A stretch of 64,000 bases of DNA, taken from the NCBI GenBank assembly GCA_018398805.1, contig JAGFBZ010000015.1, positions 592,926 through 656,925 on the forward strand. Direction: 5' to 3'. The stretch comes from Hirundichthys speculiger (lineage: Eukaryota; Chordata; Actinopteri; Beloniformes; Exocoetidae). The position numbers and the translations under genes are program-made. The notes beneath the pieces were generated by a model. It searched no databases. It was given only the letters and a program-made list of their open reading frames with translations, and was not told the origin of the DNA. Every line of letters starts with the position of its first letter. The first letter of the stretch is position 1. Of the stretch, positions 1 to 64,000 are shown piece by piece.

Positions 1-1469
1 AACATCAATGACTATGAATTACAAAGAATGCATGACCAAATAAATTCTCTACATACATTATCACATATGTGTATAATAAAATATTCCATGGATGTATTCT
101 GTGTGTGTAAAGTTTCCCAGTATGGAAGTATCGTATATGGCAGGTTGTGTAATAATGTTTTGTTTTGTTTTTTGTCACTTTAGGAGAATAGCATGGGCCT
201 GAACAGGCAGAGGACAGTGAAAGTGCTGGTCAAACTAGGAAGATGGAACTGAATATGTTTGTGTAACTTGAACAATGATGTACAGGACAGGGAAAACTTT
301 AGTCATTTTTATTAAGATGTAACAGTCTCTCAACAGGTTTTCAGCGATTCCTTTTTTTTTTTTTACACAACCTTTTTGGCCTTTCACATGGTACAGAAGA
401 TGTTGTTGTGCACAAAGGCGCAAATAATATTTTCAAAAAGAAGGTTGTCTAATAATCGAGGTCAAAACTTTACTATTGTCGTTACACATCTGCGCCACTA
501 GATGGCGCTGCACCAACTTAAACAGTAGGTGAATGGAGCGTCACAGTGAACAGATGGAGCAGATCTAATGATAAATGGAGTAAGCACGCGATGGCTCGAA
601 CAAAGGGGCTTGAAAGTTTTGATGCAGCCCAGTTGTTTTTTTGTTTGTTTTGTTTTTTAAACAGACTGAATTGTTAATATTGCTACCCGGAATGGTACCG
701 GAACTGCCGCGCACAAAGCCACTTCCGGGTCACGTAAACCGGACAAATTAAATATTAAAATCAAATTTAGTCCCGTGGCCCATTTTTTAATTTGGTGTTT
801 TTGATCCAAGTCTAAAATTGAAATACGAAAAACCGGGCATTTTTTGTTTTTTGTGTTGGATTCAAAAACGAAAAACGAAATAAAATGCACCTTTTTCCTT
901 TTTTAATTTTTTATTGACAGTTGAAAATGGAAAGAACGAATGATACACGGATTTTAATGAGATACGATACAACAGTTCCCTTTTACTGCTCTGCTTATAG
1001 CAGCTGGTTTTTGGGGGCAGAGTGAACCACTGGATTTTACTCCACCCCTCCTTTCTGGGGGACTTTTCTATCCACTTCAAGGGACAGCAAGTTCATTATG
1101 ATCAGGTGAAGATTAAACTGGAGTGTCAGGGTCCCGACTGGGTCTGTGATGATACCAGAATCTTGGGATTCAGTTTTTTAGACCCAGGAGGTTAAAAAAA
1201 AAAAAACAGTAACAGAGTTGTGTTAGCAGAGTCAGAGTTTATGAGCAGACAGTCAAACATCAAAATCAATCCGTCAGGCACAATAGAGTTTCACCTTATT
1301 TCATAACATGTTCCCTTTAAAAATGAGTGAGAGGTTTTCCATCACTGAAATGGCTCATCTTTGAAGGGAAAGATGGTGCAAAAGAAATTAATTTCAGTTC
1401 GTGCCTGCATGCACGTGTGTGGTGTAAATGTCTGCAAGTACGTATAAGTGTCTATGTCTGGGTCCAGGG

Positions 1470-1470
<1 letters not shown>
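1..1470. other. repeat-derived non-coding DNA, no gene seen
   Basis: No coding region is supported. Positions 470-900 contain pieces resembling the interiors of the hAT copies at 24876-26471 and 31039-32165. These include a stretch around 'cactagatggcgctg', the text near 'cagatggagcagatct', and AT-rich fusions of the same words in a different order. I read this as a rearranged or divergent relative, without visible ends. The rest is AT-rich and unrecognised. Confidence 0.4.

Positions 1471-1472
<2 letters not shown>

Positions 1473-1536
<64 letters not shown>
1473..1536. repeat. (AT)n microsatellite
   Basis: This is an alternating TA tract of about 60 bp with one interruption (ca). The short reading frame running through it, rich in Ile-Tyr repeats, is an artefact of the microsatellite. 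Confidence 0.95.
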
Positions 1537-1537
<1 letters not shown>

Positions 1538-2314
1538 CGTATTTTCCAGACTATAAGCCGCTACTTTTGTCCCACGCTTTAAACCATGAGGCTTATACAG
1601 AGATGCTGCTTTACTATGAATTTTTGTTCAGCCCTCAGGGGGCGCTCTAGCAGGAAGTGCAAAAACCAAAAAACAACCCAAGTAGTTAAAGGCTATTCTG
1701 TTTTTGTTCAGTAGCCTATGTTGGCTATGCTACTCTACATTCATTTTGTGAGCATCAATACCTGTTATTATTGGACAAACTGGTTAATCCAGGTGTGTCT
1801 GACCATTGTAGCTACTCAGACACACCTGGATTTATCAGTTTGTCCAGTCAGTTTGTTGGTTCTACAGTGGATTTCAGGGTTCTCAGTGGACCCGCCGCAG
1901 AGGTAAGGTTTTAATCGCAGATGCGGACCGAACGCAGCGTGGAGCCAGCAGGTCCACAATCCGGCTCCAAAGCGGATCCGGCACTGAGTGCAAGTGGACC
2001 CTGATATGGGTCTGTTTCGCAGGTCCGTTCCGGATGTCTTTGCTGTGTGGGGGGGTTTCAGTACACAGGAGGAGGAAAAATAAAGCAACTTGGTTTTAAT
2101 GTGCAGGAGGAAAATTAATAAAACCATCAATGACTTTTCTGTTTTGTTTGATTAGCACTTTTACGGCCATGTTACATATTCTGTTCAGAAACAGTCAGTT
2201 CAGGTATGTGAATAAACACTTATGGTACAAAATCTTTCAATGTAAATATCTTATTTCTCAGCCTGGATACCGGCGGCTTAAATTCAGGTGCGCTTTATAG
2301 TCCAGAAAATAGGG
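1537..2314. mobile_element. non-autonomous DNA transposon with TA flanks
   Basis: The left end (tcgtattttccagactataag) and the right end, read on the minus strand (ccctattttctggactataaa), form a roughly 21-bp imperfect terminal inverted repeat. TA lies immediately outside both ends, so a Tc1/mariner-type TA duplication is possible. The left TA sits in a TA microsatellite and is therefore weak evidence. There is no transposase, so this is MITE-like and 778 bp long. Ends with this wording are very common in fish genomes, but I cannot name the family with certainty. Confidence 0.6.
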
Positions 2315-2333
2315 TACATGTACATGCATGTAC

Positions 2334-3235
2334 TAGGGATGTAACGATATGGAAAATTTGATATCTCGATTATAGTGACCAAATTATCATGGTTTACGAT
2401 ATTATCGCGGTATTCTTAATTGTTGTATAAATGTCCAAAAACACATACATTTAAATAATTTCACAAAACCTTGATTTTCTTGTCAAACTAAAACATCAGA
2501 AGCCAAAATCTTTTCAAAATTAATCTTTTACATTAAAAGGGCAAAGGGTTTTATTTTAAATGAACAAAATAAATAACAGGAACAAAGCTTATTTTTCCGG
2601 TGCAAATTTAAATAAACACTTTAACAACCATAGTAGGTCAAAATATGCAAACAATTATCAGCGCTGTGGCGCTAACTGCCGGCGTTATGGTTGTCGGATC
2701 AGTTATTGGAATAAATTAATATTTTAACTGCATCAGAAGAACATCGTTCCAGTCATTTATCCATCAACACGCAACGCTAATGTTTACGAAATGCGAGTTA
2801 GCGAAGGACGTCGAACAGGTTACTCTTGGTCAAACATCTCAGTAGCTTGAAGCATTAGCCTTAGCTCCTTCAAGTTGCTTGTCCAAATTAAAATTAAAAT
2901 GTAAACAAGAACTCTGCAGACAGGATAACTGTCCTCCACCAGTTGTCCCTCTATATTCTTTAAAAAAATAAAATAATATGCCCAGACCTGGGATTTCATC
3001 ATTTTAGTGGGTTGGTAAATGTCCTGCGTGCTATCACCACTTTACTCCATACTAATGTTACGATGCCGATGTTACAAGCTACAAATTCACGCGCGACACA
3101 GTCACGAGTCGCTCGCAGACTTGAATGAAGCTGATATTACATATCCTGGTAATCGACCACGACAATGAGATTAAGTCAAACATAAACGGTAATCGTTATC
3201 GCGTAAAATTCTACTGCGCTTTACCGTAGTACCTA
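2334..3235. mobile_element. probable non-autonomous hAT element
   Basis: The left end reads TAGGGATGTAACGATA and the right end, on the minus strand, begins TAGGTACTACGG. Flanking octamers are GCATGTAC on the left and GAATGTAC on the right, matching at 7 of 8 bases as expected for an aged 8-bp hAT duplication. The inside is AT-rich with no transposase reading frame. The inverted repeat is short, so the boundaries are less certain than for the other hAT copies here. Confidence 0.5.
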
Positions 3236-3341
3236 GAATGTACATGTACACCCGTAAGTGAACATATGTATATTGGGAAGGGGGAGGGACTTAGTGAACA
3301 AATCTAAACTTAAACATGGCAATGATCTTAATGGTATAAAC

Positions 3342-3377
3342 AACATGCTTGACAAAATACATTTTGTCAAGCATGTT
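3342..3377. repeat. 36-bp palindrome
   Basis: Two perfect 17-bp arms (aacatgcttgacaaaat and its complement) are separated by only two bases. It would extrude as a tight hairpin. Nothing around it suggests a terminator or an RNA gene. Confidence 0.9.
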
Positions 3378-3386
3378 ATAAAGTGG

Positions 3387-3490
3387 AGATTTAAATTCCG
3401 ATGAAAAAAGATTATCATTTGTGGTAATCTATACAAAAATAGTTCAGAATCTTAGAAATTCATTAAAAGTCAAATATAAAAACATACACT
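3387..3490 (+). repeat. dispersed direct repeat, copy 1
   Basis: About 100 bp, including 'gattatcatttg' and 'cattaaaagtcaaatataaaa', recurs at 4153-4264 in the same orientation with small differences. The pair brackets the 60-bp minisatellite and may be the remains of a duplicated segment. Confidence 0.75.
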
Positions 3491-3752
3491 GAAGTTTGTA
3501 TTAAAATGTACACAGCATGTTAGAACAAGTTTTTAACCTGATGGTAAAAAAAGAGGAGCACACTCAAGTAGGCATGTACACTTTTTCATGTTAAGAAAAA
3601 AGAGGTTTCTTCTCTTATTTTGTTGTTGTTTTTTGTTTTTTTCCTCTCAGTCATCGGTAAAATATAAGAACTGTAGTTCGAGTGTGTAAAAACTAATCAG
3701 CCCACTCCTAGAAGCTAGCCAAAGTTTCAAAGTTGTTTCTGAAGTAGTCTTT

Positions 3753-3925
3753 GTTGGTTTTTGTGGTGGGTGTGGCTAAGGCGGACCAATGGGACTATCG
3801 ATGGTTCAGAAAGTTGGTTTTTGTGGTGGGTGTGGCTAAGGCGGACCAATGGGACTATCGATGGTTCAGAAAGTTGGTTTTTGTGGTGGTTGTGGCTAAG
3901 ACGGACCAATGGAACTGTAGGAAGC
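3753..3925 (+). repeat. 60-bp minisatellite, about 2.9 copies
   Basis: The unit (gttggtttttgtggtgggtg followed by tggctaaggcggaccaatgg and a 20-base remainder) is repeated head to tail with an exact 60-bp period. Copies 1 and 2 are identical over most of their length and copy 3 has diverged. The period is a multiple of three, so repetitive reading frames appear on both strands; they are not genes. Confidence 0.95.
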
Positions 3926-4152
3926 GTGGTGATTGGGGGTTGTGAAGCCTTTTTCACAGCAGATAGACTCAACAAGAGTTCATTGATAGCAGTACTGAGA
4001 CAACGTAAGTGAACAACAGTGTTTTTAAAAACATGAGATTAAAAACTAACAGCAGTGTTTAAAAAAAAACACGAGACAAGTAGGCATGTTAAGAAAAACA
4101 GGTTTCAGAAAAAATATTGCTCTGTTCCTGAGGTACTTAGTATTGTCTTATA

Positions 4153-4264
4153 AGAGTAAAGATTTAATTTTGATGAAAAAGATTATCATTTGCGGGTAAT
4201 CTATACAGAAAAATTGTTCAGAATCTTAGCAAATTCATTAAAAGTCAAATATAAAAATCTGTCA
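4153..4264 (+). repeat. dispersed direct repeat, copy 2
   Basis: This is the second copy of the roughly 100-bp repeat at 3387-3490, in the same orientation and with a few substitutions and indels. Confidence 0.75.
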
Positions 4265-4452
4265 TTGACAATAGTGTTAAAAACCCTTATGGATAGATAC
4301 ATCCTATTGGTATTGATTGATTCATAGAACATAAACTTGACTGGAGCTTATTTGAACGTGTCTTTAATTCTGTCATTACAGTAGCAACATTGAAGTATAA
4401 AGTGACCACCACCAAGACAAAACAAAAAGTATGAAAGTACTCTTGTAAATGG

Positions 4453-4454
<2 letters not shown>

Positions 4455-4500
<46 letters not shown>
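4455..4500. repeat. (TA)n microsatellite
   Basis: A TA tract of about 46 bp lies directly at the left edge of the 825-bp duplicated segment. A shorter TA tract sits at the same edge of the second copy (5686-5701). Confidence 0.95.
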
Positions 4501-4503
<3 letters not shown>

Positions 4504-5328
4504 TATTATAAACAAAATTATAAACAAAATGTGTGCAAGAAGATGGTATATGGTATACTACAGTGCAATGCAGTACAATGAAAGTGACTGTGTGATCAAG
4601 TGACATATTGAGCTTAGTTTAACTTAAACAACTAAAGTGCAATAGTGTAAACCTTAGTCCAAGTTAAATGTCAAAGGGAGCTGAGAGCTCTCTACCAGCC
4701 AGAGGTGACTGGTTAAACAGTTTAATTGCTGTTGGCAGGAACGACTTCCTGTATCTGTCCTTGTGACAGAGAAGCTGAACTAGTCTGCTGGAGAAACTGC
4801 TCCGCTGTCTGTCCAGTACTGAATTTGTGGGTAATCCACGATTCTACTGAGAGAAGGACGTGCATAAGAAGCTGCACTGCAGAAAAGGGTCTTCAAACAA
4901 GATTAAAAACACTGTAACTAAGGAAAAAGGTACTCAAAACGAGTGGAAAAATCTGTCCATGCAGCAAGATAATTTATCTTGGTAAGATTTCTTAAATTAA
5001 GATTGTAGAGAACACTTGTTTCTAGATTTAAGAAAGGTATAATTGGTTATTGAATTTTAAAACAAGATTTATTTTAATGAGGATGAGGAAAAACGTAAAA
5101 CATCTTTTTTTAAGTGTTAATTGTCTCATTTTAGGATTTTCTGCCTGGTTGAGACGAAAAGTAAAATATTACTCGATTTAAGATTATACTGAGACTTAAA
5201 ATAAGAAAGTAATTATTAAAATAAGAAAAATATCTAACGCTTCTAAATTTAAGTTTTGTTCTTGGTAAGAACCAAATAATTTGCAGTGTGGATGCATCGT
5301 ATTTACTGATACTTTAAATGTTTAACAC
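4499..5328 (+). repeat. 825-bp direct duplication, copy 1
   Basis: The sequence from 'cagtattataaacaaaatta' to 'actttaaatgtttaacac' recurs almost unchanged about 1,200 bp downstream. It includes a stretch starting 'ggttaaacagtttaattgct' of a type often met in fish interspersed repeats. No coding region is apparent. Confidence 0.9.
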
Positions 5329-5698
5329 AATAAAACTACCAGTTTGCAATCGGGAAAAACAGATGCGTGAGGATGGTCCGTAAAACTGTGACTGTTTACA
5401 CAGGAACACAGGCACACAGGAAACAGGGAGGGGGGAGAAGATGCAAGCTGGATGCTGCTCATCTTTATAACATGACTGATAGATCAGCCTACAATGCATT
5501 TGTCATTTGGAAGGAGATCTTTCTGGTTCAAAAACAAATCTTATGTTTTCTTTCATTGTAAATCCAGTAGATTTTGATTTTAATTCAGCTGGTCACTTTG
5601 ACCGTGAAGCTAAGGTTTTCTTGTGTTAATTTATCAACATCACCCCAAAAAGAAAAGTTAAAAAATAGAATAATCACAAAAAAGTCATATATATATAT

Positions 5699-6531
5699 AT
5701 ACAGTATTATAAACAAAATTATAAACAAAATGTGTGCAAGAAGATGGTATATGGTATATTACAGTGCAATGCAGTACAATGAAAGTGACTGTGTGATCAA
5801 GTGACATATTGAGCTTAGTTTAACTTAAACAACTAAAGTGCAATAGTGTAAACCTTAGTCCAAGTTAAATGTCAAAGGGAGCTGAGAGCTCTCTACCAGC
5901 CAGAGGTGACTGGTTAAACAGTTTAATTGCTGTTGGCAGGAACGACTTCCTGTATCTGTCCTTGTGACAGAGAAGCTGAACTAGTCTGCTGGAGAAACTG
6001 CTCCGCTGTCTGTCCAGTACTGAATTTGTAAGTAATCCACGATTCTACTGAGAGAAGGACGTGCATAAGAAGCTGCACTGCAGAAAAGGGTCTTCAAACA
6101 AGATTAAAAACACTGTAACTAAGGAAAAAGGTACTCAAAACGAGTGGAAAAATCTGTCCATGCAGCAACATAATTTATCTTGGTAAGATTTCTTAAATTA
6201 AGATTGTAGAGAACACTTGTTTCTAGATTTAAGAAAGGTATAATTGGTTATTGAATTTTAAAACAAGATTTATTTTGATGAGGATGAGGAAAAACGTAAA
6301 ACATCTTATTTTAAGTGTTAATTGTCTCATTTTAGGATTCTCTGCCTGGTTGAGACAGAAAAGTAAAATATTACTCGATATAAGATTATACTGAGACTTA
6401 AAATAAGAAAGTAATTATTAAAACAAGAAAAATATCTAACGTTTCTAAATTTAAGTTTTTTTTTTTGGTAAGAACCAAATAATTTGCAGTGTGGATGCAT
6501 CGTATTAACTGATACTTTAAATGTTTAACAC
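5699..6531 (+). repeat. 825-bp direct duplication, copy 2
   Basis: This is the second copy of 4499-5328, differing by scattered single-base changes and small indels. Both copies are followed by related text around 'caataaaact', so the duplicated unit may be slightly longer than drawn. The 370 bp between the copies hold nothing I recognise. Confidence 0.9.
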
Positions 6532-6625
6532 ATGAAACAGTTGCAGGGACAAGACAGCTGCAGGGGCAAGATAAACAATAAAACTGCCCGGAAACAATAA
6601 AACCCCCCCGGAAACAGATCTGGTA

Positions 6626-6715
6626 AGAGTCATAAAGTCATAAAATCATAAATGGGTCATTAAAGGTCATAAAGGTCATAAAAGGTTATAAAAGGTCATA
6701 AAAGGGTAATAAAAC
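6626..6715 (+). repeat. short tandem repeat built on gtcataaa
   Basis: About ten degenerate copies of an 8-10 base word (gtcataaa, ggtcataaaa and similar) occur head to tail. Confidence 0.85.
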
Positions 6716-8918
6716 TGTCAGCGAGATTGAAAGTGGTTGGTTATTCCCTCTGATGTGTGTGGCAGTCCTGCTTGTTTTCCCTCTCGTCGTCTCCCTGGAC
6801 TTAAGTTAAGTTTATGGTTTTGTATTTTGAACATTCCATTTTGGATTTAGGATTTTTGTGTTTTGGTTTAATAAACCTTTTGCTTTTTGGATCTCCTTTT
6901 GCTCTTTGGTCCTTCCTCATTCACTGCACACCATGACAGAAATGATACCAAATACCAAAACCTCTGACTTTAAAGAAAGTAATAAAAAAAAATCTCCCTC
7001 ATTCTCTTTCATTATCCTGGCATTTAGCTCATAGAAATAATTTCGGAAATCCTCAGTAACATAAGACAGAAAGGTTTAGTCTGATTTAATACCAGACATT
7101 GAAGGAAAAAAAGAGAGGTTATGTGTTTTTATATATCGTATGTAAACATCTGGCTTGTGACTGTGATATCATATACTATATAAACTTACGACAAGAACAT
7201 TTCTATTCATTACATTTGTTTAGCATTCTCATTGGGATGAATATACAAACATACATGCAGTATGATCACATTTGAATAGATATTCAAGCGCAAACACACA
7301 CACAATCATTATAATGAAGCAGATCAAAATGAACATAACTAGACACAACCATATTCCTTCTTAACTTGCTGCTATTTTTACTGAATTTATTAACAGATTT
7401 CATTTTATTGCATTTCTTTTGGCAGCATGTTTCGGATTCAGCTCAGTCTGACTCTGTTTATTTCCAGAGGCCATCATTTCTGCAAAGTGTTGATAGAGCC
7501 ATTCAGACCTGTAGCATAAATATCCTCAGAGAGAAACATGTTATCAAGGGCAGAACTTTCTTCAAAAATATGGAGAGGTTTTATTCTGTTGTTCCCGCTC
7601 TTGTGCAGACAAGTTTCTTTTCACCACTTTCACTTTTTGCTCTTGTTCTTTGTTGTCAGTTGCTTCTCTGGTTGGGATCAGAGCCCTGACTCCCTGATAA
7701 TATTTAGAGAAAAACACAGAGGTGAAGAGGCTTAAGAAAAGAAAAGATCTGTTGTTAATATGCCACAGATTCCAAGAGGGTTGTCTGATAGAGTATTAAA
7801 AGATATGTATATAAACTTACACTGTTAAAAAATGCTTCCGCTTTCAATTTGTCTCCACTTCCTGTTTCCCTTTCACATTTTTTTCTCTGATATTGATCAG
7901 GTTGTTCCTCCTCAAATCAACTTCTTTTGAAAGAATCTTGAACTTTTAACTTATCGCTGGATCTGGGGCAACTTTTCTCCCGCCGTCTGGTTTCATTCCT
8001 GCGGCGCTCTTCCGGCCCACGGGTGCTGTTGGAGAAGGTTTTCCATGCATGAATGAAACCACTGCAGCTCTCCAAAATCACTGAATCAGTGTGAGCCCTG
8101 AGCTTCTTCCCCTGCTAGCAGACAGACCCGCTGAGGGATAAAGTTAGATAGCGAGCGGCGCCCGTAGTACGTTCCAATGAAGCGGACGACATTAGCTCAG
8201 ATAAGGAGAATCCGGCAGTCTCGCCCAAAATCCCATGTTTGGTGTGATGGAAAGTATCCTCCTTTGTGACATGTTATAACTTTGGCTTATGTACTAAACC
8301 ATGCAAACTTTGTCTCTGCCGGATCTTTGCTCCGGACCCTCGAGCAGACGTTGCAGATATGAGCGTAGTCACGCGAATGTTTTCCACAATTGTTGACGAT
8401 GAACCAATGAACAGGTGAGCAAGTAAGCCTTTCCAGAGCACAGCATGGACTCAGCAGCGTGGAGCCTGGCAGAGAGCAGAGCGGGCCAGACGGGCGGGTG
8501 CCGGACTATCCTCAGACAGACAAAAAGAGATCTGCGTCTTGACATTTAGCAGAAACTTTTGACGAAAGATCAACATTCAGTTCTGTATCCGAAGAAACCC
8601 TCAAGTGTTAAATTTATTTAGACGACAGCTCGGGTTGAGCAGGTGCATAAGGGCAAAGTAAGTACATGTTTGGCGTGTTAGGCAGCCAGAGATGTTGGGA
8701 GTGGAGGTATTCACTGAAGAGATGAGTCTCTGCTGTGACGAGGAGGCTGAAATAAACTCAAAATGCAGAACTCGAGATAAACAGACAGGTGACACCAAGA
8801 GCAGGATTATTATACCGAATAATCGGTAAATGAGTTGGACAGCAGGAACCACATCTGAAAGCCAATGTTTGCTGGGAAAACTGGCTGAGGATCATGCAAC
8901 AGGCAATGTCATCATGGC
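6716..8918. other. no recognisable gene
   Basis: This is AT-rich DNA with a more GC-rich patch around 7960-8560. The patch could be an old promoter or 5' UTR, but I see no open exon with supporting splice sites. Text around 6780-6950 resembles the 3' end of a retroelement (rich in 'aataaaccttttg' and 'catgaca'), without clear ends. Reading frames of 60-107 codons here have no recognisable domains. Confidence 0.4.
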
Positions 8919-9775
8919 TTAACCTGTTAAACCCTGACCCCCTTTTTTTAGCAAAACGCCTAAAATTACATACCCAAATTAAAATGATTGTAACTTCTAA
9001 ACTGTTCTGTCCACATGGATGCATTAAAGTGTTCCATAAAGAAGACACTCTGTAGTTTCTTATAAAACTGTCAGGAACACTCTAGGTGATACAGAGACAG
9101 AGTAATGGAACTCTGAAGTCAGTAAAAAATTTAAAATTTTGTTCCGCCTGAAATAAAAAATGACTTTCAGGATGAATAATAGTCTGAATATTCATCTGAA
9201 ATGGTAAATGACACTATGAGGCTGTAGGCACACTATAACTGAACATGTGTTTCAAATTTGAAGAAGACACATGGTAACCAAAATGATATTCTGAGACAAT
9301 AGGTACTTTTTCCTTTACATTTTGGTATTTTTCATCAGTTTGAGTTAAAATATTCACAAATTTGCCATTTTTAAATTTTCAACAATTTTTTGGTGTTACC
9401 ATAAACCACATACTAACGTACATAACTGTGTAATAACCACCAATTCATAATATATTTCTGACTACATGTGGAGCATATATACTTTTTAAAATATATGTCA
9501 CAGTTAAGGTTTTAAGGTTATGAGGGCTCAATTGCATGAAGGTCAAGCAGGGAGGAGGCAGGAATAATCCAAAAACCAATTATTTTATTGTGCAATGTTA
9601 TCAAAAATCCAAGAGAAACAAAAAGATCCAACTATGGCACAGTATAAATGAACAAAACTAAAATAAGTATTTATCAAGAAAACAAATATCACACCAGAAA
9701 AATCACATTGTATACAAATAAAAATAAGACAATGTAGAAAAAAAAATCAGTGTTCTTTTGTTTGTTTGTTTTTTA

Positions 9776-12700
9776 TTATTTCTGTGCATCATGCCACTGA
9801 ATGTAACAGTTCCGCTTTGGAATAATGCACAGGGGTGTTTCGCACTTCCTGCAGATTATTGGGGTCTTGTTTTTGCAAACAACACACTGTCTTCGACCCT
9901 TTGTCGCATCCTCAGATGGAAAAATAGGTCCACATTTTGTTGCTGCTGGCTGCTGAGTAGGGGATGGTTGTTTGGCTGTTAGCTCCCTTATGAGGAGCTC
10001 CCTGAAGGTCTTCTGTTTTACAGGGGTCTCTCCACGACCAACTGCAAGCTGTTTGTGTATAATGAAGCTGTTCACTACAGCGATGTCTACTATGTGGTAA
10101 AACACTTTTTTGTACCACTTCATAGTTTTGTGTAGCGCACTGTAGTACCCGATGAGAGCATCAGAGAGGTCCACTCCACCCATGTAGGCATTGTAGTCCT
10201 TCACTGCATCAGGTATGGGAACATCTGTTCTACGAACAGCTCCACCCTCATCTCTCACCCTTCTAGTGGCAGTGAAGCCACTGAAAGCTTGGTGGCAGTT
10301 GGATGCCACAGTCACCTGTTTAGTGTCCATCCACTGGATGAACAGCAGCCCGTCGACTCTCAGCCATCTGAACTCTCCCCGCTTGGCCTTCTTCAAAAGC
10401 TTGTTCTCTTTGATGCTTGGAAAGCCCTTTCGGTTCTCTCGCATCGTCCCACAAGCCATGATCTTCTTCTGGATAAGATCACGGAGGAGCTTGGGGCTGG
10501 TGTAAAAGCTATCCATGTATAACTGATACCCAGTCCCCAATAGAGGCAGATCCAGAAGTCGCATGACAGCTGAGTAGCCCAGTCCATCTGTCAACTGTTC
10601 AGCTGTTTTGCCCTCATAAATGAAAAAGTTCCAGGTGTAGCCATGCAGATCTGCAAGAACAAACAGCTTTATCCCCCACTTTGTTGGTTTGAGGGGTAAA
10701 TACTGCTTGAACCCAAGTCTTGCTTTCGTGGCCACCATTCTTTCATCTATAGAAAGCTGCTGGTCAGGTTGATACAGAGCTTTGCAGGCTAACAAGATGT
10801 CATCATAGAGGGGCTTCACCTTGAACAGTCGGTCGTGTTGTGGAGTGCCTTTTTTTTTCTCATTTTCCTCATCCTCGTCAGGATCGCTGAGGTGGAGACA
10901 CCAGAAGATTGAACTGAAACGATCCCGACTCATTACTGAGGCTGGAAAGCGAAAATTATATGGGGTATTTTTTCTCCAATAATCATCTTTAGCTGGGCAC
11001 TTCACTAATCCACAGAAAATGATCACTCCCAAAAAAGTGTAGAATTCCTCCCTGGTGACAGGTTTCCACCTAAACTTCTTTCCTGCTGCTTTCATTTTCT
11101 CTGCCATTTTGTTTGTGTTTGTGATGAGAGTCCGCATTACTGTAAAACTGAAAAACAGCTTGAACAGCATAAAAGGTGTCCAAGCTGCTTCCGTGCCAAT
11201 GGTTGGACCTCTGGGTTTGCATGGGTGAAAGTTAAGTTGTTGTGGTTGGGTGTCTTGATTGCTTTGGTCAAGCCATTTTTCACCCTCCCCCACCTCCTCT
11301 TCAGCTCTGTCCCTGGTAGTGGGGGTCTGTGCAGGTGATCTTCTGGAACGTCTCCTTGATTGACGTGCAAATGTCCTCCTCCTCCTGGATGGCTGTGGTG
11401 GGGGAGGTGCTGACGATGATGGCCCTGGCTCCTCTTCTCCCTCTGGACTGTTAGAAAATGTTTAGAATGAGTTATCAGTAGAGAAACAATATTCTTCATG
11501 GGACAGACAATAAACTATAGACATGGGCGGATCTACCGGGGTGGCATAGGGTGGCAAATGCCACCCTAAAATTAACCCTTGCCACCCCAGCTGCCACCCC
11601 AGTTGGCAGCAATGAATTCAGAGAAAAGTTATGGCCAATTTAACATTTACGAGCCTGAAGCTCCGATGTCCGACTACAATGAATGCAGCACAAGAGAACT
11701 CGAGAGCGGCACGAGACTCCTTTGAGCCAGGAGTCGTGAGGAAGGGAGACACAGGCAGAAAGAGGTTAAAACTGATAAACCATCTATCAAATAATGAAAT
11801 AATAATGAAATGACTGTCAGGGCATAAAATCGCGACCAACTGGTCGCAAAAAGCGACCCAAATTTAACGATTTCGACCGTTTTTTTCTGCCCTGTCGCCA
11901 GTGGCGAGGGCCACAAAATCCACCATCAACTTAGGAAAAAAAATATATATATTTTTTTAATGATTTCTGCACATTTGTCATGTGTCACCAAGGTAAACAT
12001 ATCTAAATAACTTAACCGCCTAACCCAGCATGGACAGGTGGCCTTTTGCATTCGTCGGTCTTCAGTTTTGTCCATCACTGAATCTACTCCACAGCAAAAT
12101 GGATCATTTTGGTAAATAACCTCATAAAAATACACAACAGAATAGTAAACAGTAGAACCAAGATTCCAAACTTCATTTTCACCCCATCGCTGCAACAGCG
12201 TCAGTGACGCTAACATGTCATTTATAATAGTTATAACGTGGCTCATTCCTGAATATTTCTGAAATAATAATGATGGACACTTGTCAAAATAAGTGTTTAA
12301 AATGTATATTTTTGCGAGCTTTTTTTCTATGTGGTAGAACGCTGCGCGTGCTCACTCAGCCACACAAATAAATACATCGGTACGTTCATCAACAAACTGT
12401 AGGAGCTGAATGTTAACACAAACATGACAACAACAGCAATCGAATGACAGACTATTTATAATACAAAACCACAGACTTCAGATGTCAATCACAGATATTT
12501 TAATAATTTTGGAAAAACGGATTAACGCTGCGTGCTCCCCCTCACGCACACATGACTCCATTCCCAGCCCTCCTCTCCACCGGCGCGGCTCCGCCACCGT
12601 ACAGGTACAGGTGTGCTGTATCACCTGGTCCATCAGGTACATGAACGCATTCACAGGGTCGTCAATGTTGCGGTGCGCGTATGCAGTTGGACCACCTCTC

Positions 12701-15214
12701 TCCACCGGGACATTTTTGGACTGGACTCTCCCGGTCCACAGTCCCAGCTTTATGGGTCCAAACGGTTCCGCCCTTGGCAGCCTCATGTAGCTGACATACA
12801 GGTTGAGCTCTGATCAATGTAAATATTTATGATTAGATCAGTCAGAGTCGTAGTCTCACTAAAATACCAAATGATTAGAACCAGAGGAAACTAAAACGCT
12901 TGACTTCTGAATTTACCTGTCAGAGTATTTCCACGAGCCGCCACTGTGTCTGAGGACTGAATGTATGTGGCGGTGACCCCTCACTTATAGAAGCCGAGCC
13001 TTTTTCATAAATTCGCCTCCTCATCCTCGGTTGATGTCGTATCACCTGGTAAAAATGACGGGTCATCGGTCCCCCCCACCGATTCCTCCTCACTCACATC
13101 TGCCGTTATTTCCTCTCTTTCTGACTCAAATCCTGGTACAACAGCCAGACTGTTGTTTTTGTTGGATTCATGTCTTAAATTTTGCTGTTTGTTTGAAAGA
13201 TTTAGTGATGACAATAACTGTCAAAGTCCGATAACGCCACAAAGTTTGAGCGTTGCCAAGCAACGGGCAGTGGGGCGCGGAGGGGCGTGGCGCAAAAAAT
13301 GACAGCTGTTTACAGCGTTTATATGAGGGGGTGAAAATGACCCACCCTCTGCGGTTCCAGGTATAAATGGTTATATTCATTTTTCTTTTGATCACATACT
13401 CACCAGAATTCATTGAATGATTAATAAATCCATTTTAGAAAAAGTCATGAACTTACAGATGTAGGGGTTTTATTTTAACAGAAATACAAACATGTGAAAA
13501 TGCTAGGATGTAAAAATGACCTACTTGGCGGTTCTGGTGTTAACAAAAAAGAAATAATATTAGTTTTCATAGTAAGCATCATGGAAACAGAATAAAATGC
13601 GCTTTCATGCTTGTAAATGCTTCTGAAATGTAGTGATAGTAGACGATAATAGGAGTTTTTCATAAATGACAATGCTGCTGGTGCCATATTAACCCTTGAC
13701 GTATGGGGCGACGAAAAACACTGGCGACCAAAATTGCTAGCTGGCTACCAACTTCAAAAACCTGGTAGCCAGGGGCGACTTGGTAAAAATTCTAATTTTA
13801 TGCCCTGACTGTGCGAGTTTACTTGTAATGCTGATTTTAAGATGACAAAAATCAGGTTTTCAAGGCAGCATATATAGTTTTTTCACACCAAAGAGACAGG
13901 CCAGAGAAATACTAGATGAACTGAACAGTGTAGATCGAGGAGATGAGGTGGAAGTAGAGAGAGAATACCACAAGGAGGAAGGATGTAACATCTCAATTAA
14001 GTGAGATCATATTTTATGGTCACTTATTCCTAATATTAACTGTTTCACATGAAACCTGTTACCTCAAATACAAGACATTGATTGCATGAGATTAAGTTTG
14101 TATGAGTTTGTAAATGGCACCCCGTGCCCTTATGCCCCTGGTAGAGAGGGTTGTCCGGTAACCGGAAAGTTGCCGGTTCAATTCCCATGCTCCCCTGGCT
14201 ACATGTCGAAGTATCCCTGAGCAAGATACTGAACCCCAAGTTGCTCCTGGTGAGCATGTGGTACCCTGCGTGGTAGCCTCGGCCATCAGTGTGTGAATGT
14301 GTGTGTGAATGGGTGAATGTGAGGCCTAATGTAAACCGCTTTGAGGGCACCTCGGTGCTGATAAAGCGGTATATAAGTGCAGTCCATTTACCATTTACCA
14401 TTTATGTAGTGAACCTACAGTATATCTACATGTGGGATTCATGTTCTAAATTATGTATAAAGTCCTGCAAGCAGAAATACTTGAGTGTAAATTATATTGT
14501 CTACTATTTCTCATCAAACTGCGATAACTGCCTCAGTATATATACGCCTGCCATATGTTGCCACCCCTCAAAAATCCCTGCCCCCCTCTTGCCACCCCAT
14601 AAATATTTTTCTAGATCCGCCCCTGACTATAGATAACAGTAATAGTACAGTGACATCATGCAAAACATTTGTAATAACAGCTGAAACACATACCATGACT
14701 TCGTTTTCTTGCTGTGGTGGATTTTAGCTGGAGGCTCCCAGTCTTCATCACCTTCATCACATTCATCTTCAACACTAATGAGAAGAACAAAGCAGGTCAG
14801 AAATAGTCTACAGTTACAAAGTTGTTATAGCCAATAAAAAGTGGTCTTATTCAAAAACAAACACCAAAAGATAATAAAAATACAATAATGATAAAAAAAA
14901 ATTGTGTTAGTATTAGTTTCTGTAGTACTACTGAAACTAATACTACTTAGGACTTTGTACTAAAAAGTACTAAGTACTAAATTCTGATACATACAATATA
15001 AATGTGATGTATAAAAGTACACGTATTTATAAAAACCAAACAAGTAATAAACACAACATGATAAAACTTACTTGTCTACAGCCGGATCAATGCCTTGTAT
15101 GAAAAGCTCCTCTTCATCCGTGACATAATCTTGATCACTGTCTGAAGAGTCCTCAAAAATCTTCTCCAGTGCCTCCTGGACACTAAAACGTGTTTTTGAC
15201 TTACTTTTAGCCAT
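9776..15214 (-). CDS. piggyBac transposase, 3 exons, apparently intact
   Basis: Exons run 15214-15072, 14774-14694 and 11447-9776 with GT-AG introns. The phases (2, 2) join cleanly into about 631 codons plus stop. Exon 1 starts MAKSKSK and is acidic and Ser-rich, as piggyBac N-termini are. Exon 2 continues the acidic stretch. Exon 3 opens with Pro and Arg-rich sequence, then holds the DDE-type domain, with candidate catalytic Asp residues in LSIDERM, YMDSFYTS and YMGGVDLSD. It ends in a Cys-rich finger (CVVCKNK, CRKC, C-terminal histidine) typical of this family. A minus-strand AATAAA overlaps the stop codon (9777-9772). In this family the enzyme cuts and pastes DNA at TTAA sites. I see no stop or frameshift, unlike every other transposase in the window. 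The large intron 2 is mostly a nested hAT element. Confidence 0.85.
12478..12810 (-). other. 102-codon open frame, possible captured sequence
   Basis: This GC-rich island inside the nested element is open for about 102 codons on the minus strand (starts MRLPRAEPFGPIKL) and also on the plus strand. It is compositionally unlike the surrounding AT-rich DNA. I do not recognise the protein. It may be an exon fragment carried by the element or just a GC-rich spacer. Confidence 0.25.
13005..13214 (-). pseudogene. acidic open frame, possible piggyBac N-terminal remnant
   Basis: A 69-codon minus-strand frame is dense in Glu, Asp and Ser (for example SEREEITADVSEEES) and ends TEDEEANL. Acidic, Ser-rich first exons are usual in piggyBac transposases. 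The nearby sequence 'cggttctggtgttaac' at about 13532-13547 resembles a piggyBac end abutting TTAA. No catalytic domain follows, so this would be a fragment. The assignment rests on composition only. Confidence 0.3.
14112..14402 (+). mobile_element. tRNA-derived SINE
   Basis: A tRNA-like head holds a good internal promoter B box (gccggttcaattccc, around 14172-14187). It is followed by a body with 'gtgtgtgaatgggtgaatgtg' and a LINE-like 3' tail ('aaaccgctttgagggcac', 'agcggtatataagtgcagtc') ending in (ccattta)n. This is a widespread fish SINE architecture. It lies inside the 11522-14625 hAT element but outside the inner element. Confidence 0.8.
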
Positions 15215-16050
15215 TTAACCGTGAAGTAAGTTATCTTATTTTACGCGAGTTATTTTGCTGCCTGCACCGCTGAGCGCTCTGCGTAAATGCGCATAGGCAG
15301 GACTGGAGGAGCGCACCGTTACGCGCAGGCGTAGAACGGCTCAGGTAAAGTCAAATTACACATGCAATACGTCATTGGAAAGGTTGATCTATGCTCTAAA
15401 AGGCGGACATGACGAATCTAAGGTCCGCCTTGTAGCTGTCAATCAAATGCGTTACAAAGAGAGTCACCGGAAATTCGAACGAAGCCGTCTTTGTTTCGAG
15501 AAGATGATTCCTCTGCTTGAAAAACTACGATCGGAAATCAAACAAAACGTTTTTACACTTCTAATATGGTACTGAATTGCAAAAAAGTGCTTTGGTTACA
15601 AGTAATAACATTTATTGACACTAAATCTCAATAAATGATCAAGAGAATTCAACCGTACATGAAGAACGAAGCTTGTTTAGGGCTTGTTCTCAGCAACCAA
15701 AAATCGCTCGAGTGAGCATCTTTCTGTTTATAGACAAGCTAAGCCTCTGTCAACAAACAGGGACCGGATTCAACCCGTTTCTCCGCGTTTTCTGGGACTT
15801 TTACCGACGAAAACCGGTAAGTGCTGACTTTCACAGACTTTCGGCTTTTATGTCTTTAGGCCCCTCTTGTGCAAGATATATAAGAGATGAAAGAAAAACG
15901 GCATTATTTTTGCAAAGAGGAGACTCTGCAGAGTTCAATGATACCAAACACAGCTATAACAGATGAAGTGATCCTTCTGTATGAGTCATTTTTAGACAAA
16001 ATTATTACACAATGAGGACGCCGGCGTCCTCGTCGGGCGCATCAGGTTAA

Positions 16051-16890
16051 AATGGGCGCCATTTGGAGACAGTTTCTTCCTGCTGTGTGTTGAGGCATTT
16101 AACAAGCTGTCTGTATTTAGGGAGTTCATGAGTGAGGTTACCTTTGTTAAAGTCTCCAAGGACAATAACTAAAGAGTCCGGGTTGGCCCGCTCCACACAC
16201 AGTATCTGGTCGGCGAGTGTACGCTGACCGTTGTGCGCGTCGGCCTGTGGTGGGATGTAAACACCGACCAGTATGAATGAAGCAAACTCCCGGGGAGAAT
16301 AAAACGGCTTACAGTTGATGAAGAAAGATTCCAGGTCAGGAGAACAGTGCTGCTGGATCACTGTTACATCAACCGCTGTTGACGTAAAAACAGATTCATC
16401 CACCTTTAGTTTTGCTGGAAAGTTCTGTGTTTCTGTCCGCGCGGTAGAGTTGGAAGCCAGCCAGCTGCAGTGCAGAGTCTGGTATTAATCCACCCAGCCA
16501 CGTCTCCGTGAAACACAAAACCACAGATGAAGAAAAGTCCCTGTTTTTGCCCAACAGCAGTTGCAGTTCTTCCACTTTGTTTGGCAGTGAGCGCACGTTA
16601 GAGAGAAATATTCCCCGAAGTGCTGTACAATGTCGTGGAGGCTAGCTTTCCGGCTAGCTTTCCTCTTCTCCGGCGTTTCACTGCGTGCACAAAGGTGAGA
16701 GCTCCTTTGACCAGAATGTCCATAATTTCCAGTGTTGGGAGCAGAAAACTAGGAAATAAATCCTCTGGAGTTGTTGTCCTGATGTTCATGAGCTCTTCTC
16801 TCGTGAAGGAGCTCTGGGTAGCATCGCAAAAAACAGGTTTAAAGCACAAAGAGAAACGAAACAATGCGCACCAACACACAGAGGCAGCCG
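16051..16890 (-). pseudogene. LINE ORF2 fragment, endonuclease domain
   Basis: Minus-strand frames read NVRSLPNKVEELQLLL, then CFTETWL, and further on HCSPDLESFFINCKPFYSP, VGVYIPPQAD and VLGDFN. These are signature pieces of the apurinic-type endonuclease of non-LTR retrotransposons (jockey/CR1/L2-like clades in fish). At least two frame changes occur (near 16597 and 16400), so it is dead. The reverse transcriptase portion is absent: similarity stops about 40 bp before the TTAA of the piggyBac element, and the sequence beyond the piggyBac's other end does not resume it. Confidence 0.85.
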
Positions 16891-17049
16891 TCCGCGGCGC
16901 CATCTCTCAATATGGTGGAGCAACAACCAATAACCATTCTGATTAAAATTTCTACTTAACTTCACCATATTATAAATTATTTTTAGTTCCTGAATAACAA
17001 CTTTTTCAGAAGTAATGTAACCTTTCGAAGAATTTAAATGAATGAACAC

Positions 17050-18480
17050 TTTAAAAATAACATTTTTGAATGGTTTTGTTGTCTATTTCAAAGAACTGTA
17101 GTGTCGCTTCATCTTTTACATATACAATTCATTTTTGACCAAAAACTCAATCAAATTGAAAAGGGATTTGTGTGTAATTTAATAAGTAAAACCCAAATGA
17201 ATTAAAGAGAAACAAATGTACAGACAGGACGATAGGACACGGATGGCGAACGCACTGAAGCAACCGATCCACGTGTTCCTTTAATTCGATTGGGGAGAGC
17301 AAATGCTTCCTGATGAGGATTTAATGTGGTTACAGATTGAGGACAGCTGTCTGTGGGAGCAGCGGACCACCGAGAGGGCGCACATGATGACCGCGGCCCA
17401 GACCGAAGCTCAGCCATGATGATTATAAGGCCGACTGCTCGTTGGTCAAACGTATCGAGAGGATGTTGAACAGGAAAACAGCTCCACGGCTGTAATGATG
17501 TTTAAATTTGTGTTAAAAACAATATACAATGACTTGGGTTTTTTTTTTTTTTAACATCCTGCTCACACATCTGTGAGAAGAATTTTCCTTTGTGATTAGT
17601 TGTATTGATTGCAACAATGTTCCCATCACAGCTCCTTGAATGATTTTTTTTTTTTGCTTGTTTTCTTTGCAAAGTGAGAGAGAAGCATAAGTCTGTTAAA
17701 TTCGATTTACTTGTCTGAAATGTGTTTCGATGCTTCGTCTTCAGCTGCTCCCGAGGTTTTTCCACCTGCAGGTTTGAACGTACATGAAAAGTCTGCAGCT
17801 GTGTCACTCATATGCATTATAAGCTCTAATTCTGAGGAAGAAAAGTAGGAGGATGTCCTCTATTTAGCCGACATTACCGTGGTGACTCAGGGTATTGGAG
17901 CTATTTCCGTAAAACAAAAGTACAAAACTGAAATTGTAGGAATCTAATAAATGATTTTGGGCATGTGAGATGCATAATGTGTCATTGGAGCACATGCTGA
18001 TGTTAAAGTCCCACTCCGTGATTTATTTGTCCCCTAAAAACTCATCAGTGCCTGTAAAACTCTACACTTCTAATGTTTTGCCATGATTAAAACTTTAATG
18101 GTTATTAAAGGAGCTCTGGTATGACACTTTTTTTTTTAATGGCGCTTAATTATATAATTGAATAAATTATCAATTATCAATGATTTCTTCCCGCCAGAAA
18201 ATGCTCTCCTGCCTTATTCCACCAAATCTACTACACTCTGACTCGAAGCTTCTTCAGCTCGCTTGTCCTCACAGTGTGCTAATTTCTTAAGTCATCCATT
18301 CCTCTCGGTGCATAATAATTTGTAAGGCCCCACTTCCTCAAAGTGTCTTGCAGACGAGAAGTGGCAGCTGCACCATCGCACTCTTAGGCCCAATTCCTTT
18401 CTCTTGAGCCAGGCATTCGTGGTCTGTTTGTCGGCAGCCTTGCCAGCCCTACGGCAGTTAAACTCAGTCAAGACTGAATG
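17050..18480. other. no recognisable feature
   Basis: This is AT-rich DNA with poly-T runs near 17539 and 17646. Reading frames are short and lack known domains or credible splice signals. Confidence 0.5.
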
Positions 18481-18483
18481 ATT

Positions 18484-18572
18484 GGGGCTCGATGTAGCTC
18501 AACTGGATGAGCAGGGTTAGGCCTCAGTGCAGCCGGTCCAAGTTTGAGTCCCTGCCTCTAAGACGATGAATG
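18484..18572 (+). mobile_element. tRNA-like sequence, probably a SINE head
   Basis: An A-box-like word (tagctcaactggatgagca) is followed about 35 bases later by a B-box-like word (gtccaagtttgagtccc). The spacing and poor stem matches argue against a working tRNA gene, and a 3' pyrimidine-rich tract follows. A decayed tRNA-derived SINE is the likeliest explanation. Confidence 0.4.
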
Positions 18573-18794
18573 AACCGGAAGTAAGGATGGACCCGACGGC
18601 TGTGGGAATGGAACTCCTTCACAAGCCCAGACTCCCCAAAGTGTAATCCGCTTCCTCCAGTTTCTCCTTTTTTTCCCCCTCACCAGCAGAAAAAGAGAGT
18701 TCTTGCTTTTTCAGCATGGAAGAGAAACATCTTTATTGCTGGCAACACCTCAAACACACTGGAGGCTTTAACCTGCCAGCAGCAGGTTGTGGGA

Positions 18795-19185
18795 TAGTTA
18801 CCCTCCACCAAGGAGGTTATGTTTTCGGTGGCGTTTATCTGTCTGTCTGTGTTCAAGATAACTCTAAAAGTTATGGATGTCAGAAATGTGAAAATAAAGA
18901 TCTGATTTCATTTTGGGTGTGATCTTGAAGAAATCCTGGATTCTGGATCACTTTCAAATTTTCGATAACGTTGTAGTCAAAAATTTTGTTTCTCAATATC
19001 TCCATTAATTATTGCCCAAAACTCATGAAATTTGACTCAGGGATTGACAACGGGAACCTCTATCAAATTTCAAAGGCTGATCCAGATCTGATCCACAACG
19101 CAGATTTTATCGCAATCTGTAAATCGCTATATGGGGGAATTGATGCACTTGGTGGAGGTCTGCGCTCTCCAAGTACTTTTCTAGT
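18795..19185 (+). repeat. widely dispersed interspersed repeat, class unresolved
   Basis: The sequence runs from 'ctccaccaaggaggttatgt' to 'ggtctgcgctctccaagtac' and then 'ttttctagt'. I recognise this text as a repeat met in many aquatic animal genomes. It lacks terminal inverted repeats. The 3' end ctagt preceded by a GC-rich word would be compatible with a Helitron 3' terminus, but that class is a guess. Confidence 0.5.
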
Positions 19186-19199
19186 TTGTTTTTTTTAAA

Positions 19200-20070
19200 A
19201 CCTGTTTTCCACTTTCATGGTCACTACATGTTGCATGTGAGTTTTTCCTTCAAACTTTTACATGCCATTGCCTTTCTGAGGCTGCCGGTGGCGCTCTGCG
19301 GATTCAAAGAGGAAAATCACAGGCTTCACAATGACGGTTGGGATTTCTCTCGTAACACATCAAGACCCTTTTATGACTATTAACAATGTCAGAAACTAGA
19401 TTTTTATCAGAGGAAAGCTATAAGTTGTGGCTTTATTGATTGACATGTGACCCATCGTCCATCAAAGTATCTGCACCTTCACTGAGCAGAGAGAACACTG
19501 AGGAGGACTGATGCCCAGTAGAAATAAAGACTAATCAGTTTACCACATGATTATCACATCACATCATATCGATACAACCAGTTGAAAGCAGCACAGGAGC
19601 AGGCAGGCTGGGGGGGGGGGTCTCACCTGCGGGGACTCATTAACTTTGACTGCTTGTGCGAGAGGTGAAATAAAAAGCAGAACTAATGATGCTGATTAAG
19701 CCCTGAAATGGATGGAAGAAGGTGCCAGGACGAGCTGCAGGGTTATGACCCAGGCTGTTATCGATTTTCCACATTTTGAAAATCCACCAGATCCTCACGG
19801 CTCGGTTTTAATGAGCTCTCCTGAATGTGTTTAACACCGACTCAAGCTTCACGCCCACCTTCCCCTGTTTATCAAGCTTCAGCCTCCGTGCTTCTGACTC
19901 CATCACCGTGGTTCTAACCTCTCATCTCAGGTATTCTGCTACCTGCTTCAGGCAGTGAAGACTGATATCGTGGGTTTGTACGAAAAACTGTGTGAATCCA
20001 GTTTCGTGAACTGGAAGTGATATTATGACCCTTTCTCAGATTGACGGGCAGCAGCAACTGCTTCATTAAG
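19200..20070. other. no recognisable gene
   Basis: Unremarkable non-coding DNA, apart from a G10 run near 19611. Confidence 0.5.
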
Positions 20071-20689
20071 ATCGCTGCTGATTAGGAATGCACGATAACT
20101 GTTTTTTAAAACCGATACAATTACAAAGATCATTACATCAATACTATGAACAAAACCAAAAACAGTTTTGACTCTTTAAATGAACAGATATTTATTTTTT
20201 TCCAATGAAAAACTATTGGCAAGCCTCTCAAACATTTTCATAAAGCTATCAAACAAACCTATTTGATATCTCACATCAACTTAAATAAGGTTCATTACTG
20301 ACTGATATAAAAAAATAAAGGCTCCTTGAACTGATGGAAATACATGCATCAGAATTACTAACTGAAAAAATACATTCCTGAATGACAATAAAAAACTAGA
20401 AAATTTGGGAGAAATTTTGATATGTGCATGCCCGCTTGCAGCACATTTATTGTCGCTTGCTGCTGCTTAATGCACGTCCATCTTCAGAGCAGGGTCATGT
20501 TTGGACGTGTTACCTGTTACGCTCTTATGCAACATTTCCATGGGCCAACATCAGTGTGTGACCTCAGAAATGCACTTCTGGAAGAATGGTCAAAAATCCC
20601 CAATAAACACACTTCCTAGGAGTGTTGAAGCTGTTCATGCTGCAAAGGGTGGAGCCACATCATATTGATTAGGAATGGGATGAACTAAA

Positions 20690-21645
20690 TGGTGAATGAT
20701 GACCCCAAAGGTCGAGGTCATCATAGGGAGGGGCAGTTATGTCAAACCTACCCACTAGTAACCCACTAGTGAAAATAGCATGTCTCTAGCCCACACAGAG
20801 GCTGAGAAATGGGATTTGTGGCGTGCGTGATGGTGAAACTCTGCCCCCAAAGGTCGAGGTCATCATAGGGAGGGTCAGTGATGTCAAGGCTACCCACTAG
20901 TAACCCACTAGAGAAAAAAGCATGTCTCTAGCCCACACAGAGGCTGAGAAATGGGATTCGTGGCGTGCGTGATGGTGAAACTCCGCCCCCAAAGGTCGAG
21001 GTCATCATAGGAAGGGTCAGTGATGTCAAGCCTACCCACCAGTAACCCACTAGTGAAAATAGCATGTCTCTAGCCCACACAGAGGCTGAGAAATGGGATT
21101 CGTGGCGTGCGTGATGGCGAAACTCCTCCCCCAAAGTTTGAGGTCATCATAAGGAGGGTCAGTGAAGTTAAGGCTACCCACTAGTAACCCACTAGAGAAA
21201 ATAGCATGTCTCTAGCCCACACAGAGGCTGAGAAATGGGATTCGTGGCGTGCGTGATGGTGAAACTCCGCCCCCAAAGGTCGAGGTCATCATAGGGAGGG
21301 TCAGTGATGTCAAGGCTACCCACTAGTAACCCACTAGAGAAAAAAGCATGTCTCTAGCCCACACAGAGGCTGAGAAGTGGGATTCGTGGCATGCGTGATG
21401 GCGGAACTCCGCCCCAAAGGTCGAGGTCATCATAGGGAGGGCCAGTGATGTCAAGCCTACCCACCAGTAACCCACTAGTGAAAATAGCATGTCTCTAGCC
21501 CACATAGAGGCTGAGAAATGGGATTCGTGGCGTGCGTGATGTCGAAACTCCGCCCGCAAAGGTCAAGGTCATCATAGGGAGGGTCAGTGAAGTTAAGGCT
21601 ACCCACTAGTAACCCACTAGAGAAAATAGCATGTCTCAAAAAAAA
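20690..21645 (+). repeat. 142-bp tandem repeat, seven copies
   Basis: The word 'gaggtcatcatagg' recurs at about 20714, 20856, 20998, 21140, 21282, 21423 and 21565, a constant 141-142 bp period. Each unit contains the near-repeat 'cccactagtaacccactag' and 'agcatgtctctagccc'. Copies differ by scattered substitutions. The period is not a multiple of three, and the minus-strand frames within it are by-products. Confidence 0.95.
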
Positions 21646-22213
21646 AAAAGCATGACGTCACTAGAGTGCAGAGACATGTCTGAAAAATCATAAAACGTAA
21701 ATCGCGATTTCTCAGAGACGATAAATCACAACAATACACGGCTTCAGTATGTTATCTGATGTATGTTTAAAGTTTGAATGGTGTCTCTGCGATAAAATAT
21801 GGCTGAGCTATAGAGCTCCAAAGAGGGCTGATTTTCACCGGTTTTTGGCGTCTAGCGTCGCCACGGTAACATTTTGACGGAGAAAAGTAATAGCACACAT
21901 CGCACGGTCGAGACCTACGTTTTGATATATTCCATTGCATGTGTGCACCTTACGGTTATGCCCCTATTAACGGACGAAAAATGATGCGGAATAATAATAA
22001 GAAAAAAAAAAAGGGAAACCCATCCTGGATACTAATATACGCCTTCTCGAACGCGTGTTTTGTCGTTTTCTCAGTCGTTTTTTGGGTTTTTTTGGATTTT
22101 TTTCTTCCATAGCGAGGGCAGGGTAACCCATGATGCCCTCGCAGGAGCATTTTCGCAGAGGGCCATTTTATGGCCCGCAGCGGGCCATTTTGGGCCATTT
22201 TACTGCATAACAA

Positions 22214-22245
22214 TATGTGCCTGCCAATGCATTGGCAGGCACATA
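22214..22245. repeat. 32-bp perfect palindrome
   Basis: The half-site tatgtgcctgccaatg meets its exact complement with no spacer. It follows a stretch with repeated 'gggccatttt' words. Confidence 0.95.
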
Positions 22246-22449
22246 ATAATGCACAGGTCATAATGTACTGACACAAGTAAGACTTGTCTGTGTAAATAAA
22301 ATGAAAAAGTGCACTCCATAGTAACAAAAAATTATGTTTAAAGGATTTTGGCTTGTGATTCTGTTCAAATGAATGCCTTTAATCAAAGTAAATGAGGTTC
22401 AGTAGTTTTTTTTTTTCTAATCTCATGGAAGCTTTAGATGAGAGAAATA

Positions 22450-22498
22450 ATGGCGAGGAGAGGAGAGGAGAGGGGAGGAGAGGGGAAGGGAGGGGAGA
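22450..22498. repeat. purine-rich (GAGGG)n-like tract
   Basis: About 48 bp of G/A only, built from gagga and gaggg words. Confidence 0.9.
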
Positions 22499-23055
22499 CT
22501 TGGTGCTGGCTTGCCCACGTTAGCTCATGTTAGCTTACGTTAGCGTGATTTCAAAACTCCATGGAAGCGATGGTTATGTTTCAGGTGGCTGATCAGGTTT
22601 GACGTGTCAAAGCTTGTGCTATTTTTCCCTCCTTCACTTGAAGCATTCGTCACAAATAATCAGCAAATTATCTTCCTCTGAAACTTAAACGAAGTTCCAT
22701 ACAATCGCCCCCATGTTTTTTTTTTGTTTTTAATCAGCGCACTGGTCCACAATGCTGCATTCAACGTGTAACGTAAATTTCTCCGTTCCCCCCGTTTTCT
22801 AGTTGTTCTTTCAGCCTTATCAATTTTTTCTATTTCTTATGTTTAACATGCGGGAAAATACTGCGAATATCAGTTAAAGTCAACAACTACCAAAATTGTG
22901 ACCGAGTTAACGAGTTGTTTTCTGGCATGAGGGGGTATTCTTAATTTTCCTTACTGAGAAATCGTATTTCTGATTATGCCGACGTCACTTGAACATAACA
23001 TTCACTGCCGGTCATTCAAGACTCAGAGGGAGGGAGGCACTGACGTGTTGACAAA

Positions 23056-23195
<140 letters not shown>

Positions 23196-23310
23196 ATGTT
23201 ATCGGGGCTATTCATGTTGATATTGGACTTATCGGGATGACGTCATAATTTCCTGTTATCGGCCCGATAGCTTATCGGGTCGATAATTATAGTGCACCCC
23301 TACTGCTGAT

Positions 23311-24620
23311 GTCTTTTCTTCCTGACATTGAGTAAGTACACACCTAAATTCATAAGAGAGAAAGGCTAAGTATCAGTAAGAAGGGTAAAAATACTCAACA
23401 ATACTTAACATTCTTATTTGGGCTTACTTTTCTAAATCAATATAGTTGATGCCCACAGCTATTTCACATAATCACTGCTTGCCACACTAATGAGTTCCTT
23501 TGGTGATGTGATGTGCTGTTGTGAGAACTTTTTTTTAAAATTTATGATACCTATTATTTGCTGTCCAATCACACACATTGTGGCTCCTCCCCCCTAAAAA
23601 AAGATGGATCTAAATAAAGCACTGAGGAACAGAGAAGTCGCCAAATCTGAATGACTGACTGTCACTTTAACAGCCATCTGAATTATGTACGTCATGTCTA
23701 AAAATAAAATAAAAATAAAAAAATCAGGCCAGTTAAATGAGAAACCACAGCCTGTAAAGAGTAATTTGAAACGGGTTTATTGCAGTTTTTCTTATTCGTG
23801 ACGGGTTGGCAGCTTTTGCAGACTTAAAGTTAAATCACTGTGAGCTTGTGTTTGACCCTTAGCGCAAACAGACGGAAAATTATTTTAATCAGTTCGAAAA
23901 ATATGCCCGTTGAAAAATGAAAAGTGGGTCTCACACATGTTTTAGCGACAATAGAAACGTGATACGTTAAAATGAACCCCTGCACCGACAGGTGCACGCC
24001 AACTGCTGAGGCCATCTCGACTCTTTTCTTCATTATCTGTCGTTGTCCAGCAGACTGACTGACAGCGGGTCATTGTTCCTTTATGTGCAGCCAGTCGTGT
24101 AAGTTGTAGGCCGACGTTTTAGATGGATTTTTACACAATGGACATTTACATCCCAGAATGTAATTGCTCTGGTTTGAGGAGGCTGGGGGAAGCTCACAAT
24201 AGCTATTAAAGAGAAGAAATGACAACCACACTGTTATTGGTTTCCTTTTATTTTTTTAGAGTGTGGTGGCTCTGATCGACAGACGAGAAAAACAAAAGGT
24301 ATGACATCACTTATAGAGCAGAAACTAAAGAATAGCTGAAGGACTCAAATGTGTTTGTCTTCCCTGTACTCCGCGGTTTTATTTCTGTCAAACACAAGGT
24401 GAATTTATTTTCTGTATCACCAAGTTACAGAGTGGAGCAGCAATCATTGCAGCAGTTCCTGAATCTCACTGATGTTATTACTTTCCCATCCTCATGCAGA
24501 TGGAGGAGGGTGGGCGTGAGGGCACTGTCCTCCAGGAGGACGGAGTTCACGCCAGTCCAGTGCTTTTTTAACCTTTAGTTCATTTTGTTCCACATCTCAA
24601 CTCTTACAACATCAGTTTAG
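23311..24620. other. no recognisable gene
   Basis: Non-coding DNA. The short frames at 23830-24033 and 24351-24578 have no domain support. Confidence 0.5.
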
Positions 24621-24625
24621 CATTT

Positions 24626-24682
24626 CCATCCATCCATCCATTATCTATACCCATTTCATCCTCTGAAGGGTCACGGGGAGTT
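24626..24682 (-). mobile_element. SINE 3' tail fragment
   Basis: On the minus strand this matches the end of the SINE at 26936-27278 ('gaggatgaaa', 'gggtatagata', then ggatgg repeats). Only the last ~55 bp are present. Confidence 0.65.
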
Positions 24683-24875
24683 TAGCATTTAGTAAATGTT
24701 CTACTTTAATCGGCTGATTAATCCCAACTAATCCAAAAATGAATCAAAACAGCTCAAGAAGAATCCTGCTGAAGGGTGTTACTCTGGAAGTCTTTTTAAG
24801 TGTCCTATAAAAAAAAAAAGCATTTTTTTTTTCACAATTGAAATGTAAAGTGGCTGACAATGAATGCATTTTAAC

Positions 24876-26471
24876 TAGGGATTCCCTGATTAATCACGAT
24901 TGATCACATTGCATTCGCAAAATCAAATAATGAATTCAAAAGTAGTGTAAAGGTCACTTTTATTTAATGTTCTGCTGCCATATGAACTATAGTGTAATAT
25001 GTAGTATTACTGATACTCAAGAGCCTATCATGGCTCATTACGCTGACCACACGCCCAAGAGCCCTCCATAGCCCGCTTGCATTCACCCTACAACAATTCC
25101 ACTACTTCTTTATTATTATTTTTTACTTTTTCTGACCTACATCCTCTTTCTGTCCTCCATCTTCTCTCTGTCCTCCATCCTCTCTCTGTCCTGTCTCCCC
25201 TCTTTTCTTTCTCTACCCGGCTGGCCTTCGGCAGGAAGGTCCCCCCATATGAGCCAGGTCCTGCTCAAGGTTTCTTCCTCTTAAAGTGGAGTTTTTCCTT
25301 GCCACTGTTTGGTATAAAGGTTTTTTTTCTCCCTACGTGGGAGTTTTTTACCTGCCATTATCATTGATTGGATTTAATTATATAATCATAGTTGATGATA
25401 TTTGCTCGGGGGTCATGCTCTGGGTCTCTGTAAAGCACCTAGAGACAATTGTCATTGTAACAGACGCTATATAAATAAAATTGAATTGAATTGAATTAGT
25501 GTCATATTATTTGTTGTTCAAAAACTTTTAACATCAGCACTTGTCAGTAACACATATTTAGTGTAAATATCATCTTAAAATATGTAAAATAAAATAAATC
25601 TTACTGCCACTGCCAGGGCATTAATGTCATCCTGTTTTTTTATGAATAATAAAAAATAGTCTACCAACAAAATCCTAACAATCTAGAGGCCACAATCAGA
25701 ACATTAAAACAGGTAATTTCTGAGGTAACAGCAGAAACTTTTAACGGGGAGTTCAACTTGTCAGTTGTTACAAATAACCTTGTTTCTGTTGAATCCTCCG
25801 CCTGGGAGAACTTTAAAATGAAAATGTCCATGTTAAAGTTCAGTAACTTTACCAATCTGTAATTATCTGTGTATTTTTCATTTTCAATTGTCAATCAAAA
25901 ATTAAAAAAATTAAAAAGGGACTTTTTATTTTTTTCCATTTTTTAATCTAACACAAAAAAAAGCCTGTTTTTTTTGTATTTCCATTTTAGCAAACAAGCC
26001 ACGGGACTGAATTTGTTTTTAATATTTTATCATCTGGTTTACGTGACCCAGAAATGGCTTTGTTTTATCATCAAGGAACAGACTTTCTGTTGTCATTACA
26101 CATCTGTGCCACTAGATGGAGCCGCACTGCAGTAACCAGCTAGAGAACAGCAGGACAGTGAACACATGGAGCAGATCTGATGGAACAAGGAGGAATGACA
26201 CAATCGTCTTGAACAAAGGGGTTTTAATTTTTTTTTTTTCCAGACAGAATTGTTAATATTGCTACCTGAGTTGCTACCTGAACTGTAAAGTTCACTAATT
26301 TCCGTTTAAACTTTCCTGCAAGTTTACCTGCCAATTATTTTCTGGTTCCGCAGCAGTCAGTAACAGACTTTTCAAAACAAAAGCATGTGAACAACATGCG
26401 GTATAATAAATGTCGGTGTTAATAAATTAATGCGTTAACAAGATAATAATGCGTTAACTTGCCCAGCCCTA
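24876..26471. mobile_element. non-autonomous hAT element, family A copy 1
   Basis: Perfect 8-bp duplication ATTTTAAC (24868-24875 and 26472-26479). The right end on the minus strand begins TAGGGCTGGGCAAGTTAAC and the left end TAGGGATTCCCTGATTAATC. The internal sequence matches the element at 31039-32165 over most of its length. The copy is lengthened by a 497-bp retroelement insertion at 25001-25497. Confidence 0.92.
25001..25497 (+). mobile_element. LINE-derived short insertion with ATTGA tail
   Basis: It is inserted in the family A hAT copy and flanked by an approximate 10-bp duplication (AGTGTAATAT at 24991, AGTGTCATAT at 25498). The 3' part ('aaggtttcttcctcttaaag', 'gggtctctgtaaagcacct', 'agacgctatataaataaa') ends in ttgaa repeats. 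This is a very common fish non-LTR 3' tail (L2 or Rex-Babar type; I cannot decide which). No protein is encoded. Confidence 0.8.
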
Positions 26472-26935
26472 ATTTTAACTTAAATTAGCTGAATTTGTTT
26501 TTAATATCTATTATATCTTAATAAGAGACAAACATTCCCAAAGTGCATTGCAGTAATCCCTCACACTTGGTCTCAGAACATCACGGAGGTTTAAAAAATA
26601 TTCATCCAAAAAAATATATATATATTTGTTTTTTTAATTAAAAAAATTTCAAATGAAGTTCACAAGGCTGAAGCGAAACACATCACATAAAGAACGAGTC
26701 TCAGGAAGCAACAAGAGCCTACACGGGATGCCCCATGAATGAAATCGAGGCCTGTGATTGGCTGCTACGACGGGCATTACTGTGCAGCTGTGCTCAAGTT
26801 TTCTTCCTCTTAAAGTGGAGTTTTTCCTTGCCACTGTTTGGCTTAAAGGTTTTTTCTCCCTATGTGGGAGTTTTTTACTTGCCATTATCATTGATTGGAT
26901 TTAATATCATAATTTTAGTTAATGATATTTGCTCG

Positions 26936-27278
26936 ACTGTTGCCTCACAGCTAAAAGGTTCCCGGTTCGAACCTTAGCAGGGGCCTTTCTGTGTGGAGTT
27001 TGCATGTTCTCCCCGTGCTTGCGTGGGTTTCCTCCGGGTACTCCAGCTTCCTCCCACAGTCCAAAGACATGCATGTTAGGTTAATTGATGGTTCTAAATT
27101 GCCCGTAGGAGTGATTGTGAGTGTGAGTGGTTGTTCGTCTGTATGTGGCCCTGCGATGGACTGGCGACCTGTCCAGGTGTACCCCTGCCTTTCACCCGTA
27201 GACGGCTGGGATAGACTCCAGCAGATCCCTGTGACCATGCAGAGGATGAAACGGGTATAGATAACGGATGGATGGATG
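26936..27278 (+). mobile_element. V-SINE-like tRNA-derived SINE
   Basis: A 12-bp duplication GATATTTGCTCG (26924-26935 and 27279-27290) brackets it. The tRNA-like head has a B box (ggttcgaacct). The body includes 'gtggagtttgcatgttctcc' and 'cagtccaaagacatgcatg', the conserved central text I associate with V-SINEs such as zebrafish DANA. It ends in (ggat)n. Length is 343 bp and nearly full. Confidence 0.88.
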
Positions 27279-27292
27279 GATATTTGCTCGGG

Positions 27293-28586
27293 CAGGGGTC
27301 GGCAACCTTTACAATCAAAAGAGCCATTTTTTTGTCCTTCTCTTAATAAAATTCATCTGGAGCCGCAAAACTTATTTGACCTGTAAAATGAAGATAACAG
27401 TGTATGAAGTTTTATATATAGTTATTCTGTACTCAGAGGGATTTGAATCTACCCCAAAGCTTATTCCCAGTATCTTTTGGCAGGTTTTAAAGTTTTTTAT
27501 GCAAAAGGTCATGCAAGATAAAGTTTCATTTCCAGTTTTTTTTTGTCATCCACTGTAAAAGAACTATAGTTTGTTGCATTTATGAAATTATAGAAGAACA
27601 AACAGAAAACTGTTAACATTTTATTGGTGTTTTTACCTGTATAACAACGGAAAACCTCAAACTCTGATAAAGACTGAATATTGGCTTTACTGTATGTTTG
27701 GGAGCTGAACCAAGACAGATTTCTAATAACTTCTTGACATGGAAGTAAATATATTTAATCTTGAATCTTTTGAATGAGGAGAAAAAAACACTGGCATGTG
27801 TAAACCTACTTTGAAATAAAACAAAGAATCATGCAGGTTCATTTGAGTCATTCCTTTATTTTTAAAACATTGATCAAATAAAAAGTAGCCCACTTTAAAA
27901 TAAATAAAACATATAGCTGCAGCTTAATAACTTAAAAAAAATCATAAATATAAAAATAGGCTAGTTTCTATTCAATTATGAACTAAGTCCATTTCAGTGT
28001 GTTGTCATCCTCTTTTTTTCTCCTTAGCCACGTACAACAGTCAGCCATTGAGCCTGAACATGAAACATTTGTTGTAGTTCATAGAAAACCTGCTCACATC
28101 AGTATGTGGATCCAAAGATTGACAGGACTCCAAATGCGAACATCTTCATGTTCATTTTAGTGTCGGGAATTATATTCATGTTTCAAAGACAAGTTTGTCG
28201 GGTTTTGGAAGGTTTCCAAAATAGCTCCAGTTGTGTGTTACACCACGACGGCACACTGACGTGGTGCGGGAAATGTTTCTTTTATTTTTTACGGCTGCAC
28301 ATGAGGAACACAAAGATGTCCGGCGCTAGTCACAGAGCTCGCGCTCGCCTTTATTTTCTTTCCCAGGATGCAACACGCAGCTATGACTTCCTCGTTGCAG
28401 TAACCTGGCAGTATTTTGCGCTGAACACACTCATTCTGCCCCCTGCTGGCGAGCAACCTACAGGGCACTACATGTGCTCCAGAGTGAGAATAGCCTTCTG
28501 ACAATTTTTTCCCCAAAGCTACAGGGAGCCACTGCAGAGGCTAAAGAGACGCATGCGGCTCCAGAGCCGCGGGTTGACGACCCCTG
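27293..28586. mobile_element. hAT element inserted in the SINE's duplication
   Basis: Perfect 8-bp duplication TGCTCGGG (27285-27292 and 28587-28594). The ends read CAGGGGTCGGCAACC and, on the minus strand, CAGGGGTCGTCAACCCG. It has no transposase. A 131-codon frame at 28106-28501 lies inside; I see no domain in it. The left duplication overlaps the SINE's own target duplication, so this insertion came after the SINE. Confidence 0.93.
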
Positions 28587-28774
28587 TGCTCGGGGGTCAT
28601 GCTCTGGGTCTCTGTAAAGCGCCTAGAGACAATTGACATTGTAACAGACGCTATACAAATAAAATTGAATTGAAATTGAATTGAATTACTGTATCAGCAT
28701 TTTTTAGGAAAAAGGCCAATTAAATAAAAAATACTTGTTAGCAAAATATATTAGCGCCTCTCAATGAAGCAATA

Positions 28775-28949
28775 CCACTTCTGACCACATGGGGTCAGCA
28801 TAGCAGAAGAAGGTTAGAGGGTCGGTCCTTGGAGAAGATAGAAAGCAGTCGGACTAGTCGGACGATTCACACCTTAATGTTGCATCGTATTGTTGATGGC
28901 ACTTTTATCAATGTGGCACACCTACACGCTCCCATGTGGTCAGAAGTGG
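28775..28949. mobile_element. small MITE with 19-bp perfect inverted repeats
   Basis: CCACTTCTGACCACATGGG at 28775-28793 is the exact complement of 28931-28949, and TA stands outside both ends (28773-28774, 28950-28951). Length is 175 bp with no coding potential. This fits a Tc1/mariner-type MITE; a two-base duplication alone is weak evidence. Confidence 0.6.
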
Positions 28950-28959
28950 TACAACTTCA

Positions 28960-31030
28960 CAAAGGGACATAATAACAAGGTGAGACTAGATTTTAGGCCC
29001 ATAAAATAACTTTATTTTTTGCTCTTTAGTTCTCACTTCTGCTCCACGTTTGTCCATCAGTTTTCATGAAAAGGATGCAATAAATGACGCAGATCCACAG
29101 CTACGACTCCTCCGTCTGGATAAACAGACACTGATACGCAGTCAACCGATCAAACCATCAGCGTGGAAAGCACCTATCGCTCGTGCCACGAACGTATTTC
29201 TCTGTACCACACAGGATATTTATCTCATGATTTAGATAGAGATTATTTTACTAAAATGTTTTGTCTGGGTTAAATTTAAACAATCCATTTACCCAGGGAA
29301 TTACATATTATATTACTTTTCATACACATAAATCTTGACTTCATCCACTTACAGGGGACTTCAATCCTCTGACAGCCAGGCCTTCGGCTACAGCAAAGCA
29401 AATATGAGTTTCAGATTAAATGCTTTTTTTTTTCAATTACTGAAACAAGCCGGGGAATTTGGCTGGTTGAGAAGGAACATTTCATGAGACTGGACAGCTG
29501 ACAGTTTGGGTTGAACTCTTCTGTGAATTAACTCAAGATTTAACGTCCTCGGAAGTTGATAAATATTTGTAGCTGCTTTACATCCCTCAGGTCATATTTT
29601 TCTCCTTTTAATTGTTTCAGTTCAGGTCTTTGTTTACAGTAACTCGCCATCTGCTGGTGGCATTTGTGGTGCATGCGTGGGATTGTGTACGGAGAAGAAA
29701 ACCGGCTGGACTTTTTCATTTTTCTAAATATAGAAGAAAAAGGTGGGATGATCAGTTGCTGTTTTGTTCACACATGTAGGTCATTTGGAGGCTCGGCACG
29801 CCAAACCGCACTGGAAAAATGTAGTTTATTGAAGGTTTATGGTCCATATTGTCTAACTGGAAGCAAACAGAGGCTTGTAAACATAATTTAAGTGGTTTCT
29901 TCAAGTGCTTTGCCTGATACGTGGAGTTTTGGGTACCTGGCATCTTACCAGATTCGAGTTTTTGGCAGTGGTGTACAGATGAGACAGGCTCGCTGAACAG
30001 CAGTGTTGTTCCGTGAGTTTAACATGTTAACAGTCCAGACGATCCTGGTCCAGTTCTGTCCAGTTCCTGGTCCAGTTCCAGGTCCTGATCAACAGTAGTA
30101 TGTAAAGACAAATGCAAAGCCAGAGAAGTGTAAAATCTATATTTTTATTCTGAAAGATGTACTGTTTGTGTGCCTAGAGATGGGTGTTGTTGGCATTTTA
30201 TTGATACCATAATCAACACTGATACTACTTATTGATACTGATGCCTATCAATACGCTTGTTGACACTAAGCTCTTTAATTTGAGATAGAAAAACCTGTTG
30301 AGCTGCACGACTGAACAACCTACGCACATCCTGCTTCAGCTTTAGACATTTTTGTATAAATTCAGGACATGTTGCATAGCTGCAAACAGACAGACCTGAA
30401 CGAGACTGCCCCCCCCCCCCCCGACAGTTGGAAACGATTAATACAAATGAAGTTATCTTAACAATTTAGCAACCATTACATAACAGATGGCGAGACAGCA
30501 TGCCTTAAGCTCTTCACTCAAGCAGATTTATATTGGTTAAAATGTTTTCCTGTCTCGACTCACACAACCTGCCAGATGAATCAAAACATAATTAAGAAAT
30601 GTCTAACTAAATTTGTTTGTTTTTATTCTTGAAGTAAAAACTACTGCAGTTCTCTTGCGACAGTAAAGTTTTGCCTGAATATGACGAGATCATAACGGCT
30701 GCGTGGTTGAATTTCCTTCTGGGATTAATAAAGTATTTTTTATTTTTCATTTAATTTAATTTCATTTCATGTTTGCATTAGCACCAGGAGGAAGCTGCTG
30801 CAGATGTAGCCAAGCACATCCCAAAGTTGTAGAGTTTTGTTGTTGTTTTTTTTTCCAAGCTTTTGTCAGGCTTACACTCTAGCACGCAACGACTTTTTAT
30901 GCATTTAGGTTATCGTTGGGATTACAGACACCAGACACAGGTGTTGGCAATCAGGAGAAAGAGGACCAATAGAGGAAGTGAAATGACAAATACCAGGGAA
31001 TGGAAAAGCACTCTCATAATGAAACAGGCA
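28960..31030. other. no recognisable gene
   Basis: AT-rich DNA with a C16 run at 30407-30422 and, near 30713-30770, a LINE/SINE-type end ('ctgggattaataaagta' followed by atttc-like repeats). Nothing coding is supported. Confidence 0.45.
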
Positions 31031-31038
31031 ATTAAAAT

Positions 31039-32165
31039 TAGGGCTGGGCAACAATTAAAATATTTAATCCTGATTAATCGCATTATTTCCCTGATCAATC
31101 ACGATTAATTGCATTGTATACGCAAAATCAAATAATTAATTCAAAAAAAGTGTAAAATGCACTTTTATTTAAATTTTCTGCTGCCATTTGAACTAAAGTG
31201 TCATAACATTTGTTGTTCAAACACTTTTAACATCAGCACTTGTCAGTAACACATATTTAGTGTAAATCTCATCTTAGAAAATGTCAAATAAAATAAAGCT
31301 TATTGCCACTGCCAGGGCATTAATGTCAACCTGTTTTTATAAAAAAATAAAAAAAGTATACAAACAAAATCCAACAAAATGATTGTGGCTCAGCACAATC
31401 AGAACATTAAAACAGGTAATTTCTGAGGTAACAGCAGAAACTTTTAACGGGAAGTTCAACTTGTCAGTTGTTACAAATAACCTTGTTTCTGTTGAATCCT
31501 CCGTCTGGGAGAACTTTAAAATGAAAATGTCCATGTTAAAGTTCAGTAACTTTACCAATACGTGTATCAATCATTCTTTCCATTTTCAATTGTCAATCAA
31601 AAAATAAAAATTAAAAGTGACATTTTATTACGTTTTTTTTTTTAATCGAACACAAAAAAATGAAAAAAAAAACTTGTTTTTTTTATATTTTAAGTTTAGA
31701 TTTGGATCAAAAATATGAAATGAAAAACAGGCCACAGAACTGAATTTGTTTTATAATCGAGGACTGGACTTTCTGTTGTCATTACACATCTGTGCCACTA
31801 GATGGAGCTGCACTGAAGTAACCAGCTAGAGAACAGCAGGACAGTGAACACATGGAGCAGATCTGATGGAACATGGAGCGATGACGCCAAAGTTTTGTTG
31901 CAGTCTAAAATTTTTTTTTAGACAGAATTGTTAATATTGCTACCTGAGTTGCTACCTGAATTGTAAAGTTCACTGATTTTTACCGTTCTCCATGTCTGTT
32001 TTAGCTTTTCCTTATGTTTACTGTTTCCTGGTTCCGGAGCAACCAGTAACACTTTTCAAAACAAAAGCATGTGAGAAACATGCGTTAACGCGCGGTAAAA
32101 TAAATGTCGGTGTTAATAAATTAATGCGTTAACGTGATAAAAACGTGTTAACTTGCCCAGCCCTA
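31039..32165. mobile_element. non-autonomous hAT element, family A copy 2
   Basis: Perfect 8-bp duplication ATTAAAAT (31031-31038 and 32166-32173). The ends read TAGGGCTGGGCAACAATT and, on the minus strand, TAGGGCTGGGCAAGTTAAC. Length is 1,127 bp. It is the uninterrupted counterpart of 24876-26471. Confidence 0.94.
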
Positions 32166-32173
32166 ATTAAAAT

Positions 32174-33462
32174 ATGAAGAAAAAATTTACAAAATACTCA
32201 GAAGTCCAAGAGCAAAGGAAGTGAGAAGGTGGGAGCACGAGAAAACACACCAGAACTCAAAACAGGGGAACACGGAAAAGTGTGTTTCACATCCAGACGC
32301 CTGTGGAGGACTGGAACCGTCGCTGCTGTGCTGCTAATGTGCCATTTTCACTCTGTGTAGCAAAATGTTGAAAATGAAATTATCGTACAAAGACCCCAAA
32401 ATTATCGCATTTTAGCCCAAACTATCGTACACTAAATCCAACCATGACGCAGCTAAGATTACATGCACTTTGGCCGTGTTAGGTCTTTATCGTAGTTGTC
32501 AAAGCCTTCTTCTTCTTCTTCGCATTAGCATTACAGCAGTTGGCCTCCCGGTTTTGGCGCTCTATCGCCACCTTCCACTCACGCTCACAAGTGACACCAC
32601 ACAAACACATTTCACTTCCTATGGCTGCTTCACAATAAAAATACCCTGTCGTTTTGTTGCTTAAAAACCTTTAATTTGATATAGCTCAACAGATGTTTCA
32701 TGGATTTTTTAGTACAATTGGATAATTTTTAACAATTATTGATGGTACATCGTACAAAGGGTTCAATTTTTCGTGCAAATACGATAATTATCGCACATCT
32801 GGCAACACTGCTTTTACTCCTCGGCATGCGCACTGGCAGCGTCAATAACTTTTGCCATTCAGTGCTCGCTTCATTGTCTTTTTTGTTTATAATCATGTTA
32901 TATGTACTGAAAATGTAGTGTCTTCTTTAATCGTTGATGTACAGTGAGTCAGTGTGTGTGATATATATATTCTTTTTTCCCTCCCAGCAGAGGGGAAATC
33001 TCCCAGCAGCTGTCTTGACAGGGAGCAGTGGGATATCCCAGTGGGGGTCTTGTTGATGTTGCAGGTAATAGCAGACACAGCTGTCATGCTCTTCATCCTG
33101 ACACTTGGCTGCCTCGTCTCCCCAGTTCACAAGTTTCTACTCAACCTAACTGGGCAGAAATGTCTTCGCTGCGTCTGTGAGTCTGATTGGTCCGTATCCT
33201 GTGTCTCTGAATCTGATTGGTCCGTATCCTGCAGCCTGCTTTGACGCGCGTCTATTCATTATGTTCTGGCAAAGAACTGAAAAGCCATCGATTCACAAAT
33301 GATGCCATGCTGCCAGATTCCCAACAAACTCTGAAAAAGGTTGGAAAGTTCACACACATTGACAGTTTCATTGGACTTATTACCTCCATGACAAGCACAT
33401 GTCTGAGGTCCAGGTCTGGTGTTGCATCTCTGCAGCGGCTGTAGGTGACAAGCCTCCATCAT
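32174..33462. other. no recognisable gene
   Basis: Non-coding. A 29-bp direct repeat ('tctgattggtccgtatcctg') occurs twice at 33181-33236. Two stretches around 32375-32430 and 32745-32800 share 'atcgtacaaag' and 'ttatcgca' words, perhaps the ends of an old element. Confidence 0.4.
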
Positions 33463-34440
33463 TTCAAATTCAAATTCAATTCAAAAATACTTTATTAATC
33501 CCCCAAGGGGGAATTTCTAGTTTCAGTAAATCAGTTCTTCTGGTGTACTAGGGGAGCTGCTGGCGTCCAGTGCTCCTTTTCATGCCCGGTCCCGTGGTCC
33601 GAGTGCTAACTCCAGTTAACAGCCATTAATAGCCCTTAAAACAGTTAACAGCCGTTAGAACCAGTATATCTCCATAACGATGACAAGTGAGATATCTCCA
33701 GGTCAGAGGAGGAAACACCGATGAACCAAACCGTCTCCTCTGGGAAGACCGAGCTCCTTCAGTCCGGTGAGCGACGGAGCCGACCGTCCCAGAGCCCGGT
33801 TCATCATGCGGACCGGACCAGGCCGTTGTCGTCTCCCCCGGCGGTGCTGGGCCCCACCAGGTCACCAGACGGCCCCTGCCCGATCAGCTGACCCATCCGG
33901 CGTGTAGACTGCTGGACGGGGGCAGCATGCCGCCGCCGCTACGTCGGGGGCTCCCGTCCCGGCTCAGTGACGCTGCAGCCCCGATCCAGTGGCGGTGGTT
34001 GCCGCGGGTAGCAGTTCAGGGCTACTTAGCTTAGCTTAGCTTTCCTGAACAGGCCTCCAGCGACACCGTCCATGTCTGCGGCGGCTGGTCTCCACCAGCC
34101 GCAAGAGGACCGATCCGCCCCCTGCAGACAGTATGTAGACATCCGACCACAGATCACCACAAACCAGGCACAAACTGGAGCGTCCAGCGTCCAGTGTCCA
34201 GCGTAGCAGAGACAAGTCCCGGAGCAGCAGCAAGAAGCTTCCATGCCAGGCGTCGTCCGGGGCACAATTCTCTGCCAGTCCTTCTGCTGTAGATCCACCA
34301 GTCTGTTTGAGGTCACTTCCTCCAGCTTGTTCAGTCACGACTCTGCAACCTTTCCCAGACCGATGGGGAGCAAGAACCTCTTCTCCAAAGTCATTAGTGA
34401 TGTCCCTCTCCTCCTGCTTCCATGGAGGTGCTCAGACATG
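33463..34440 (-). mobile_element. LINE 3' region, minus orientation
   Basis: The start reads as a reversed retroelement tail: a-rich 'caaattcaaattcaattc' repeats, then 'atactttattaatccccc' and 'aagggggaatt', a very common end of fish non-LTR elements. About 900 bp of GC-richer sequence follow. I do not find a reverse transcriptase frame, so this is probably 3' UTR or a non-autonomous relative. Confidence 0.55.
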
Positions 34441-35099
34441 CAGATAATCAGTTAATTAAGTGCATTTGATTGACTGCTGCAGTAAGAGTGTACTTTAACT
34501 AAACATGTTATAGAATTTATTGCGGGCAATTCTATTTTCCTTTCCTTCCTTTTCCTGCTAAATCAACTTGATTTTACATTGAATGCGTTGTGGATTTCTG
34601 CACTCGCATCAACTCTGGCATCGGGGGTGGAGGGAAGAGCTCCCGCCGTCACTCACGGCTGCCAGTCACCGACGGTGCAGATCTGGCTAAAAGGTTTGCA
34701 ACAAAAGCCGCTCTGCTGTAATCCTTCTGGATCGAGTCCGTAATAGACGGGCTTTCAGAAATCTCAGCTGGAGAAAATGTTATGCACTCCCAATTATGCA
34801 GCTCCCCCTCATAAAAAATCAATTTTTCATTTTCAATACGAAAATAAAACGTGGCACCCAGTTCCCGTCAAGCTGAGAAAATGTGAAACCAAGACCTGTC
34901 CTCTTACACACTGCTGCCATATTCAAGTACACTCTCTAATTTCTCCTTCGTTCATTCATGTAACATCACTCTGAACTATTTTATATAAAGAAAAAATAAA
35001 ATTAAATGGAAGAAAAATCTATAGATGCCATTTTACTTTTATCTCATTTTATAAAATATGAGAGAGGGACATTTCTGGAAAATGTGACCTCCATCACTG

Positions 35100-35319
35100 G
35101 GCCCAGTGGTGCCTTTAAAGCCCAGGCTGATCTGGGACCTTTGAACCCTCACCTGAGACAGGCAGTCACAAACCTGGTTGTCAGACTGGACAAGGACCTT
35201 AAACTGGAGTTAAACCAGTGGTCAAGACAACTGACCAATGTCAAGCCTTTTCTGTCTTTGCATCATTTTGAGATTTGAATCCATGCTTTAATCGGTTTAG
35301 ATGATTGTGATTCTGTATT
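35100..35319 (+). pseudogene. L2-like reverse transcriptase fragment, left part
   Basis: Degenerate coding similarity to the thumb region of CR1/L2-type reverse transcriptases runs up to the hAT insertion: VTNLVVRLDKDLKLELN, then KPFLSLHHFEI, a stop, and IHALIGLDDCDSVFWD. Family members read roughly 'L..HDLE.IIHAFI.SRLDYCNSL' here. It continues at 45001 after the insertion. Confidence 0.75.
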
Positions 35320-35547
35320 CTGGGATGCATAGGCGGAAATCCCGGGGGGGACACAGGGGACGTGTCCCCCCCCTTCCATAAAGTTGTCCCCCCCAAAAAA
35401 TCATTGTAAGCACAAAAAAACAATTGAATAATAATATAGTCATGTTCAAGTACAACACAAGCGCTGCAAATTATAAACGTAAAAACCTTTTTTTTTTAAT
35501 TGTTGAAACATTGTGACCCCCCTACTTCTCAAAGTGGTTTAGTCCAC

Positions 35548-35960
35548 TGTTATGCCAAAATTTGGGCATATCTTACTCATTAGAATACACTCCAATTATA
35601 CTCTAATTGTGTTCTGGTGATGCAGTCAATTCGGTTGTTAAACAAAGCACTGACAACCAACGGAGGTGCAAAACGGAGTTTTATTCTCCAAGTCCGCATG
35701 CAAATTCAGAGAGGTCATTACAGAATGCTGGATGGTTCAGAATGACAAAGTCTCAGTAGGAAACAGTTGCCTTTAAACATCACATGAAAACATCAGGACC
35801 TTGGATAAGTTCTCTAGACGTCTACGCGTCAAAACTTAGCAGACTTGTCGGAGCCAGAACGATAACAAAACTGTGGCCTTCAAACACGCAGGAATCGAGA
35901 CCAGAAGTCATGGACTCATGACACAGCACTTTAGCTCAAAATGCAATTTCTGACATAACA
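35548..35960 (-). mobile_element. solo LTR
   Basis: The ends are TGTTATG...CATAACA, flanked by the 5-bp duplication TCCAC (35543-35547 and 35961-35965). On the minus strand it contains a polyadenylation word (gagaataaaact), which sets the orientation. Length is 413 bp with no internal coding region, so it is a solo LTR left by recombination. The 5-bp duplication fits Ty3/gypsy-like or related elements. Confidence 0.85.
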
Positions 35961-36192
35961 TCCACATGCTGTTTCTAACGGGCGGGGCTACCGGTGTTCC
36001 GGGAAATATGGGGGCGCCGGGAAATTTGGGGACACTTCCATATTTGGCAGAAGGGGGCGCGGCCTGAAGCGCCGCAGAAAGCCGGCCACGGGCAGTCGGG
36101 GCCCCATTAGGGGGGGTTCCAAACATGTCGCTGCAGTGTCTATGGAGGTTTCAGGTTGTGTCATTGTTATGGATCGATATTGGCCGGCTTTA

Positions 36193-36920
36193 AGCCGGGC
36201 ATACACTGTGTGACTGTCGGCTCGTTTTGAGCCGATTTTCCAGTCGTGCGACTATTTTTTGGATCGGGCCGAATTTCGACCCTATCGTGGGTCGTGCTTC
36301 GTGCAGTATACGTGGGGTAACGACGAGAGATTAACACCTCCCGACGAGCTCCCGATCACAAATCGTGTGCTCGCAAGGAAATCAAACTTGTTTGAAATCC
36401 TGGTCACTCCTCGTGAAGGTATCTCACAGTAGAAGCAGTAGGTGCGTTTGAGATGAACTGCGGCTCGCCTGGCGAGGAGACGAGATCAGGCGGCCGCAGC
36501 AGGAGGTGGAGACAAAAAGCTGCAGTCACATCGGACAGTTACCAGCATACAGGAGGAGACACTTACTTCCTGTTAGGTCACCTGTATGTAGTTTACAGAC
36601 CACGTTCTTAGATAAAGTGTCCTCGATCGCTGATTGAAGTTAAAATAAAAGTGATCCTCCTGTTGCATGAAACGTGTTCTTATCTGCATTGTGCGCCGCC
36701 CGCGGTGATCGATTCTGCGCAGGCCTGGCTCATTTCGAAAGCACCCTTAGGTGCGTTATGAATGTATAGTGTAGCAGTCAAGTCGCATCAGAGCATCGGG
36801 CCGTACAGTGTGAGAGCATTACTCGTGGGCTGTGAACTTTTGAACTCAGCGATCTAGTCGTGCAGTTTGAGATAGGGCTGAATCAAACGATTTAAAATAT
36901 CGCACAATGTATGCCCGGCC
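36193..36920. mobile_element. Harbinger-like MITE in the palindrome
   Basis: The ends AGCCGGGCATACACTGTG and, on the minus strand, GGCCGGGCATACATTGTG form the inverted repeat. TTA occurs directly outside both (36190-36192 and 36921-36923), the usual PIF/Harbinger duplication. Excising it joins 'ggctTTA' to 'gtgtctttcata', the normal text of a satellite unit. Length is 728 bp with no transposase. Confidence 0.8.
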
Positions 36921-39023
36921 TTAGTGTCTTTCATAAGTAGGGACCAAAAATCCCGGGATATTTGGAACCCGGGATATTTGGGTCCCCCGGTTAGAACTAA
37001 CATTCTCTTCTCAAAATCACGTTTTTACTGCTTACCTGACAATTTTGGGACATCAACAGAACATTTTGAGTCGCGTTCAAAGGTTTGCATCAAACATGCT
37101 CTCATGTTTCATCACTTTATTGTCTTTCATAAGTGGGGACCAAAAATCCCAGGAAATTTGGGTCCCCCCATTAGAACTAACATTCTCTTCTCAAAATCAC
37201 GTTTTTACTGCTTACCTGACATTTTTGAGACATCAACAGAACATTTGAGTCGCGTTCAAAGACTTGCATCCAAAAAGATGTCATATTTCATCACTTTATT
37301 GTCTTTCATAAGGGGGGACCAAAAATCCCGGGATATTTGGAACCCGGGATATTTGGGTCCCCCATTAGAACTAACATTCTCTTCTCAAAATCACGTTTTT
37401 ACTGCTTACCTGACATTTTTGAGACATCAACAGAACATTTGAGTCGCGTTCAAAGACTTGCATCCAACATGATGTCATATTTCATCGCTTTAGTGTCTTT
37501 CATATGGGGGGGACCAAAAATCCCGGGATATTTGGGTCCCCCATTAGAACTAACATTCTCTTCTCAAAATCACATTTTTACTGCTTACCTGACATTTTTG
37601 AGACATCAACAGAACATTTGAGTCGCGTTCAAAGACTTGCATCCAAAAAGATGTCATATTTCATCACTTTATTGTCTTTCATAAGGGGGGACCAAAAATC
37701 CCGGGATATTTGGAACCCGGGATATTTGGGTCCCGCCATTAGAACTAACATTCTCTTCTCAAAATGACGTTTTTACTGCTTACCTGACATTTTTGAGACA
37801 TCAACAGAACATTTGAGTCGCGTTCAAAGACTTGCATCCAACATGATGTCATATTTCATCGCTTTAGTGTCTTTCATATGGGGGGGACCAAAAATCCCGG
37901 GATATTTGGGTCCCCCATTAGAACTAACATTCTCTTCTCAAAATCACGTTTTTACTGCTTACCTGACATTTTTGAGACATCAACAGAACATTTGAGTCGT
38001 GTTCAAAGGTTTGCATCCAACATGCTGTCATATTTCATCACTTTATTGTCTTTCATAAATGGGGACCAAAAATCCCGGGATATTTGGAACCCGGGATATT
38101 TGGGTCCCCCCATTAGAACTAACATTCTCTTCTCAAAATCACGTTTTTACTGCTTACCTGACATTTTTGAGACATCAACAGAACATTTTGAGTCGCGTTC
38201 AAAGGTTTGCATCAAACATGATGTCATATTTCATCACTTTATTGTCTTTCATAAGGGGGGACCAAAAATCCCGGGATATTTGGGTCCCCCCCATTAGAAC
38301 TAACATTCTCTTCTCAAAATCACGTTTTTACTGCTTACCTGACATTTTTGAGACATTAACAGAACATTTGAGTCGCGTTCAAAGACTTGCATCCAAAAAG
38401 ATGTCATATTTCATCACTTTATTGTCTTTCATAAGGGGGGACCAAAAATCCCGGGATATTTGGAACCCGGGATATTTGGGTCCCCCATTAGAACTAACAT
38501 TCTCTTCTCAAAATCACGTTTTTACTGCTTACCTGACATTTTTGAGACATCAACAGAACATTTGAGTCGCGTTCAAAGGTTGCATCCAACATGCTGTCAT
38601 ATTTCATCACTTTATTGTCTTTCATAAATGGGGACCAAAAATCCCGGGATATTTGGAACCCGGGATATTTGGGTCCCCCCCATTAGAACTAACATTCTCT
38701 TCTCAAAATCACGTTTTTACTGCTTACCTGACATTTTTGAGACATCAACAGAACATTTGAGTCGCGTTCAAAGGTTTGCATCCAACATGCTGTCATATTT
38801 CATCGCTTTATTGTCTTTCATATGGGGGGACCAAAAATCCCGGGATATTTGGGTCCCCCCCATTAGAACTAACATTCTCTTCCCAAAATCACGTTTTTAC
38901 TGCTTACCTGACATTTTTGAGACATCAACAGAACATTTTGAGTCGCGTTCAAAGGTTTGCATCAAACATGCTCTCATGTTTCATCACTTTATTGTCTTTC
39001 ATAAGGGGGGACCAAAAATCCCT
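36921..39023 (+). repeat. satellite array, plus orientation, alternating 180/195 bp units
   Basis: The landmark 'tgtctttcata' recurs at 37121, 37300, 37494, 37673, 37869, 38047, 38243, 38423, 38616, 38812 and 38993. Successive spacings are 179, 194, 179, 196, 178, 196, 180, 193, 196 and 181 bp, so short and long units mostly alternate and form a ~375-bp dimer. Long units differ by an extra copy of about 16 bp with cccgggatattt. Each unit carries a hairpin (ggggacc ... cccggg ... ggtcccc). Reading frames of up to 172 codons run through it only because of the repetition. Confidence 0.95.
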
Positions 39024-39029
39024 GGATAT

Positions 39030-40608
39030 TTGGTCCCCCCTTATGAAAGACAAAGCGATGAAATATGACATCTTTTTGGATGCAAACCTTTGAACGTGAC
39101 TCAAATGTTCTGTTGATGTCTCAAAAATGTCAGGTAAGCAGTAAAAACGTGATTTTGAGAAGAGAATGTTAGTTCTAATGGCGGGACCCAAATATCCCGG
39201 GATTTTTGGTCCCCCCTTATGAAAGACAATAAAGTGATGAAATATGACATCATGTTGGATGCAAGTCTTTGAACGCGACTCAAATGTTCTGTTGATGTCT
39301 CAAAAATGTCAGGTAAGCAGTAAAAACGTGATTTTGAGAAGAGAATGTTAGTTCTAATGGCGGGACCCAAATATCCCGGGTTCCAAATATCCCGGGATTT
39401 TTGGTCCCCACTTATGAAAGTGTGGCAAGGGACACTATGGAGGGCCCGGGCGGGATTTGATCCCCAGACTCCCAGGTGAGAGTCACGTGTGCTTGCCAGT
39501 CAGCCAAAGGGATATCCCTGTGGCCAAGTAGCCAGGACACGTGATCAATCGGAGGTATATAGTGACAGGACCCCCACACTGTCACAAAAGACAATAAAGT
39601 GATGAAATATGACAGCATGTTGGATGCAAACCTTTGAACGCGACTCAAATGTTCTGTTGATGTCTCAAAAATGTCAGGTAAGCAGTAAAAACGTGATTTT
39701 GAGAAGAGAATGTTAGTTCTAATGGGGGACCCAAATATCCCGGGATTTTTGGTCCCCCCTTATGAAAGACAATAAAGTGATGAAATATGACATCTTTTTG
39801 GATGCAAACCTTTGAACGCGACTCAAATGTTCTGTTGATGTCTCAAAAATGTCAGGTAAGCAGTAAAAACGTGATTTTGAGAAGAGAATGTTAGTTCTAA
39901 TGGCGGGACCCAAATATCCCGGGACCCAAATATCCCGGGATTTTTGGTCCCCCCATATGAAAGACAATAAAGTGATGAAATATGACATCATGTTGGATGC
40001 AAGTCTTTGAACGCGACTCAAATGTTCTGTTGATGTCTCAAAAATGTCAGGTAAGCAGTAAAAACGTGATTTTGAGAAGAGAATGTTAGTTCTAATGGCG
40101 GGACCCAAATATCCCGGGTTCCAAATATCCCGGGATTTTTGGTCCCCACTTATGAAAGACAATAAAGTTATGAAATATGACAGCATGTTGGATGCAAACC
40201 TTTGAACGCGACTCAAATGTTCTGTTGATGTCTCAAAAATGTCAGGTAAGCAGTAAAAACGTGATTTTGAGAAGAGAATGTTAGTTCTAATGGGGGACCC
40301 AAATATCCCGGGATTTTTGGTCCCCCCTTATGAAAGACAATAAAGTGATGAAATATGACAGCATGTTGGATGCAAGTCTTTGAACGCGACTCAAATGTTC
40401 TGTTGATGTCTCAAAAATGTCAGGTAAGCAGTAAAAACGTGATTTTGAGAAGAGAATGTTAGTTCTAATGGGGGACCCAAATATCCCGGGATTTTTGGTC
40501 CCCCCTTATGAAAGACAATAAAGTGATGAAATATGACATCTTTTTGGATGCAAACCTTTGAACGCGACTCAAATGTTCTGTTGATGTCTCAAAAATGTCA
40601 GGTAAGCA
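39030..40608 (-). repeat. satellite array, minus orientation
   Basis: This is the inverted half of the array: the same units ('tatgaaagacaataaagtga', 'aatgtcaggtaagcagtaaa') in reverse complement, about eight copies, one of them interrupted by the 39421-39586 insertion. Short and long hairpin versions are both present. Confidence 0.95.
39421..39586 (-). mobile_element. 166-bp tRNA-like insertion in a satellite unit
   Basis: It interrupts one unit between 'tatgaaag' and 'acaataaag', with AAAG on both sides (39417-39420 and 39587-39590). On the minus strand it has an A-box-like word (tggctgactggcaagcac) and a B-box-like word (ggggatcaaatcccg), so it looks tRNA-derived. Its outermost bases (tgtggca, tgtcaca) are also weakly inverted. 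It could be a SINE or a small DNA element. Confidence 0.6.
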
Positions 40609-41142
40609 CAACCTGAAACCTCCATAGACACTGCAGCGACATGTTTGGAACCCCCCTAATGGGGCCCCGACTGCCCGTGGCCGGCTTTCTGCGGCGCTTC
40701 AGGCCGCGCCCCCTTCTGCCAAATATGGAAGTGACCCCGGAAGTGTCCCCAAATTTCCCGGCGCCCCCATATTTCCCGGAACACCGGCACCTCCGTGTGT
40801 CAGCGAGCAAATGATCGTCTCATACAGACTGTACTGAGTGATCTATGAAAACCAGTAAGTCATTTATCACACCGCTTGTTTAACAAGCTCAAGGTTGTAA
40901 CATGAAAGTTATATTTCTCTTGCTTGGTCCGAAATCAGCCTCTCTCTTTTTGTTTTTGTTTTTGTTTTTTTAATCAGCACGCCAGTAAGCAAATAGCCTA
41001 GCTTATGATGGCTAACAGGCTCAAACCAGTATGAAGAATAGTGGTGAGGGATAAGCGATGAGGGAAAAGAGAGGGGACACTGCGGACAGAGAGGAAAAGG
41101 GGTGGAAATACAAAGGACAGGATTTTAAAAAACGTCTGTTAG

Positions 41143-41500
41143 TGTTGAACTTTCCTATCTTTCTATTTTCCTATCTTCCTATCAAGCATAGGGGAAGGTG
41201 CCGCTTTATTTTCCAGGGCTGAAGGAGTCCTGTCTCCTCCAGGTTCAATTACCCGCGTCCGTCCCACGGCCATGTAAAGCAACACACGGACTCCTCAGGC
41301 TTACGATGCTGAATATTTATTCTTAATAATAAAACCGAACACTTCTTCCGGCCACTTATAACCGTTCTTGGGCTACTTAGCTCCTCTATTTGCCTCTGTT
41401 TACATTCACCGTTCGCGCGCAGACACACACACACGTCATCACCAGGTGATCTCTCTCTCTCTTAAAGGGGCACTCCCACACAATGCCTACTCTCACAACA
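41143..41500 (-). mobile_element. solo LTR
   Basis: The ends are TGTTGAAC...CTCACAACA, flanked by GTTAG (41138-41142 and 41501-41505). On the minus strand there are a TATA-like 'cttataagtgg', an 'aataaatattc' polyadenylation word and a GC-rich R/U5-like part. Length is 358 bp, with no internal region. Confidence 0.85.
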
Positions 41501-41900
41501 GTTAGGATAATAATGTCAGATATAAGCCCAATTTATATTTTACTGACATTTTAGAATTGTTTATAGAGAGATATCCAGATTTTGTAATGCATATAAGTGT
41601 TTTTTTATTTGAATTTGATGCCAGATTTTTTAAATTATTTTTGTAGGCTAGTAGTTATCACCATGACTTAGATCTATCTAGATGTTCAGTTTGACAGATA
41701 TCTAATTTCTTTTAAAGTCAAAGATTGTTTAGTTTTGATTGTTTAAAAAACATGTCACAAAACATAGTTCAGCTTCTTTGGGGAAAATAAATCTTGGGTA
41801 CTTATGCATATTAGCTTTATTTTAGTTTAATAGTGGGTGTATGCTAATGACAATATCCCGTGTGTGTGTGTCCAATTGTCAGCCAACCAGGTCAGTTGAA

Positions 41901-44443
41901 ATGGCAGAGAAAAGGAAAATTACAGACATCCGGTCATTCTTTAGTGCTCCAAAATGCCAAGTAAGTAGAAAGACCCCAATGATATCAAGGGATTTTGATA
42001 AAGATGTCCATAAGAAAGGAATGAAATGCTTATGAAAATGTTTCATAATGGTTTCATCAGGCAAAGTCAAATCAGCTGAGCACAAAGAGACAGAGCCAGT
42101 CAGACAGAAGCATTGAGTCTCGGGTCAGTTTGTTTAGCTTTTGTTTATCAATGTTATGGAATAACATGAGTCTCTTATTTAGACTTATAGTATTGTAAAG
42201 ACAATACCCTTGTTCTGTTAAATTGTGTTTTATTTATATTTATAGGAGACAGACTTTCAGACAGAGTCAGGGAGAGTGGTGGAAGGGCCAGACAGAGAGC
42301 CTGAGACTTCAGATGACAGCAGGGACAGAGATGCAGCAGGTCATGAGGACCTTACTGTCAGCAGCAGCACCAGCACAGGGACAGGGGAAGGGGATACAGC
42401 ATGGTGTAGTTCAGACTCCAGTGACTGCACAAAACCATACCAACCACATCCCCAGTGTATAATAACACAAACCCTTGCTAATAAGACATTGACATTCCAG
42501 CAGAAATGGTTTCAGGATTTCCCATGGCTACATTACAGTCCATTGGTGAGAGGAGTCCTGTGTTTTTACTGCAGCAAAGGGTTCTCACACCAGTCCTCTT
42601 TTGGGCAAAAAGCTGATGTTGCTTTCATTAGTTCAGGCTTCAGGAATTGGAAAAAAGCCATTGAAAAATTCACAGGACACCAAAACTCTTAAGCCCACCG
42701 CCACTATGTAAGTGTGAGTGCACATCAGCCAAATCCAATCAGTGCCCAGTTGTCCAGCACATGGGGTAAACAGCAGGAGGTGGCAAGGCATTGCTTAAGG
42801 AAAATTGTTAGTTCTGTGCGGCATGTGGCAAGACAGGGACAAGCCTTAAGAGGCCACACTGATGAGAGTGGTAATCTGCATCAGCTCTTGCAACTTAGGG
42901 CAGAAGAGGATGATCCCATTTTGCTGAAGTGGCTAACAGAGCGCAAAACAATGTACACAAGCCCCAAACTGCAGAATGAAATTCTGAACATCATGGCCAA
43001 TACAATAATTCGAGGCATTGCAGCTGAAATTAAGGCTCTTCCCATTTTGCAGTTTTCAGTCATTATTGATGGTACTCAGGATGTTACTGGTGCTGAGCAG
43101 GAGAGTGTCTGTCTGCGCTATGTGGACCATGACCTTTTCCACATGAGGAGTTTGTTGGGCTATACAGGGTTTCTGAGACAACAGGTCAGGGCATTGCAAA
43201 GGTGGCAGCTGATGTTTTGTTGAGGCTTAATCTGCCAATGGCTGGTTTGCGTGGGCAGACTTATGATGCTGCTGCAAACATGGCAGGAAAGTATACAGGT
43301 GCACAGGCAATACTGAAGAGACAGCAGCCATTAGCCCTGTATGTACATTGTGGTGCACACTGTGTCAATCTGATAACACAAGCTGGCTGCTTTGCCTCAC
43401 CCCTGATCAGGGACTGCCTATTTTGGGTCCACCAGTTGGGCATCCTTTTTGGCCAGTCAGGGAAGTTCAAGAGCATGTTTGAAAACATTGCTACATCTGA
43501 ACATGCGCCTCTGACCACCTTGAAACCACTGTGCCCAACAAGGTGGACTGTTCGGAATTCAGCTATAATAGCTGTGCTAGGACAGTATTAGAGGGTACTC
43601 GGCAGCTTAGAGGAGATGGCAAAAAGCACATCTAAGACAGCCTCAACTGCCAGTGGCTTATTTCAGCACTTCAGCAAAGGTAAGACTGTGTTGGGCCTCA
43701 CACTTCCCTCTGCTGTTGTTGGAGCTGGAATGCCTTAACAGTATGCAGGCTGCAGTTAATCACGTGAGGTCTTCTTCTAAGGAAAAGAGAAATGACAAGA
43801 GCTACCTTGCATTGTATGAGAAAGCGACATCATTGGTTGACTCCACTGAAACCACTGACTCCATTCAGGTGACACATTTAAGTCACTTTGCAGGGAACGC
43901 AGTGGATCACTATAGGGCAGAGTTCTTCAAAGTGTTGGATAGCATGGAGGTTCAGTTTGGAGAACGCTTTGACCAGGAGAGTCTAAAGATTCTGCAAAAG
44001 GTAGAGAGTGCCCTCCTCACTGGGGAGTTAGATGATTCACTTGATCAGTACCCTAAGCTGAACAGAGCTTCTCTCTCTGTGCAGTTGCCCCTCTTTCGCA
44101 ACAAATACCCATGTATCAGCAGGGTGGAGGCAGCAGAGGTACTCAGGGGACTGCCAGTGGAGGTGCGGGGCTTGTTCGATCAGGTTGAGGTTCTCATCAG
44201 GATTTTGTTGGTGGTGCCTGTGTCTTCATGTGAAGCTGAGAGGAGTTTTAGACTTGAGTCGTCGTTTAAAGACGTCGTTTAAAGACCTGATTACGGGCTA
44301 CTATGGCGCAACAAAGACTGAACAATGTGGTCGTTTGTAATGTCCAGAAAGAGAGGCTGGACAAGCTGAGCATCAACATGATCTGTCAGGAGTTTCTTGG
44401 ATCCTGCAGCAACAAAAGAAGCACATTTGGTTCTTTTGTTTAG
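41901..44443 (+). pseudogene. hAT transposase (ZMYM1/DUF4371-like), broken
   Basis: The start is a small exon (MAEKRKITDIRSFFS, 41901-41960), followed by a 63-nt exon (42061-42123) and a long exon from 42246. The reading shows a TTF-type zinc finger (KWFQDFPWL, GVLCFYCSKG, RNWKKAIEKF). Next come the ribonuclease-H-like core (FSVIIDGTQDVTGAEQ, GQTYDAAANMAGKY, HCGAHCVNL) and the C-terminal hAT dimerisation motif (PVSSCEAERSF). A TAA interrupts it at 42690, and frames shift near 43165, 43590-43720 and 44250, where a 13-bp direct duplication of gtcgtttaaagac occurs. It resembles the ZMYM1-like hAT transposases common in fish. It would have served the surrounding 9.67 kb element and is now inactive. 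Confidence 0.88.
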
Positions 44444-44934
44444 GAAAGTGGTGCTGAACTTCTGTAAGGTGGAAATGTTAAGGTGTGGTTGACACTGACA
44501 CTGTATTTTTGTTTGATGCAGATGCAAAATGCAAAATGTTTACATTTACAATATAAAGTTACAATTAAAAATCCCTTCTACATTTAAATGATCAATTGTA
44601 TATTTTTTTGGCATTTTTAAATTGCCATATTTAATGGCATAGTTGTAATATGTTGTTGTATTTTGTTTGTCAAAAAATACAACACTACAATATAATAATA
44701 CCACCTAATACCATTGTTGATTTTTCAGTTTGAACATTGAAAAACCTGTATACAGGTAGAATATGCACTGATACACAACAATGCTACAACTACTATTATT
44801 ACTTTTTCTAACATTCAACAGGCTGTGGGCTCAACCCTGCAAGGCAAGTTCCAAAGGAGCAGGAGAGAGAGAGGGAGATAGCATTTTTTTTCATGTCCGC
44901 CCCAGGAATTACTCTCTGAAATTTTACTGTTTAT

Positions 44935-44937
<3 letters not shown>

Positions 44938-44967
<30 letters not shown>
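44938..44967. repeat. poly-C run near the hAT right end
   Basis: About 30 C residues lie just inside the right inverted repeat. The left end has a corresponding shorter G/C run. The exact length is likely unreliable in assembly. Confidence 0.9.
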
Positions 44968-44969
<2 letters not shown>

Positions 44970-45000
44970 ATGAAATGGGATTTTCGCCCCTGCTGGGATG

Positions 45001-45215
45001 AGACGGTTGTCACGGCTGCAGCTGGTTCAAAACGCTGCAACTCGTCTTTTAACTGGTACTAAAAAACACTAGCTCATCATCCAGTTTGGCTTCCAGTTTG
45101 CTTCCGGGTTGATTTTAAAACTCATTTATTTTCTTTCAAATGTCTGCATGGCCTTGGTCCAGAGTATCTGTCTGACCTGCTGCAGCCGTCCTTGGCTTTT
45201 AAATCACTTTTAAAT
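45001..45215 (+). pseudogene. L2-like reverse transcriptase fragment, right part
   Basis: This is a continuation of 35100-35319. After a one-base frame change it reads RLSRLQLVQNAATRLLTG, then PVWLPVCFRVDFKTH and LHGLGPEYLSDLLQPS. These are the typical C-terminal motifs of L2/CR1-type reverse transcriptases in fish. It is degenerate and truncated. Confidence 0.88.
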
Positions 45216-45639
45216 CACAATAATGGTTTTATTGTCCTTAATTTTTTAAAAGCATAATAATATTTCTATATTTGATTATTTTTTATATAGTCTAGTTGCC
45301 TACTTATTGCTTTTTTTTTCTTTTGCACTTAGTTTTTATTTTCTTTTTATGAATTAAATTCAATAAGAGATAGTGACATTTTACCTCCACGGCCAAACGT
45401 ATCTCTCTTTTTTTGTCTGAGTGCGAGGTATTAGCACAAGACCCTGAACAAATGCTAATAAGGGCCGCTGGAAGACGTTACAGAATCATCCTCACTTGTC
45501 TCATAATTAGGTCAGTTGCTGGATGTTTATGCCACAATGTTTTTATTTTTATTTTTTTAATTTAACAACATCCTCACCTTCAAGCGCAGAACGAGCCTCC
45601 TCTTGGTTTCTTTTCTTTTTTCTTTCACTCGCTCCCGAC
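45216..45639. other. no recognisable feature
   Basis: AT-rich DNA following the LINE fragment. Confidence 0.5.
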
Positions 45640-46183
45640 TCGTATTGTCGTTTGGACGCCATCTCTTCATCATCAACAACCTGTCGGTGCATCTGACCCC
45701 TGATTGGTCAGATGCTGTCCTGTCAATCATCATTGTGGCGATGTGAGCGGTGCTGTGTCAAATCACACTTCACCTTTTTCTCACACCGCGTGCCTCTCGG
45801 CACACAGCAAATGCCAAAGTGTTAAAATCCCAGAGTTTTGATGACCGGAGTAGAAAACTTTACACTTTGGTGTCAAATGAGCACAAAGTACACTTCTCAG
45901 GCTGCGCCAGCCAGAATCACTCTCGGGTGTTCTTTCTAAGTAGAGTGTCAGAGTGGTGTAATTGCAGTGTTTATTTTGCAATGATGGACTCTATTGGTGT
46001 CTATTTGTTGATTGAGTCTTTCCCGGCCTCATCGAAGTTTAGGTTTCGATTTCATCATCAGCTCTCTGCGCCCTCTCATTGGTTGGCACGGTGGGCGTTA
46101 CCTTTCATGTCGGAGCGGTGCAGCAACGGACTGTGGCCTGTCTTTCTCTCAACGTTTCTACATTGACAACCCCGCCGGACTGC
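45640..46183 (+). promoter_or_regulatory. candidate promoter and 5' UTR exon of the SAMD3-like gene
   Basis: A comparatively GC- and CpG-richer stretch contains two CCAAT-type boxes in inverted orientation (gattggt near 45701, cattggttgg near 46077) and ends in a good splice donor (ggactgcag|gtaac at 46183). It lies 1.36 kb before the first coding exon at 47544. That it is the transcription start is inference from position and composition. Confidence 0.35.
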
Positions 46184-46768
46184 AGGTAACAAACTATAAA
46201 AAGAATAATGTCGAGAATTTCAAATAATTCTTCACGTTTGAAGTCTCATAACTATCATTAATAATTAAAAACGGCAACGTCACTCGGTAACATAAGGATG
46301 CAATACCCATGGCTTTAATTTAGTTTAGCTAGCTTACTCCATAAGTTGTAAAGTCACTGAAAATGTTAAACTTTTTAGAATTTTAATTGCAGCTGTGATG
46401 TAAGCCATAGTGAACCAGGTTACTCGACAGAGAAAAATATGAATTCCTTGTTAGCTATCTCGCCCCCTGAGCTAATATCATTGAAGCTAACTACTTAAAA
46501 GCTTCCGACTCCCGCTCTAACGCATCTATGCTCTAGCCCGAAACTATATTGCTAGCACTGTGCACATTTAACACTGGAGAAAAGCACTATCCTAATGAAG
46601 AGCGGGCTTTTCGGACTCATACCCGGCCGTCACTGGGAGTAAGACGGGTATGAGGACCGAAGACCGTGGCAGAGAGCAGGCAACAGCACGTGCTCAGGTC
46701 GCAGCTAGCATAGCCCTTGAACCTCTTGTTACCGGAGCAACCTGCGCTTCACTCAGACAGTACTTTAC

Positions 46769-46899
46769 TTGCAGTATTAAACAGATTAATTAATAGAATG
46801 GAGTACTTATAAGCTCCGACATTTAAGTTTTGATATAATTTATTATCACATGGCTGCACATATCGTGAGAGCTTTGCAAATCAAGCGTTCCCTTCTAGA
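46769..46899. repeat. left arm of a 130-bp inverted repeat
   Basis: The sequence from 'cttgcagtattaaacagatt' to 'gcgttcccttctagag' is repeated almost exactly in inverse at 47158-47289. This arm lies outside the hAT-like element at 46924; the other lies inside it. Confidence 0.9.
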
Positions 46900-46923
46900 G
46901 ATGTGTGTTATGTGTGTAGACTC

Positions 46924-47416
46924 TAGGGCTGCAGCTATCGATTCTTTTAATAATTGAGTATTCTAACGATTGTTCTGGCGATTAATTGAGTGTTGTGCAT
47001 CCTGCTGTTTTTTCTATTACATTATTTTTGCTTAATTTAAGAGAAATTGTATACAAAAGAGAAAATAAGACAGGTTTCTTAAAATTAAAAAAAAAATTAA
47101 AATAAATTTTTAATTTATTGTTTTTACATTACTTTTCACTGAAGTACAAAGGTAGGTCTCTAGAAGGGAACGCTTGATTTGCAAAGCTCTCACGATATGT
47201 GCAGCCATGTGATAATAAATTATATCAAAACTTAAATGTCGGAGCTTATAAGTAATCCATTCTAATAATTAATCTGTTTATTACTGCAATTCAGTACCCA
47301 CCTCTAAGTCCAAAACACAGTGTGCTATACAGTTGTTCAGATTCAAATGGGGCATTCCTCGAGGCAAATTTAGTAATCGAATTACCCAAGTTACTCAAGG
47401 AAACGTTTCAGCCCTA
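46924..47416. mobile_element. hAT-like MITE
   Basis: The left end is TAGGGCTGCAGCTATCGAT and the right end on the minus strand is TAGGGCTGAAACGTTTCC, a pattern common in fish hAT MITEs. Flanking octamers gtagactc and gtattctt match at only 5 of 8 positions, suggesting an old insertion. Confidence 0.65.
47158..47289. repeat. right arm of a 130-bp inverted repeat
   Basis: Inverse copy of 46769-46899 with about three small differences. The two arms and a 258-bp spacer could form a long hairpin. Confidence 0.9.
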
Positions 47417-47543
47417 GTATTCTTCATTTCTCCTGGCCAGTCATGAAATAGAATCAAGTTGTGTACAAGACCTGGTTCTGCACTACTGTGTGTCCAATAA
47501 CGCAATTCTATCTTTATGTTGTAGATGTGGAAAAGCTACAGCC

Positions 47544-50500
47544 ATGCTGTTCAAAGTGCAGTATAAAGGAAAGAAGAAGTACATCAAGCTACATGGAGCC
47601 TCTCACTCAGAATTTCTCAAGGAAGGTAAGTTCATATCTATGCTGCAGGTAGCCTAAAGGTTGTATATTGTGTCACCAGGACATTCATAATTAAATAACC
47701 TGTCTTTGGCTGTTGATGGAAGCAATGGACAGTCATTCTTAACTTAACTGAAAAACATATGCTCCCTACAGGTAAATAAACAGCTGGTCAAATTGACAGC
47801 TATTAAGACATATTATGTGTTCACTTTCATCCACTATACTAATGACATGTAATTTGTTTCCCCAGGTTGTTACAGGAGCAAAAATTTTACTGTAACACTA
47901 AATTGAACAATAATGCACTCAAGCTTCATTTATCTTTTTTTCTGTGTTCAAAGCTAAAATGAAGTTCAGTATACCTGCTGAAAAGGACATATATGTGCTG
48001 GATGACACTGGAACAGAGGTTGATGAGGAGGTCTTCAGCGACATCCTGGAGGAAAAATCTGACATCCAGTGGACGATTGTTGATGATCTTTCTGTCAGTG
48101 GTAAGTAGTCATTTGATCAAATTATACATTTCTGGCTTACACTATCGTAGGCAGAATTTGTTTTTTAGGCAGAATTTGTTTTTCATTATTTACAGAACCA
48201 ATCCAATTACTTATGAAAATATCAACCGATAAGAATACGGACCTTAGCACTTAGTTGCCACCAAGACTGTCTATCATAGCCTAAATTGTACGGTGGCCCT
48301 GAAGGGCAAACGACACCAACAAAAAGGAAAACACAACGACAAAAAGGAAAACACAACGACATTAACAAAAACACAACGACAAAAAGGAAAACACAACGAC
48401 ATTAACAAAAACACAACGACAAAAAGGAAAACACAACGACAAAAAGGAAAAAACACAACGACATTAACAAAAACACAACACGACATTAACAAAAACACGA
48501 CGACAAAAAGGAAAACACAACGACATTAACAAAAAACGACGACAAAAAGGAAACACAACGACATTAACAAAAACAAAAACAACGACAAAGAAAACAACAC
48601 CAAAAACACAACGACAAAAAGAAACACAACGACATTAACAAAAACACAACGACATTAACAAAAACACGACGACAAAAAGGAAAACACAACGACATTAACA
48701 AAAACACGACGACAAAAAGGAAAACACAACGACATTAACAAAAACACAACGACATTAACAAAAACACAACGACAAAAAGGAAAACACAACGACATTAACA
48801 AAAACACAACGACAAAAAGAAAAACACAACGACAAAAAGGAAAACACAACGACAAAAAGGAAAACACAACGACATTAACAAAAACACGACATTAACTTCT
48901 AACGGAAAGGGTAGGTACCTGCTATGACAAGGATCATTGCTGATTGGACGAAAGCACGTCAGTCTTTTTTAGTGGGTTTTTTTTCATGGACGTACTAGGG
49001 CTGAACGATTAATTGCATTTGCGATAATCTCGCGATATCATAAAACGAGATTTTCTAACCGCAAAGGCCGCGATATTACTGTCACGTGATCTGGCGACGA
49101 CACGTGACTTGCGAGTGAGCCCAGCCGAGCTGAGCAGAGCAAACAGGGCAAGCAGTGTTGTCAACTTAGCGACTTTCTAGTCCCCTCTAGCGACTTAATT
49201 TGTAGAAAGCGACTAGCGACAAATCTAGCGACTTTTTCTGGTGATTTAGAGACTCAAGCGCACTCAAACCGCTAGGTTTAGGCCGCCTCGCGAACCGCGC
49301 CTTTCTCTCTCTGTCGGGCACAGTGCACAGCCACAAACACCCCGCCCGCCGCGCGAGACAACTCGAGCTCCCCCCCCTTTTCCTTGCAAAAAATCTGTGA
49401 GCTCCCGAGATCTATACAGAAGAATCTTTCTGGCTAACAGTGCCATACTCATTTTGCACTTCAGTATGTTGTGTGCTGCTGTTACTGAGTAAATATAATA
49501 TTTCTATTAGTGTTCAAAAAGTTTTTTTTTGAAAATGTCCAATTGGTTAGAGCAGATATTTGTTCTTTATTTTCCTGTGTGATGTTACTGACTGGAGATC
49601 AGTAAGCTTTATTTTTTCTATATCTGTATATTTTATTTATTTATTTATACACTGTCCTGTCAATCTCAGACAGTGTTTAAGAAGTCCAGTCCACACGTTT
49701 ACATAAATGTTACACATGTTTCATGAAACGTGAAAAGTTAGATGTTGAAGAGGTAAAGCCACTGATTTGTTTGCTTTATTGTTGCAATCTGCACTTTAAA
49801 TAAATCTGATATTGTTTATTATGACAGTGTTTAAAAAAATACATGAGAAGAAGACCTTAAAAATAATCGCATATTAAATCGCAATCGCAATTTTGAGGAA
49901 AAAAATCGCAATTAGATTATTTTCCAAAATCGTTCAGCCCTAGGACGTACTAAGAGAACGGTTTTTAAAGCTGCTTTACGCCATAACACCTTGTATACGG
50001 CTCGGGCGGACTTCATTTTGAAGCGTCAAAATGTATTGCCCTAACTGTGGTGAGAAGGTCCCTAAAGACTTCCATAAACCTAAATTTTGCTGTGGTTGTG
50101 GCAAGGGGCTTGTCGTTGAACCCACCGACGGACCGCCTTCAGGTAAGTTAACACATGTAACGTAAATTGTTGCTAATTGAGTAGTGAACGTGTTTCTCAG
50201 ACCTGCTAGTCCGCAGGCTACAAGAAAAATATTGAAAACCATGTACTCTGGCCCTTTATTGGTGTATAGCCGGCAATAGAGCAGCGGTCCCCAAGACCGG
50301 TACCGGTCTGTGGGTCATTTGGTACCGGGCCGCACAGAAAGAATGAATAACTTACATTATTTCAGTTTTATTTATTATCCGAGTCTGAACGATGTTTTAT
50401 TATTTTATTATTTTGAAAAATGACCGGATTATCTCTGTTACATCTGTCTAATGACTCCCTCTGGATGCATGTCAAGACGCTTGTCTCGGTCACGTGATAT

Positions 50501-53500
50501 GTGTCCGTTAAATTTAAACCCACAAGCTAGCAAAATAAGTAAAAAACCAACGTCTCGTTCCAGAGCAACAAGCTCAGGGCTCCCACTGATTCAGCGTTGT
50601 GGTGAATTGTATTTTTCACGCACTTTATATTTGTTGTGTATCTTATTTTGAAGACATGTTTAAACGTTACCATAGCGACCAGAGTGTTACGGAGCAGAGA
50701 GGATGTTACTCATGTTATGTTGTTAGCGCTATGTTATGAGGACGCTGCTAATAAAGTTGCATACAAGTACACAGTGGATTCACGTTTATTATAATATTTA
50801 GAAAATACCACAGTCTTAATGCCGGTCATATCATTTTATTTTGTTGTACTTATCTGCCACACCTTAAAGGCCGGTCCGTGAAAATATTGTCTGACATTAA
50901 ACCGGTCCGTGGTGCAAAAAAAGGTTGGGGACCGCTGATACAGAGTACAACGATTTCTAGTAGGAAGATAGGAAATTTCTCTCCGTTTGATAACTGTTGA
51001 AGTAAAGTAAAGTAAGTAAAGTTGCTAATTAAAAAAACAAAAAACAAGTCAAAATAGAGCCGAGCAACAGGGAGCTTGGAGCGAAGGTAGTGGGAATGGC
51101 ATTACATGTTCTTTTTAGATGTGTTAAAATGGTATAATGTCATTACAGTTGTACTGAAAATGTACTGTACTGTTACACGGGCAGCCAAATGCCCATGCTG
51201 CGCCCCAGTTGTACTGGGAGTTTGGGAATTTCAATACGTTATGTCTACTCGGTCTTTACTCTGCCAGCTAACGTTAGTAAGTAAGCCTGGGTGTCCGAAA
51301 CCTGTGTGAACTTTGTTTTGTAACCAGGTTAACACAAGTCAGGAGTTTGTGTTTGAAAACAGCCCATGTCTCCCACCAGTCCTGAAAACATTAGGGGAAA
51401 ATCCTGTGTAGTCTAGCCATGTATTTTGTTTATACCACTATTGTTGTATTTATGCACCTCTAATAAGCACGCATTTTTCGTTTGCTTCCCTGTAGTATCA
51501 CAGAATCCTCCATCGAATCCAACCCCATTGATAAAAAACCTTCCAGGAATACAGGAAGGAAAAGGCAGAGGAAAGGCAAAAATTTTGCTTTGGTAAAATG
51601 GGGACAAAGAAAAAGGAAAAGAGGAACGTTCAGGTAAGAGTAAGGTGACAACAGGCAACCCTCTAAACATGAGCCTCATAGGGCAAATTTAATGACAACT
51701 GATATATTTGGATAAATATATAATTATTTAATATATATATATACACTAATAGGCTTTTGTGTTATAGTCAATTAACTCTCAAAACAGCATTTAATTTCTT
51801 GTTTTACCTTTTTTTTAATAACTGATTTCTGATCATAAATATCAAATGTTGGGTAGGCTACTGTGGAAGAGAAATAGTTTTTTTGAAGCAATTATATGGC
51901 CAAGATCAATCATAAGTATTTTTGTTTTCCAAAAGTACCTCCCAACTCTGCTGTTTACTAGAATAATTAAAGATCCAATTAGCAAACTAAATGTAACATT
52001 TGCCAGCCTTGTTACAGCGAAACAATCACTTTTGAAATAAGCATCGCTCTTTAATCTAGATGTAGAATCACCCTGTGTTTTCTATTGCAGATAAATCTTG
52101 GCTTGATGACTGCTCAGAAATGTGGTCTAAAGCCACTACGTGGGAAAACACTTTCCTTGACAACAGACCCTGACAGCACTGCTCAAAGTCTTCTTCATCA
52201 GGCTGTGAAAAAAATGAGGGACTTCAACAGAGATTTGGATGAAGGACCCTTCGTCCTTCTTTATCCAGATGGATCTGAAGTCATCAATACCCCTGGGACA
52301 CAAAGACCTTTTATTCTAAAAGAATACAAGGCAGAACTAGGCAAAACATATCAAAGAATCACCATTTTCATCTGCTCTAAGAAGGACTTTGAAGAATGTA
52401 AGTGTTTTTAACTAGCTACTGTAACTCCTGTAATACCACTGTAAATAAGCAGAGATCAGACCTTGAGCCAAAACCAGTTGCTTCTGGCACAGTGTGTCAA
52501 GGTGACTTTCCATTTGGCACTTTCTCTTAGATTTAGCAACATTTTAAATCTTTATCATTAAATGAAAGTGGAGTGTTTGTGACCGCCTTGTGGTTAGGGA
52601 TCTGGGGTTCTAAATGGAACCCTGGAACGCTATATGTTTGATCAAGTGACAACCACCATTCTGCCCCTGAGCAAGGAAGTTAGCCGTTATCGCTCCCTGT
52701 ACATAAGAGTGTCTGTCAAGTGATGTATTATTGTAAATAATGACTACAGTTAAGACTTCAATGCCAGTGTGAATTGTTTTGTGTTTCACAGTTGGAAAAG
52801 TGGAAGACATTTCTGACTCCGACCCTGAGATTTTCATAAAAAGACCCACAGACTTTGATCTAGCTGACACACTGGTGAGTGCAACACATTTATTTATTTA
52901 AAAAGAACAATTTTGAAAGATATTCAGTAGTGGTCGGGGGTTTTAATGGTTGATGCTAATATTTAGAGAGCTGAGCAGCCATACCCATATATATGAAGTT
53001 ACACCATTGGTCAGCAGCATTCTGCTACTTCCTGTATCCATTTCAAATTAAAAGACCCATGTTTCAATCATATGCTAGGTTTTGATCCGGTCTTGTTGTT
53101 TATTGCCCTAATCTGAGAGGATTATCTCAAAATACCAGATTAAGCGGTTTCACAAGTATTAGGGAATTAACTTTTGTATTTTCATATATAATGTGTTATT
53201 GTTTTTTTGTTTTACTACAGCCAGTCCAACCTCAGCATGAAAGCAGCCCCATACCAAAAGTTCCAGAAATGGGGTAAATTTTTTGCTCTTACTCAATGCA
53301 TGTTTTTAGTTTTTGAGAAGTCCACAATATATTGTGATTGGACCCTTGCAACCTTCTGTTGTGCTACTTTTCACATCAAAGCGGATCCACCTGCACATCT
53401 AGCCCTCTCCCAACTAAGCTAATCACTTTTCCACAGTCATGTCATTGTCATATCCATATCCATATTGCCATTCATGGCAAACATTCATGCACTAACTTTT

Positions 53501-56500
53501 TAATTTCTGTTTGTTTTCAAGCAGCTCTTCAGGGGCACCAGATCAGGCTGTAATGGAAGAGGTAGTTAGGCTGATTTTATTGTTTATTATCAATGTGAAA
53601 CTTTCTTATAATTACACATTTTAGTACTATTAATACATTAGTTACAGACTACTGATTACTGTAGACAATGTAGACATTGCCATTAGACTATTAGGTTAAA
53701 TCAAATAAAAAACGATTACTATTAGACATTACTGTAATGTAATGTACAATTACAGCACAACTTTCACGCAGTATGTGATATATTCTTTTTTTCCATATTT
53801 ATGCTGACACGTTAATCTCAAATCAGGTGTTTATTTTGGACACTGATGACCCATTGGAGTGCAACTCTGGAGGACGAAAGAAGACTACTTCAAGGTAGTG
53901 AAGTAGCCATTGGGCTTTTTGTCATATTATTACACTAGGCAGATACCCTACATTAATGATCATTGTTTAGTGTTGCAGATGCAGCCATTGCCACTGCAAC
54001 TACTGTGAGGACAAAGGAAAACACATTGTACAGGTAGTGTTTCTTTTTCAGGTTTCAGCACACTTTCAAACACTCACTGTCATGTATCTAACCATAAATT
54101 GTTAATAGATAAGAGATTCATATATTTGTTATTTGCAGCAAGTACACAGAGTTGTATGCTCCGATTGTAATTGAGGATAATGAGGACGACAGTCAAGATT
54201 GTGATGTTATACCTATAAGCAGTGACCCTGCAAAAACAGCCAAGTAAGTATTATTGTCTGGAATTTTGTCAACTTAAAAGTTTGTGTCTTATTAGAGGTA
54301 GTCTTTGAACCTTTTTTAATACCATTGTAAAGTCAGAAGATATTTAAAAGGACCACATCAGTGCTTTTGGACATGGCAAGCTATATATCATGTTTATTGA
54401 AAAACCTACACCAGTAAAAATAATAAAGAAAATAATCATTTGGAGAATGGACATTTTAGTGAAGTAGGAGATGTCTTGTGTAAAGGGGTCCAGCAAGTTC
54501 AGACTAATGTTTAACTTGGAAATGTATCTTTTTTGTGGACAAACCAGTTCAAATGCAAAATAGTACTCTATCGTGTTAAACATAATCAAATGCTTTTTCG
54601 ACTCTTTTCTGTACATTGTAAAAATTATAAAACACGGAAACATATTCCATAGTATCTTGGAGAAGTGATTAAGTATTTTATATACTTCTTGATTCTATTC
54701 TTTTGTATCTATTGTTATAGGGACACAGTATATCTGCAGCCATGATCATTGCAGAATTAGCAGATGCCATTGACCACAAAACTGTCAGCAGATTCAATAT
54801 CACACGCTCAAACGTTGGGGATGGAGCATTCAGAGGGTTCAGACGCTCAAGCTTCTCTGAAAAATTGGATTTGCTTGTGAAGTTCAGTGATGATGCAGGC
54901 TCCTCTGAGGAAGGAATAGACACTGGAGGTCCAAAGCGAGAATTTCTGACACTTTTAATGAGCCAGTTGCAGTCTCGACCCGTTTTTCAAGGACCCCCGG
55001 AGAGCCGGTACTTGGTGTACAATGCTACAGGTTTGTTGTCAGCCCCAGACCTTGATTAGTTTGATGCAAGACAGTAAACAATGCAATCATCAATCAAATG
55101 TTCTTTCTGATTCCTACAGATACTGAATTTATACTTGTTGTAATGTGATGTACTATAGCTCCCTTACTGAATGAAGGTTGTTTTTCACCCTGTGCATCCC
55201 CCAGCAATCAGAGAGGATGAATATTGCTTGGCAGGGAAGATGATAGCTGTGTCCGTAGTTCATAGAGGACCAGGCCCACATTTTCTCTCCAGGGACCTGG
55301 TGAACCATATTGTTGGACAACCTGGTTTCTGTGCAAATGTGAAAGATGTGACAGATGATGAGATAGGGAGAGCTCTTAATGAGTTATGACACAGAGACTA
55401 CACTGGTCATTGTCATAAATGTATTGTTTATTGAAATGCTTATAAGCGCAGTATTTCTAATAGAGTTTACAGTAGAGACCCTCATGCAAATATGTGTAGA
55501 GAAACACTATAATACTCAAATTATGTATGCATTACTAAAAAGATTGAAACCACATTCCTCTATGTAACTACATTTAAAAGGTTTCTGTTAATTTTGTCTT
55601 GGCTTTAAAATATAATTTATCTGAATTGACTGTTGTATATATTCTTCCACTCTGTTTTGGTCTATCTCTCTCTCTCTCGCTCTCTCCCTCTCTGTGTCTC
55701 TGTCTCTGTCTCCCATTCAGATTGAGCTGGCAGATTCTTTGGCGTCTCTGCAAGACGTATTACTGAAGCACAGCTCCTTGCTTCAAACTGCTGGATGCTT
55801 CAGGCAAGTCAACTCTGTGGAAGACAGACACGCAGTTGTGGCAGAATACCTTAAATGGTACATCATTGACAGAAATTACAGTGCAATTGAAAGGTAAGGC
55901 TGGATGTCTTTTGAATGATTGTGTTGAATGGGGAAGTTAATCATCAAAATCCAATGGGGCCCCTGCCTTATACTACAGACTGCAGCTTTAATGCTGCTAC
56001 TACTTCAAATAAATAATAAGGATAATGTCATATATCATTTAAATTTCAGCGGCCATGTTATCAGGTTAGAGCAGCCACACTGCCTGCGTGAGACGTGTCT
56101 CTGGTGTGCCTATGTTAATGAAAATTAAGACAATATTCAAAAAAATCTGTGAAACAGTATGCAGTGCGTTGCAGGGATAAAACAAACACTGCATATGGCC
56201 TGAAATAATATACCAACAGTAATTACCTTGTATTTTGTAACAAAAAAAATGTACAATGTGTTTTACTGCCTGCAACCATTCACTAATCTGTATCCTTTAA
56301 TAGATTCAAACAAGGACTAGCCAGCCTGCACTTTCTTGATGCCCTTTGCCAACATCCCAGTGTACTGGCTCCAGTGCTGTGTCACATGGACAAGAGGCTG
56401 ACTGCTACAGAACTTCAACAACTCTTTAGGCCACAGCTCAGTGTAGCAGGGAGCAACAGGAGAACAACAGAAAACTTGGCACTCAGTTTCTGGGGAGACT

Positions 56501-59500
56501 ATATTCTGGACTGTGAAGGTTTGTGAGTAAAATACAGTTCTGATAAGATATTAAAATCTGATTTTACATGAATTGAAATGTATGTAATGACTGCTCTTTT
56601 TACAGAACAAGGACCTGTGTCACTGGAGGAGGTGTTCATGTTTTCCACAGGCCTGAAGTCAATCCCACCTGCAGGAATGATGCCCCATCCATGCATCACA
56701 TTTACACAGGAGTCCATGTATCCCTTAGCAAATACATGCGCCAACACAATCACACTTCCACTCTTGCAAACATACAATCTTTTCAAAGCAAATATGGACT
56801 TCGGTATTCTAAACTCGCCAGGTTTTGGTAGTCTCTGAAAAGTGTGGAAGACAGAATAAGTTATAAAGGCTAGAAAGTTCTAAGTTCAGCCTGAATTGGT
56901 CTTTTGTGTCAAACTAAAGTTTTGAGAACTTTGAGAAGGAGTAAAGTCAGTTGACTCATTTTCTAGTCAACACTCTGAGTGGGGAAAAAGGCAAGGTATG
57001 CATCGATCATGATGTTTCATATGTTCTTTACTCAACAGTTGCAATAAACAAGTTGGCCAATAACAGATCGTGTTCTGGGATGTGGTTGAGTCCATTTTTG
57101 TATATTGGTGCATACTTATAGCCCGGCTATTTCCTTCAGAGAAAGGTATAGTTCTGAAGCTGACTCCCAATCATGTGGCTGCTGTAATCCATTTTGTTCC
57201 ACCACCTGTTGAAGATAATCCTGAATGTCAGGATTACTGCATAGATAGATAGTTTGTCTTGACTCAGGAAAGCTATGTAGTTCCCCATCTTCAACAGCAA
57301 ATCCACAGTCTCTTGAACCAAACCTGCAGAGTGAAAGAACTATATAATTCAAAATGAAAGGAAAACATGTCCCTAGGATTTGGAAAATGCAGTTTCAAAT
57401 TATTATTCTTACTTTGATTTTGCTACTTCATAGACAAAAATGTGAAGGTAAACAAAGGCAGCCACAACTAGCCTATAAATTAAAGGTTATAATTTGCCTA
57501 CACCTGTAATAATCCAAATGTATTTCCCATGCCTAATGTGCTATAATACAACACTTTGCATTTTTCTAAGAATGTATATGTTCACTTCATTCTGAGTTGA
57601 GATTACCGGTGAGGTAAGAGATACAGTTCATTTGGAATCCCCCCAGGACATGATGCAAGTCTGGAGCATCGAATCCTGTGCTTGTTCCAGAGGTCGGTGC
57701 ATTCATCTAGGTCTTTCTGCAGAACATCTTTGAAGCAGAATCTCACCAAGTCCTGGTGTTCATTGCTGCCATTAAACTGCCCAGAATTTCTAAGGTCTCC
57801 AAACAGGTCCATCCAAAATTGAGCTCTGGAATAAATTAAATACAAGGTTGCTTATTATACAAGTTCAGAACATCAGGATTGAATGACTGAATAAAGTTTT
57901 AACACAGGTATGTCCAGGCGGATTGTGTGAATGCTTAGGCCTACATGGAAGGGCAATAGACTTAATGTACAAGTGCATATGACTTTATATTGATATTTAT
58001 ATCAATATAAAAATTGATTGATATAATATCAATATAAACAATAAATATAATATCAACTAACCCTTTACAACAGTCCTCTATTTACATCCTATTAGCCCTT
58101 ACGTGAGTGTTTACTGTTGCTATGGCAACACGCGATAGCATATTTTCATTTTATAACAGTAGACATATATTATTCATCAATGTATAGCCAACTATAAGGC
58201 TTGAGGTAAGGCCTATAGGGTCCCAAGTGACAAAACAGTATTTTTAATCCATCAAAAAGAAATATACCAACCTTCCTTTCCTGAAAAAGGACCACCATGA
58301 CTCGATACGCTGATTCCCTGTTGATGAGCCATAACTGTGGCTTGACGAGCCTGCATAGTAGTCGGTATGCTCATGGCGGAGGGTACATTGTATTGCTGCC
58401 ATTGTCCCATTTTCTGTTCCGAAATCAGTTCTGAGTCTCATTGGGATCACACCCACATTCTTGGCACAATTAATATAATTGTGCGCGATGACAGACGGGT
58501 CGTTGTTGGTAGCCCCGCAAACAAGCCACATGATTCGTCTTGAGAAGCCATCAATACATCCTGAGAGGGCCAGGCCAAATGGTTTCAACTTGTCGTAGCC
58601 GTTCTACGTGCCAAATGTAGTTTGGTCCCATGGAGTGATATGTTCGTCTGATAAACCTCCGGCGTGTTCTCAGATACGTCCCTTGTGGATTGAGTTCTTT
58701 CAACAATCTCATAACTACAGCACGTTTAACACGTAGCTTGTGTTTTTCCTTTAGTACTTGCCACATAGTCCGATAGCCGAACATTTGCCCGGGGTCCACG
58801 CAGCTCTGTCAGTATGGCTCGTCTCACCTGAGCGAGTGGTGAATAATTCTTTCTCCGACACAACCTTGCTTCTCTTAACCGTATTTTAAGAGTGCGAACA
58901 CTCATCGTGATGTTGTGAAAGGTGGACAGCATGTCAACTATCACCTCGTATGTATGCCCTGCATCAAAAATAATGCCTAATAACTTGTTCTGTAGTAGCC
59001 ATCTCCAAATACACTTGACTGTAGACCACAGATGTGGGCGGGGCCCTTCCCCACCTTTTAAACATACTGACGTGCTTTCGTCCAATCTGCAATGATCCTT
59101 GTCATAGCAGGTACCTACCCTTTCCGTTAGAAGTTAATGTCGTTGTGTTTTTGTTAATGTCGTTGTGTTTTTGTTAATGTCGTTGTGTTTTCCTTTTTGT
59201 CGTTGTGTTTTTGTTAATGTCATTGTGTTTTCCTTTTTGTCGTCGTGTTTTTGTTAATGTCGTTGTGTTTTCCTTTTTGTCGTCGTGTTTTTGTTAATGT
59301 CGTTGTGTTTTCCTTTTTGTTGTGTTTTGGTTAATGTCGTTGTGTTTTTGTTAATGTCGTTGTGTTTTTTGTTAATGTCGTTGTGTTTTGTTGTCGTTTT
59401 TTGTCGTTGTGTTTTTGTTAATGTCGTTGTGTTTTTCCTTTTTGTCGTTGTGTTTTGTTAATGTCGTTGTGTTTTCCTTTTTGTCGTTGTGTTTTTGTTA

Positions 59501-62500
59501 ATGTCGTTGTGTTTTCCTTTTTGTTAATGTCGTTGTGTTTTTTTTTGTCTTGTGTTTTTGTTAATGTCTTGTGTTTCCTTTTGTCGTTGTGTTTTTGTTA
59601 ATGTCGTTGTGTTTTCCTTTTTGTCGTTGTGTTTTTGTTAATGTCGTTGTGTTTTTGTTAATGTCGTTGTGTTTTTGTTAATGTCGTTGTGTTTTCCTTT
59701 TTGTCGTTGTGTTTTGTTTTTGTTTTTGTTGTTTTTGTTTGTCGTTGTGTTTTTTGTTAATGTCGTTTTGTTTTGTCGTTGTGTTTTGTTAATGTCGTTG
59801 TTTTCCTTTTGTCGTTGTGTTTTGTTAATGTCGTTGTGTTTTCCTTTTTGTCGTTGTGTTTTTGTTAATGTCGTTGTGTTTTTGTTAATGTCGTTGTGTT
59901 TTTGTTAATGTCGTTGTGTTTTCCTTTTTGTCGTTGTGTTTTTGTTAATGTCGTGTTTTCCTTTTTGTCGTTGTGTTTTTGTTAATGTCGTTGTGTTTTC
60001 CTTTTTGTTGGTGTCGTTTGCCCTTCAGGGCCACCGTAAAAGTGCTTTCGTCCAATCAGCAATGATCCTTGTCATAGCAGGTACCTACCCTTTCCGTTAG
60101 AAGTTAATGTCGTGTTTTTGTTAATGTCGTTGTGTTTTCCTTTTTGTCGTTGTGTTTTCCTTTTTGTTGTTGTGTTTTCCTTTTTGTCGTTGTGTTTTTG
60201 TTAATGTCGTTGTGTTTTCCTTTTTGTCGTTGTGTTTTTGTTAATGTCGTTGTGTTTTTGTTAATGTCGTTGTGTTTTCCTTTTTGTCGTTGTCGTGTGT
60301 GTTTTTGTTAATGTCGTTGTGTTTTTCCTTTTGTCGTCGTGTTTGTGTTTTTGTTAATGTCGTTGTGTTTTTTTGTTTGTTTTTTTGTCGTTGTGGTTTT
60401 GTTTTTGTTTTTTTGTTAATGTCGTTGTGTTTTCCTTTTTGTTCGTCGTGTTTTTGTTAATGTCGTTGTTTTTTTGTTTTTGTCCTTTTGTTGTGTTTTT
60501 GTTAATGTCGTTGTGTTTTCCTTTTTGTCGTCGTGTTTGTTGTTAATGTCGTTGTGTTTTCCTTTTTGTCGTTGTGTTTTTTGTTTAATGTCGTTTGTGT
60601 TTTTGTTAATGTCGTTGTGTTTTTGTTAATGTCGTTGTGTTTTCCTTTTTGTCGTTGTGTTTTTGTTAATGTCGTTGTGTTTTCCTTTTTGTCGTTGTGT
60701 TTTTGTTAATGTCGTTGTGTTTTCGTTGTGTTTTCCTTTTTGTCGTCGTTGTGTTTTTGTTAATGTCGTTTTTTTTGTTTTTCGTTTGTCGTTGTGTTTG
60801 TTTTAATGTCGTTGTGTTTTTTTTGTCGTTGTGTTTTTGTTAATGTCGTTGTGTTTTCCTTTTTGTCGTTGTGTTTTTGTTAATGTCGTTGTGTTTTTGT
60901 TAATGTCGTTGTGTTTTTTTTTGTCGTTGTGTTTTTGTTAATGTCGTTGTGTTTTTGTTTTGTTTGTCGTGTTTTTTTTGTGTCGTTTTTTTGTTAATGT
61001 CGTTGTGTTTTCCTTTTTGTCGTTGTGTTTTTGTTAATGTCGTTTGTGTTTCCTTTTTGTCGTTGTGTTTTTGTTAATGTCGTTTGTGTTTTCCTTTTTG
61101 TCGTTGTGTTTTTGTTAATGTCGTTGTGTTTTTTTTGTCGTTGTGTTTTGTTAATGTCGTTGTGTTTTCCTTTTTGTCGTTGTGTTTTTGTTAATGTCGT
61201 GTTTTCCTTTTTGTCGTTGTGTTTTTGTTAATGTCGTTGTGTTTTCCTTTTTGTTGGTGTCGTTTGCCCTTCAGGGCCACCGTAAAATTGCCCTAAAATA
61301 TAGCGAAATTAACCACCAAAACTGATGTAGTCTATTAATGGTTTATAAATGAAAGACATATGCACAGTTTCACCATATCTTTCCACGCTCTCACCTCTGA
61401 TTTGAAACTGTGGGTCAATTAATGAAATCAGATGTGAAATTTGTTTTTTAAAGTTATGTGTTTCCTCTTTTCAGACTCTCCTGCATCCTCATGCACAGAC
61501 ACCTTGTCACTGTCATCGCGCTCGTCGGATAGTGATGCTTTTCTGATGTCTCCCAAAAGACAGCGCATCAATGATTGCATTCTGAACTCCCCAAATAGTC
61601 AGCATGTTGTTGACAGTTCTTCACAAGGCAAAGAGGTGATATTTTTTGTACATTCCTTCTTATGATGTAAATAATGTGTTTTTGGAGTGGGGGTGATCTT
61701 AGTTATTTATTTTTCTTGTTTTCAAGCTTGTCAAGAGACTTCTGGAACAAAAGCCTGGAGGGGACAAAATACTTGCAGAATATGCGACTAAAGGACAGAT
61801 GAAGGACCGAACACGCCGTGAACTTGTCAACATTGTTGTCGCTGATATGTTGGAAAAGTGTTGGTAAGTAAAATGCTTCCAAGGTGCATGATTTAGTTAA
61901 AGGCATATTCATAGTATTTGATTGCAAACATGTTGTTCATGAAAAACATGCGATGGAGTTTCTTGCCATCAATGCAACCTATTCCATTACACCTACAGGA
62001 GTACGCCACCAAAGGACAAGAGGACACAATATGCGTTGGGGATTATAACACTGTTCCCCTCCCTAAGAGATCCCTATTCCAAGCAGGGCTATGTGAGTAA
62101 AGTTTTTCATTGAGAAGTTCCCCAACTTGTCAAATTATTGCAATATAAAAGTTATTGTTTCCTATTAGTAATATACACAGATGTTGTTGTACAGGCAGCA
62201 AGTGGGCACTTAACATTCTTGAAATTGACAGCCAAGTCTGGACTGTATTTAGTGCAATGTTTTGGTTCTAAATCTTGTTGGTAAATGATTAATGTTTTGA
62301 TGCATTTTCCTTTCACTAGGTGTCTAATCATGCTTAAATTTCTTTTATTTTCAACTTAGGAGCATTTCTTTGATGCAAAGAGCAATGAGGGTTACATTGC
62401 GTGGAAACTGAAAAACACACAGCGAGGACTTAGTTCTGGCAGTAGAGTCAGGAGAAGGACCTCTCAAACCGCAGAGGGCAGTGGACCAGAGTTGAAGAGA

Positions 62501-64000
62501 GAAGTGATAAAAGATCAGCAGCTGGAGGGAGACCAGTGTTGTGAGGCTATATCTCTACTGAAGCACAGCACAGACAAAGACCAGATCTTCATGAAAATGA
62601 GAGCAACCTTCCAGTACAGGCAAAAGGTTGATCCATGATCCAGAGCAATGCAGCACAGTGCTTACAGTTTTCCCGAGGTTCCTTGACACAGAAGGCTTGG
62701 TAAGTCCGCATTATGTCGATAATGTATTTTCTGTCAAACACAGCTTTGTTTAGATGAAATTGGTAATTTCCCCCTTCTTTCACCATCATCACGTCCACCT
62801 ATACTTGCTTCCCCCTATAGGTTCTGCAAGATTTTGCTCTTTTATTTGGAGCAGAGACTTCATCCAAACTCTTGGAGAAATGGGGAACAACCCTGAAGGC
62901 AAAAGTAATAGAGCAAGCGAAAACCCTCAGTAAGACACCGATGCTCGACTATCTCATTCAGTGTGCAGAGGAGAACCCTGACGAGGATGATGAGGTCCCA
63001 GGTAAATGACAAAAAAGAATAACCTGTGTATATCCGGCCCCCTTTTTTCAAGTGTTGTCTTATTGTATTTACTCTAACACCATTGTGCTGATAGATTATA
63101 TATTTTTTTCTATTTTTAAAAACCTTTTGGATGTTTATATTGATTTATCAGGTGCATTTCGTACTGAAATCAGGTTTTCTCCTCTCTTCTTCTCAGGTTG
63201 GGATGGTGACATGGCGGCAATTCTACTGCTGGTCTACCTTTTGCCACCAAATGGTAAGAAGGGGACTGTGAAGATCAATATCCAGGAAGCTGTGCATCGT
63301 GTAGTGAAGTTTCATAAGGTCAGTGTGGTCTGATTTCCATTTTTAAACCATCCAATGTGCAAGAGTGGAACCCTGACTCCAAACACACGTTTTGACCAAT
63401 TGTTATAATATAAACCGCAATAGATTAGTGTTGCATGATACCCACGATATCCTGCAGAGCCAAAATCACAGTTCCTACTAAACCAGAAATTCTACACAAC
63501 GGTACTACCGTGGATCACTATACTACTGCTGAACGCGGTGCCAGTTTTCGCTGCGTAGTGGACTGGCATTACTCTCCTCCAGGCTCCTGTTCTCACTACA
63601 TGCTGTTCTAATGTAAACAAACACACGTGGCACATAATTTAATCAATTGCACACATTTCTAACCAGTCAGCTTTACTGGTCCATACATTGTCTTTTCCAT
63701 TTTTAAGTAATCCTCCAACTGTGCTATTAAAGATTTCTGTCTGACATATCCATAGAAATTGGATGTATAATGTAGTTGTACTTTTGATTCTTATGTTACC
63801 GTCGGGTCGCAGCCTGCATGCGCACTCTGGTCCAGACAAGCGGAGGCAGCCCTACATCCTGGCAGTTGGCTTGACAAGAAACAGCATCCATGAGTACTAC
63901 ATCGCAATGGATGGTGAGCTCCTTCCCTGCAAGGCCAAGTCTTCCCTGTCAGCCTTCGATGAACTTTTCAAGGCACATTACGTGTTTGGCATCTCGTATG
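47544..64000 (+). CDS. SAMD3-like protein with CIDE-N-like N-terminus; partial and probably disrupted
   Basis: Coding exons: 47544-47625, 47954-48100, 61475-61635, 61727-61863, 61999-62092, 62360-62699, 62821-63001, 63197-63318, then one from about 63800 past the window end. Junction phases agree up to 63318. The N-terminus ([13 protein letters not shown] ... [15 protein letters not shown]) looks like a CIDE-N or PB1-type ubiquitin-like fold. Later motifs ([42 protein letters not shown]) match, from memory, fish proteins annotated 'sterile alpha motif domain-containing protein 3-like', a large family of unknown function. An extra G near 62627 shifts the frame to a stop within three codons. 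The last exon lacks an AG acceptor in the right phase. A 13 kb transposon fills intron 2. This copy may be a pseudogene. Confidence 0.65.
48289..48962 (+). repeat. left terminal arm with minisatellite
   Basis: The 19-bp terminal word is followed by about 30 units of two alternating kinds, (aaaaaggaaaacacaacgac) and (attaacaaaaacacaacgac). Both end in acacaacgac. The arm closes with about 70 bp of unique sequence ending 'gcacgtcagt'. Subterminal repeat arrays of this kind are often transposase-binding regions; that role is inferred. Confidence 0.93.
48996..49942. mobile_element. hAT MITE inside the IS3EU-like element
   Basis: Perfect 8-bp duplication GGACGTAC (48988-48995 and 49943-49950). 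Both ends read TAGGGCTGAACGATT. Length is 947 bp, without a transposase. It separates the left arm from the HECT gene start; without it the start codon would lie about 80 bp inside the arm. Confidence 0.95.
50031..56838 (+). CDS. HECT-type E3 ubiquitin ligase (G2E3-like) carried by the transposon
   Basis: Exons: 50031-50142, 51504-51633, 52091-52397, 52792-52874, 53221-53273, 53525-53561, 53827-53894, 53979-54033, 54143-54243, 54729-55030, 55205-55387, 55721-55893, 56304-56518, 56606-56838. About 680 residues: an N-terminal zinc ribbon (C3-x2-C6, C20-x2-C23), a Lys/Arg-rich stretch, a ubiquitin-like region ([17 protein letters not shown]) and a short Cys/His cluster ([10 protein letters not shown]). 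The HECT domain follows, from [12 protein letters not shown] and [14 protein letters not shown] to [13 protein letters not shown], ending [15 protein letters not shown]. The candidate catalytic Cys is codon 56737-56739. HECT enzymes take ubiquitin on that Cys and pass it to substrates. The phase between exons 2 and 3 does not fit, and the donor after 55387 is TT instead of GT, so the copy may be slightly damaged. The closest annotated relatives I recall are fish G2E3-like proteins. Confidence 0.8.
50245..51490. other. first intron of the HECT gene, with an old inverted-repeat element
   Basis: Words at 50282-50335 ('agcggtccccaagaccggta', 'cggtctgtgggtcatttggt') and, inverted, at 50869-50940 ('ggccggtccgtgaaaatatt', 'aaaggttggggaccgctgat') form the ends of a ~660-bp non-autonomous DNA element. 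The pattern (cagcggtccccaa) is typical of hAT MITEs. Flanks 'caatagag' and 'atacagag' match only partly. Confidence 0.6.
55640..55716. repeat. (TC)n tract before a HECT exon
   Basis: An imperfect CT/GT-rich microsatellite runs into the polypyrimidine tract and AG of the exon at 55721. Confidence 0.85.
57043..57048 (+). terminator. candidate polyadenylation signal of the HECT gene
   Basis: AATAAA lies 205 bp after the HECT stop and 68 bp before the stop codon of the convergent integrase gene, so it would end transcription in the short gap between the two genes. Confidence 0.4.
57116..59085 (-). pseudogene. IS3-like integrase/transposase, frameshifted
   Basis: Exons: from about 59085 to 58272, 57825-57607 and 57323-57116, with good GT-AG sites. 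The start of the first exon is unclear. The N-terminal part ([40 protein letters not shown]) is helix-turn-helix-like, followed by [16 protein letters not shown], the IS3-type region ahead of the rve core. The core has candidate acidic residues in [19 protein letters not shown] and [11 protein letters not shown], a D-D-E arrangement. A one-base C insertion near 58790 and a one-base A insertion near 58590 break the frame, the second exactly at the first catalytic Asp. The C-terminal exons ([18 protein letters not shown]) remain open. It is presumably the enzyme of the 13 kb element, now dead in this copy. Confidence 0.85.
59068..60041 (-). repeat. right terminal arm, inner copy
   Basis: Inverse of the left arm: unique edge (gtgctttcgtccaatctgca), then minisatellite units (gttaatgtcgttgtgttttt, cctttttgtcgttgtgtttt), then the 19-bp terminus and TA at 60041. 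It is directly followed by a second copy beginning again with gtgctttcgtccaatcagca. Confidence 0.92.
60042..61284 (-). repeat. right terminal arm, outer copy
   Basis: A tandem repeat of the preceding arm, longer (1,243 bp) and with more unit-length variation. Its terminus is the one that abuts the AAATTG duplication, so it is the end used at insertion. Open frames rich in Phe, Cys and Val run through both arms and are not genes. Confidence 0.92.
63320..63800. other. intron of the SAMD3-like gene
   Basis: No coding sequence. Words such as 'tagtgttgcatgatacccac' near 63426 suggest an old hAT-type insertion. Its end at about 63800 is where an AG acceptor would be expected but the text reads 'gttaccgtcgggtcgcagcc'. 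Confidence 0.4.

What the first reader, a model, noticed from the sequence alone, without database searches (positions are those of the whole stretch)
48289..61284. A 13 kb IS3-like DNA transposon that carries a HECT ubiquitin ligase gene
One TSD-bounded element (AAATTG on both sides) holds two convergent spliced genes: an integrase with a D-D-E core and a HECT E3 ligase with preserved catalytic-Cys context. Eukaryotic DNA transposons that carry their own ubiquitin ligase are unusual. The ligase could regulate transposase stability, counter host silencing, or be a captured host gene. The element borders and both genes are seen directly. The link to IS3EU and the functional ideas are inference.
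Basis: partly seen in the sequence, partly recalled or inferred. Interest (0 to 1): 0.88.

Follow-up and report, generated by a model that had tools for sequence, protein, structure and literature searches.

The report
Jumping gene carrying a ubiquitin ligase
This fish-like genome holds a large DNA transposon that carries, beside its transposase gene, a gene for a predicted HECT ubiquitin ligase; the same tail-to-tail pair recurs at 82 of 140 transposase places found, so the ligase is likely a standing partner of this transposon family and would bring ubiquitin tagging into how it jumps or escapes silencing.

Summary
The element at 48289-61284 has TACGG..CCGTA ends and a 6-bp duplication (AAATTG); three paralogous host copies read lack it and hold AAATTG once. 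It encodes a HECT ligase (+) and a PF24764 integrase-like transposase (-), tail to tail. Of 11 copies with both ends read, 11 enclose both genes and 8 have perfect 6-bp duplications. Three diverged transposase lineages carry HECT, one so divergent that the first searches missed it. HECT is under purifying selection between two subfamilies (dN/dS 0.16; transposase 0.23) but decays in a third. In 6 of 16 loci both genes start with a similar zinc ribbon. Ends, duplication and transposase type fit IS3EU. This copy is broken. No paper found links IS3EU to HECT; Repbase could not be searched. The ligase's action (clearing a protein from the element ends) is inference. Many fish genes named 'G2/M phase-specific E3 ligase-like' are probably this transposon gene.

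The parts
48283..48288 (.). Left target-site duplication AAATTG
   Evidence: single copy in three paralogous empty sites
48289..48896 (+). Left terminal inverted repeat, an array of about 20-bp units, TACGG end
48983..49946 (.). Stretch absent from the C323 copy, probable nested insertion
50031..50142 (+). Probable first exon of the ligase gene: zinc ribbon (CPNCG..FCCGCG). Its splice phase to the next exon did not fit by eye; homologous full-length proteins join ribbon, beta-grasp and HECT
52091..52397 (+). Ligase exon with a predicted beta-grasp (ubiquitin-like) domain
   Evidence: Model pLDDT 90.6
52792..54243 (+). Linker exons of the ligase gene, assigned by eye
54721..56838 (+). HECT-domain exons (54721-55030, 55205-55383, 55721-55893, 56304-56518, 56606-56838); the exon ending 55383 lacks a GT donor
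   Evidence: PF00632 52.5 bits on the joined exons
57116..59133 (-). Transposase gene (PF24764 core at 58271-58603, C-terminal exons at 57603-57851 and 57116-57394), with frame breaks
59073..60038 (-). Inner right-end block with its own CCGTA end
60041..61284 (-). Second, outer right-end block with the CCGTA end used by the TSD
61285..61290 (.). Right target-site duplication AAATTG

Best explanation
This is a broken copy of an IS3EU-type DNA transposon whose second gene, tail to tail with the transposase gene, encodes a predicted HECT ubiquitin ligase that likely serves the element's own transposition. The pairing is old: it is found in three diverged transposase lineages of the same genome. 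The ligase would act in trans: its N-terminal zinc ribbon, which the transposase also has in several copies, would bring it to the element ends or to a partner common to both proteins, and its HECT domain would ubiquitylate a protein bound there (most likely a host silencing factor, or else the transposase after strand transfer) so that it is removed. Shown: ends, TSD, empty site, gene order, HECT fold prediction with an invariant cysteine, purifying selection in two subfamilies, the shared zinc ribbon. Inferred: ligase activity, recruitment, substrate and effect.
Against: 55 of 140 transposase loci have no HECT found (103 of 194 added); three of the 12 among the best 60 were read and have none. 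In the C469/C209/C725/C469b group HECT is partly missing and its dN/dS is 0.69-2.34 while the transposase keeps 0.40-0.54, so the ligase is dispensable in cis or already lost there. The zinc ribbon was not found in groups B and C. No activity, expression or substrate data.
Confidence: 0.5

Rival explanations
1. Self-limiting control: the ligase would tag the element's own transposase for destruction and so keep the copy rate tolerable to the host.
For: Same element, same zinc ribbon on both proteins in 6 of 16 loci, so the two could meet; loss of HECT in one subfamily with the transposase still constrained would fit release from control.
Against: A self-inhibitor should be lost often by selection among copies; instead HECT is constrained between C299 and C737 and present in three lineages. 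No direct evidence.
Confidence: 0.22
2. Passenger: an old captured HECT gene that is carried along and has no role in transposition (or serves the host).
For: HECT decays in the C469 group; the short copies have moved without room for both genes (38 of 40 listed terminal pairs are 5.6 kb or less; their content was not read).
Against: Kept in the same place and orientation across three diverged lineages and under purifying selection in two subfamilies.
Confidence: 0.22
3. Chance neighbourhood: HECT and transposase are separate genes or nested elements that happen to lie together.
For: Both occur without a detected partner at some loci.
Against: 82 convergent pairs of 140 loci against about 0.6 expected; both genes inside the same TSD in 11 of 11 copies with both ends read.
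Confidence: 0.02

Closest known systems
IS3EU superfamily (PMC10045372, PMC12730594; passages seen)
   Same: TAYGG..CCRTA ends, TIR over 30 bp, 6-bp TSD, integrase-like DDE transposase; fungal members carry a second gene in the orientation opposite to the transposase (alpha-kinase), some also TET/JBP
   Different: The second gene here is a HECT E3 ligase; the fungal accessory genes described are an alpha-kinase and a TET/JBP dioxygenase. Not compared with Repbase consensus sequences
Ginger1 (PMC2836005; passages seen)
   Same: Integrase-like DDE transposase in a DNA transposon with a ubiquitin-pathway module (OTU or Ulp1 protease)
   Different: Ginger1 has the module fused to the C-terminus of the transposase and it removes ubiquitin or SUMO; TSD 4 bp. 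Here a separate gene, predicted to add ubiquitin, TSD 6 bp
VANDAL elements with VANC anti-silencing proteins (PMC5735166, PMC10398659; abstracts in the listing)
   Same: Works-like model: an element-encoded accessory protein that counters host silencing
   Different: VANC are sequence-specific anti-silencing proteins of Arabidopsis elements; no ligase; no homology tested here
G2E3, a vertebrate HECT ligase (the name that sources give to many homologues)
   Same: HECT domain at the C-terminus
   Different: Here the N-terminus is a zinc ribbon plus a beta-grasp-like domain; no PHD match in the two homologues scanned; the genes lie in transposons

Membership tests
IS3EU | Termini TAYGG..CCRTA (TA..TA) | tested here: met
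   Window, C323, C299, C370, C234, C469: TACGG; C2010 TACGG; C223, C519, C544 TATGG. C1475 has TATGA, i.e. TA but not TAYGG
IS3EU | 6-bp TSD | tested here: met
   8 of 11 copies with both ends read are perfect; C469 has one mismatch; C223 and C519 have no clean 6-bp TSD; empty site for the window
IS3EU | TIR longer than 30 bp | tested here: met
   Window, C299, C370, C234, C469, C223 and C1475, C2010
IS3EU | Integrase-like DDD/E transposase | tested here: met
   PF24764; aligned D..D..E residues in nine loci
IS3EU | Sequence match to Repbase IS3EU consensus | not testable with these tools
   Repbase is not held
HECT E3 ligase | HECT domain with catalytic Cys | tested here: met
   PF00632 over cut-off; fold; Cys invariant in 46 aligned homologues
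HECT E3 ligase | Ubiquitin-transfer activity | not testable with these tools
   Needs an assay
Ginger1 | OTU or Ulp1 domain fused to the transposase | not tested
   Only transposase pieces were scanned
Ginger1 | 4-bp TSD | tested here: not met
   6-bp TSD in 8 copies
G2E3 | N-terminal PHD-type fingers (recalled, from no call) | tested here: not met
   Pfam scan of P0039 (zinc-ribbon models and HECT) and P0002 (HECT only) up to E = 10 lists no PHD; two of 120 listed homologues scanned

The most novel reading that the evidence does not exclude
Animal IS3EU elements are a two-protein transposition system: transposase and HECT ligase are addressed to the same element ends by a shared zinc ribbon copied in or near the inverted repeats, and ubiquitin ligation is a working step of transposition or of escape from silencing. 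Much of the fish 'G2E3-like' gene family is this transposon gene.
Probability: 0.33. Interest if true: 0.9.

Novelty: new variant of a known kind. Interest (0 to 1): 0.72.

Why it matters
A transposon family that has kept its own ubiquitin ligase over three diverged lineages would be a natural, genetically separable system for asking how ubiquitin controls transposition or silencing. The related Ginger1 elements carry ubiquitin or SUMO proteases (PMC2836005, passages), so the opposite chemistry here points to the same pathway. It also suggests that many annotated fish 'G2/M phase-specific E3 ubiquitin-protein ligase-like' genes should be read as transposon genes.

Full report
Observation. The element spans 48289-61284, 12,996 bp, between AAATTG at 48283-48288 and 61285-61290. 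Joining the two flanks and searching the window's own 1.04-Gb genome gave four paralogous host copies that match across the junction (C1295, C1970, C111, C601); in the three read, the junction holds a single AAATTG. The element is therefore a real insertion into a repeated host sequence.

Anatomy. The 19-bp terminus, with up to 2 mismatches, occurs 119 times on each strand of the genome, against 2 and 1 for the reversed control. Of the 100 termini listed, 40 form +/- pairs: 38 are 0.3-5.6 kb (content not read), and two are long, C323 (13,156 bp) and the window (11,750 bp to its inner right end). The TIR is an array of about 20-bp repeats. The right end is duplicated in the window. The stretch 48983-49946 has no counterpart in C323.

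Is HECT part of the transposon family? HECT places came from three searches (PF00632; window HECT; C2010 HECT), transposase places from two (window core; PF24764). After merging, one search gives 140 transposase loci: 82 have a HECT match convergent with them within 15 kb, 3 on the same strand, 55 none; about 0.6 are expected by chance. The 60 best rows give 48, 0 and 12. With one search added: 87 of 194 convergent, 4 in another arrangement, 103 none. The searches score only the best candidates, so pairs are undercounted; C679, counted as 'none', has a HECT-like fragment. But the unpaired loci are also results against universality: only three of the 12 among the best 60 were read, and those three lack HECT, none of them being an element with both ends and an open transposase.

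Ends. Of 11 copies with both ends read, 8 have perfect 6-bp TSDs: window AAATTG, C323 GAAATG, C299 CTTCCT, C370 GAAACG, C234 GGTATA, C1475 CAGATC, C2010 GTTCTA, C544 CAGATG. C469 has 5 of 6. C223 and C519 are not clean. All 11 enclose both genes (for C544 and C519 the matches lie between the ends), HECT being partial in C469. Paired ends were not found at six further loci read.

Three lineages. Transposase cores of nine loci fall into groups A (window's sister C323, C299, C737, C469b), B (C223, C1475, C2590) and C (C536, C2010); HECT distances show the same groups (Mantel r 0.59, 1 of 20,000 permutations reaching it). Relative distances differ: by transposase A and C are nearer to each other, by HECT A and B are, which with three groups fits unequal rates as well as an exchange. 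The HECT of group C is far diverged, which is why the first searches missed it. A limpet protein (P0255, Patella caerulea) is 43% identical to the C2010 HECT. In Triplophysa rosa, HECT P0112 and transposase P0163 are both listed with a contig of 51,121 bases, so probably lie on one contig.

Selection. C299 vs C737: HECT dN/dS 0.16, transposase 0.23. Window vs C299: HECT dN 0.29 with dS about 2. Very close pairs give few changes and say little (window vs C323: 0.49 and 0.59). In the C469/C209/C725/C469b group HECT is partly missing, with dN/dS 0.69-2.34 on 78-230 codons, and the transposase 0.40-0.54. So HECT is kept in some subfamilies and is being lost in one.

Shared zinc ribbon. Of 16 loci scanned with one motif, 6 have it near the start of both genes, 2 (window, C323) only on the HECT side, 1 only on the transposase side, 7 on neither. 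In C469 and C725 the two exons are 82 and 81 of 90 bases identical, in C299, C370, C234 and C737 47-49 of 90; in C469 both lie inside the inverted repeat of about 0.41-0.46 kb. Among listed homologues of at least 380 aa that start with Met, 16 of 92 HECT and 27 of 46 transposase proteins have it, and 0 of 16 group-C HECT proteins. A first exon held in the TIR is a direct route for giving two proteins the same address.

Mechanism. My reading is a trans-acting accessory ligase that meets the transposase, or its DNA, through the zinc ribbon and removes a protein there by ubiquitylation. Precedents: fungal IS3EU elements carry TET dioxygenases thought to counter methylation (PMC12730594, passages); VANC proteins counter silencing in Arabidopsis (abstracts); and from the Ulp1 and OTU domains of Ginger1 it was proposed that the ubiquitin pathway takes part in transposition (PMC2836005, passages). 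Whether the target is a host silencing factor or the transposase is open. Self-limitation and a passenger gene are the main rivals.

Known or new. Ends, TSD and transposase type fit IS3EU. No paper of the held library has both terms IS3EU and HECT, and the listings showed no transposon-borne HECT gene. Repbase was not searchable, and an entry there may include the gene, so I rate it a new variant of a known kind.

Noticed in passing
window 9776-11458, - strand: A 560-aa open frame matching DDE_Tnp_1_7 (PF13843, 295.7 bits): a piggyBac-type transposase gene that looks open.
   Followed up: partly
window 42246-44282, + strand: Several overlapping frames that look like a decayed hAT transposase; only a weak match to the hAT dimerisation domain, below Pfam's cut-off.
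   Followed up: partly
window 36882-40327: A tandemly repeated coding-like stretch (frames such as SKSRFYCLPDIFETSTEHLSRVQR) on both strands.
   Followed up: no
window about 48000-48102 and 61475-63320: The element sits in what looks like an intron of a spliced, repeated host gene; four paralogous matches to the flanks exist.
   Followed up: partly
L029/L032/L036 (C223) and seven further places: Eight places give the same PF24764 score of 272.1 bits with an open frame of 286 aa, and the right ends of C519 and C976 match C223 at 99.6-99.9%: a recent burst of the group-B element.
   Followed up: partly
L019/L020 (C370): The right end carries an inverted copy of the left end, 2,144 bp at 99.3%, with the HECT-side zinc-ribbon exon: a foldback end, comparable to the duplicated right end in the window.
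   Followed up: partly
P0284 (Dallia pectoralis): A predicted 203-aa protein that runs from the transposase core straight into the HECT C-terminus: probably a gene model over a rearranged element.
   Followed up: no
L040 (C679) and L041 (C535): A fourth transposase group with a HECT-like fragment on the same strand as the transposase, instead of tail to tail.
   Followed up: partly
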